DNA of 64,000 nucleotides from the NCBI GenBank assembly GCA_019914995.1, contig CM034140.1, positions 4,464,001-4,528,000 on the forward strand. Direction: 5' to 3'. Shown in pieces: positions 1-64,000 of the stretch (positions are counted from its first letter, which is position 1; each line of letters starts with the position of its first letter). The notes under the pieces are model-generated. The model was given only the letters and a program-made list of their open reading frames with translations. It ran no database searches and was not told the DNA's origin. The translations under genes and the position numbers were made by a program. The stretch comes from Acanthochlamys bracteata (lineage: Eukaryota > Streptophyta > Magnoliopsida > Pandanales > Velloziaceae).

Positions 1-482
<482 letters not shown>

Positions 483-2187
483 TGTTGGAAATACAAAGAT
501 AATTTTGATGATAACAAAGAATTAAGAACTATGATTTATATAAGACTAATAATCAAAATAAGTCTGCAGGATTAGACAAACAAAGATCATTTAATTTACA
601 AAAGAGATAAAATAAGCCATCATCATGAAATTTACCCAATCATCTATGCTACTACATGGGATGAGGGACAAGAGACACGGACAAAGGATGCCACATCACA
701 ATCAATTTTGATCGCTTGAAGCGGGGCAGAGAACAAAGATACGGGACGAGAGGATGCCACAGCTAAATAATGACCAAATGCTATTCTCGCTATCAAGCGG
801 GACAGAGAACAACATACTGGGATGTAGGATGCCACGGCTAAATAACAACCAATCTGCTATCTTTTTGCTCATCAAGCGGGGACAGAGAACAACATACGGG
901 ATGAGGATGCAATGTACCACATTCTGATCGGTTGTTTGGCTATCAAACATATGTAGACTTCTTGCTTTTGAATGACCCATATGTTCAATGGCAACGAAGT
1001 TTTTTACCTTCAAAAATCACCTACACTCACAACGGATCAAGGACTTCAAGCAGAAGATTTACAAGAGCTAGAATCATCTTCACTTTCACACAAAAGGAAG
1101 CTCAATAATCAAGAAAAGAAAGTCAAAGTCCTTGATCACAAGCGGTCAAACTCAGATTTGCATTTATTATGGACATACCATATCAACTCATCACCACCGA
1201 GATTCAAATGTAAGCTTAGCTGAATTAAGCACTCAACCGTTGGCAAAGAAATTCAAATCTCTTCAACGATTCAATGCAACAAAGACTTTGCACAAAAACA
1301 CGGTGAAGAACCATCGACAACACCATTTTTTCTCGACGTGAAGAACTGAAAGCGCCAACAAAGAACGCGTTCTCAACGGCTCCTCGCACAGAAAGATGTT
1401 CTATAAAAAGGAGTCACAAAGAACGAGGAAACGGTGTGGAGAAATAGAGAAAACAGGAGAGAACAAAAAGAAAACAAAAGTAGAGAGAATCCAAGCAAAA
1501 AAACAGAGACATATAAGAACTCTACCACTTACACAAAAAGCTCCCACCTTTGCCAGGAACTTGACTACTCCACACAAACAAATCTTGCTTCAAATCATAT
1601 CAAGAAATCTCTCAAGAATGTCTCCGATCATCTCATCCAATCACCGATTAAACACTCAACATTCATGAGATAGATCCCGCACTCAATACTTGTTTATTTT
1701 CTTGTAACTTGTCACTTATAATTGTAAAGGTGGTTTGCATGCACCGTAAAAGAAGCTTCGTAGAGCTTGGTGTAAGCTCTTAGACCTTGTAATAGTGCTA
1801 GCAAATCAGCCAGGGGGACAGGCGTGTCCAAGAAACTGGTAGGGGTTGTCTTGGCGAAGAAACCCGGTAGAGTATGTGTGCTTGGCGAAGCACTTCGCTC
1901 TAGGTGTATTTGTAGCTTATTAAAGGTCTAGTGAAGCTTTGGCTCTGGTGATAGAGCGACCGTGGATGTAGGCAAAGGAGTTTTGCCGAACCATGTTAAA
2001 TACCATGAGCACTACTCTTTGTCACTTCTGTCAGTAAACACACTAACTCTTCTGTCTGCAGGTTACAGCATTGACACAGCCGGCTGTCAGCTCTCTGCCA
2101 GTAGGATTACAAACTTAACGAAAATTTTTATAGACTAACTCAATTCACCGCTCCCCTCTTGAGTTGATCTTGCAGGAATATCTAACA
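483..2187 (+). mobile_element. Solo LTR of a Ty1-copia-type retrotransposon
   Basis: The segment starts TGTTGGAAATAC and ends ATATCTAACA, so it has the TG...CA ends and short inverted termini of an LTR. It is flanked on both sides by TATAT (478-482 and 2188-2192), which fits a 5-bp target duplication, although the surrounding TA repeat makes that weak evidence. A TATA box (ctataaaaag, 1401-1410) sits in the middle, as expected for an LTR promoter. No internal domain, primer-binding site or second LTR adjoins it, so it looks like the product of LTR-LTR recombination. At about 1.7 kb the LTR is long; long LTRs are known in the SIRE/Maximus copia lineage, but that assignment is inference. Short frames inside it are not genes. 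Confidence 0.75.
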
Positions 2188-2202
2188 TATATATATATAT
2201 AC

Positions 2203-3592
2203 GATCGCGTTATGGGCACCTCATTGCATTAGGGGCACCCGGGCACGCCAAATCCTGACCGTCAGATCTCTTGATCCGATTGTCAGAATGTATTCACTCA
2301 TTTCTCGCTAACTACTACTACGGAGTTACTGTTTAGGGGCAAATATATAATTTTCGTCCCTGTTTTACAGACTGTGTTGTATTGTTTTTTTCCCCTTCTT
2401 TTTCTCTTCTCTATCGTTCTCTCTTTCTCTCCCGTTCTCTTCCGCTCCGAGCGGCGAAATCCACCGCACGGCAGCAGCCAGCGACGAGATTCGCACTTGC
2501 TCTCCTCAATTTCTTCCATTTGTGGCTGGATTCTCGCAAACGAGCTCCCTCGTCTTCACCGGATCTACTTTCCGTTGAATCCGGTGATCCTCTTCCCCGC
2601 CGATCGGTTTGTTTCGTTCTTTTCGATCGCAGATATTCTAACTAGTCCATACTACGGTCGATGTCTATTTTTATTTCGATTTTTAATTTTTTTCCATTTT
2701 TTTAAATTCGAATCTGTTTTCAAAAGAAAACCGATTTTCCTCCTGTGGTCGGTTTTCTTTTGAAAAAACTGTTTTCTCTGGATTCTAGTTCAACCTGTTG
2801 GTTCAAGATCAATTTTCTATATTTTTTATTTTCTATGTTTTTTGTTTATCTTTTCGGTAAACCGGTGGCTTCGCCCAAGTGATTAATTTGTGGCTGTGTT
2901 TGAGAAAGCTTGATTCTTGTTGAACACAAACGAATCGCTAGCATAAAGATTACAATTTTGATTTTTCTTTTAAATTTTCTGGATCTTTTTTTTTTTGTTA
3001 GTGTTGATAAACCAAACAAAAATTTTGAGCAAGCTTGTGATTTTGTTTTGCAAGCTGTTACTGGTGCAGAAATCTGGCTGGATTAAGATGGTGATGTGAG
3101 TTGCAGCTCAATTTTGTTAGACCTGTGCTTGATTGAATTCTTTGTTACTATCAGGTTGCTCATTATTGGCTCGATGTTATTATTTTTTTTTCTTGAATGC
3201 TCATTACATAGCATATTTTAGTTGGATTAGATATAGCATTTGCAGTTGTTGTTGTTATATAGCATTTGCAACTTTAAATAGATATAGCATATTTTGTTAC
3301 TATCAGGTTTCTCATTGTTGGCTCTATATTTTTATTTTTATTTTTGAATGCTCTTTAAATTGCATATTTTAGTTGGATTAGATATAGCATCCTATGATTT
3401 ATCAAAGCTATGTACAATACATATAAAGGTTTGAACAAAGAAGCCATGAGGACTTCCTTGGACTGCTCCTGTTGTTATACGGCATTTACAACTTTAAATA
3501 GTATGTGTTCAACTCTAGAATTCATAGTTGTTTGCTAGCATCTTTTCTTCTTTGTGATGTGCTAATAGGTCTCTATTATCTTCTACAGATAA
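2203..3592 (+). repeat. Left terminal inverted repeat arm
   Basis: This is the mirror of 4840-6184. Shared landmarks include the paired stretches around 2290-2380 and 5990-6100, and the motif gttggattagatatagca (3222-3239), which reappears inverted twice in the right arm near 5030 and 5160. The right arm carries an extra local duplication of about 120 bp there. Confidence 0.8.
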
Positions 3593-3594
3593 AG

Positions 3595-3960
3595 CTTCTG
3601 AGCCAGGATATTACACACCAGAAACTTTACTGGTGAAGTGCTAAATCAACCTTCTAACAACTTAGACAGGTAATTTTCTGGTTGCAACCGAAATAGACAT
3701 AGTAGTGCTGATGCATATAGTACAACACTTGTAAATGATTATGGTGGATATAGTATGCATATGTGCTATTGAAATCATGACTAATGTTTGTTGATTTGCA
3801 TGGCACTACTGCATACTGTATAATCATTTGCATATGCTCTAATATATGAATCACCAATACTATCTGCTGCATCTAGAAAATTATCTGTTTATGTTGTTAG
3901 AAGGTTGCTTTAGCACTTCACTAGTACAGCTTCTAGCGTGTAATATTCCTGGCAGCATCT
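3595..3960. repeat. Imperfect hairpin in the core of the long-TIR element
   Basis: The segment 3595-3700 pairs with the reverse complement of 3840-3960: gtgaagtgctaaatcaacct against gtgaagtgctaaagcaacct on the other strand. The inner flanks (3700-3770 and 3780-3840) also pair loosely around a centre near 3775. It probably records an older inverted duplication. Confidence 0.6.
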
Positions 3961-4839
3961 TGAAGCAGCAGCAGCTCAATGCTTGTTAAACATGGTTGCA
4001 GCTCTGCATTGGACCTAGTTGTTCAGTGTGCTTCCCTTCTGTTGTGTTGAAACTATACTTGACCGGTTAAAGAAACTGTGTTGTGTTTTGTAAACTATTA
4101 TTGTTATGTTGATGTAAAGACTAAGTTCTGCGCAGAATTTTTTTTCTGATGTAAAGTTCACTGAAATGTAAACTTTATTTAGAATGTCCAATGCAAAACA
4201 ATTGAATATAAATGCAAGAATATTCAGTGCAAGGTGGTTTGTGAATGTTGTTTTAAGTTAAATCTGGCAATGTTGACTTTTGTTTAGCTTCTTGCTTTTA
4301 TTCGATTGTTTTCTTTTAATACTATTTTTTCTTTCCAAGTTTCAGGCTTCAGCATTACTAACTGAATCCTTATTACTTACTATATTAAATTGAACATTAT
4401 TGCATTGCACATTCAATCTTTTTGTAGATTCACATCACATTCCGATTGAATTTTTATTGGAGCATAATGAGACAAAGAAGCTTAAACCAATAAACTACCG
4501 ATACTATACCATTGATTCTAAAATGGTTATAACATTTGCCATTACATAATTACAGAACCTACATTGAAATACATAAAAATAACTCAGAACTACTGGTCAT
4601 CTGAGTACATAAAATATAACACCTGACCTAATGGATTACAATTAGTACATAATACTAAGTCTAAAAGCAAAAACGCTACAGATCATCTCTTTCCTCTAAA
4701 GCATTTGATTGGAGAAGAACTGAATATCAGGTCCAAGACAAAGCTTCAAGACCATGTTTACCAGTAATCGAGCTGCTGCCATGTTCAAGGTTAGTTGCCT
4801 CTAAAGCCAAAGCTATAGTCAAAGCCAAATTCTAAGCCA

Positions 4840-6184
4840 TCTGCAGAAGATAAAAGAGACCTGTAAGCACATCACAAAGGAGAAAAGATGCTAGCAAATA
4901 ACCATGAACATCCAGAGTTAAACACATTCTATTTAAAGTTGCAAATGCCATACACAATAGGGACAGTCCAAGAAACTCCTCACGTCCTGTTTGTTCAAAC
5001 CTTTATATGTATTATACATAGGGTGCTATATCTAATCCAACTAAAATATGCAATGTAAAGATCATTCAAGAAAAAAAAAGTATAATAACATCCAGCCAAT
5101 AATGAGCAACCTGATAGTAATAAAGAATTCAATCAACCTGAGAAATCATAGGGTGCTATATCTAATCCAACTAAAATATGCAATGTAGAGATCATTCAAG
5201 AAAAAAAAAATAATAACATCGAGCCAATAATGAGCAACCTGATAGTAACAAAGAATTCAATCAAGCACAGGTCTAATAAAATTGAGCTGCAACTCACCTC
5301 ACCATCTTAATCCAGCCGGATTTCTGCAGCAGTGACAGCCTGCAAAACAAAATCACAAGCTTGCTGTAATTTTTTTGCTCGGTTTATCAACACAAAAAAA
5401 AAAAAGAATCCAGAAAATTTCAAAAAAATAAATCGAAATCGTAATCTTTATGCTAGCGATTCGTTTGTATTCAATAAGAATCAAGCTTTCTCAAACAAAG
5501 CCACAAATTATCACTTGGGCAAAGCCACCGGTTTACCGAAAAGATAAACCAAAAAAATCAAAAATATGAAAATTTGATCTTTGACCAACAGATTGAACTA
5601 GAACCCAGAGAAAACAGTTTTTTCAAAAGAAAACCGATCACAGGAGGAAGATCGGTTTTCTTTTGAAAAAAGATTCGAATTTAAAAAAATCAAAAAAATT
5701 AAAAATCGAAATAAAAATAGAAATCGACCGCAGTATGGATTAGTTAAAATATCTGTGATCAAAAAGAACGAAACAAAACCGATTGGCGGGGAAGAGGATC
5801 ACCCGATTCAACGGAAAGTAGATCCGGTGAAAACGAGGGAGCTCGTTTGCGAGAATCCAGCCACAAATGGAAGAATTGAGGAGAGCAAGTGCGAATCTCG
5901 TCACTGGCTGCTGCCGTGCGGTTGATTTCGCCGCTCGGAGCGGAAGAGAACGGGAGAGAAAGAGAGAACGATAGAGAAGATAAAAAGAAGGGGAAAAAAA
6001 CAATACAACACAGTCCGTAAAACAGGGACGAAAATTATATTTTTGCCCCTAAACAGTAACTCCGTAGTAGTAGTTAGCGAGAAATGAGTGAATACATCCT
6101 GACTGTCGGATCAAAAGATCCGACGGTCAGGATTTGGCGTGCCCGGATGTCCCTAATGCAATGAGGTGCCCATAACGCGATCCA
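4840..6184 (-). repeat. Right terminal inverted repeat arm
   Basis: This is the inverted copy of the left arm, with small indels and substitutions. It includes a direct duplication of the segment containing tgctatatctaatccaacta (about 5025-5130 and 5155-5260). On the minus strand, just inside the arm near 4790-4840, a short run reading LEFGFDYSFGFRGN and a stop follows an AG acceptor. It may be the tail of a lost protein, but it matches nothing I recognise. Confidence 0.75.
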
Positions 6185-6202
6185 TATATATATATATATA
6201 TA

Positions 6203-6606
6203 AGAGATAGGGCACTTCTGGCATTTCCTCCTCGGTTTATAGTCGGAGTGATCTCCAAATTCAATCTTCATCATTAGATATGAAGAATTATAAATTACAA
6301 ATCTATCCATAAAATTTCAGCTCAATCGGATCACGAATTCACTTTCATCTGATCACTTGGTCAAGATGACAGAAAGTTAAAAAAAACTTTAAAGTATATA
6401 TATTGTACCGTTTCTGTCATTTTAATTAAGTGATCTGATGGAGATAAATTCGTGGTCTGATTGAGCTGAAATTTTATGAGTAGATTTGTAACTCATAAAT
6501 CTTCATATTCAACAGTGAAGATTGGATTTATAGATCACTCCGACCATAAATCGAAAAGGGAGTGTCCGGGAGTGCCCTTAAAGAGGGAGTGCCCCTATCT
6601 CTCTCC
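6203..6606. mobile_element. Foldback MITE, TA-flanked family, copy 1 (full length)
   Basis: About 404 bp, made of two inverted arms of about 190 bp. The arms carry gagatagggcact at the outside and mirrored blocks around gctcaatcggatcacgaatt (6320-6339) and its partner near 6455. Both ends sit directly in TA repeats. It shares its body with 11685-11898, 48447-48860 and 48908-49132. It has no coding capacity. Confidence 0.8.
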
Positions 6607-7724
6607 ATATATATATATATATATATACTAGTTTCAGTTATATGTAATTCTGATTGTGGGACTGCTCAATTTTAGATACGTCTTCAGATTTAAATTTTAA
6701 TTGAAGTTATTCGAGTTCAATTTTAGTTATACTAATTTCGGTTTCAATCTCAATTTCTTCTTTACTTGTCTTCGAATGCGATGCCAGCAGATTTACTTTT
6801 TTTTTTTCTGTTTTTCTCTATTGTATACAGATGAATTGATGCCAGATTTAGGAGACTAGTGAAGACAAAAACCAATGAAGACGCCGATTTTTTCTTTTAC
6901 GCTCTATTTTTTGTTTTCTTTTTTTCTTTTCCATTACTGAGAATGAAAGTGGTACGAAAGTTTGTGAATGTAATGCTGAGATTTTGAATCGAATATGAAT
7001 GAGTTTCATCAAGCTGATATGTGAGCTGTGAATATGAATGTAATGCTGGTTAGCACCGAAATGTGAATATGAATGTTTTATGGTATGTTGTTATTATGAA
7101 TGAAGTTCTAGTGTCACTGAAATTTTCGACATTTATTGTCAAAGATGTGATGAAATGTCTTGATTCAAAAATTATAGATTTGAAAGTATTGATTCAAAGT
7201 TGTTATGAATGAAGCTGTGTAAGTTTAATGGATGGAATGGAATGGATTATTACTCTTAAAGGAAAGAAATAAAAAAAAAACACAAACAAAAATAAACATG
7301 GAAGAAAGCATCAATCAAAACAGAAAACTTATAACGAGAGTAATTTGTTATTACATATTTTATCAGTTTTTTTCTTACTACGCGAGAGACTTCTTCACCG
7401 TTCTGTTTTGCGTAGGATATGTTACTAAGTCTCTATTCTGTCGAGCAAGAAAGCACCCCTCTTAGTTGCATCTATTTCTATAAAAAAAATTGTTTTTTCT
7501 CCTTCTTCCTTCTAATGGCTCAGTTTGACACATGTATATTTATTCAAGACGTGAAATTCGCTATATTTTGTTTTTTTCCAAACATTACAGAGTTTATAAT
7601 TTGTTGCTTACATTTCTTTTTTTATTTATGATTTTGCGTGGAATTTTTAGATTTTTAACCCAATTCTTCTTCTCTTACAACTCCATAACATAGGTAACGA
7701 GAATCACAAACCACCATATTAGGG

Positions 7725-9085
7725 ATGGCATTTGGAAACCTCGACGATGCGAAACAATTTCATACAAATTACGGAAGAGTCGTGAGGTTTAGCTGTTATT
7801 CGAACTATAGAAAAGACGAGCTAATTCAGATGAAGTCAGTGTTTGTCAAATGACCTATGATCGTTTTGAAAATTATAGAGATTAGCGATCACAAAATATA
7901 AATGATGGATTCGAGAAAAAAGTTGAAAAGAAGAGAAGCACGAGTACGACGAAGTGTGGGTGTTCTGCATCAATGAGTTGAAAAACTACAAAGTGGATTG
8001 TATGAAGCCGTGGGCTATAAAGGTTAGCACAATCACAATTTAGTTAGTCCAGCAAACGGATGTGTATGTGTCTGCAAAAATATGCCTACTGCAGCGAAGA
8101 TGTTGATTAACTCATTTCGAGACAAACACATATCCGTTACTAAAATTACTGATATTTTGACGGACCTCAATATAGTTTTGATGATAGAGATTGTTGGAAC
8201 TATTCGTGTCGCTCAAAAGAATACAAAAAGTCTACTAGTGATAATGCTATAGCAGCAATAAATTTTTGAAAAGAAAGAGTATTATGCGAGTGAACACTCG
8301 TGTCATATTTGTTCCTTTATTTTGAAAAGTGCAGCAGCAGTAGCATATACGAAGAATGTGTATGACAAGTTCAAAAATGAATTTTAGAAAGCTCAAAATG
8401 AGTATGTCTTACGATGAAAAAGGTATTGATGGCTACACGACTTATATCTACAAGTTTCGAGTGAAAGGTAATCGGCGTCAGTAGAGAGCAAGTTCAATCT
8501 AGTCACAAAATAAGGAAGCTGTGAATGTAAACTTTTTGAGTTTATGGGATTCTTTATGGACACCTTGTGATAATTTTTCAAAGTCTGGACATAGAGATAG
8601 CATATCGCTTTATTCTTCAATGGTGAAAGAAAAGGGCTACAAATATAAAGTGAAATATGATGATGGATCCGTAAGTAGTTATAAAACTGTTGAGTCATTG
8701 AGAACTATCCAACTCCATATAATTTTCAACCAATTGATTTATGAGGCAACTGAAACTGATGAAGGATACCAAATTTTATTATAAGCATCAGCAGAAATAG
8801 CAGCGCAGCTCAAAGAAGTAAAGAGGGCTAATGACTGGGAAAATATTCCAATTGTCGATTCAGATATTATCAATGATACTCTCAATTTTAGCTTTTAAAT
8901 CCCAACATATCACAATCGAAGTGAAGAATTAGAGAAGAAAATGTTTGCAAAAATAGCACAAAAGTAAAAGGAGGTTTGAAAAAAGCCACTAGAAAAGCCC
9001 AAGCGAAAATAAGCAAGAAATGCACGTACTATAACAAGTCTAGTATTAAACACGACAAAAAAAATTGTCGAGAAAATCTAAATAA
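7725..9085 (+). pseudogene. FAR1/MURA-type transposase-related pseudogene
   Basis: Fragments in shifting frames match the FAR1/MULE architecture in the right order. The N-terminal zinc-domain start reads FGNLDDAKQFHTNYGR (from about 7729). It is followed by a block with KCGCSASM (about 7950), corresponding to the C-x-C of the WRKY-GCM1 fold. A SWIM-like segment lies near 8510-8580 (remnants of the C-x-C and the following H). The C terminus ends in a Lys-rich run with a knuckle-like CTYYNKSSIKHDKKNC (about 9021-9068). Many stops and frameshifts interrupt it and most of the catalytic core is absent, so it cannot encode transposase. It could descend from a domesticated FAR1-like host gene, but its place between MULE arms favours a transposon origin. 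Confidence 0.6.
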
Positions 9086-9244
9086 AAAAATAAAACAAGT
9101 AAGTATAACCATTTGGTTTGTTTTGATTCTTAAAATGTTTCCTTTTTTAAGTATAAAGTTTTTTATTGATATTTGTCATCACTTTTTTACTTGACAGTTA
9201 TTGGTAGAAATGATGCCGAAGATAAGTATACAAGTGACGATGAA

Positions 9245-10070
9245 TAGGGGTGGCAATTTGAGTTCGTGGGTCGATTTCAGATTGACCCATTTAATAACTG
9301 GGTCAAATTTGTTCAACCCTAACCCAACTCATTAATTTATACGGGTCAAAATTATCTAACCCTAACCCAACCTATTAATAACCGGGTCAAACTCGGATCG
9401 ACCCATTTAATAATTAAAATTATTATTTTTAAATTTATATTTCTAAAATTCAGCGAAATTATAAGATCAGTTGTAATGGAAGTGTACGATATTCTTAATG
9501 ACGAGATATAAATATCTTGATCGGTTTTTAAAATATCAAAAAAATTTATTTTTTATTTTTATTTTTGAAAATATGTGTTGACAGCTGAAATTTTATGATT
9601 ATAAATATATGCTAATAATTTTGATAAAACTTTGATAAACATAGCTATCTAACAAAATTTTATTAAAACTTTTATACGAAATTCAAATTCGTCATTATAG
9701 AAATACCTACATAGTAATACTTTTAATAATATTATAATTCTCATCTTACACTATTTTACTAAAATAATAATTAATTATAAATACTATATAATTTATTAAT
9801 TTATAAATTACTATTATTGATTATTTTATTGTCAATATTTTAATATACGAAAAGGAAAAGTCAAATATTATTCTTTCAAGATATGATAATTCAGGTTAGT
9901 GGATCAATTTCGAATTAACCCGGATCGACCCATTTAATAAGCGGGTCCAATTCGTTCAACCCTAACCTAACCCATATATTTATATGGATCAAATTTTGTA
10001 ACACTAATCCTGATTAAGTGGCTCAGTTTTGAGTCAAATTTTCAGATCGGGTTATATATTGCCACCTCTA
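9245..10070. mobile_element. Non-autonomous hAT MITE, copy 1
   Basis: It begins taggggtggcaatt and ends atattgccacctcta, which are inverted termini of the hAT type. The flanking 8 bp acgatgaa occur perfectly on both sides (9237-9244 and 10071-10078), the target duplication length expected for hAT. Inside are repeated gggtcaa / gacccattt motifs near each end and an AT-rich centre with no coding capacity. It sits in the MULE and splits its 3' part. A related copy lies at 35273-36129. Confidence 0.9.
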
Positions 10071-10199
10071 ACGATGAATATAGTGATGGTGAAGACTTGG
10101 CTATTCATTTAGAATAGGAGGATGAATTTATTTTGACATTTTGCGTGTAGGCAATTACATATTATGACTGCCAGGAGATGATGAATAGCGTACTAAAAT

Positions 10200-10440
10200 G
10201 TATATATTTCTATAGCTCACTTATATATATATATATATATATATAGCTCACTGATATGTTTAGTTTGAAACATTCACTTGTTATAGTTCACTTTTGTTAC
10301 TTTTGAAACATTCACTTATGCCTGCAACCAGCCTAGCTCACTGTCAGAACATATATATAGCTCATGATATATTCATTTTGAAACATTGAGTTATTTTTGC
10401 AACCAGCAATTCCAACTAGCATTCACTTGTCCAATCCATT
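10200..10440 (+). repeat. Short degenerate tandem repeats inside the MULE
   Basis: The motif tttgaaacattcacttgtta and variants recur at about 10264, 10303 and 10378, interspersed with atagctcact and aaccagc. It probably belongs to the subterminal repeat zone of the MULE. Confidence 0.5.
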
Positions 10441-11684
10441 CATTACATTTTCAGCATTGCCAACCAGCACTACAATCACATTCCAGAAACCAATTTGAAC
10501 ATTTATAAACATAAAACATTCACATTCACATTTCGGTGCCAACCAGAATTACCTTCACATTCACTAGTCACATATCAGCTTGATGAAACTCATACAATTC
10601 ATTTAAAATCTCAACATTACATTCACAAATTTTTGAAACACTTTAGTTCTTGGTAATGGATATACATTCACATTCACAAAAACTAAAAATAAAAAGAAAA
10701 GAAGGAAAATAGAGCGAAGAAGAAGAAGAAAAAATTAACTTCTTCACTGATTTTGTCTTGATCGGTCTCCCGAATCTGCCATCAATTCATCTGCATAAAA
10801 TAAAGAAAAACAGAGAAAAAAATAAGTTAGCTAGCATCGCATTCAAACACAAGCAAAGAAGAAATTGAGATTAAAACAGAAACTACTATACCTGAAATTG
10901 AAATCAAATAACTGCTTGCAATTGAAATTTCAATATGAAGTTGCATCGAAAATTGAGCAGTCCCATAATCAGAATTGCATATACCTAAAACCAATATACC
11001 TACTCGCTCTTTGTTCCTGTGGGTGCTTGGGCGCCTCATTGGAAATGCCAATACAGAACAAGAGAAAAAATTATTCAAAAAATCATAAAAATGCATATAT
11101 TAGTAAAAAAACTCTAAAGACATCACAATACCAGTAATCAGGGATGATTAAAGCAGGGTTCATTACCACAGAGCCGGAGATTTTTTTTACTCGCGGCGAT
11201 CGACTTCAGCATCACTGGCGGACGTAATTGATAAAATTGATGAAAATATTAGAAAGAGAAGAAGGTGGAATGAGAAAATGAAGGTTTTTGTTTGAAATGA
11301 TAATCGTTGATCGGCAACGACGATGTTTCGCGACGATCGTTCAATGTTAGGGTTTCGATTGAGTTCGGGACAGAAGAAATTGTGATAGAAATTGAAGAAA
11401 TGAGAGATAGAGACAGAACGCGGCTGGCTATCATTAAAAATTACGAGCCAATCGTCCGGAAGGTGGCATCGGGAGAGAAAACAGAAACAGAAACAAGCAA
11501 AGGAGAAAAATGGAGAAAATTTTTTAAAAAAACAAGCCAGGATCACAAAAAGGACATACTCATAATCACGTGCTCTTTATATGATCCCACTAGCAAACAA
11601 ATTGGAGTTCAATCTTGACCGTGCGATCAAGAGCTAACGGTCGAGATTCAATGTGCACAATATGTACATAACCCACTCCATATA

Positions 11685-11898
11685 TACAGAAATTTTATTA
11701 TTTTCTATCATCTTAATTAAGTGACCGAATATAAGTAAATTTGTTATCCATTTGAGTTAAAATTTTGAAAGTACGTTTCTAACTCATAATTTTTAATAGA
11801 CAATAATAAAGATTCAATTTGAAGATCACTACGGCCATAAATCGAAAAAAAAGTATTCGGTAGTGCTATTAAGAGGAGAGTGTTAATATCCCTCTTTG
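11685..11898. mobile_element. Foldback MITE, copy 2 (half element)
   Basis: It matches only the second arm of copy 1: ttaattaagtgaccg (11712 on), a block ending gatcactacggccataaatc, then an agtgt/ccctct terminus. The first arm is missing, so it is a truncated member of the family. It lies about 360 bp upstream of the glycosyltransferase start codon. Confidence 0.65.
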
Positions 11899-12254
11899 TA
11901 TATGATATCTTGTCAATAGATATAAGTTTTACGTTTTGAAGATGATGGATCACAGACTAGATGGGATAGTGAGTAGAAGCAAATTATTATGTATATTTAG
12001 ACTTCATTCTGGTATTGAATTGAAAGAATTGTTTTTAAGAAAATTAATTTTAAAAACTCAACGAAAGTCTTGATTCTAGGATAAGCAATTACCAAAATAA
12101 CCTAGTTCAAAGCATATGCTAATTCGTCTCAAATCTAACTAACCAATCACCATGACACAAGTCACCCCTGCTACAATACAAGTCAGTGAGCACTGAGCAG
12201 CCACTTATTTAGAAGTCCTTCGTCCCCTTCCTACTCTTCAAAGCTGTTTTATCC
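11899..12254 (+). promoter_or_regulatory. Upstream region of the UGT gene
   Basis: The space between the MITE and the ATG. It is AT-rich, becoming pyrimidine-rich (tccttcgtccccttcctact, 12217-12236) just before the start codon, as in a plant leader. I see no clear TATA box. Confidence 0.4.
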
Positions 12255-15246
12255 ATGGAGTTCAGCAAACTTCACGACCACCCCCTTCACATCGTAGCCA
12301 TGCCGTATCCCGGCCGCGGACACATAAACCCAATGCTAATTCTCAGCCGTCTGCTAGCAGCCCGCGTGGTCCAGATCACCTTCGTTGTCACTGAAGAATG
12401 GCTCGGATTGCTCGGCGCTGCCACCGTTGTGTCTCTGCCTCCTTCTATCACAATCCGAACTATCCCTAATGTCATCCCTTCCGAACACGGCCGTGCCAAC
12501 GACTTCACGGGATTCCTCGATGCTGTCAACACCAAGATGGTTAGACCATTCGAAGAGCTGCTTGATTGTTTAGTAGGTCCCAAGGTTTCTGCTATCGTTG
12601 CTGACACTTACCTTTCCTGGGTTGTAGATGTAGGCGAACGCCGGGGAGTGCCGGTTTGCTCACTGTTCCCTATGTCTGCAACGTTCTTCTCGATAGTCTA
12701 CCACTTTGATGACATCTTCGCTGCCGATGGCAGTAGTCAAAAAGGTATGCTTCTGTTGACCAATCAATTGCATTCACTTCCAAGAGAATATGACTTCACG
12801 ATCTACTTTTTTGTTACATTGCAAATAGCTACAACCATGTATGTTTGTGGAGTTAACAATATGATACTATGGAGTTACTCTTACAATTAATTAAGTAGTA
12901 AAACTTGATCCTTGCAAAAACTTAAGTATTGCCCCCTGGTCATTCTCTTCGGCTTATTAGAGGTCAGTAGAGGATCTTTCACCAAAAGCTACCACTGTGT
13001 AATGGTTAGTGCTGAAAAGCTTAAGTATATTCGAAGTTTGCCTACTGCAAACCTGACAAAAAGAAAGAGTAGCGCATCTCCATAATTAAAGCTTCTGTCA
13101 TATAGAATGAGCCTGGTTTTCTTAATTCATCTCAGGCTGATAGCAGGAATCCAAAAGGCATGTAGATTTGTGCCTTAACAAGAAACAGAATCAGGAGATA
13201 ATGTGCTTGCCACATGACTAGATGAGCTTTTTGAGGCATATGTTGGAGCTCTCAAGATTCCAATCCACATGAAATGAAATGATCATGGTGCTCTCAAACT
13301 CAACTGGTCGAATCCAGACTTTAGTACGTCATTTCTGTGTTTCAAAATGAATTTAGCAGATATGCACTACTAAGCAGGGCAAGAATATTACTAAATTTGT
13401 TTGATACAAGTCTTTTGCTGAGAGCACAATTCATTGACTTATGTTATCATGATGAAGGAAAAAGTTTAAATGGCATTAGATGAACTTTGAACTTACCTTA
13501 TTAAGATCCAGATGTGCAACTCTTTACCCAAGTTTGACGGACTATGTTTATATGGAATGGACTTTGTTAACTTCCAGTATTGTTCTTATAACTTGATAAC
13601 TGAACTACATATTTGTGGACAGTACTCTATCTTGTTTTCAAAAAGAAAAGAAAAGTAAAAACCAGAGAACAAAGAAGCAGCTTTTTAAGAGAAAGCATCA
13701 TAGGTGCTTCTCTTAATGTCAGGTTTGGAATGTAAAATTGCTTCAATAGTCAGCACTGCCGTTTCACCCTGAAAAATTGCTTTAATTACATCTAACATAG
13801 ATGACATTGAATTTGTTGTTAGAATTTTAGAAATCGATTTAATTTTCTTTGATAGAGTACAATATATTGTCATTCTAACATCGATGGAATGTTAGATTGA
13901 GTTCTTGATTTAGCTGTCTCAGTCCCCAAGGTGTTGGACTTCATGCTCAATCCTAGAAAGGAGTGCTAGTTCTAGCAGATTGTCCTGGTTACAAATCCTT
14001 CAACATGAGCAAGAAGATTTCTTAATAGGATTGCTCCTTATCAATATTATAGCTGTTCACTTTTAGGATATAGAATTGCAAATATGGCTACTTCATTATG
14101 CTAGTTCCAATTAGTGCTAGGTTGATACTAAATTAAACCAATTAATTTCATGGTTATACAAAAGTAAATGCCTAATTTTCTTTTAAGACAAGTTTTTTAA
14201 GACAACCATACGCTGCTAAGAGTTGCAGGCTCATGGTATTCTTTAGTAAAAGGCAAAAGAATTCATTTACCATTGCATACACTACTTTTCCATGATAACT
14301 TCCCAATGGGTATTTGTAATTTTGGCACACAATCGGTCAATTTCTGGCTTCTTATTTGACTGCAGGCATTCAGCGGCGCTTGGAGAAGCATGCCCATGGA
14401 TTAAAACCCACGGATGTCAACTCCCTTATGTCGATGCACAGGCCGCTTGAACTATCGCTGCACTGCTTCTCTCAGGCAAGAAAAGCACGATACATCCTCT
14501 TTACTTCCTGCTATGAGCTGGAATCCTGCACGATTGACTCACTCCGGAAACAAATCCAAGTCCCTGTATACTCTCTAGGCCCTACTATACCTTACATGTT
14601 CTTTAAAGATGATGATCTACAAAGCAATCATCATAAAGTAAATGGTAATGCAGACTACTTCAACTGGCTGGACTCACAACCTGATAACTCTGTCCTCTAT
14701 GTGTCATTAGGGAGCTTCCTTTCGGTATCCACAATGGAACTGGAAGAACTAGCAATTGGCTTGCGAGAGAGCAAAGTCAAGTTCTTATGGGTTGCTCGTG
14801 GTGATACATCTCGCATACAGGAGATGACAGGTGATGCAGCCTTGATTGTGCCTTGGTGTGACCAACTCAAGGTCTTGTGCCATCCAGCTGTGGGAGGTTT
14901 CTTGTCGCACTGTGGATGGAACTCAACTATGGAAGCAGTGTTTGCAGGGAAGCCATTGCTGACACTACCAATAATCTGGGATCAACATGTAGATAGTAGG
15001 CTTATAAGTGATATGTGGAAGATTGGTTTAAGTGTGAGGGAAGAAGCAGAGAATGAAAGCTCTTTCACAAGGGATGATGTAGTGAAAGTTGTTCAGAAAT
15101 TGATGAATTCGAATGACAAAGAGACAGTGAAGATGAGAATAAGGGTGATGAAATTGCATGACGTAGTTCAGGGTGCAGTTGTTGAAGGGGGATCTTCATA
15201 CACAAATTTAAGTGCTTTTGTTGAAGATCTTAAAAAGGCAAATTAA
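12255..15246 (+). CDS. UGT87: UDP-glycosyltransferase, UGT87-like (two exons)
   Basis: A family-1 glycosyltransferase that moves sugar from a UDP-sugar to a small acceptor in the cytosol; the acceptor cannot be deduced. Exons: 12255-12744 and 14366-15246, joined in phase 1 by an intron with gtatgc donor and tgcag acceptor. The product is 456 residues, normal for plant UGTs. The N terminus reads MPYPGRGHINPM, with the expected catalytic His at residue 23, and the assisting Asp lies in VADTYLSW (D117). The 44-residue PSPG box runs from W327 to Q370, including HCGWNSTMEAVFAGKP and ending WDQ; the W-C-D-Q opening, instead of the usual W-A-P-Q, and the context resemble the UGT87 clade. All key residues are present. 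The 1.6-kb intron carries nothing recognisable. Clade assignment is from memory of family features. Confidence 0.9.
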
Positions 15247-15974
15247 CGGTTCTGCTTTTCAGTGTTAAATGAATCGGTTTAATGTTTAGAAGTGATGATG
15301 TAGCTATCTATTATTCTGACATCATATTATTCTGCTCTCTTCTTCTTTGAGAAAGATTGAATGTTCGAAACCTATTTGCATTTTGTGCTCTGTAAATGAT
15401 TGTGCTCTTACTGATTATAAAACAATTTCTGAGCAAACAATTCAAATTATTCCCTTTTTTTTCTTTTTCTCAAACGGGCAGAAATGGTATCAGATTAGGA
15501 AGCAATTTATAGTCATGTAAACAATCGGCTTTAGCCAACCTCAATGTTCTTCTAATCAGATGGCTCTTGTAGAAAAAATAATAATAATAACAAATACGTG
15601 CAATATTTGGATATGCAGAAAAGTTTTTCCTCTCTTGATGTTGCGTTCTACGAAGATAGATTTCATTTCTAATCAATGTTGGTAGAGTTACCATCTTATT
15701 TGAATATTTCTTTAAATATAAGAAAGCCTAAATAGTTTGGTAAGTATGAGTTTGGCTTTCATAGATTGGTCAAATGTCACTGAAGCGGTTCCAAGACGTA
15801 GTCGAGTCAAGTTGGCTCCGTTACGTAGGGCGTATCTGATGTTTCAGTGTTGCATGGACCCTGACAACAGCTGGTTTGAGTCTTCTTGTATTGCTATAGT
15901 GGACAAAGAGTAAGGGATATGTCTTTAGTTTTGTTTGCCCGAGTTATGCAAAGAAGAGTGGCTTTTGGGTACGA
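15247..15974 (+). other. UGT 3' flank
   Basis: The 3' UTR and downstream DNA. A likely polyadenylation zone lies around 15390-15450 (AT-rich, ttataaaac). Beyond 15700 there is a moderately GC-rich unique stretch with no coding signal, up to the copia LTR. Confidence 0.4.
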
Positions 15975-16151
15975 TGAAAAACTCTTTCAATTTTATTTAT
16001 CTATCATTCAATACAAGTACATATATATACACTCTTTATAATACTAAATAAAAAAAGTTCTAAAATGATAAAAGATATCTAATTCTAAGAAAAGATATTT
16101 AAAATAATTATCATAAATATCTACGTAATTATGTATTGAATCACGCCAACA
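15975..16151 (-). repeat. Copia 3' LTR
   Basis: 177 bp. It shares aactctttcaatttta and atctatcattca with the LTR at 21386-21549. On the minus strand it starts tgttggcgtg, immediately after the polypurine tract. Confidence 0.85.
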
Positions 16152-16517
16152 TTCCTCCTCAAGTTGGTGTAAAAATATCATCGATGCCCAAATTGCTTAG
16201 TAAGTTATGAAAAAATTCTACTTGAGACACATTTTGTTAATATGTCGACTAGTTGTGCTTTTAAGCTCACAAAAGATAACTCAATCAATTTTGTATCTAG
16301 TTTTTATTTGATGAAGTGTCAATCTACCTCAACATGCTTGGTGCGATCATGCTGTACTGAATTATGAGTAATATTTATTGCAGCTTTATTATCATAAAAT
16401 AATCTTATAGAACTCCTTGAAGGAAAATAAAATTTCATCAATAATATTCGAAGTCATAAAAGTTCACAAACTCTATATGATATTCCTCTATATTCAGCTT
16501 CAGCAGAAGATCGAACA

Positions 16518-17250
16518 ACAACAAGGTTGTCAGGATCGGAATTTTATGTAGGATCGTTTCGCTTGTGTAAGATCTCGGAAGTTTAAGTAAGATCATAAAA
16601 TTTACTTTTCGATAATTTTTTTATAAATTTATTTAATGCTTTTAAAATTTTAGATAGTACTTATTAAAATTATTAAAAAGTAAATATATTATTTTTTTAC
16701 ATTTCATCTTAATGTAAGAAATTAAAAAAGTTCATATTTATAGTTCAGATAAACTATATTACTAACAGTTTTTTATATTCATTTAGTTCGTTATCACAAT
16801 AATTTTATATATTATGTCATTATTTGCAAATGTACACTTATACTATATTTATAAAATTTATTTTCTTATGTAATCAAACAATCCGTCTTTATCGCCTCAA
16901 AATAAAGAGAAAAAATTTAATTCAAAACACCACCACACAGAAAATATTTTACTCTCTTAATAAATTCCTCACGAATAAACTAAACCTAACTGCACTAGCT
17001 GCAAACGAACGACTGATTTTCTATAGTTTTTTCAGCTTCAATCAAAATCCTTGAGCGCTCTTCTTATTAATGAAAATTTTTTATAAGCTGAAATCGTAAG
17101 ATCGAAAATACAATCACGATCTTAAGGATTTTAGGATTAAGATCGGGATCTTATAGATTTGAAGTAAAATCGGGATCTTGTATCAAGTAGGATCGTTTTG
17201 TTGATATAAAATCGTAAGATTTTAAGATTTAAATCGGAATTTTAACAACC
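16518..17250. mobile_element. Unclassified insertion inside the copia element
   Basis: Copia-related sequence (tattcagcttcagcagaaga, 16491-16510) is interrupted by about 730 bp of unrelated AT-rich DNA and resumes near 17250. The insert begins ggttgtcaggatcgg and ends attttaacaacc, giving weak inverted termini. Both edges carry gtaggatcgttt (about 16549 and 17189) as direct copies. It has no coding capacity. It may be a non-autonomous DNA element, but the target duplication is unclear. Confidence 0.4.
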
Positions 17251-17306
17251 ATGCCAACAAATATAAAATAGCTAGAGATAGAACATCTGTCGGTCTTATC
17301 TCCTGT

Positions 17307-17530
17307 CTAGTCTACATCAGTATATATATCTATATTTAGATGGTTATATTTTTTGAATAATAATCTTTTATCTGATACTGATTTTAAATATTTCAAAATT
17401 CTGTTCATAGCTTCCATATGACCAACACTTGGAGAATGCATAAACTGACTGACAACGTTCACAACATATGCTATATCAGGACGAGTATATGATAAGTAAA
17501 TCAATCTACCAACCAATCGTTGATATATTT
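17307..17530 (-). pseudogene. Copia RNase H fragment
   Basis: The reading frame contains RPDIAYVVNVVSQFMHSP and ILKYLK, the conserved block just before copia RNase H, then a short run ending DIYTDVD (normally followed by the catalytic A-D-W region). It is truncated and separated from its reverse transcriptase by the TRIM. Confidence 0.8.
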
Positions 17531-17620
17531 TTAACTGCTGGCACTTGATTAGGAGGATCTATTAAGTTATAATTCTCAATGATAGGTGTATCGGCAGGTT
17601 TGTAATCCGACATTCCTATC

Positions 17621-17740
17621 TATTAAAGAAAGGTTTAGTCCCACATTGCTTATCAATGATCGTGAGATGATATTCATAAAAGTTTGGGCTCACTCTTCTC
17701 ATTGCCAATTGGTTTTGAGAAGAATCCTAAATTCGTCACA
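17621..17740 (+). repeat. TRIM left LTR
   Basis: 120 bp, starting tattaaag (the canonical TG decayed to TA). It carries the tagtcccacattgcttatca core also present in the right LTR. Confidence 0.93.
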
Positions 17741-18034
17741 TGGTATCAGAGCGGGTTGGGCCGGATCGGTCCAAGATATGGGCTAAATTTAACTTATTAT
17801 TCATATATATTCAGGGCCTACATGGTCCGGTTTATTCTAGGGCAAAAATAGCTCACTTCATTTCAGGGCAAGTAACCCGTTTTATTCAAAGAACATTTGT
17901 CCGCTCATTTTAGGGCAAGTAGCTCATTTCATTTCAGGGCAGTTCGTCCGCTTCATCCAATTCAATACAGGACATGTAATCCACATCAATTCAATTTAAA
18001 AATAAAAGAAAAGGACACTCTGCTAGAGGGCAGG

Positions 18035-18154
18035 TGTTAAAGAAAGGTTTAGTCCCACATTGCTTATCAATGGTCCTGATATGATATTCATAAAAACTTG
18101 GGCTTACTCTTCTCATTGCCAATTAGTTTTAAGAAGAATCCTAAATTCGTCACA
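18035..18154 (+). repeat. TRIM right LTR
   Basis: 120 bp, the same length as the left LTR, differing at a handful of mostly transition sites. Confidence 0.93.
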
Positions 18155-18477
18155 CTATCTCAGATAATAAGTTAAGGACATATTTTATTTGTGATAGAAA
18201 AATACCTTACTTAGATCTCGCCACTTCAATCCCTAAAAGATATTTCAACTCTCCAAGTTTTTTCATTTCAAACTCAGATGCTAGATATGTCTTTAATCTC
18301 TGAATTCTTTCATGATCATTATCTGAAACAATCATATCATCAACATATATTATCAAAATAGTTACCTTATCATTTTATTTTTTCAAAAATAATATATGAT
18401 CAGCATTTAACTCTGTCGATAATCATATATATTCAAGGCTTGACTAAATCTACTACACCATACTCTTAGAGATTGCT

Positions 18478-19061
18478 TCAACCTATATAAAGCCTTTTTA
18501 ACTTATAAATATAGTCAGTTCTTTCTAATACCCCATAGCTAGGTGAAAGCTTCATATATACTTTTTCTTCTAACTCACCATAAAGAAATGCATTTTTTAC
18601 ATCAAACTGCTGTAAGGGCCAATCAAGATTTGCTATAACAGACAGCAACAATCTGATAGTATTAATTTTTACAACTAGAAAAAAAATCTCGTAATAATTC
18701 ACTCCATAAGTCTGTGAGTATTCCTTAGTCATTAACCTTGTCTTATACCTCTCGATCGTTCCATCTATTTTGTGTTTGATGGTGTACACCCACTTACAGC
18801 CAACTGCTTCTCTAGTGCTAGAAAAAAACTCACAGTTGCTACCTGATTAAATAAAGTCATATATAATGGGGACAATCTGTGAGAAGACACATTATTAGCA
18901 ATAGTATATCTAAAAGCCTTTCTTTCTAGTGAATATCTCTCAGGAGATTTTTCACGATTTTTTCTATGTGACAACTGATAACTCCTGTTGACAATATTAG
19001 ATTTATCCATTATAATATTTTGAGTCTCAATACTTACTTCATACTTTATGAAAATCCTCAT
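18478..19061 (-). pseudogene. Copia reverse transcriptase remnants
   Basis: Two overlapping frames read through the start of the copia RT domain. The first has HRLSPLYMTLFNQVATVSF. The second has YTIKHKIDGTIERYK and QQFDVKNAFLYGELEEKVYM, the motif that holds the first catalytic Asp. The Y-x-D-D part is not found in frame. A frameshift near 18780 and lost downstream sequence show that it is dead. Confidence 0.88.
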
Positions 19062-19465
19062 AAGTTTGAACAGATACTGTAGAATACGAGATGGGAATTT
19101 CTTTCATAATTTTAACTCTTTCTATCTGTTCTATTTCTTTTGGTTCAAGTTTAGTAGTTCCAACCTCCTCCAATCCTTAGTCATGATTCACACATTATTT
19201 ATTACCTTCCTCAATATGTGTGCTGAGTTCAATGGTAAGTCAATTCAGATCTTCCGTAGATTTTATCTCCCCATGAAGATCTGATGTGATGTCGATCTAA
19301 CAAAGTAAATTTTCGACTTTAGAAATGTCACATCTATAGTCACAGAAGTACGGCGTGCCGGAAGATGATAGCAGCGATGACTTTTCTGGTAAGGATTATA
19401 ACCGAGAAACACTCATCTCAAAGCACATGGATCCAATTTATCTCATCTGGTTTTCAATAAATGTA

Positions 19466-20672
19466 CTAATGCAACAAAACCAAAGTCCGAGGTGAAAGTG
19501 AGAGGACAGAAGATATATTGATAAATGCAGATAAAATCTCAAGTGGTGTACAAAACTTTAGCATTTTAGAAGGCATACGGTTAATCAAATAAACTGCAGA
19601 CTGAATTACATCTACCCAATAGTGATTTAGAACATGGGCTTCAAAAATAAAGCACGGACAGTCTCTAAAATATGTCCAACTTTTTCTTTCAGTCACCCCA
19701 TTTTGTTGTGGCGTGTGTGGACAAGAGGTTTCATAAATCATACCATGATGATGAAGATAAGAGTTCAAAAACGTCTTAGCATACTCTCCTCTATTATCAA
19801 AGCGAAAGACTTGGGTAAAAAGAAAAACTGAGTCTCCAGTATCTTATGAAATCGCACAAATATATCTACTACATCATTTTTACTCTTCAAAGTAGATAAC
19901 CATGTCAAACCATACAATCATCTACAAATATCACAAACCATCTAATACCAATAAGTGTCATAACGGGAGAGCGTCTCCAAGCATCTGAATGTACTAATTC
20001 AAATGGAGTTGATCGTTTACTCATAACAGAAAAATAATGCATTCGGTGACTCTTACCAAGAATACAAATTTTACACTGAAACTCAAACTCTTTGAGGCCA
20101 GAAAATAAAGATGGTAATAAAGAATATAAATATGCGAAATAAACATGACCTAGTCGTCGATACCAAAGCCAAACTTTATTCCTTTTGTCAATATCAGATC
20201 CACCAACATTATGAACTTTTTCGGACATGATATTATCTAAATAATATATGCCTCCTCTCTTAATACCACGCCCAATAATCTTATGTGTCTGGATATCCTG
20301 AAGTAAACAAAAATATGGGTATAATAGAACAGTACAATTTAATTGTTCAGTAATTTGTCCAATAGACAATAGATTATTTGATAAAGAGAGATCAAATAAG
20401 CAATTCTGTAGAGATAAAGATGGTATTAGTATAACTGTTCCAATACCTATCACTAGATAAGTATCTCCGTTAGCATATATCATATTATGTCTAACCGGAA
20501 TGGTTGTGGTTTGAAAATTCCTCGGATCGAATGTCATATAATCCGTCACTCCAGAGTGTAAAATCCATCTCGTATCCTTGTTAGAATCTGACATAATATT
20601 TAGAGCACAAATTTGGTTATCTGAGAAGTCTGAACTAACCAATGCTTCCCTAAGGAGCTTTTTTTCCCTCAA
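19466..20672 (-). pseudogene. Copia GAG-pre-integrase and integrase remnants
   Basis: The first frame (19905-20672) covers the end of gag/protease, the pre-integrase zinc segment (LWYRRLGH...CKIC, with the first His changed to Tyr) and the start of the integrase core (ELVHSDAW, IRWFVIFVDD). The second frame (19466-19768) carries TPQQNGVTERK, with the last acidic residue of the D-D-E triad, and LINRMPSKML. Stops and frameshifts separate the parts. Confidence 0.9.
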
Positions 20673-20699
20673 TTCTTTCCACTAATTTGGATATCTAAT

Positions 20700-20760
20700 T
20701 AATTTAAAACATGAGCCTTTATTATGGCCAAACTTACCATAATAAGTACATGTCTTCATT
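20700..20760 (-). pseudogene. Copia gag zinc knuckle remnant
   Basis: The minus strand reads CTYYGKFGHNKGSC followed by FKLIRYPN. This is the C-x2-C-x4-H-x4-C knuckle, with the second Cys replaced by Tyr and a stop soon after. Confidence 0.75.
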
Positions 20761-20779
20761 TCTCTTGAAATCTGTAAAA

Positions 20780-21070
20780 AAAATATTTGAGATCTAGTCA
20801 GATTTCTGAGTCTTAGTTTGATATGGGTCTGATCTTAGTAAGTTTAAGTTTGAATCTGAGTCTGCGTCTGAAATCTGAGTCAAAGTCTGATCTAGATCTG
20901 GTTTGAATAAATTGGTCTGGCTGGGTTTGAGTCCGGTTCAGCTCAATTCTAATTCAAACTGGTTCGGGTCGATCTGAGTTTGGTTTAGCTCAAATCTAGT
21001 TCATATTGGTCCGGATCGATTTGAGTCTGATTCATGTCATATCTGAGTTTGAATCAAGGGCGATCGGTGG
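20780..21070 (-). repeat. Low-complexity tract in the gag region
   Basis: Repeats of tctgagt/tctgatc and ggttc-type words. This is simple-sequence expansion with no frame. Confidence 0.5.
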
Positions 21071-21385
21071 TGAAGATTTCAATTGAGCGATTTGGCGGCA
21101 GCAGCGAATTCGGTGATCGGTGTCGGATGTGGTTGTTGGAGGCAGTAACTATTGCGACAGTAAGTGGCAGCGTCAGAAGTGTCGACGTGCGACAGCGGCG
21201 ATTGGTTTGATTTTTTTTCTGTTGATCTAATCCGATTAAATCGTCGGATTTATTTTGGTTGAAATTTTTAACTATTGTAATCATATGTCCATGATCGCAA
21301 CGGATAGTCTTGTCGAAATCTGACCGTAATAGTCGTTATCTTCACGACGGCGGCGAACAGATCTATAATTTTTGCTCTATTATCT

Positions 21386-21549
21386 TGATTAAAAACTCTT
21401 TCAATTTTATTCATCTATCATTCATTACATCTTTATAGTACTAAATAAGAAGAGTTTTAAAATAGTAAAAAAGACATCTACTTTTAAAATATATATATAT
21501 AATATTTAGAAAAAATATCTACCTAATTGTGTATTAACTCACACCGACA
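21386..21549 (-). repeat. Copia 5' LTR
   Basis: 164 bp, diverged and slightly shorter than its partner through small deletions. On the minus strand it starts tgtcggtgtg and ends next to the decayed primer-binding site. Confidence 0.85.
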
Positions 21550-23660
21550 GAGTTTACCCAAGTCGCTTAGGCGCCTGTAGCCTGGTCCATGGGTAGCACC
21601 CGAGTGCAGGGAGCTGCCATCGCTGGCATTGGCATTGCCGGGTGTCTTTCAGCACTCGCAACCAAAATAGGTCCTGTGTTCTACCTTTGCGCGCTTCCGT
21701 TCTTGTTCTTTGGGTGGTATACTTAACATTTGTATCAAAAGAGTCACTCGTCCCAAGCTCCTATATTATTATTATTATTATTATTATTATTTTGAGACGG
21801 AGCTTTGATATACCTCTAGCATTTGCAATTTAGGTCTTCATATGTTAGTTAATGGTATATAAAACTAGAAGCTAAAAAATAAATTTTCTTTTTTAATAAA
21901 CCAACACCTTCGGAAAAATAATATGTATTTGTTTATGTTTATTCTTTGTTTCTTACACTTTGTATTAGAAATGTTTATCTGATTAATATATAGCTCAGTC
22001 GATTAACTAAAACGCTAACATTTAACAATAGATCATTTGAACTATGTTTAAATTACTAAATAGTACAATCGTATCGACGCTTAATTTTAGTTTTAAGGTT
22101 ACTAATCTGTAAAATCCAGTCTATCTTACTCAACAACTAACATGTTATGCAATCCAGGAAAGAAGTAATTATATTCGTCCAACTTTGAATAACATGAGCC
22201 ATAAACTTATTTTAAATGATTAATACTAACAGATTTATACCATATCTACTTTGCTATAAGTAGATGTAAAAATAGTTTGCTGAGGAAAAACCATTAAACT
22301 TCAACGACGTGAAACATACGTAAAGAATAAGTTTTCTTCACTTTTTCCACTATAATATATTTTAAAGTATGTTGAAGTGTAATAAATTAGAAATTAAGAA
22401 TATAAATATTTAATATAAATTATTCTGAAAATAAGATTGCATATGAAGAGTTAAAATCAAAGTTATAAGTAAACTAAGAAAATATTTGGTAGTGTTGATA
22501 AAATAAATTTATTTATAAAAAAATATTTTAATAATTATTAAATAACGAGCATAATTTTTCTAACAAAAAAATAAAATTATATATATAAATTTTATGACAT
22601 ATAATTTATTTATATTTAAAATTTTAAAAAATTTTATAAAATATTGTATAAAATTATTTGAGAAGTTATTTGAAATAATAAGGATTTTAAAAGTTCAGCC
22701 AAACATTTTGTAAATTATATTTAACTTTTGTATTAGCATCTTATATGACGTTTTTGATGACTTTGATATCCTATTGAACTTGCCTTTGATTTATGACTCA
22801 TCGGAACTCGAAGTCTTGTTGTATTAAAAATAACTAATTGTATACATTCTTTTTCTTCGTTGTTCAATTTTTTCTAAAAGAAATTATGCATTCAGTAAAT
22901 AACTTATTTTGTTTAGTTTGATTTGTTTTCTTTGTTTTCGGCGGACGCTAAAATTAGTTTTAAATCCTCCTCAAAAAATATGACTGTTGATAATATAAAT
23001 AACTACTCAATACGTAATTGAATGTCATTATTACATTTATGAGTAATATACAAGCTATTTACCTAAATATTTCCTGATATTATCAAATAAAAACACTTTG
23101 TCCACTTCATTATATCTACGATCATAAGTTTCTATTTAGGTAGCAAAATTTACTATTAAATACTTAGCAATTTATTAATTTTTAAATAAATATAAAAATT
23201 AAACTAAAATTTTTAACAGTATTATTTGTAACTCAATTTTTGCTTAAAAAAATATGCTCTAAATAGACATTTGGGAGTTCTTACAAAAAAACTTTTCACA
23301 AAAGAAAACTTTTAAATATATTATTTTATAAATATTTATAAAATAAAATTATTTGTATAAATATTTTATAATTTATAATTCATCTATATTATTCAAATTG
23401 TTTAAAAAATTGTCTATAAATTTTTGAAGTAAATTTTTTTTAAAGAATAATAAGCAATTCCAAACATGATTTAAATGAACAAAAACTCTGTATATGGGGC
23501 TGGGTTTAAAAAGTAGTCTCTAGGCCCAGTTTTTCGTTAAGAAAACGTGACTATTCAAACTGATCTAATGTTCCTGCAGTACACTGTACCACAGACAACA
23601 GTCCACCGCCACGGTCCCGTTATTTATTAATAAATAATTTACAATACCAACACCCTTCGA
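21550..23660. other. Intergenic region with diverged MITEs
   Basis: It starts with a short GC-richer unique stretch (21550-21720), then an (ATT)n microsatellite (about 21763-21791), then very AT-rich DNA. Two segments, about 22485-22710 (tttggtagtgttgat to cagccaaaca) and 23265-23470, resemble diverged members of the AT-rich MITE family described near 33.5 kb. No gene is seen. Confidence 0.5.
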
Positions 23661-23667
23661 AAACTTC

Positions 23668-23678
23668 TCCAACGGCTT
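23668..23678 (+). promoter_or_regulatory. MSA-like element, cyclin B promoter
   Basis: tccaacggctt matches the mitosis-specific activator consensus YCYAACGGYYA at 10 of 11 positions. It lies about 370 bp upstream of the start codon. MSA sites bind three-repeat MYB factors and give G2/M expression in plants. Confidence 0.65.
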
Positions 23679-23732
23679 TATTCTTCTTAACAATCTCTTC
23701 GAAGATGAATCGTCCGATCAAATCTAATCTTA

Positions 23733-23737
23733 CCGTT
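23733..23737 (-). promoter_or_regulatory. MSA core
   Basis: aacgg on the minus strand, the core only; the flanks deviate. It is counted because it lies between two better sites. Confidence 0.35.
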
Positions 23738-23755
23738 CATATTCAAACATAGATA

Positions 23756-23766
23756 TAACCGTTGGA
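23756..23766 (-). promoter_or_regulatory. MSA element, perfect match
   Basis: The minus strand reads tccaacggtta, an 11/11 match to YCYAACGGYYA, about 275 bp upstream of the cyclin start codon. A TATA-like cttataacc lies about 25 bp downstream of it. Confidence 0.75.
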
Positions 23767-24038
23767 ATCACAGAGCTCGGACTTATAACCAACAACTTTT
23801 CCTTAGATTACATCCATTCATCACCATCTTCGGAGAAAGAAACCAAGATCAAGAGAGGAAGATTGAAAGAGGAAGATTACAACAAGTGTTAGATTTGATT
23901 TTAACTTTGCATTGAGAGAGAAAGGTGGCAGCAGTAATAGGCACGCAAGGGGAGTCGCGGGTTGCTGCCCGCATTCAGTCGTTCTTCTCCTCCGTGTTGT
24001 CAGGAATCTTTGGTGAAGGTAGAGGAGCAGGAGAACAA

Positions 24039-27000
24039 ATGGCCACAAGGAACCAAGCTGTTGTTGCTGCTCAGCCACATAAGGGTAATTGAAGTTTTTG
24101 TTACAAGATTTCGTTTTCTTTCTATAGAGGGCTTCTTTTCATGTGCGTTTGTGTTGGTTTCGGGATCTTATTTCATCGGAAAGAATTGATCTTTGGTGAT
24201 GACTCTGGTTTTTTGAGAGGTAATCGAAACTTTTGTGACAATCTTCGTTTTGTTCCTGAAGAAATTATTTGTCCTTCGTGATGAATTTTTGGGTTTTCTT
24301 TATAGGTAATTGAAGTTCTTGTTACGAGATCTCATTTTATTTCTTATTAGTTAGATGGGTGGCTTTTGTTACCAGTTTTTGGGATGGGTTCCAAGATATA
24401 GTGATAAGCAGAGATCTAGTTTCTTTATCACTATCAATCTGTAATATAATTTTTTTGGGTTTTCATCTGAATCCTGGCGTCTCGGTTTGTCTGCCTTTTC
24501 TGATGTGGTACTGTTCCTTTATGCGTTTCTTATCTGATTCTTGAATTAAAGCTTGCTTTCTCTTCGTGTTGCTTGTGGATTTCTCGTTTTGCTTGATGAA
24601 AATTGGTTTTTGCTTTCAGATACTTGAATATTTTTATTTTGGAGTTTTTTATGTTTTTTCTTTCTGAATTAAGAAGCACCGGTTTCATCAGGGATTTAGG
24701 GTTCCTGTTCAGTACCTCATACATGTTTTCTGGGGTTTGATTCATTCGAACCTTCCTGGCATATTGATGTCAGTTAGTGTTTAAGTAATGTAGCGTTTTG
24801 TTTCTTCTCTTCTGAGATTTTCTTCAAACAAGTGCTACGGACATTATTTTTCCATCGACTTTCTATGTCATTCTATATTTCTGAAACAATTTGTTCTCAT
24901 AATCAGCCCGGGCTGCAGAGGCAGGGAAGCAACAGAAGGTAGCTGCTGAAGGAAAGAACCGCAGAGCTCTTGAAGACATAGGCAATCTTGTTAACGTCCG
25001 CATCGCAGAGGGGTAAGCTCTAACCTAGTGGATCTGCCCTTGAGATGTTTTTTTAAAATTTATTGAATTTAACTGGTAGGTATTTCATATAGTTATTTGT
25101 ATTCTGAAATTTTCTAAAAAAAGGTTTGCTGGCTTTGTTCTCTTGTAGCAGGAAGCAATTGTCTCAGGTCAACAGACCAGTTACTAGGTAATTGACAATT
25201 CTCTTGTTCGGCTTCTGTCTAGCAATTCTCAGAACTGGTTATAGTTCTCATTGTGTTTCTCTTTTGATGCTTCTCTGGTTTATCGCTCATGATGTTTGTG
25301 ATGTTTCTTTCGTGCAGAAGCTTTGGAGCTCAGCTCCTTGCCAATGCCCAAGCAGCTGTCAATGGCGCCGGTGCTGCCAGCAAGGTAACTTTCTTCTGTA
25401 TTTAGTGGCAATATTCTATGACGAGAAAAACATGTACTCAACAACGTTGTTCGTTTGCTTGTGTATCTAATCCAATGTGCAGAAGCCAGTTGATCTCGCC
25501 ATTCCAGATGGCGCTGCAAAGAAGGGTGGCGCTAGAGCAGCCAAACAGAAGGCTGTAGCCAAGCTAAAGCCAGAAAAACTCATTGAGATTAGCCCTGATA
25601 CATGCAAAAAAGAGAAGGAAAATTCTGTATCCAGGGTGGCCTCTCGTGGTGGTAAAGCCTTAAGGAAGAAGGTTGACACCCTCTCTTCAGTGCTCACTGC
25701 AAGAAGCAAGGTAGAACACAGCAACTTTGCCTTTCTATGATAAGGCCCTTCTTGCTAAGTTCTTGTTGATTCTATTCTTTCTCACATTTAATTGATTTTA
25801 CAGGCTGCCTGTGGAGCCACTGAAAAACCAAAGGAGTCTGTTCATGACATTGATGCAGCAGATGCTGGTGATGAGTTTGCTGTTACAGACTATGTTGAAG
25901 ACATTTACAAATTTTATAAGCTCTCTGAGGTATGCATTAAGTACTCTAGTTTCCTACTACAAAGCTCTGATGGCAATTCTAAGCTAACATTCTTATTCTT
26001 CATTTGGTATCACAGAATGCTTGCAGGCTTCATGACTATATGAGATCGCAACTTGAGATCAATGCTAAGATGAGGGCCATCCTGGCTGATTGGTTGATTG
26101 AAGTGCACAACAAGTTTGAGCTGATGCCTGAAACTCTTTATCTCACTATCTGCATCATTGACCGCTACCTGGCAATGGAGAATGTTTCGAGAAGAGAACT
26201 GCAGCTTGTTGGACTGAGTGCGATGCTCATTGCTTGCAAGTATGAAGAGATATGGGCTCCCGAGGTATATAAGCTGAAAAGTTCCTCTATAGCTTGTTAA
26301 GTGTGTTTTACATTATTAGGAATTGGAAAGCTATTGCTGGTTGATGACTGCTGTTATACATCATTGCATGCGCATGGCAATGTATAGCTTGATTATATTT
26401 CACTACTTGAAATTTGTAGAAGTTGGAAACCTATTTGCAGGTTGACACATCATTGCATGCCCATGGCTTCAAAAGTATGATAATTTGTGTTAGTTTCTTT
26501 AGATTTCACTAATTGAATTACTAGAAATTGGAAACCTAATGCAGGTTGATAACTGCTGTTATCAATCATTGCATTCGCAGCTTCAAAAGTATGATAATTT
26601 GTGTATAGCTTGTTTAGATTTCATTGCTTGAGTTACTAGAAATTGGAAAGCTGCTGCAGGTTGATAACTGCTGTTATATACCTTATGTGAACTGTGTTTT
26701 ACATCACTGCATGTCCTCGGCTTCAAAAGTATGATAATTCCTTAGGTTAGCTTGATTGAGATTTGACCACTTGCAATCACAAATCGGAAAGCTTTTGCAT
26801 GTCAATGGTTTCTAGTATCACTTATGTTAACTGTGTTAATTTGACATCATTGCAGATCCATGATTTCATCTGCATCTCTGATCGAGCTTACACCAGAGAA
26901 CAGATACTAGGAATGGAGAAAAGGATTCTCAACAAGCTTGAGTGGACACTGACTGTTCCAACACCTTACATGTTCCTTGTACGATTTGTCAAGGCTGCAA

Positions 27001-27560
27001 TTTGTGACACGGAGGTCAGTGTTCATCCTCATTACTTTAAACACTCTTGTTAATGGAAGTTTTCTATATCATGGTTCACTTGGTGCTTCCAACATACATG
27101 CAGATGGAAAACATGGTTTATTTCTTATCTGAACTGGGCTTAATGCAATACAATGTGATGATCACCTACCGCCCATCTATGATTGCTGCTGCATCAGTGT
27201 ATGCAGCAAGGTTGACATTTAATAAGACCCCCTACTGGACTGACACACTGAAGCACTACACTGGGTTCTCTGAGCAACAACTGCTGTAAGTGTTATTGGA
27301 GAAGTGTGTATATATAAAGTAAAAGATATCTGATTGTGTAGGATGCTGAATAAATTCCATGGAATTTTTGGTGCAGGGACTGTACAAAGATCTTGGTGAG
27401 CTGTCACTCAGCATCAACAGCACCAGAGGGTAAACTGCAGGTTGTCTACAAGAAGTACTCTAGCAGCCAAGTTGGATCTGTGGCATTGCAAACTCCGGCA
27501 ACGAAACTTCTTGAAGAATTGAAGGCTTCACACGAACATGATCTGGACAAGAGGAATTGA
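24039..27560 (+). CDS. CYCB1: G2/mitotic-specific cyclin B1 (ten exons)
   Basis: A regulatory subunit of the mitotic cyclin-dependent kinase, active at G2/M and destroyed by the anaphase-promoting complex. Exons: 24039-24084, 24907-25012, 25152-25187, 25318-25384, 25483-25710, 25804-25929, 26016-26264, 26856-27014, 27104-27285, 27377-27560; they join in frame to 460 residues. The destruction box RRALEDIGN is at 34-42. The cyclin box starts near residue 210 and carries [20 protein letters not shown] from M222 (Ala replaces the common Val), followed by the C-terminal cyclin fold. [16 protein letters not shown] and the lack of B2 features favour B1. There is no upstream ATG between the TATA-like site and the start. 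Intron 2 ends in tagcag, a tandem acceptor; exon 3 is called from the second AG. Introns 1 and 7 hold tandem repeats. MSA sites upstream fit mitotic expression. Confidence 0.93.
24083..24345 (+). repeat. Tandem repeats of the exon 1 donor region, cyclin intron 1
   Basis: ggtaattgaagtttttgtta (24084-24103) recurs in diverged form at about 24221 (ggtaatcgaaacttttgtga) and 24305 (ggtaattgaagttcttgtta). Each copy keeps a possible GT donor, so alternative first-exon ends are conceivable. Confidence 0.7.
26321..26810 (+). repeat. Tandem repeats in cyclin intron 7
   Basis: About five diverged units of 100-140 bp start with aattggaaag-like words at 26321, 26421, 26526, 26641 and 26781. They share ttgataactgctgttat and gcttcaaaagtatgataatt. 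Several contain gcaggttgat, which looks like a decoy 3' splice site. Confidence 0.8.
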
Positions 27561-28098
27561 CATATCAGAATTGCGATGACTTCATGTGCCGTTTAGGAGG
27601 TTGTTTGAGCTGTTAAGAGAGAAGGGAGGGGACTACTGAATGTGGAATCATCAGAAGATGATAAAATGATGGGAGCCACCAAATTGTTGGTTTGTTTGTG
27701 TGATGGCTGTAATTTGCATCAACAAGTGTTGAGCATACTTCACTTGCCTTTTGTGAAATAAAATTACTAATTTCTAACAGTTACTCTCTTGTAGTGTTTT
27801 TTCTGTTGATGTTTAGATTATTGTGTGGAAATGCAAAATCAGTCTGGGTGCATATTTATAGCATTGTGTTGGTAAGTGAAGTGTTCTGTATGCAACTTTA
27901 TGTCAGTTTTTCAATGAAATCAACTTTCTGCAACATTGTTGTCTGTTAATAGCGTGCTCATTTGATCTTCTTAAGCTTCTAAGGTAACATAGAACATGTT
28001 CTTCCCCTTACAAAATTTGGCCAAAAGGCAGTCCCTACACGACTAGAAAAACAAAAACATCTAGGAAACTACATTACCAAATCTCAATCAAACATAAC
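27561..28098 (+). other. Cyclin B 3' UTR and spacer
   Basis: A polyadenylation-like aataaa occurs at about 27758. Beyond it is unique DNA up to the RPB5 fragment, with no coding signal. Confidence 0.55.
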
Positions 28099-28320
28099 CT
28101 AAAAAAGAAAAAGAAACTGAACAGAGCACAACCTGACCGTGTCAGCATACTTAGTAGCGAATTCAGCTTTAGACATGTTGATTTCCTTGCCGACAACAAG
28201 GTAGCCTATGTCCCTGAGCATCTGCATCACCGTTCGCCGGATTCTGTACAGCCGCGAACTCGTCTCATTCATGGAACAAGATGGGGGGCGGGGTAGAGAG
28301 AGGTAGGAAGGAGAGTCCAT
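28099..28320 (-). pseudogene. Orphan first exon of an RPB5-like RNA polymerase subunit
   Basis: The frame contains [20 protein letters not shown] and then [15 protein letters not shown], which resemble the N terminus of the shared RNA polymerase subunit RPB5 (NRPB5/RPABC1). The natural start would be the internal Met at 28275. After ...YADTV a possible GT donor follows and the frame runs into non-homologous residues. Nothing resembling the rest of the protein (about 150 residues more, including the conserved C-terminal assembly domain) is visible before the cyclin gene. It is best read as a captured or duplicated exon fragment. An unusually placed downstream exon cannot be excluded, but none is seen in the 540 bp available. 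Confidence 0.7.
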
Positions 28321-29534
28321 ATACGGCTTAGAACATATTTTAGTTATTTAGGAGCGAGTTCTATGAAAATAAATTTGATAGTAAAATTAAATAAAAATTA
28401 AATTAAATAGAATTTAAATTTAAAATAATAATTAAAATATATATTTTAAATCTAGAGTAAACATTGATAGTAATAGAATCCAAAAAGTTTAATTAAAAAT
28501 ATAAAGTATTTTTAATTAAACTTTGACAAAAAAAACACAATTGCAGCAATTTTAACACGCTCGTAACGAGAGGTGATTCTAAAATATAGAAGAAAGTTGG
28601 AGCAAGTGTTATCCAAGATCCAATATACCCTGATTATATATATCATTTGTACATCAAGAGAGCGTCTTGTAATTAGGGCTTTAGTGATTTTGTATATACC
28701 TACAGTTTATTAACGAAGACTTTTTAAATAGAGTGGTGTGTCAAATACAGTATTTATATCCTAATATGAGTACTATATAGAAATAACAACTTCAATTGGT
28801 GATAATTATATTTCAAGAACAGGTTTTCTAAATTTTATTACATATTCTCTTATACCTTATTCCATAATTGATACTATAAATACGTAATTATGATGCATAT
28901 AAATTATTGTGAATAATTCAAACGAAATTTCATAACTCTTTTATATTTTTGTTTCAGTTGTATTGTGATACATGTCAGTACTTTTCTTTTAGTTAGTTAA
29001 TAATATAAAATATTTTTATTTCTTGTGATAGACCGGACCACTTGTTAAGCCTATTATTCATAAATTTTCAACTTCTAAACGTCAGTTAGAAAATTTTCCA
29101 CTGATGTTGGCAGATTCGGACCAGACATTTTTGAGTCGATTTGAAAGCTATTGATTCGGATGTAAAATCGATTAAGAAAATAGTTAGTGCAATCAATCCG
29201 ATTTAATTTGGTACGATCCGAGCAGATTTCAATTTATTAGCGACCCATCTGTTCGATGGACCCGGGCTATATTAACAGCAAGTATATAAAGTACCAAAGC
29301 TCGAACAACTCCTCTAAGCTTTCTTCTTAGCATTTAAATCGATGAATTCTTTTGCTCCGGTGAGGTTTTCTTCTTCGGATAGGCAAGATTTTTCTCCTCT
29401 CTTGGCTCATCTATCATGCCCTTCTGAATTTTATAACAACCCATATGTTATATTATAATTGCATAGTTGGTCCTAGTGGTTTCGACCCGCCACTTTAGAA
29501 TTGAAAAATATTTTTTGCATTTAGGTGAGCTTGT
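28321..29534. other. AT-rich intergenic region
   Basis: No gene seen. Around 29105-29290 the DNA is GC-richer, with gattcgga / gatccga words like those in hAT subtermini, but no termini are recognisable. Confidence 0.4.
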
Positions 29535-29691
29535 CACTATAAGAAAATGGTTTGCAATGGTCATCTTATTAGCGACCAAGCAAAACCGGTCAGTGTTAAA
29601 GCAGTAGAGCGATCAATGAAGGGTCGGTCGCTATTACTCAAACAATAGCGACCATTTGACATTATCGGTCGCTAACATGTTTTTTACAGTG
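29535..29691. mobile_element. Short CACTA-type MITE
   Basis: 157 bp. It starts cactataagaaaatg and ends catgttttttacagtg, whose reverse complement is cactgtaaaaaacatg, so it has CACTA-style termini. The interior carries the subterminal word agcgacc in both orientations at least five times. The 3-bp flanks (tgt and acg) do not match. It has no coding capacity. Confidence 0.65.
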
Positions 29692-31150
29692 ACGAGAAAC
29701 TTCATTTGGTCGCTAATTTCAAGCTCCGACGAGTGAGATATAACCATATTTTTATTTTATAAATTTTATTATAGAATAATTTAGTTTAAAATAATATAAT
29801 GGTCAAAATATCAAATAAGCTATGAAATGAAACGATGTTAGCATCAACACAAACAGCTCGATGAGTATGATGTGTAGAAAAAGTCAGAATAAATTTCAAA
29901 ATCTAACGAGTGAGATATAAACAAATTTATTTACAAATTTTATTGTGGAATAGCTTAATTTAAAACAAAATAAAGGTCAAAATATAAATTAAATAGTAAA
30001 ATAGCATGAAATCAACACCGATATGACCTACTTGATTAGTGTGACATATAAGTTGAAATCAAAGTTTGAGGTCCGACGAGTGAGATATAAGTAAGTTTAT
30101 ATTTTGTGGGTTTTATAATAAAATAGCTTAGATTAAAATAACATAACAAAATATTGGACAAATAATAAAATGAACGAGCACCAACATAATTGACTCAATG
30201 AACGTGATGTGTAGGAAGAGTGGTAATCAAATTGAGGTCCAACTAGTAAGATATAAGCAATTTTGTATTTCATAAATTTTATTTTATAATAACTTAGTTT
30301 AAAACAACATAAGAAGTTAAAATAAAAAATAAGTACTGAAATCAAACGAAATTAGCACCAATACGATCAACTCAATGAGTGTGACATGTACGGAATATTA
30401 AAATCAAATTTTGAAACCCGACTAGTGAGATATAAACAAGTTTGTATTTTAATAATTTTATTATAGAATAGTTTAGTTTAACATAACATAAGGGGTCAAA
30501 ATATAGCATAAGCAATCAAATGATACAACTAGCACTAGTACGACAGGCTCGATGAGTGTGACTTATAGGAACAGTCATATTCAAATTTTAAACTTGGATA
30601 CAAATTTGCTTTTTTATAAATTTATTACGATATATCTTAGCTTAAAATAAAATAAAGGGTCAAAATGTAGATTAAGTAAAATGAAACAAATTAGTATCAA
30701 TACGATAAACTCGACGAACAATCAAAATAATTTTAAGATCCGACGGATGAGATATAAATAAGTTAGCATTTAATAATTTATTATAAAATAATTTAGTTTA
30801 AAATAATTTAAGAAATCAAAATAGAGGATGATCAATGAAATAATATAAAATTAGTTCCGGAACGTTAGACTCGATGAACGTGATACATAAAAAGAATCGA
30901 AATCAAATTTTAATATCCAAAGAATGAAATGAAAGCAAATTTTAGTTTAATAGATTTTATTATAGAATAATTTAATTTTATTATAGAATAATTTAATTTA
31001 AAATAATATAAATAATTGAAAAGTACAATAAATAATAAAATAACATGAAATTTGAAGTGGGTAAGAAGAGTTTGACGTGAAGGAAAAGTTAGAATCAATT
31101 TTTGAAATCCGAACAATAAAATTTAAGTAAGTTCTATATTATTAAAGTTT
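29692..31150. repeat. Diverged tandem array, period about 173 bp
   Basis: The landmark cgacgagtgagatata and variants occur at about 29731, 29908, 30078, 30245, 30423, (30590), 30745, 30920 and 31113, an average spacing of about 173 bp over nine units. Each unit repeats the same order: the landmark, then ttttattatagaatagctta-like, taaaataacataaaggtcaa-like, aacgatgttagcaccaata-like and ctcgatgagtgtgac-like words. Units are strongly diverged and AT-rich. There is no coding capacity. Confidence 0.85.
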
Positions 31151-32139
31151 TATTATAAAGTACGAATAGGAATATTTACATATATTTTACAGTACACGCA
31201 ATATACTGTGCGCTTATCGCACACATCAAATCTAAAGCGTCCAATTTTGATCAAACGCTCAGAATCAACCCAAAATGTCTTCTGTACGGAGATACTTCGT
31301 AAGGGCACGCTCTTAAATTTTGTGCCCTTAAAAGTGCTTTGTATACACTTTTATAAATATTTTTCCCCATTCCTCTGTCCTCCTCTTCTCTGCTACGTTC
31401 CTCTTCTCCGCCGATCCCTCCATCGCCTCTCCGAGCAGGCGATCATCGGTGTCCGGCAAAAATATTAACGCCATGCCGCCTCCAATCTTCTCCTTCCTTT
31501 AATTTCTCTCTTAATCTTTCCTTTCTCGAAGCCGATCGAAAATCCGACGGCTTTCCGTGGCTTGCTTACGGTTTCTTCTTTATTCTCTCTTCGTTCGTTC
31601 TCATTCCGGCTCTCCAGCGATTTCTCTTCTCTTCCTCGTGATCAATTTATGCTTTCAGTTCAAATTTTGGGAGCCGGATTCGAATTCGACCGAACTAGAA
31701 AAAAAATTTTCTAATTGTTTTTTAAGTTTAATTTTTTGGGAGACGCAGTATGATCTCTTGGTATTCAGAATTGATACTTAATACAAAGATCGATTTTTAA
31801 AAACTTTTTGGTCTGCGCCTTAAGTGATTTTACTGATTTTTGTTTCTTTTGTTTTGATGGTTTTGTTTTTCAGGTTGATCCAGAGCTGTCTTGGAATGAC
31901 TTAACTTGTTTTGAAATTTTTGGTAGCTTGAGAAGCTCAATGGAACTGGTGTTGAAAGAGTTCGATGACTGGTTGTTTCTTTTTCAATTTGATTGAATTT
32001 GGCATTTTGGAGTTGATCGCTTTGATACAATTTTGTCGCCTGGCACCGTAAGCATTTCATGTTTACAATTCTTAAGTTTGCTACATTATGCAGTTTATGC
32101 GCTTTAGAATTTTTTCTCCAGATGACAGAGCCACATGCT

Positions 32140-32176
<37 letters not shown>

Positions 32177-32770
32177 TGTTATGCGTATTTATAATGCTCT
32201 TTTTTGAAGCGCCAACTCTTATAGTAATATGGAATAGCAATGTTATTTTTTCTTTTCATTTATTCATTATCTATTAGGGTGGGATGTTGGTATTCAAGGG
32301 GAAGTAATGACTTTAGGGAGGAAAGATGAACGTATTGGCAGAATTCTCAGATCAGCTGAGGGAGCTTGTATTGTGTGTTGTGAATGTCTTAAGTAAAATG
32401 AAAAATGATGTAATGTTGTGTAAGTTGTAAATGAATGTTGTAATTCTCATTTACAATGTAAATGAAAATAGTTACAAGCTTTGAAGCTTTGCGAAAATAG
32501 TTGTTGTGGCCAACATTGTGAATGAAAGGGCTATGCTGATTGTGAATGAATGAATTATAAAGCTTGTAAATGCATGAATCATGAAATAGCAAGTTTAGCT
32601 CTCTGGAGGGCAATTTCGTTGCTAGGGTCTGTATCAAGCATTCACATTGTGATTTCATTAACAAGAACTCTTTAGACATTCATCTTCCAATCACTACTAT
32701 TGATATTTACATTCACATACATAGACATTCATATCTGCATGTTTTGGACATTGACCTTCATTTGAGGAGG
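31151..32770 (+). mobile_element. Probable one-ended MULE-like remnant
   Basis: The stretch 31200-31640 looks like a transcribed leader (CT-rich, then GC-richer with ccgatc/ccgacgg words). It is followed at 32390-32760 by atgaatgt / acattcac-rich DNA, the same sequence style as the arms of the MULE at 6626-11665. A second inverted arm is not found. A 34-base T run lies at 32142-32175. No gene can be supported; frames here are short and interrupted. Confidence 0.35.
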
Positions 32771-33520
32771 ATGTTTGCATCCTACGGGAGCATGAAAGTA
32801 CTCGTAACTGTCTCTGTCCATTTCTCTAGCAAGCTATTTGTTTTTGTTTTGCTGTTGGCATCGGTGTGAGCCTATTAGCTGGTTGTTGAATACTATTATG
32901 CATGTAGTTAGCATTGCATATATGATAAATCGTTGCAGCTCATACAATGATGTAGTTATGTGGTAGTCTTCGATAATCATGAGGCAGGTTGTTATTATAC
33001 GTTGCTTCGCCGTATCAATCAAGTAATCAGGAAATGGGTTCCAATACCTGTGGTTGGGCCTTCTGAAAGGCAAAACGTAATAATGTTGGATCATTTGGTT
33101 GTGCCTCTTGAAAGTGGCTCCAACAACTGATTATCTGTTGCATACTGACCTAATCGGTCAGTGTGCAATACTGACCCGACAGTCAATATGCTGATCCGTG
33201 ACCCACAATCAGGATATAATTCTGGATTGATCATCGAGTCAGGTCCTACACATTGCCCACTGCTAACACTTATTTTTCTCTCTGGAGTCTAGGAGGTTGC
33301 TTAGCATGACTTCTTCCTTCTTATTCTATCTCATTTTTAAATATTTATTGTTAAATGTCAATTTTCAGAATTTTTTTAATTTAAAAAAGATGGATATACA
33401 CATAATCACTATATATATAACTTTTTTATATTCAAAAAATTGACAAATATGTTTTTCAAAAAATACTCACCAAAAATTTATTTTCTTCAAAAGTTCTTTA
33501 AGCAATCCCAAATAGCTCCT
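32771..33520. other. Unassigned intergenic DNA
   Basis: Unique sequence of moderate GC content (32830-33290) with no recognisable frame or termini, then AT-rich DNA. Confidence 0.35.
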
Positions 33521-33525
33521 ACATT

Positions 33526-33778
33526 TTGGGGCGTTTGTTATTACTTTTTTAGAAAATAATTTTTAATTTTTAATTTTATATTTTTTAATATATTTTTTAT
33601 AAGTATTTAGAAAATTTATTAAAAAATTTAAAAAAATATAGAAAAAATCTACATAATAAAATTTTTTTTATTGCTTAGTTTTAACTTTTTAAATAAAAAA
33701 AATAAAACTCATTTTTCAAAAATAATAAAAATATTTTTTATTTTAAAAAAAAATTATTTTAAAAGCACTCCAAATATA
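33526..33778. mobile_element. AT-rich MITE family, copy 1
   Basis: It runs from ggggcgtttgttattac to agcactccaaata. The interior is mirrored A/T-rich blocks (aaaaataataaaaatatttt and relatives). The same layout recurs at 34636-34860, 44866-45115, 56248-56458 and 62925-63155. Confidence 0.6.
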
Positions 33779-34356
33779 GATCAGTTAGGTCAGCATTTCG
33801 TTGTTATTATTTCAATCAATTATTCTTAGTTAATAAATTATAAAGTTTTGAATCAAAATAAATAAAGATAAAACTTCAATGCACCAAACAACTAGGATTA
33901 TGTGCTAGAATACTTCATCTACTCATGTATGGCTAAAGATGTTCCCGTGTATTTATGAAATAAAATATTTTAAAATAAAAATATTTTTATTATATTAAAA
34001 ATAAATTTAATTTTATTTAAAAATAATAAAATAAATAAATAATAAAATTTTGGAGAACCATCACAAGTGCGGCCGGCCTTGAGAATGCCGTGTCGTCTCG
34101 CGGAGCTTAGAAAAAGGTGACTCGGAGCCTAAAAAAACAGAAGGTGACTCGTGCATACAGTTTTAAATATTTTTTAAAATTTTAAATAAATTTTATATAA
34201 AATTATTAAAATTTGTTAAAAATTTGAAACCTAAAGAAAAGCTTTTTAAATGTTATAAAATGCTCAGCCCCCAATATCAAAAACGGAAAATACGGCACCA
34301 CTTAAATATATTTTAAATCTAGTGAAGTTACATTACTTACTTTTGTGTGACTATGG

Positions 34357-34613
34357 GCGTGTTTACCAACACCCCTAAACTCCACTTCCTTTAAACTCAA
34401 GTTTCACATAAATATTTATAAAAATTAAAATAAATTTTTTTATCAATAAAATTTTTTTTAAAATTTAAATTTAAAACTTACTAAAAATATATAATTAATA
34501 TAAAATTTTATTTTTTATTAAATATTTTTTATTTTTTATTTTATTTTTTAAATTTATTTCCTAAAAACTCCACTTCTCCCAAAACTCCACTTCCACCCCT
34601 AGGTAAACACGCC
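34357..34613. mobile_element. MITE with gggcgtgtttacc termini
   Basis: The left end gggcgtgtttacc and right end ggtaaacacgccc are perfect 13-bp inverted repeats. Just inside are aactccacttcc blocks in both orientations, around an AT-rich centre. The flanks are tat on both sides, a possible 3-bp target duplication (compatible with PIF/Harbinger, not proven). Confidence 0.75.
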
Positions 34614-34635
34614 CTATACCAAACAAAAGTGATTT

Positions 34636-34861
34636 TGAAGGCGTTTATAAAATAAAATTTTTTTATAATAAAAAATATATTTATTATTTTTGAAAAATAA
34701 ATTTAATTTTTTTAAAAAAATATAAAAGTATGTAATAAAAAAATTTCGTTATATAAAATTTTTTTATATTTTTTAAATTTTTAATAAATTTTTTAAATAT
34801 TTATAAAATATATATTTAAAAATTAAAAATTAGTGTTTGAAAAATGTAATCTCAAACGCCG
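34636..34861. mobile_element. AT-rich MITE family, copy 2
   Basis: It starts aaggcgtttataaaat and ends aatctcaaacgcc, so it has short inverted ends around ggcgttt. The interior has the same A/T-rich mirrored blocks as copy 1. Confidence 0.6.
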
Positions 34862-35272
34862 CCCGAAAAAGTCTATAGTGCAGAAAATTGGATTAGTATT
34901 TTAAATGCATAATTGAGCATCTACAAAGTACATTTGATTGCATTCCACGCTAAATAAAGAAAAACAATGTCGTTTTCGGCCCATAAAATTGTCTGTGCAC
35001 CTATAAAAGCTAACAATAACTAATGAATATGACATAAAATTAATGAACCCAAAGATCAAGCAAAGTGTTTAGAGATGTTTGGAATTATAATAAAATAAAA
35101 TAAACTTTTAGTAGATTTAAAAAAAATGTGCTTATCTTATTAGTTTAGAAAGTTATATTAATTTACATTTTTCAAAAAAATTTTAAAATACTGTGAAAAT
35201 GTTTTTTAAAAAAAAAAGTAAAAAGTAAACAACATGAAACGAGGCTTTAGTTTTTTTGTTTTTCTCGTTTCT

Positions 35273-36129
35273 TAGGGATGGCAATTTGAATTTTTGAATT
35301 AGTTTCAGATCGATTTATTTAATAATCGATTCAAATTTATTTAATTCTAATCCAACCAATTAATTTATACGTATTAAAATTATCTAATTCTAATCCAACC
35401 TACTAATAATCGGATTAAATTCAAGTCAACCTATTTAATAATTATTTTAATTTTTAATTCTAAATTTTTAAAATTTAGCGAAATTATAAGATCAGTTGTA
35501 ATGAAAGTGCACGATATTTTTAGTGCGAGATATAGTGAATGCCCGTCAAAATGTGCATTTTTTAGTATCTTCATCGGTCTTTAAAATATCCAAAAAATTT
35601 TATTTTTATTTTTATTTTTTTGAAAATATGTGGTGATAGCTGAGATCTTATGATTATAAATATATACTAATAATTTCGATAAAAATTTTGATAAGCATAG
35701 CTATCTAACAAAATTTTGTTAAAAATTTTTATACGAAATTCAAATTCGTCATTACAGAAACACCTACATAGTAATACTTTCGATAATATTATAATTCTCA
35801 TCTTACACTATTTTACTAAAATATGAAAATAATAATTAATTATAAATATCATATAATTTAATAATTTATAAATTACTATTATCGATTATTTTTATTGCCA
35901 AATTTTAATATACGGAAAGAAAAAAATAAATATTATTTTTTTAAAATATGATAATTCGGATTAGTGGGTCAATTTCAAACTAATCCGGATCGATTCATTT
36001 AATAATCGACTTAAATTCGTTCAACTCTAACCTAATCTCTATATTTATAAGGGTTAAGTTTTTTATCTCTAACTCTGATTAAATAGGTTCAGATCGCGTG
36101 TTCGGATCGAATCATATATTACTATTCTA
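35273..36129. mobile_element. Non-autonomous hAT MITE, copy 2 (decayed)
   Basis: It begins tagggatggcaattt and ends near atattactattcta. It aligns with the copy at 9245-10070 along most of its length (for example aaattataagatcagttgta in both). Many differences are C-to-T or G-to-A transitions. Flanking words tcgtttct (35265-35272) and tagtttct (36131-36138) agree at 7 of 8 bases, a probable worn target duplication. Confidence 0.82.
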
Positions 36130-36585
36130 ATAGTTTCTTTCCAATTTTTTTGTAATTTTTGCTCAGGCAAAGGAGGCATTGAATGTGACTGGAGACCTAA
36201 TTTAGGTAGCAAGCCAGCTGTGTTAAGCTGATAAGTGGCCTAACAAAGAATTAGCTATTGAATCAAAATCAAACAAGATGATAATCTCGAAAATACAAAA
36301 AAAAAAAAATCAGTCTAGTTGTGAGCTCACTATTATTTGTCAAGAAGAAGTTTCGAGCTCAGTACTACTTTTTTTAATTAACCAAACCATATTAATTTTG
36401 ATCTATATTTACTTAGTTAGGTTAGATTCATATTTTGAAATCATTAGGTGTCATTTCTTTTTCATGCAGTGAAAGATTCTCTAAACTTACACTAATGTCC
36501 TTTAATCTGATAAATACAAAGTAATATGGGGTAATATAATTATCATCTGACGGAGTAGCAGCGTTGTGGGGGCCCGGAACTAGTT

Positions 36586-36592
36586 ATATAAG
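36586..36592 (+). promoter_or_regulatory. TATA box of the beta-tubulin gene
   Basis: tatataa within gttatataaggg, about 80 bp upstream of the leader exon's splice donor. It sits just after a GC-rich word, gtgggggcccgg (36566-36577), that resembles a TCP-type site. Confidence 0.55.
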
Positions 36593-37625
36593 GGCCACCA
36601 TCGACCATTTTCTTTCTCACTCTCTGTTGTTCGAATCTTAATTCAGGCAGCTTTGGTTTCATCAACTGGTAATCTCTATCAACATTACCTTAGATATTCT
36701 TTTTTTTTTTTTTTTTAAATTTCGGATTCGTTGCTCCTCTGGATTTGTGGCACGAATTTTTTCAGCACTTCTACATATTTTTGCTATTGTGTGAAACTGC
36801 AATGTTGGCAGATTTGCTTTTGATTGTTTTAGTAATTATGGTATTCCATTGTTGTTAATAGATACACAGCAAGTTTGATATTATTTGCTATATGCTGTGA
36901 TGTTTTGCTATTGTTTTTGTTGTTGGATTTTCTAATGATTTCGTTAATTTGTTTTTTTTTTAAGCTAGTTTTAGAGATTTTTCTGGAGCACTTTCTTAGC
37001 GCTCAAAGTTGAAGCATGTATGGCGTTTGTGTCTTTTGCTTTGATATTTCTGAATAGGCATTTTAAGTAGATCTGGTGGATTTTTGCTTCGTTTTTTGAG
37101 AGAATTTTCATATGTGATTGTGTCTTTGTAAAAATCAGTAATTGCTTCTCTGTTGAGGTTGTTCTAGGTTGTAGATAATAGCATGTTTGGGAAGATGGAT
37201 AGTCCATGGCTTTGGCTAATTTATATTTGGTGGAGGAGATTCTATAAGTCAATGTTACTAAAGCAACATCTCTGAGATTTTTATGTTATTTATAACATAT
37301 TTGGCTAAGTTAATAGTGTTACGTGGTATTCTGAGACAATTTCTTTTCTAGTTGAGTGTTTATGTGCTAGGCAGTGGATACATTAATGATTCTTTTGTGG
37401 CTAAATTTATAGATGTATTGGTTGAAGTCTGGTAAAGGTTTAGTTTGTGGAGACTCGATGTCTCAATACAATTGGAAAGAGCGTATCTGCACTGTCCTCC
37501 ACCTGTGGAGTAGATTTTTTAAATTCAATTGATCTTCTGATCTGTGGGAATGTAACAAATACGATTCTTATCTTCTAGCAAACAAACATGTTCTAAATTT
37601 TCTTGTTCATGGGGTTTCAGTTGAA

Positions 37626-40627
<3,002 letters not shown>

Positions 40628-42470
40628 GGAGTTTAAAGGCCTGTCATGATTGCATAATGTTGTTTAATTGGCTGAAGATTAATTCACAATTTTCTACTTC
40701 CAATGTACTTTATCGTTTCGAAATTGTTTTCTTCTTCTCCTCGTCACTACTTTCTGGTGGCGCAGTTGTATGTGTCAGATAGCAATTTACTATATATCTT
40801 TAGAGCGTTGGATCCCAGGTACCTTAACGGTGTCAATGTGATTCTTCGTGGTTTGCTATATTTGTTTCAAAACAATCTCGTTGTTTCAAAGGAAAGTGAT
40901 TTTTATTGGAAAACGGTTCGTATGATTTGTGATCGCGGGCTTTACTTACTACTGCAGAGTTTCAATCATGAATTTTAATTTGGCCTTCTATGCTGGTAGA
41001 AGGCACAGGTGGAACGATAAACTCGAGAGAGCATTAAACAAAAGGTTTTTCTCTTAAATGACCTTTTCACTGTAAAAATTCACTCTGTTAACTTGACTGT
41101 TTAGCTGAAGTTTTGCTAATTCGTTTTTAACTTAATCTGACCAAACTATCTTTATAGTTTCTCGATCCTCATGTATTTTTTTCCTTTTTTCTCTTCAATT
41201 AGTCTTATTCGATACTTTCCAATTGAAAAGTTTAAAATAAATAGAGAGCTCCAAATGTAATTTAACCATTAGATATAAATAATTATAAGTTGGAAAAAAA
41301 ATGTTGAAAAAGTTTAGCTCTGTTGTATTACAAATCAATCTCTATTCAGTCTCATGATCAATATAATAGAAAGAAAAAAAATAATGATCGAACAATGATC
41401 ATTATTCAAAAAAAAGTCGAATAACGATCTTTATTCGAAAACAAATAGAACTAGGCCATTCTTCGACCATCCTTTATTTGAAGGATGGTCCTGTTCGAGT
41501 GAAATAATGATCATTTTGACTTATTTTACAATAATTATCGTTATTTGATATTTCAGAATGAAAATTTTACAAAGAGTTTAAAGAGTTCAAAATCTAATCT
41601 ATATTGTTGGATAAATAATTATGAGTTAAAATATGTTGATAAAATCTCAATATATTGGAAGATAATTCGACCTTCATAAGGTTGTTGATCAAAATGACAC
41701 TTAAAATCGAACAAAATCTAGTAATGTTATTTATTTGAAAAGAAATCGGTTAGTAGTCCTTATTCGAAAAGACTATTATTCAAATTATTTTGATTGATGA
41801 TATACATAGACATATGCAATACTTTTTTTGCTATTATTTTGTCAAGATCTTGCATGTACGTATTTGGAGATGCATTGCAACACTGATTATTGTTCAGTGA
41901 ATGAAGGGAAAAAAAGAATATGAAGAAAAAAGAATTAATAAACTTTAATACGTATAGTCTGATATGTTTTTAAGTTAAAAATGTAGGTTTAGAGAAAAAA
42001 ATTTTAACAATAAAAATATCATTTAAGAAAAAATCTGCTTAATTGTTCATGCATTTTAGTTAGAGCAAACTCGGAGAGAACTAACACAACTTAATTTGAA
42101 ACCAAACAATTCAAATTGAACAAACTTCAAATTTATAAACAAGAAGCACATATATAATCAAACCACCTAGATGCTTACATGTTTTCAGCGAGATTGCAAC
42201 AGGGGATTTGAAATTAAATCCGACGAAGCGGAGAGGCTCCGAAGCAATTTGGCCGAACAGGAGTAGATCCGGCGAGGTGGAGTAGATTAGACGAAACGGT
42301 AGAACAGAACGTAACTGATATGAAATTTTCGCAAAAGCAAATTGCAAGTAGCGTCGACCAAAAGTAGACCTATAAGATAAAGCAGAATCTAACTAGTAGA
42401 ACGACCAATCAGCGACAAGGAAACTGCTCTGGCGAAAACTTAGCTTTTTAAAGGGGTGAGAAAATGACTG
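40628..42470 (+). other. Tubulin 3' flank and intergenic DNA
   Basis: A likely 3' UTR up to about 40980, then AT-rich DNA with no gene. A short perfect hairpin, gaccatcctt / aaggatggtc with a 6-base loop, lies at 41465-41490 among repeated aatgatcattattc-like words (41370-41780). Confidence 0.5.
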
Positions 42471-42720
42471 AATTTTGGTTCGTGTCAAGTTGATTAAGAC
42501 CAATTACTGACTGAGCTAATATTAAGTCTAACGTATATCCAAATTATCGACCGGAAATTATCTCAATCAGTAATGTGCTTAATATACCGATTATCGCATC
42601 AATCAATAAACTTATATATTCTATCGATTGATTTTTAATTCAATCTATATTTGACAATATTACCGACTAAATATTTTCGGTTAGTAATATTCAGTTGGTA
42701 CGGTTATTTTTGTAGTAGTG
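42470..42720. mobile_element. CACTA element terminus (one end)
   Basis: The segment ends ttatttttgtagtagtg; its reverse complement starts cactactacaaaaata, the canonical CACTA terminus. Inside are subterminal-type repeats (ccgactaa, cggttagtaat, gtcagtaattgg words). No partner terminus was found to the left. Confidence 0.55.
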
Positions 42721-42900
42721 TAAACAAATCTTATCATTGATAGAATTGCAATGGCAAAATTCAATGCATATCCGTATAATAAAAAGATGAATACAATCAG
42801 TTATATTGGTGAAAGCATCATCATCATCAACAAGTACTACAGCCAGGGGTGATCCCTGAAAAACAAAATTGAGAAGGCTTGACAACTCTCTCCCTTCCTT

Positions 42901-44199
42901 CTATCTAACTGGAAATCGCCTGAGTTTTTCCCTTTCTCTGAAGATAGGATGCCTCCGGCGACCGCCATTGCGGCCACCTTGCTTGACGATTTTAGTCGGC
43001 TTGGAACTGTTTGCTGCTCTTTGCTTCTTCGCGCTGCCATCCGGCTCCAAATCTTCTCCATCTCGCTTCTTGTTTGCATTTTCAGTCAACAGTTTCCCTG
43101 GCTTCTCCAACACGGCGAGAGGCTTGCTGTAAGACTTCACTAAACCCGCTGCACAAGATTTCTTTTCTTGTTTGCTCTGCTGCTGAATTCTTGGAAAAGC
43201 ATTTGTGTTCTTCTGCAAACCGATCCCTTTTTTCTCCATCTTTGAATCACAGAACCGCCCCGTTTGCCTGCCGGAAGTTTCAAGCAGATCGACATTGCCG
43301 CCTCTGCCGTTCTTGATAACATCGGCTGTTCTTTGCTTTTTCACGGCGTGACTTGACTTCAGAACCTCTCCGGCTCTCTTCTTGTTTACGATTTCCGGGA
43401 ACTGTTTTCCGATGAGACACATCTCCATCTTTCTTGGCAACTGCTTTCGTGGTATCGCGGTAACCGGTGGCGCGCCGGAACACTTCAAAACAACAGCTGC
43501 ACTAGATTTCTCTTCTCGTCTGTTCACCTCTTGGATTCTTGGAACAGAATCACAAAACGGATCGATTTTCTGGCCATCAGTTTCAAATTGAAGCTTTCTC
43601 TTTCCCTCAGAAGTCGGCGTTCCCTCATATAAACTCTTTGGTGCAACTTCTTTTACATATTTCTTCACAACCTCTTGCTTGCGACAATGTCGAGAAGTCG
43701 CCACTAGGGTTGCTGGCTTCGTAGTTGTGCTCGCGAACGTTGATTCCCTCGTTCTGTCGATTGACTTCATCTCCTTCTCATCATCAACCTTCACATTGCC
43801 GGAAAGAATCGATGAAGCAGCAGCAGCATTGATGATCAATTTTTTATCTTTGCTCACAGGATCAACAGAATAGTTATCAGAGAAACTATTCTTTTTCTTC
43901 AGTTTGATTACAACAACGTTCCGCTTCTTGGGTGGTGACTGTTGTGGTGTTATCCCTGTTGTTGTTGTTTCTGCTGTTTCTTTCTCCTCCGCAATGTCCG
44001 GCCGCGGTGGCGACGTTAATGAACTAGAGTTGTAGTTGGCGTAGAGAGATTCTAACAGACGGTCACGGTAGCGACAGAGATCGGAGGGGTAATGTGTAGA
44101 AGCGACGGCGATGCTTTGCTCGATGATTTCGAAGATGTCGTCGACGGAGCTACGGAAGAAAGAGCGCCACTCGCTGTCGTTCTCCGATGATACTCCCAT
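42901..44199 (-). CDS. Intronless basic nuclear-type protein with MED26/TFIIS-like N terminus
   Basis: 432 residues from MGVSS; an in-frame Met 8 codons upstream (44223) is less likely because the leader is short. Residues 10-52 (EWRSFFRSSVDDIFEIIEQS through YRDRLLESLY) resemble the start of plant MED26/TFIIS N-domain proteins, which have a similar xFRSxxxDIFxxIexAIxVAs...RRDrixErL pattern. The full helical domain is not present, so this is family-level inference. The rest is low-complexity, Lys/Arg-rich and probably disordered, with nuclear-localisation-like PPKKRN (89-94), AVKKQR (285-290) and SAKKQR (389-394). Residues about 209-297 and 310-400 are an internal duplication. A TATA box (ctatataaac on the minus strand, 44268-44277) lies about 70 bp upstream. 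The function is unknown. Confidence 0.75.
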   Translation of the reverse strand: MGVSSENDSEWRSFFRSSVDDIFEIIEQSIAVASTHYPSDLCRYRDRLLESLYANYNSSSLTSPPRPDIAEEKETAETTTTGITPQQSPPKKRNVVVIKLKKKNSFSDNYSVDPVSKDKKLIINAAAASSILSGNVKVDDEKEMKSIDRTRESTFASTTTKPATLVATSRHCRKQEVVKKYVKEVAPKSLYEGTPTSEGKRKLQFETDGQKIDPFCDSVPRIQEVNRREEKSSAAVVLKCSGAPPVTAIPRKQLPRKMEMCLIGKQFPEIVNKKRAGEVLKSSHAVKKQRTADVIKNGRGGNVDLLETSGRQTGRFCDSKMEKKGIGLQKNTNAFPRIQQQSKQEKKSCAAGLVKSYSKPLAVLEKPGKLLTENANKKRDGEDLEPDGSAKKQRAANSSKPTKIVKQGGRNGGRRRHPIFREREKLRRFPVR

Positions 44200-44267
44200 T
44201 GTTGTACTATGTCTAGTAATCAATCAAAATCTTTCGGAGAAAAAGAAACGCATCAGGTCTTCTGTTT

Positions 44268-44277
44268 GTTTATATAG
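44268..44277 (-). promoter_or_regulatory. TATA box of the MED26-like gene
   Basis: The minus strand reads ctatataaac, about 70 bp upstream of the called start codon, suitably spaced for a short leader. Confidence 0.55.
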
Positions 44278-44299
44278 AGCCACCAACCGAAAAGATCTC

Positions 44300-44865
44300 C
44301 GAATCCGAATTTCATTGACACGTGATTAATATTATTTCCTTTTCTTCCTTTCCATAATATACTTGCTCCGTAATATCTTGTCATGATCAAATTGAATTTA
44401 AATCAGTTCGTTTTTTCTCTTGACTTAAATATACTTGTTATCAATTTGAAATATATAAATTAATCAGTTCTTCTTAGAAAAACTACAAAATAAATAGGTG
44501 AAAATAAATTATACGTGACTCATATAAGATAAATGAAAATAAATGAATTAAAACAAAATAGTAAAATGCAGGTTGAAATCGAAACATATTTTACAAAGCG
44601 CAATATTAGATGTGAAAAAGTTGAAAAATGTGTACAAACAGAAATAGAATAATCAAATAGAGATAAACATGTGTTTCGCGACAAAGAAAAAATCGAAATT
44701 TTAGTTAATACAAAAAGCTTCATTGGATAGACTACGATAGATATTTATATATTATAGTAAAACAAAATAAAATCAACGTTAAAAAAAAAAGAATCACGCA
44801 TGTGCTATAATTTTTTATTCAGTTTTATAGTTTTAGTGCTCGTGATCAATTACAGAACCTGTTTG
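44300..44865. other. Intergenic AT-rich DNA
   Basis: No gene or clear repeat seen beyond the promoter. Confidence 0.4.
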
Positions 44866-45115
44866 GCACAATTTATAATAAACTATTTATTAATTTTTTT
44901 TATTTTATATTTTTTAATATATATTTAATAAATATATAAAAAATTTATTTAAAAATTTAGAAAATATAAAAAAATTTTATGGAGTGAGATTTTTTTATTG
45001 CATATTTTTATTATTTTTTTAAAAATAAAAAAAATAAAACTCGTTTTTCAAAAAAGACAAAAATATTTTCTATTTTAGAAAAGTTCTATTTTTATAAGCA
45101 CTATCAAACGCCCTC
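44866..45115. mobile_element. AT-rich MITE family, copy 3
   Basis: It runs from ctgtttggcacaatttataa to aagcactatcaaacgccct. Reverse-complemented, it aligns well with copies 1 and 5 (gttttattttttttattttt blocks). Confidence 0.6.
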
Positions 45116-46330
45116 GTGTGTGTGTTTTGATTTTAAAATAAATTGTTAAAAATAATATAATTTTTTATTTTAAAAATAAATTTAAAATAATTTTTTTATA
45201 TTTTTTATAATAAAAAATAAATTAAAAATAATTTTTAATAAAAAAATCACTTTCATGTATAAAAGAATGCATAGTTACTCCTCACGTTTATATTCTAATG
45301 TTTTATAAGCCCAATTTTACCTATTGTAAGTGCTTTTTAAAAAATTAAAAGTTTAAATCTTTAGTTAGATACAAATACGCGACTATCATTTGTTGCTTGA
45401 ACACTTGCAACATCTATTCTCACTGGATAAAAATAATGAAGAGAAAGAGAGAAGGTTAAAACTGTCGGTTACTAAAGTGAACTGAAATTATTCAAATTTT
45501 ATTATCAACAAAATTAGGTATATTCAAGTAAATACTTTTTCTGAAATCTAATAATTTGTTAAATATTTAAATATAAATTTTATTTTATTTCAATTATTTG
45601 TAAAAATAATATTTTAACATCAATAATGTGGTTAGAGATGCGCCCAACGGTGTCAAAGATGTCGCTCGAAAATATACTCATAGTACTACTTTTCTTTAAT
45701 GAATACCGGATAAATTTGCCTAATTAATATAATACATTTTCTTTATACAAATAAGACATGTTCGGAATTGTTTATCAATGACAAAAAATTTTTTCAATTC
45801 CAAACAAATTATATATAATTTTTAGAATTTAAAAATATTGATAACATATAAATTATAAAATAATTATATGTATAATTTTTATATTTTAAAATTTTATAGA
45901 ATAGTATAACTTTTTTAAAAATATAAAAACTTTTAAAATTTTTTTAATAAATACTTTCAAATATTCTTAAAATTAGAAGATAGTTATTCTTATGTTGTAA
46001 GAATGCAAATTCATAAATTATTCATTGAACGTCTAGAAATATTTATAAAATATAAATATTTTGAAAAAAATATTTTAAATATAAAATTTTATTTTTTATT
46101 CAAAAATAGTAAAAATTATATATATATATATAATTTTTATAAAATATTTTTTTGTAATTTTAATTTTTTAAAACATTTATAAAAATACAGTGAAAATACT
46201 AATTTGAAATAATCAGATGTCCAGCGGAATGCCAAAACTCTTTTTAGAATTTCAATTTAATAAAATTTCAATATTATAAAATAAAAAATTTAGTAAAATT
46301 TAAGTTAAATAGAGAGCCAAACAGCTACTT
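45116..46330. other. AT-rich intergenic DNA
   Basis: No gene. It contains further A/T-rich foldback-like stretches (about 45770-45990, 46030-46310) that may be old MITEs. The MOC1 leader begins near its end. Confidence 0.4.
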
Positions 46331-46366
46331 ATTGCAGAAATCATTCCCGGCGGGACAGCGGCCACC

Positions 46367-49300
46367 ATGTCTGCTGCTGTCGCCGCCGCTTGTTCCGGCG
46401 CCTTCAAACCCCCGCCAACATTCTTCTCTCATATCCGGCGAAGCCTCTGCACGGTGGGTCCTGTAGTTTCAGCAAATAAATTGCTCATTAGTGAGCCTGG
46501 GTCGAAGCCTCGGGCCCGAGCTAGGGTTAGAGATGCTGCCGCGTCTGCGGCGGTGATCAGAGAGAGGTGGTTGGGATCGTTGTGTTCTCCCTTTTCTGAA
46601 AATCTCGGCCGTTTGAAGAACGAGATTGACGAGTCAGAGTCTGGGTGGGTGATTGGGATCGACCCTGATGGTTCAGGAGCTCTCGCCCTCCTCCAGCCTG
46701 ATGGTTCAGCTCAGGTAGTTTCCATATCTCTCCAGTGTTCTCGTGTAGTTACTTGTTAAAGTTTAGAGTTCTGGACATTTCAGGCTTTGTGGTAGATGTT
46801 CGTTTTAATTTTTGTATGAAATTTGGATAAGCAATAACTCTAGTTTTTGGAGAAAATCTGCCTTTGATCATCTGAAGCCTCATCTTGATGTAGAGACTAG
46901 TCTCACTAATTCATATCTGAAATGGTTTGCTGTCCAACTCATATAGTGGTTCTGCATTACGTGCATCATTACATATGAAGCAAACTAGCTCTAGTAATTG
47001 GTGTAGCTACTCAAGGAAATGACTGTGTGAATAATTTTAATTCTTTGCAACTTATAGTGCTTATTCGATAAGCCTTACATGTGCAGATAGCCGTTATGAG
47101 ACTTGGAATTCTTCAAATTAACTTTTCATTTTTTTTTCACTTGAGTTTATTAGCATTTGATTCTGTATAAACACATTTGTTTCTTGTTTAGGTGTTTGAT
47201 ACTCCACACGTGCCAGTGTTGGTTGGGAAAAGGGTCAGAAAGCGTTTGGATGCAAGGTCCATAGTTCAGTTGCTTCACAATTGCAAAGCACCACCTGGTA
47301 TGAGGTACCTTCTATGACATTTTATCAGTAAATCTTTTTAGTTGATTTCTTGTAGTTGTAATAAATGCTCCATTATGAAAGGTATCTGTTCTATAGTTCC
47401 ATCTAAATTACGCTTTACACCAGAGCTTTCTGGTATGTGTTGTGCATAGAAAAAATTTATGAAGTGATCATGTCTTGCTGTTTTGACCTCTTTGCTTAGC
47501 TAATTTGTGCTATAAACCGTAGGATCGGATCCACTTGGTTCAATCTAAGGCGAGTTGCTGTCCTACTTTTAAATTACTTAGTCCATTTTTTACTTTGGCA
47601 CTATTTCAGGCTCCGGTACTGCTAATCCGTTACCAAGCTAATCTGTCTTTTACTTGGTCCCACCAAGCCCTATTCGCTACTATTTCGATCATAGCATAAT
47701 TTGGAGGCCCAACATGAACTATGCCCTATAGTATACATTCTTATAGTTAGCAAATGTTAAAAAACTGATTTACCTCGTACTATACATGACACTTACATTG
47801 GTTGCTGGTGAGACATTCTTTATTTTGTGGAAGCTGATATTTGATAACTCATTAAAGTTGATAACTCGTCTACAGATTCAAAACTTTTACTCTACAGGAG
47901 TGTAAACCTTATACTCTAGATGAGTGTTTTTTAAAAACTTACAGTCAGATTGTGTGATTTGAAATTGCAGTAAGAATAACTTTATTGCTTTGCTTTTTCT
48001 ATGCCTGGAAATATAATATGCTGGACCTTTCTACTGATATAGCACTCGTATTGTTTATCACCAAAAGGATGAACTAATCTATGAATTATTAGTTGTCACA
48101 TTGCCATGTTTATATGATCTTATCTCCTTAGTTACTTTTTATTCACTCGATAATCCATTCACAAGAAGTACAACCATAGATTGTGTTTGCTCTAAAATGA
48201 TTGTTTTAAAATGTAGAAAATTCATGATTTTCATGCTAAAGTGATTTTTGGATGAAAATTCTATGTTTCTTTTTGTGATTTGCAATTAGAATGTTATATT
48301 ATGATTATTGGACACCTCAATATGGATTTGGAGAGACATTATTCTTTCTTCTTGATTTCAGGAACCACTGCATATGTTGAGCAGTCCATCCCATACCCTA
48401 AAGATGGTAAACAGGTCAGTTCAAGTTTATATATATATATATATATATGGACAGATAGATGCACTCTTTCGTTGGGGGCACTTCGGAGCACTTTTTTCTA
48501 TTTTTTAGACCGGAAGGTCTTAAAATTTAATCCTCACCGTTGGATATGAAAAAGTATGAGTTAATAATACTGACAAAAGTTTAACTCAATCGGATTACAA
48601 ATTAACCTTTATTTGACCACGTGATTAAGATAATAAAAAAATAATAATATATATTTTTTGGAGAATTTCATATTTATGTTATTTTCATCAAAAGGCAGGA
48701 TGAAGGTCGATTCATAATACGATCGAGTTAAAATTTTATCAATATATTTCTAACTTATAATTTTTTGTATTTAATTATAAAAATTGGATTTTGAGATAAT
48801 GCTGGCCATAAATCGGCCGGGAGTGCTCATAAGAAGGAAGTGCTTTATCCCACCCCGTGCATGTACATGTAGGGCCATAACTAATAAATAAATAAATATA
48901 TAGAAAGTAAGAAATTTTTTTAAAAAATATATATTGTATCATTTCTATTATTTTGATCAAATGACCGGATGGAGGTGAATTTATGATCCGATTGAGCTAA
49001 AATTTTGTGAGTATGTTTCTTAGTCATAGTTTTTCATATTCAACGGTAGAGATTAGATTTAAATATCACTGCGGCCATAAACTGAAAATAGAGTGCCCGA
49101 AAATGTCCCTAAGAAGGGGTGCCCATATCCCTTCCTTCTATATATACATCTATATATGTATAGACATATATATCTGTGTATACATGTATACATGTACATA
49201 CATATGTGTGTGTGGGCGCGCCTTTTCTAATCTAGGGAGGGTTATTATAGAGCCATTAATTTTTCATATTTGCTTCAGTTCTGCATGCACTTCGCCAATG

Positions 49301-51561
49301 CCTGTTGTATTGCTGGATTCTGCATTTGCATGCACTTCATTTCAGTGGGTACATCGAGGCCATGCCATACTTGTCATAATGAATAATTACTGTTTTCATG
49401 TGGATGTTCATACTGTTTTATGAAATAAAATCTCAACTCTTTCCAGTATACCAACTGAAATGCGCTTAGAGAGGAATTGCAACAATATCTCCTTCTCTAA
49501 AGCCAAAGGTGAATCAATTCATTCTCAAAATATTTTAAATTTAATTCACGAATGTGCTATGAGGCTTTCAAATTTTCCGCAATACTGTCATTTCATATCC
49601 TCGAGCTTCAACTGGAATTGGATTTTCTGCTCCTCGTTAGTGTTTTTAACTATACAAAAGGATTGTCACATAAATTTCATTAATCAAGTGGGTTTTGCTT
49701 GTTGTTTAGCGGTATGATGCAGATGGTGTGGTGCAACACTCATGATCCATGAACGTATTTGCTTTGTGATTAAATCTTGCTCTAGAATGGAAAAGTGTGT
49801 AGCAAATAGAACAATAGGAAAGAGAAAAGTTCGTTGTATTTGTTTCAATACAGATACATTTATGGCCCTGTATAAATATCTTCAACTTGAGCCAAGGGCA
49901 AAGGTTTTGTCCTTTTTTTTGGGTAGTCTTTCAATAGTTGTTATTCACTCATGAACATGAGGTGCTTCACCACTGTTTGAAGAGGTTAAGTCTGAAAGAG
50001 TCTCTCTTTGGGCAGGGTTGGTGGAGTGGTGGATACACATATGGAATGTGGATTGGTATCCTAGTTGCTTCTGGATTTTCAGTTGTGCCCATATCTTCTT
50101 ACCGGTGGAAGGATTATTTTGAACTATTTGGAAGTTCAAGTAAGGTTAGTTTCATCTCTGGCTAAACTCCTGAAATTGGTAGGAATCAGAATGGGGCTTG
50201 ATCAAATTTTTGTTTAGCCACTGCTTTCCATGTTTTTAGTTCCTGAAGATGGTGATTTTTTGGACTGCCAGACAGTTTATGAGGGTTTTGAACTGGGATT
50301 TTTCCTTCTGCTGGCATAGCTTGTAAATCCTTACATTGCATGTGTGTGTTACCGTTTCTAATGTAGTTACTCAATATTGTATTAGATGAGCACGATTTTG
50401 TGGATGGAATGGGTTGCTGAGAACATCGTAAGATAAAAGAATCTACTTTCATAAGAAGTGGCCTTCTTTGAAGTATTTGGTGAAGGTTTACTTGGATTTG
50501 GCAGTCAGTTTTATCACTCAGGTGGTCATGGATACCCCATACCTGCTGGATACTCTTAGTGTTGGTTGTAAGATTCTTTTAAAAAATTTTTTATTTTAAA
50601 AAATATTTGGACAGGAATACAGGCAACATTCTAAAGATACTATTTTCAGAAGGTCGAATTCTGGTCAGTGTTACTCTAAAATGTCCCAGAGTTCCTATAT
50701 CTTTCGAGGTTATATTGTTTTTCTGCTCAAAATATAGTCTATTCATTTTGTTAAGAACAATACAGTGATTACTTGAGTGCTAGTAATTCATGTAATGTAT
50801 TTGCGGTGACTTATTTTATTCCATTTCTAAACTGCCGAAGTTCTTTAAATTATATCTGTTTCTTTTTAACAGGATGATTCCAGAAAAACTGCTTCCCTCT
50901 TATTCCCTTTATTGAGTTCTCAGCTAAAGCGAAAAAAGGATCACGGTGAATTCTTGACTTCCTATTCTGAAGTATTGAGTAATGGATGATTGTGTATTCT
51001 GAGGGCTTTAGCTGTAAGGGAATCGGAATGGGAATGATTGATTCCTGTTGAGTGTTTGGTTGATTTGGGAATCAGAATGAATTATTTGTTCCATTGCTTT
51101 GTAATGATAGTAATATAAATGATCTAATATTCTAAATGTTATAGTATGGGAATCAGAAAATGTAAATGAATATGATGGGGGAGTGAGAAGTAGGTTTTCA
51201 ATAATAATTAACAGAAATGAAAAGTAAATGCCAAGAGAAAAATATGGAATCAATTAGACACAGTGATCCTGTTTATTCGGATGGGAATGAAATACAGAAT
51301 TCTACTGAGCAAACACTAGAAATGGCTCACTCTGTTTCCAATAATTAAATTAAGTGACGCCAACACGTTCTTAATGTCTATTTCTGTACAATTCTTATAG
51401 TTAGTTTCATATTGGTCTAGGTACTTTGATTCTTGATCTTTACTGTGTATCTTGCTTGTGCAGGACGTGCAGAGTCTCTCCTCATTGCTGCATATGCCAA
51501 GGGTCTTAGGATTACATCAGAAGTGATTGCATCAGATGAAAAGATATGCTGCAATGTTTGA
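46367..51561 (+). CDS. MOC1: Chloroplast Holliday-junction resolvase MOC1 (six exons)
   Basis: An RNase H-fold, RuvC-like structure-specific nuclease that cuts four-way DNA junctions and is needed for chloroplast nucleoid segregation. Exons: 46367-46714, 47192-47297, 48362-48414, 50016-50144, 50873-50945, 51464-51561; they join in frame to 268 residues, typical of the family. The start codon has a strong context (gcggccaccatg). Residues 1-60 are Ala/Ser/Arg-rich and poor in acids, as in a plastid transit peptide. Catalytic-core motifs: [13 protein letters not shown] (first Asp), AYVEQ (Glu), [11 protein letters not shown], and [13 protein letters not shown] near the C terminus (last acidic residue). 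All look intact. Intron 3 (48415-50015) carries foldback MITEs, one starting within about 35 bp of the donor. Confidence 0.93.
48447..48860. mobile_element. Foldback MITE, copy 3 (full length), in MOC1 intron 3
   Basis: Its two arms (about 48447-48655 and 48660-48860) pair with each other and match copy 1. The arms carry actcaatcggattac on one side and the block ending ggccataaatcgg on the other. The left end sits in a (TA)n tract that begins 15 bp after the exon 3 donor. Confidence 0.78.
48908..49132. mobile_element. Foldback MITE, copy 4 (half), in MOC1 intron 3
   Basis: It matches the second arm only: tgatcaaatgaccggatgga, gatccgattgagctaaaatt, ggccataaactgaaaa and a gtgcccatatccc end next to a TA/CA microsatellite (49135-49215). 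It has the same half-structure as copy 2. Confidence 0.7.
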
Positions 51562-53340
51562 TGGCCCATGAAGTTCCTTGGTAGATGGTCCCCCATAATT
51601 GATCGAGAGAATGATGAGACAGAAGGCGGCCTTATGAAGAAGCAAGTAGCATGTGAATGTGCTACAGGTCAGGTGAACTTTCTGAGATAATGAAGAAAGA
51701 CATCTGAGGAGTTCTAAGGTTTATTTAGATCAAATGTGCTTCTTTAATAGTTTAGCTTCATTTTGGGCTTTTTTATGTCACTTTATCATTCTATCCACTA
51801 ATTTGATAGTTGCGTAACTATGATGTAGATTTCGTTCCTTCCTGTGCTAGACTTTAGAAAATAGTAACATTTAGCAATTTTAACAATTGCTTTTGTTATA
51901 CTAGTGTTCCATTTCTAAACATCTTTTGAAGTTACAGACATCCTTATACACTAATTGCACATAGTGGACATATGCAAAAGGAGCAGTTTTTATGGTTCTG
52001 GCCTTATAATGTTCTTCTGTTTATCATACTGGAAGGAAATGCAGACTTTCATTTCTATAATATAGTAGTTATCATCTCTATAGTATGTTGTTTGATCGAA
52101 AGAGAAGTTGATCATCTCTAAGAAGATTCTCGGAACATACATGAACCTCGTGTCATTTTGTTCATGTACACTAATAGTTGTTATCGATTATAAAAGATTC
52201 TAGTACAAAACTCAAAATTTGATTATATACAAGTATAAGATGTTTTTATTGTAGTGGATTGTGATAGCGTTTCAATGGAATATAAAGTGTGAAACTTGTC
52301 TTAAAAGTGATATTTTCTTGGAAAGGGCAAGTATTTTGGCTTGAAACACATATTGGAGACAGACTCATGTTTAATTTGGCAGATACCTGGACTGAACTTT
52401 CTGGGCTAATAGTTGTAAAGTTCATGTTCGAGTTAAGTTGCCATACATATAAATTTGGAATTGACGTTTTAGTTTTGGTTGGTTTTGTAATATTTTATGG
52501 GTTTGTCACTCCGCCCGATCATATTCTTGCTAAGTGCATATTGGAAATAGTTTGGACTACATTTGCATCATTGCTTGTCAAGCAAATCCAGAGGTTCTTG
52601 TGTTTTGATTAATGACCGATTTGGTTCTGAACTTTCTTATGTGATCTTAAGAACATCAGTGGTTAGTGGTGAAGATTACAGCATTTACAGCAAATATATA
52701 GTTGATCCTGTTGATGACATTTTGAAATTCTCGAAATCCTGGCCCTCAATGTTAAGTAGGAAACATGGATCTCATATATAGCCTCTATTACTGATGCATG
52801 GATAGTTATGTTATAACGCCAGTAACGTACCTGAAGTTGCATGACTACAACTAGTAGTCTGCAGAATCCTACTAATACTGCCTTCTGCTTAAAGATTTCT
52901 CTTTTGTACTACAGGGATGTATGTTAGATTGAACATTGAACGCATGAAGGCCCTATGTTCTTGGCAACTTATTTACTTACATATGTTACTAGATTGAATC
53001 GGTTCCATAAAAGCAATCTGGTGTGAACCATAATATGATGTTAGTGGATAGCAAAGTAGATTTTCTGGTTAGCAATCCACCAATGACTAGATTATGGTAG
53101 CAGGCATAGCCTTTTTCCCCTTTTAAGTTACGCTATAGACTATTCCTTTGATTTTATTGTTTGTTCTGGATTTTGAGTCATTGTGTCTGGGTGGATGCTT
53201 TTTAGCGGCAGGAATTCTGTCTTTATATTGGAATGAAGGTGCTTTTTCAGGATTAATAGCTTTGCTTTGGCCCATTGGCAAGCCTTATTAAGTTTATTAT
53301 TGAGTCGGGACATATATATTCGCCAAGTGCTTTATGATTT
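51562..53340 (+). other. MOC1 3' flank and start of a duplicated spacer
   Basis: No gene seen. 52570-52860 aligns in direct orientation with 54150-54420 (shared tacagcatttacagcaaata / tcagcatttactgcagattt, and gttgatgacattttg / gttgaaaacatttg), so it is part of the local duplication around the peptide genes. Confidence 0.5.
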
Positions 53341-53504
53341 ACTCTTAGGTTTTTTTTGCATCATACACAAAGCGAAGTAATGTCTTATTTTATTGAGCTA
53401 GAGACAATTGATGACGAAGTGCTTATCGAGCTTGTTCTCATCATTCAACAATTGTTACTGTAAGTGTCTTGGTGGTGGTGACCTGTTGGAGGAGGTTAAA
53501 TCTC

Positions 53505-53641
53505 TTAGCTACTTGGCAACTTAGGTGGTTGTGGCCTTGGAGAGAATTGCTCACCTACGATAACAACAAATACTTTTTACTTTTTTCTTCAACATACCCA
53601 GGTTCAACAGTAGGTTGCTCAGGTAATTTTCCTGTTTAGCG
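53505..53641 (-). pseudogene. Broken copy of the small secreted peptide gene (exon 2 only)
   Basis: It aligns with exon 2 of the intact gene at 54642-54775, including the atattgcag acceptor. The first part reads AKQEN, like the intact copy. A one-base shift then moves the tail into another frame, where it reads SPRPQPPKLPSS and a stop, matching the Pro-rich end of the paralogue. The second conserved Cys is lost, and no first exon with a signal peptide is found on the expected side (53700-53960). It is therefore a decayed tandem duplicate. Confidence 0.65.
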
Positions 53642-54641
53642 CTGCAATATGTTGAATAAGAATTTGGCGAGGAGGAATCTGAAATATGCAATATACTATT
53701 TGTTTTCCCCATTCTGAAACTATTTGGTTTTCCGTTAGTGATGCAGTGCAATAGTTAGATAGTCGACTTGGCATCTTTTTTTATATAGAAACAAAGGTAA
53801 AGTTTCTTTAGACGCTTATAGTGGCACATCTAGCTCTAGGTTTCGTGCATTTTACAGAAGCCGGGAGTTTTATACACTTTCACTTTCACTTCTAGGTTTA
53901 TACATTATATGGTCTCTTGTAAATGAAAACGAAGAAGGATATAGTTGCATCATGTTTTATTGCATGTTTTATTCACATCCTTAGATGAATTGAATCACCT
54001 AGGTAAAAGAGCCACATGTCACAAGAGCTCTTTGGAAGTGAGCCTGAGCCCATATGCCGAAACTATGGCTTTGCCCAACGCCATACTCTCTTTGTTTTCT
54101 GCTTGTTGCGTAAGTGCAAATCGAAATCAGTGTGGACTTCTTACATTCATTTTACTGCTTCTAAAGCCAATCTAGAGGATTCCATATTTTTATTAATGAC
54201 CCAAAAGAACTTCCTCACCCGACCTTCAGAACAATGGTTCAGCATTTACTGCAGATTTTACATAGTTGATGCTGTTGAAAACATTTGAGCTTTGGAATTC
54301 ATGGCTGCATGTCCTAGTTGAGTACATAACAAACAATTTAAATTTATCTTTGCCTCCATTAGCAATAGATTTCTGGAATCTTTAGTTAAATGATAACTCC
54401 AGTAAAAGCACCAGAAAATCCATGAGTCCGTCTGCTAGTTCTACAAATTCTGTAAATTCTCAGTTAAGCGAGATAGAGTAATGTCTCATTTTATTGATTT
54501 AGATATGACTGATAACGAAAAGCGCTTCTCGATTTTATTTAAATGAAGCAACAATTTGATAGAACACTACTGAATTGCATATTCCGTAATGCACCCACCA
54601 TGGCGATGGTAATGGTGACCAGGACAGGAGGTCACTCGAAT

Positions 54642-55128
54642 CTATGAGCTAGGAGGTGGCGGCGACTTTGGATAGCACACTGGCTCTCCTCTGATTCTAA
54701 CGCATACTTTGTTTTCTTCAGGATGTCCAGATACAGCAGTCAGTTGCTCAAAGCTATTTTCCTGTTTTGCAGTAGCTGCAATATGTTGAACAAGAATATT
54801 ATAAGGAGGAATTTGAGCATAATTATAGCTATCAACAAGCTAGAAGTCATCAGGGAAAAAAGAGACGTTATAGTAGTTCTTTAAGAAAAGTTGCTTTTAG
54901 TTTTAAACTTTCTGGATTTTATCTGTGAAGATCTACCAGAAATCTGTACCTGCGCTTTAAGCAAGGCTTTCATATAAATGAGCCTGAAATCTATATCTAA
55001 CAAAATTTATGTACACGGGCAAATTAAGTGATTTACTTACAGAGTTCCCTTGCTACACCTTGAGGAACCAGAATGCCGGTGACAACAAGGGCTAAGGTAA
55101 AACTTGGAAGAAGAATCTTTGAAGCCAT
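54642..55128 (-). CDS. Small secreted peptide, C-x8-C family, gene 1
   Basis: Exons (minus strand) 55041-55128 and 54642-54775, gtaagt donor and ttgcag acceptor, phase 1, 73 residues. Residues 1-26 form a signal peptide (MASKILLPSFTLALVV start, hydrophobic core, Ala at the likely cleavage site). The intron falls right after REL (27-29). The mature part is about 47 residues, with two Cys (C54 and C63, exactly eight residues apart) and a Pro-rich tail ending PPPPSS. A TATA box (tttataaata, minus strand, about 55175-55185) lies about 50 bp upstream. I do not recognise the family; size, signal peptide and the Cys pair suggest an apoplastic signalling or defence peptide, which is inference. Confidence 0.72.
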
Positions 55129-57118
55129 AGCGAACTGCTCGTTGAAATTGCATAGGGATCGTGGCTTTCACCGAAGGTATTTATAAAGAGAAAACGGAGA
55201 TACTTCTCAGAGTCAGGTGCAAGGTTTTAACTTTGCCACCTTGTTTGAATACTCGTGAAACCAAAATTTTCAAGATTGAGTATGACTAAAAAAAGAAACA
55301 GAGTATATTGCCAAACAGACACTAACTTTTTCATGCATTTAACAATTATTTGCTACTATATTGTCCTCTTGTACATCAAACGCGATCAACGTGGTTATTC
55401 ATTCAACATTGGTGTGCCATCGTAGTAGAATAAATGGTTATTGCTAGTCATTGTCTTTGGATAAGATTTGTGCCAATTAGTCAAGAAAAATCATCTCGTA
55501 CAACTGTTAGTTTCCTTTCTTTTTCTGATTAGTTTACCGGTCAATTCTCTCTAAGCTTCATTTAGTATTTGCTTATTTGGGTTCGTTAAGTTCAAATAAA
55601 TCTAAAACAAAATTTTTGGGTGTTTGGATTATGAGCTTAAAGCAAGTCGTTTAAAGCGTATTTCAATTACATAAAAGTGAGTTTCATAGAATTGAGTTTC
55701 GTAAAATTATAGTTTGATGTGAAGTAGAGTTAGGTAGAAACAGGATTTGAAATGATAATTGGAACACCTAAATTTTAATAAAAATAGAGTTCAGTGTGGA
55801 AGTGAAAGTGATGTTTCTGGTTGTAATTGAAACACGTGAGCAGAATTCAAAATTTGAAGGAAGGAAGTAGAATTCAGTAGCAATTAATACATGTCTTAGA
55901 TAGTTTAGATGCTACTTATTTATAAATAAAGTGAACGTTATCTATAAACCAATTGCTTATTCATAGGCACTTATTGATATTGAGATAAATTGTTTGCCCT
56001 TGAAAATGTTAAAGCGATGTGAATGCTAATTATTTGAAAATTTTTATTCCTATCTTGTACTTAATTGTTTTCTACAAATATTTAATAATCAAGTATGTTT
56101 AAAAAATATATTGAAGTAACAAATTAAATTATATTAAAATATATTATAAATTTAACATATATCACATATTATAGAAATAACATTTCAATCATTTATATTT
56201 TCTTTCAGTTATATGTATTTTTTTCATTCAAACACTATTCTAAACTTACTTTGAGGCATTTGGCGCTATCACATTTTTCAATAAAATTTTTATAATTTTA
56301 AAGAATTTATTTATAAATTTAAAAATATAAAAAATTTTGTGTGGTAAGATTTTTATTATTTTTTAAAATAAAAAAATAGAATTTATTTTTCATAATAAGA
56401 TAAAATATTTTTTGTTAAAAAAATATCTATTTTATAAGTACTCTCCAACACTCCTGAAAATAAGAATTTTCCATTAAAACGCACTTAGAAATTAAGCTAC
56501 TTATTTCATAAAGAAACCTAAACTGCTTAATTAAAAAATAAGTTATTTATTTAATAGATTCTTGATTTTTAGCTCACGCCTAGATAAAGTTAGATAGGTT
56601 CTTTTAGCTTTCAATATTTTATTATTACTTATTTTTTAGTATTTTTGAGATAAAAAAATAAAATTTTATTTAAAATAAATATTAAATACTTTTTATTTAT
56701 TTAAAAAAAAATTACTATCAAATATATCTTCAAGTTTGTAAATTACAAGTTCCAGCCGAATATACATGAGTTTGATTCGGAAGTTGAAAAAGTACACATG
56801 CTTTTTGTCTTCACCTTGACGTATAGAGGATTCAATTCCTCGATGATAACAAAGAGGTAAGTATACCTGGTACTGGTAGGAAGAACTAACTTCTCGAGAA
56901 CAATACTAACTACTGGAGCTGAGCACAAATATCGTTTCTTCCAAGAGAGTCGGAGGTAAAGTTGATAACGATTATTGTAATATTATATTTGCAGGACTGT
57001 GAACATATAACTAAAATATTATAAAGAAGCATGGATGATACACACAACATAACTTTCTTTTTATTTAGAAGTAGTACTCCAGAACTCGTATGCTTGAAGG
57101 AATTTGTATCTGATGAAA
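55129..57118. other. Spacer between the peptide genes
   Basis: No gene seen. 55600-55930 is A/G-rich with repeated aattgagttt / gtgaaagtg words and may be an old MITE. Confidence 0.4.
56248..56458. mobile_element. AT-rich MITE family, copy 4
   Basis: It runs from gcatttggcgctatcaca to agtactctccaacactcc, with the same internal A/T blocks as the other copies (aattttgtgtggtaagattt, aatagaatttatttttca). Confidence 0.55.
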
Positions 57119-57450
57119 CTATGGTGTTGACGGAGGATTGCATTTGATCCAGTTCCTAACCTTCCAGCATTTGCGCTTATCTTCCATCACATCTCCAGCA
57201 TGATGGCGAAGACTTCCTTCTACATTTGTTTCTCCTGCAGCAGCTACATTCAAGTAGGGGGAAAAAAGAATAAAATGTTTTACTGGTCATTACTGATCAT
57301 CTAAGAAGAAAAAAATATAAACTTATTATCAATAAGAAAACAAAAAGAACGAAACTCACTGAGCTCTCTTGAGTCCACTTGTGGGATGCAAGGAGATGAC
57401 AGAACTAACATTACGGCCAGAACAAGTACAAGCAAAGCTTTCGCATTCAT
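57119..57450 (-). CDS. Small secreted peptide, C-x8-C family, gene 2
   Basis: Exons (minus strand) 57360-57450 and 57119-57243, gtgagt donor and atgtag acceptor, phase 1, 71 residues. The signal peptide covers about residues 1-27 (MNAKALLVLVLAVMLVLSS). The intron again follows REL (28-30), and the first residues of exon 2 (TAAGE against STAKQE) are alike. The C terminus has C56 and C65, again with exactly eight residues between, followed by NPPSTP. C21 lies in the signal peptide. The same intron phase and position, REL motif and Cys spacing make it a paralogue of gene 1 despite low overall identity. Basic residues DKRK just before C56 could be a processing site (inference). Confidence 0.72.
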
Positions 57451-58850
57451 CTTCGACTACTAGATATGCTTTTCTCCTTTTTGTTTTAATATGACAGGCA
57501 GAATTTCTATGCATCTAGTTGCATAAAAATATGCCCGATTTCTAACAGAGATCGATTTAAGAGAAAGCAAATTTTGTCACGGTGTTGGTCGACGAATTCA
57601 AATTGATTAAGAACTCAACTTAGGAATAGGTAAATCAACTTTAGCGGACTGATTTCGTCATGTTTGTTCCACATTAGCTAGTCTACGCAGCACATAATAG
57701 AGAAGATCCCCGTAGCGCTTCATTTAGCTTGTGGCATGTGGCTTTTCTTCTTGGTGGAAAGTTGTGAAAGGTGAATTTAGACCTATATGTTTTGTTTGAA
57801 CTCTTGGTTTTCTAGTCGGCTTAATGTACAAATAACTTTAAAAAATGCGTGATATTTGCCAAGCTAAGTGAAAAAAACTTTCAAACAAATTCAAAAAAAT
57901 AAAACTTTTGAAGAAAAAAAAAAGGCTAGAATGGAAGTCTTAAAAGCTCAATAATTGGTGGTGGTGTAGGCAATTGACATCGTTCACTCACCGGGCCAAA
58001 ATCGGTTGGAGAAGGAAAAGCAAAAATCCTTATCCTGTACCGATCAAAAGATAAGAGTAGTAACTGAGAATAAGAAAAAGTAAGAGTAACAAAAAGAAAA
58101 GAATAATATAGAGTAAAAGTAAGAGTACCGATCAAGGAGAATTATTTATTCTCCTTGTTTGTTTGAAAGTATAAATGAGGAGTAAATATGATGAATTTAT
58201 AAAATATTTGAAATATTCCTATTAGATTTTGGAAATTTAAAATTTCAAAAGCCTTGGCTGATTCAGAACATGTCTCCTTGTGCTTATAATTTAACCTATT
58301 CTTTTGCAAGTTTCTTCAAGGATGTGAAAGCTTTTGCCAACTTTGAGTGGTCACCCTGTAGCAGCTTACGTCTTTTTGCAAAATCACTATATTGCTTTCA
58401 CATTTTTGCTTCAACTCACACATCAGTGTGGTTTTGCGCTTTGTATTGATTTTAGCATTGATATTTTGTATCATTCATCAACAAACAAACACCAATCATA
58501 TAGAAGACAAAAAATGAGAAACAAGATTCATAACAAATACCAATCAGATAGAAAACTACAAAGCTGCAACACGAGGTTTCAAGTTCTAAGATATAGATAA
58601 GCCGGGACATTCTTAATACTAAGCAACTCTTAGTGACGGTAAGGCAACCAACAAATAAGAGAATTTAACTCATCGATTCGATGATTTATCATACAGCACA
58701 TGTATATATATACAAAGATGCACATGCTATGACATGATTGGCTAGGACCAGATAAGCAATGTCTATTTAATGGTGCAATACTCTATAGTTGAAAAGATGA
58801 TCATATCAAGTGTTTAAATATAATTGTGCCACTTATTCAAATCATAATTA
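57451..58850. other. Intergenic region
   Basis: Upstream DNA of peptide gene 2, then AT-rich spacer. No gene can be supported. Confidence 0.4.
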
Positions 58851-58854
58851 GCAG

Positions 58855-60750
58855 ATCCGAACTGAATCTTCCGGATCGACGGTTCGGTACGGATCGATCC
58901 GGATCGATGCACGAATCGTTAATCTGGACGACAAATCGATCCGCGTAGGCAAATTAATTGAAATGTTCTTCAATCCATTCGATCCGAATTGAACCATCCG
59001 GTTTAATTAATAAATTGCTACCCGGCGGTTGAACTGAAACGATGTTAACTCAACCCTAACACAAATTGCACTCAATCAACTCAGTTGCTCAAAGCTCATT
59101 CACTCGATTTTTTCTCCTTTGCGATTTTTCCTTCGAGCAGCTGGTCAGCTGCTCCCTACTGATAGCACCTCTTAGGTTTTCTAGCGATTCCGTTTTCCTG
59201 AGCTCAATCTCCGGCATCTTCGTTGTTCGATCTTCGTCTCCAATTCTTTTCTTCTGCGCTGCCCTCTAATTCTTATTCAATCTCCGGCGTCTTCGCTGCT
59301 CTTTCTATGAGTGATTGATTTTGGACACCGATTTACTCTCTCCGTTTGACTGCTCGTCTCCGTTTGATTGCTCTCGTCTCCATCATTTGATTGCTCTCGC
59401 CTCCATTGTTGATCTGCTCTCCGCTGCTCAATTAGTCATCCCCTCATTGATCTGCCACATAGTTGAAAACAGATTGGGTTTACATCGATTAGTCGGCCCC
59501 TCACTTATCTGCCACACAGTTGAAAACAAATTGGGTTTGCAGGCTGCAGTAATGTCTGATATTGGTTCTAATCCCTCTTTAGATTTTGCAACATTTCTTC
59601 CTTATATGTTATAACATAATAGATTTTTTCTTTACAAACTGAATTGCTACAACTTTTGTTGGATAATATCAGCTGCCTTTTTTATTGTATTGGATTTTTC
59701 ATGCAATCAACTTGATTGTAATAGATTAATATTGCACAGGTAGCACTGGAGGAGCTTAGAAATTGAGATGTTATTGCTGTTTGGATGTTATTGATGAAAT
59801 GATGAGTTTGTTGTTTTTCAGTTGGTATTATTGTTGAAACTAGAAGATCAAGTTTGTGTAACATTCATAGTTGAAAGTTGAAAACTGGTGTTGAAATATT
59901 TTTGGTACATGATTGGTGTCTTGAGTCTTACTATCTAAAATCTGGATTGAAAATGAAATGGATTTTGTTGTCTCTTGCAAATAAGTTTTGTGTGTATGCA
60001 AACTTAGTTGCTATGTTGTAAGGACCAACGTTTCGGGTCAATATCTGACTTAGTTTTTTACAACTATGATTCAAATTGCTGTTAAATGTGCACAATGACA
60101 TGTGCAATGCAACCATGTCGTATATGGTAAAAAATGTCTACCTGCAAGAGATATTGATTTTCACTAAAATAACTCGCTTTCTTCTACAAACAAGCGACTT
60201 CCGAATTACTTATGTTTTTTAAACTCGAAACTTATTCCAACATACAACTCACTTCTTATAACATAAAATCAGTCACTTCCACCTTCACTTTCCTCCTCAC
60301 TTTATTTTCTTTCTTTCTTCTCCCGACAGCCACCCTCACCGTGACCCTCACTGGCGCTGCTTTCTCCTCTCCTATCTCCGACGTCCTTCTCCTTCTTATT
60401 GGCGTCTCTCGTTAAATCCTTTTGAGCCGAATCTAGGCCGTTCTAAAAATTCGAGAGTTCGCCAAAATCCTACGTCGACGAATCGGCTGCGCTGAGACGT
60501 GGAAAATCATCTTGTTGCCTCTCTGAAGCTTTTTCCTAGGTCAATTGGGTTAAAGTTTGGCTCTGATGTCGGATGAGCTAGTTCATTATGCTGCCATCAT
60601 TTTAGTCAATGCTTTGATGTCGGTGTTTGCTTCTTACTTCACCGCCACCTCAGTTGCGCTTTGTCGCTATTGCTGCTCCTTTTTGTTGTTGAAAATTCTT
60701 CCTCTGACGAGAATCCTAGCTTTGCCCGAAATCCAATGAGCCGACATTCC
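58855..60750 (+). mobile_element. Probable remnant of a hAT-like or other DNA element
   Basis: 58855-59040 is dense in ggatcga / gatccg words in both orientations, as in hAT subtermini. A leader-like CT-rich stretch (59090-59550) follows, with small repeats and a perfect hairpin. A short frame starting MSDIGSNPSLDF opens at 59552 and stops after 20 codons. 60260-60740 is a further GC-richer, CT-rich stretch with broken short frames. No transposase domain or clear terminus was found, so the class is uncertain. Confidence 0.3.
59440..59539 (+). repeat. Tandem duplication of about 57 bp
   Basis: cccctcattgatctgccaca ... gattgggttt (59440-59482) is repeated with few changes at 59497-59539 (cccctcacttatctgccaca ... 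aattgggttt). Confidence 0.85.
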
Positions 60751-61867
60751 TTACGGTAATATATGTTATATCATGTATTATATTGTGTAGTAAAAATAGT
60801 AAAATACTTTTGTAGTTGTGTAATATAAATGTAATATGTCAAATTTTAAAATGAATATTATATGGTGTATTGTATCATATATTAAAATTAATATTATTAT
60901 ACTACAATTGTGTAATACAAGTGTATATATAGTAAAAGTTACGAGATTTTTTATAATTGTGCATTATAAATTTATTATTTATATGTTGTGTAATACAAAA
61001 TGCAATATATAACTGTAATTACAAATACATTTATCATATGCATATACTGTGTAATGTAACTTATAGTGCAATTGTTATATATATATATATATAACACTAT
61101 TGCAAAATCAAAATGAATCTAATATGCTCTAATCTAAATGCAAAATAAATATAAAATATCAAATGACCTAAATGAATCTAAATATAGCTAGATTGAATCA
61201 AAATCAAACAAAACAATCCCCGACAACGGTGTCAAAAACTTAATGTCGACAAAATCAATTAAGAAAAACTCAGTGATTATATCATATTCTACCGTATAGC
61301 AAATAACGAATTTGTTTTATAGAGATTGTTGTTAACTCTAATTTAAAATTATAAAAAATTGTGTTTTTGTGAATACGCAAAAGTGTACGAAAACTAAAAA
61401 AGCAAAGTAAAGTATCTGGATGTGAAAACAGATATTCAAATAAATTGGAATTTTAGAATCCACTATAAAATCGTCTATCTCTAGTAATATTCTAACTCTT
61501 TATTTAGAAACAACTAAAGATGTATTAGGTCTTGTAAAATTATAAATCATATAGTTGCATTCACTTTGATTCAGTAAATATTAACTACAGTTAATTCTAT
61601 TTTCGTAAATCGTGCTCCAATTGGTCCTCCTAAATATAATTAATTAAATAATTTAGATATCAATTCTTTTCATACAAAAATTAACAACTCACAATCAAAC
61701 AAAATCCATATATCACATAATATTCAAAAAGTAAATCAAATTTATTAGAACTTCATCAAAACTTCAATTTATAGAATTTAGCCAATCATATTAAAATTAC
61801 AGAGCAAAATTAAATAAAATAAACGTAAATTTAAGAAATTAAATCTGTAAAACAACAATGCCACAGT
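60751..61867. other. AT-rich intergenic DNA
   Basis: Repeated gtgtaatataaatgtaatat-like words (60760-61080) and a short TA microsatellite (61078-61092). No gene. Confidence 0.4.
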
Positions 61868-62395
61868 TAGGAGTGGTAAATTTTGACCTGATCCGAAAAT
61901 CCGACCTGAAGTCAGGTTAGGTCAAGCCTTACTCCGGTTCGGATCGATTCGAAAATAACCCGAAAAAATTTAAACGGGTTCGGATCGAATTCGCATTGAT
62001 CCAACCCGTTTAATCCGTATAACTATTTATATAGTATATATTACTTAATAATTAGAAAATAATAACAAAAAGTTTGAATTTGATTTTTATATATATATTT
62101 TTAATTTATCTTAATTTTAACTAATTTTTATTTAGTTTATAAATTTTATCAAAATTAATTTTTTTAAATATATTATAATTAATAATATATATATATTATT
62201 AAAAATTAATATTTATAATTTTTATTTAATAATTTAATTATTAAATGAATCGAATTTGATTCGATTATAAATAAGTTAGATTAGGATTAACAATTTTGAC
62301 GTAATAAATAGATTGAATTAAAATTAAACAATTTTGATTCAATTATTATATAGATCGATCCGAAATCTACTTATAAATTTATATTGTCACCTCTA
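61868..62395. mobile_element. Non-autonomous hAT MITE, copy 3 (different interior)
   Basis: It starts taggagtggtaaatttt and ends atattgtcacctcta, inverted hAT-type termini like those of 9245-10070. The subterminal zones carry gggttcggatcga / gatccaacccg. Flanks gccacagt (61860-61867) and gccgcagc (62396-62403) match at 6 of 8, both differences being transitions, which suggests an aged 8-bp target duplication. Confidence 0.78.
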
Positions 62396-62924
62396 GCCGC
62401 AGCTTCCAAATCTATCTTCTCGTCTCGCTCTGAATCGGTTAGATCTAGACTGCTGTCCTCCTTCCCAACTCTCTGTCTAGCTCTCTGTCTCCGTTCTAGA
62501 TCTGCTTCGTCTTTTCTGTCCCACCCTCTGTTCCCTCAAACTAGAATTTTTGTTCAAATCTGTTTTTTTTTCCAGCACTGATGCAGCTTGTTGTTTGCTT
62601 TCTTATAATCTATTCATTCTTTTCCGATTAAGAAAGAATTTCTTGAACTCGTCGAATCTCTCTAACGCTTTCTAAAGAAGAACATAAAATATTCTTCCTC
62701 CTGTTGGATTCCTCCCCAGAGCGTAAATCTCTAGAAGAGATTGCTTTGAAGAGGAAATCACGGGATCTATGAAGAAATTTTCTCCTCTTTTTTCCGCTGC
62801 TCCCTAAACTAAAACAACAAATATAGGATTTCCTTTAAGTCAAGGAAGGAAAAGGAAATTGTTTTTGCTCTCCGAGTTGATTTGACCACTCTTTTTCATT
62901 TGCTTAATGCGGGAGTTTAATATT
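62396..62924 (+). other. CT-rich unassigned stretch
   Basis: 62400-62580 is CT-rich, with ctctgtctagctctctgtct repeats and a leader-like look, but no open frame of note follows. Confidence 0.35.
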
Positions 62925-63155
62925 GCTTATAAAATAAAATTTTTTAAAATAAAAATTATTTATTTTTTCTGAAAAATAATTTTATTTTTTTATTTTTAAA
63001 AAATAATAAAAATATATAATAAAAAAATTTTATTTAATAAAATTTTTTTATATTATCAAAATTTTTAAATATTTATAAATATATATATTAAAAAATATAA
63101 AATAAAAAATAATTGAAAAATAATTTATGATAAGAAATGCCAAACGTTCTCTAAT
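62925..63155. mobile_element. AT-rich MITE family, copy 5
   Basis: It runs from gtttaatattgcttataa to aagaaatgccaaacgttct, with the characteristic interior (ttttattatatatttttatt-like on one strand). Confidence 0.6.
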
Positions 63156-64000
63156 AGGCGTATGGCTGAACATTTAGGCTGGCCCAACATGATTAAACCG
63201 TGCAAAAATTACATATTTGCAAAATGAATCTTATATTCCTGTTTTTTACTTTTCTTCCTCAGCTTTATTATCCTTGTTATTATTTATTGTAATTCACTAA
63301 AAGATTTAACTTAACTCACAATCATAATAAAGAAATATTTATATTAATATTAAAATATATGTAAATATATGATTATCAGATACTGCTAAGCTTATATTTT
63401 CGCTAGTCCTCAAGCAAATTTATTAAAAAGTATATGTCATTCTTGCACAAATTATTCTCATAGAACTCAATTTCTATACATAGCTTAATCAACCAAAAAA
63501 TCTTCAAATAGTATTGTAAGCATAACAAACAAGTTAACACCGCTTACAAACTCTCTTAATTATACTATGTAGTAACCAAATCAACTCAACCTTGCACTTA
63601 AAGAATATATACAACGTACTAAAAGAAAGTCTAGAATTTAATGTCCATATATTTGTTTAGAAATAATCTCTCCACTACATATAATTTTTAGAGATTCACC
63701 AAGTTATTTCAAATATTGTAATGAATGAAACCAAACGTAGAGAGTCGTCAAATATAAAGTCATCAAGAGCACGTTTAACAAAGGTATACTCAAGTATTGG
63801 CTCAATTTTATGGCTCTTTTATTTAAGTTGCTCTTTTTCTACCCTTACATTTTACAAAGTATACTCGAACTTCTTTTTTTTTTTTTTTTTTTTTGGCTCT
63901 TTCTTTATCCTTGTACTTTTCAAGACTCTTTATAACTGTGTATCTATCTCAAGTAGCCCTACGAATTGAAAACAAGACAACACAATATAAAAAAATACTA
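63156..64000. other. Intergenic DNA to the window edge
   Basis: AT-rich, with a T run at about 63873-63893. No gene can be supported; the frame at 63721-63969 is low-complexity and has no recognisable domain. Confidence 0.4.

Follow-up and report, generated by a model that had tools for sequence, protein, structure and literature searches.

A tandem pair of putative phytocytokine-type genes with a two-cysteine, proline-rich C-terminus in Acanthochlamys bracteata

Regarding small plant peptides that carry a cysteine pair at the C-terminus, the closest described kind to the genes considered here appears to be CTNIP/SCREW, as judged by the fit of architecture. As described in PMC9191895, AtCTNIP4 is a precursor of 70 amino acids, of which the last 23 residues (48-70) are sufficient for activity, and the two members of its cysteine pair, C58 and C68, are both required for HSL3 binding and BAK1 recruitment. 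The same source filtered its candidates for two cysteines with a spacing of 9-11 amino acids, and reports the family from Amborella, eudicots and non-grass monocots, with more than 40% of its members unannotated. Five CTNIP precursors are known from Arabidopsis, including the close locus-number pairs AT1G06135/37 and AT2G31335/45 (PMC9191895), and AT1G06135, AT2G31345 and AT1G06137 appear in a table of the genes that flg22 induces most within 30 min (PMC4191550). HSL3/NUT signalling has been connected with stomatal and stress control (PMC13056886, PMC12907539), and a PSGP core has been ascribed to a Pro-rich group that includes CTNIP (PMC11331138).

The window, meaning the whole stretch of 64,000 nucleotides analysed here, is part of contig C15 of a genome of 195.5 Mb, the sole plant genome searched for paralogues. 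It holds two minus-strand genes of two exons each, A and B, arranged head to tail with about 2 kb between them, whose features are as follows.

57450-57119, minus strand: gene A, 71 amino acids
57360..57450, minus strand: gene A exon 1, signal-peptide-like N-terminus of about 27 amino acids, then REL; phase 1 end
57244..57359, minus strand: gene A intron, 116 nt, GT-AG, phase 1, GTGAGT...TTGAATGTAG
57119..57243, minus strand: gene A exon 2, variable middle, C-terminal two-Cys peptide, stop
57140..57169, minus strand: gene A C-x8-C, Cys56 to Cys65
57060..57065, minus strand: putative poly(A) signal AATAAA of gene A, about 54 nt past its stop, read from sequence
55128-54642, minus strand: gene B, 73 amino acids
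55041..55128, minus strand: gene B exon 1, signal-peptide-like N-terminus of about 26 amino acids, then REL; phase 1
54776..55040, minus strand: gene B intron, 265 nt, GT-AG, phase 1, GTAAGT...CATATTGCAG
54642..54775, minus strand: gene B exon 2, variable middle, C-terminal two-Cys peptide, Pro-rich tail, stop
54675..54704, minus strand: gene B C-x8-C, Cys54 to Cys63
55178..55185, minus strand: TATA-like box TATAAATA of gene B, about 50 nt 5' of its ATG, read from sequence
54534..54539, minus strand: putative poly(A) signal AATAAA of gene B, about 103 nt past its stop, read from sequence

The initial annotation, which had described two minus-strand genes of 73 and 71 residues, was right to the base in its coordinates. 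The phase-1 intron that it placed immediately after REL is borne out in both genes (57359-57244 in A and 55040-54776 in B), with the REL codons directly preceding the intron and exon 1 stopping one base later. Likewise, the two C-terminal cysteines with exactly eight residues between them are found at positions 56 and 65 of A and 54 and 63 of B, and the proline-rich end corresponds to tails of 6 residues (A) and 10 residues (B) past the last cysteine. Gene A has a further cysteine at position 21, inside the presumed signal peptide. As for the signal peptide said to be common to both, the N-termini are indeed hydrophobic, and its presence is predicted by inspection and hydropathy, with cleavage placed before REL by inspection. 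Both the splicing of the two introns and the secretion of the products are thus predictions from the gene sequence.

C-x8-C close to a stop codon is a common pattern. A strict scan, whose criteria were set only after the pair had been seen, required an ATG followed by a hydrophobic start, a phase-1 GTRAGT donor, an acceptor with a pyrimidine tract, C-x8-C at most 14 residues from the stop and a length of 55-110 amino acids. In the window it returned three candidates, namely A, B and one at 32326-33194 (plus strand) that is without a credible signal peptide; when a spacing of x8 to x10 was allowed, a fourth appeared, corresponding to an alternative splice of exon 1 of gene A. The strict scan gave no candidates in 180 kb of other DNA from the same genome, including the 20 kb duplicate block described below and 40 kb of window flanks. 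Applied to 400 order-2 Markov windows, which are simulated without real gene structure, it found a single match in total and no window with two, and an earlier set of 60 simulated windows gave no matches. A pairing of A and B by chance is unlikely. A much looser scan of the window and the other DNA was full of spurious candidates, so C-x8-C alone means little.

Comparing the two genes with each other, their exon-2 parts align with a score of 34; shuffling gave a mean of 9.5 and attained the observed score in 1 of 5000 cases. The score of the C-terminal part alone was reached in 7/5000 shuffles, whereas that of the middle was reached in 1253/5000, so that similarity in the middle is not detectable and the conserved part is the two-Cys C-terminus. 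A and B are tandem paralogues with their homology concentrated in the C-terminus, as would be expected if the C-terminus were the active peptide and the middle a propeptide. It had been proposed that the combination seen here, fixed architecture but variable body, is typical of secreted signalling or defence peptides. This proposal has gained partial support: the fixed architecture stands in the non-chance pair and the conserved two-Cys C-terminus (7/5000), the variable body in the undetectable similarity of the middle (1253/5000), and the open state of A and B, compared with broken copies elsewhere (see below), is counted toward the signalling or defence reading.

Set against CTNIP/SCREW, the likeness extends to precursor size (71 and 73 amino acids in A and B, 70 in AtCTNIP4) and to the hydrophobic N-termini, as seen by inspection and hydropathy; to the position of the cysteines, both of which lie within the last 23 residues in A as well as in B; and to the pairing of the genes, as in Arabidopsis by locus number. 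On the other hand, the cysteines differ by 9 positions in A and B but by 10 in AtCTNIP4, so that the pair just falls within the published 9-11 when positions are counted and lies outside it when the count is of the residues in between. The tails past the last cysteine, of 6 (A) and 10 (B) residues, are also longer than the 2 residues of AtCTNIP4, and neither the literal C-T-N-I-P nor the PSGP core is present in A or B. The pair resembles CTNIP/SCREW and may belong to it, and the reading in which A and B encode precursors of a stress signal of this kind, C-terminal, closed by a disulfide and perceived by HSL3/NUT with BAK1, may be given about an even chance. That both genes form a phytocytokine-type pair is likely.

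The same differences bear on another possibility, that A and B are secreted two-Cys signalling peptides of a family not yet described, which uses another receptor and is unrelated to CTNIP/SCREW. Besides the spacing and tail unlike those of AtCTNIP4 and the lack of the literal motif, this would fit with the database comparisons: neither the A nor the B protein has a Pfam match, and no PDB sequence matches full-length B or its C-terminus. For the C-terminus of A, PDB sequences yielded Eps8-like protein 1 twice, with E values (0.4 and 0.6) no better than chance. However, the overall plan of about 70 amino acids, a C-terminal cysteine pair and paired genes is the CTNIP plan, and, as more than 40% of CTNIPs are unannotated and their cysteine spacing varies (PMC9191895), a separate family seems possible but less likely.

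Gene surroundings were also considered for the CTNIP/SCREW reading. As a pointer to induction by elicitors, W-boxes were counted in the 1 kb upstream of each gene; there is no excess, with none for A (expected 0.92) and two for B (expected 0.87), the latter count being reached in 48/200 simulations. Concerning gene order, Arabidopsis CTNIPs presumably adjoin glyoxalase II genes. In the present genome, the A/B pair belongs to C15 and the matches to PF16123 (glyoxalase II) lie at C8:2569455-2569805 and C18:1909469-1909855. Within 60 kb around each of these two loci, the strict scan, which intronless genes would escape, found no CTNIP-like gene, and the loose scan gave only candidates judged spurious, an outcome that goes against this reading.

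Other families of small plant peptides share part of the A/B plan. Defensins, RALF, EPFL and NCR peptides are likewise small and secreted, and in several of them an intron of phase 1 lies close to the signal peptide; they possess at least four cysteines, however, while the presumed mature part of A and B has two, with no Pfam match. PIP, CEP, IDA and CLE peptides are not known to use a cysteine pair, and A and B differ from them in conserving C-x8-C and in having no PSGP core. The likeness to the latter group, whose members PMC11331138 names together, lies in the secreted prepropeptide with a Pro-rich C-terminus, which A and B would share. A single scan across bacterial and archaeal genomes turned up 591 stretches that fit a pattern, none of them encoding a relative, as expected of a plant gene.

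The composition of the conserved part could also point to small secreted peptides that act directly, as antimicrobials or in some other way, and in which the loop closed by the disulfide would be cationic. The net charge of C-x8-C plus tail is +3 in A and +2 in B, and the loop of A contains two tryptophans. Nevertheless, this charge is modest, no Pfam family is matched, and a single cysteine pair with a short Pro-rich tail is unlike the multi-disulfide antimicrobial families of plants, making a direct antimicrobial role improbable.

Further evidence comes from broken copies of the genes at two places. A stretch of contig C10 aligns piecewise with window positions 46331-54816, at about 67-79% identity. 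This duplicate block starts with a gene whose window-side product matches MOC1, and carries relics of B and A in the same order and orientation as in the window.

C10:4993199-4993373: relic of B exon 2, 79%, splice acceptor and stop kept
C10:4993627-4993769: relic of A exon 2, 72%
C10, about 5002903-5003000: weaker relic of the A 5' side and first bases of exon 1, E 1.7e-4

The presence of both relics in the same order on C10 indicates that the tandem pair predates the block duplication. The relics contain frameshifts and in-frame stops, no exon 1 of B was detected within the 20 kb examined on C10, and the two relics of A stand about 9 kb apart, with repeat matches in between. On the window side, a putative MOC1-like gene for a chloroplast Holliday junction resolvase extends over 46313-52725 (plus strand), in the region copied on C10; for its open reading frame 46313-46756, comparison with the PDB gave MOC1 chains, with a best E of 2e-9.

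The second place is inside the window itself, where a broken third copy, missed by the initial annotation, can be added to the pair.

53578-53682, minus strand: third copy of B, broken, comprising the end of the intron and exon 2; 75.9% against 54705-54816 (112 columns), E 4e-15
53376-53453, minus strand: 73.8% match to 54477-54556, which lies 3' in gene B's direction; same local duplication

This copy has in-frame stops and also matches the relic on C10, and no exon 1 was recognised for it when the window was compared with itself. Apart from the pair, protein queries of the genome matched nothing but the B relic on C10; the third copy escaped them. The self-comparison also matches 52524-52722 with 54103-54286, and window positions 52483-53693 and 54103-54816 align to one shared part of C10, with an order of pieces that is not strict, owing to the local duplication inside the window. 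That duplication, 52524-53682 / 54103-54816, carries the broken B copy, and C10 has a single copy of the segment. Altogether, two genes in the window are open and a further copy is broken.

These copies bear on whether A and B could be decaying or untranslated remnants that are open by accident, given that three other copies, the C10 pair and the third local one, have decayed. Counted by codon position, B exon 2 differs from its C10 relic at 8/43, 3/44 and 11/43 sites and A exon 2 from its own at 8/41, 8/41 and 11/40, a weak bias that proves nothing alone and that agrees with such a reading as well. In contrast to the relics with their frameshifts and in-frame stops, the frames, splice-site pairs and stops of both A and B are intact, so that accidental openness is very improbable. 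The presence of broken copies at two places beside two open genes argues that selection has retained A and B and, at the same time, that the family loses members easily. A and B may also represent a fast-turning-over, undescribed family defined by C-x8-C and a Pro-rich tail, with a C-terminal disulfide loop like that of CTNIP and a different receptor, which we regard as a tentative possibility. The third local copy leaves the odds among the readings unchanged.

The rest of the window has a mixed content. On the minus strand, 42904-44223 forms one uninterrupted frame of 440 codons that matches no Pfam family at E 0.01, and 18481-20681 contains pieces of a Copia-type retrotransposon (RVT_2, gag pre-integrase). 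On the plus strand, 12213-15243 is UDP-glycosyltransferase-like, the open reading frame 14320-15243 matching Pfam UDPGT and 12213-12887, which has no Pfam match, being joined to it by eye; 25983-27050 is a cyclin gene, with Pfam Cyclin_N in the open reading frame 25983-26297 and the remainder assigned by eye; and 37533-40624 is a tubulin gene, with Pfam Tubulin_C in the open reading frame 39743-40624 and earlier open reading frames that are beta-tubulin-like by eye. Two oppositely oriented stretches separated by about 3 kb, 2275-2760 (plus strand) and 5743-6048 (minus strand), have similar translations, suggesting an inverted repeat or mobile element. A repeat element at 874-2185 has two copies (83% and 76%) in 20 kb of C10, and positions 1-570 form a long TA-rich microsatellite with all six frames open.

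Returning to the CTNIP/SCREW kind of reading, a mode of action can be proposed for the pair. The tandem paralogues A and B would encode small secreted preproproteins, whose signal peptide would direct the product into the secretory path and whose divergent middle would be a disposable propeptide. The active part would then be the last 20-25 residues, comprising C-x8-C, probably closed by a disulfide, and the Pro-rich tail. Upon stress, the processed peptide may be released in the apoplast and bind a LRR receptor kinase of the HSL3/NUT type, with recruitment of BAK1, which in turn would lead to Ca2+, ROS and MAPK signalling.

Genes of the size of A and B are easily missed by annotation, as illustrated by the CTNIPs, more than 40% of which were unannotated (PMC9191895). 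Gain and loss of members are seen in the broken copies, those on C10 as well as the one next to B. As detectable conservation is limited to the two-Cys C-terminus, it would mark the active part and supply peptides for testing, making the A/B pair an ordinary yet useful find with a clear test.
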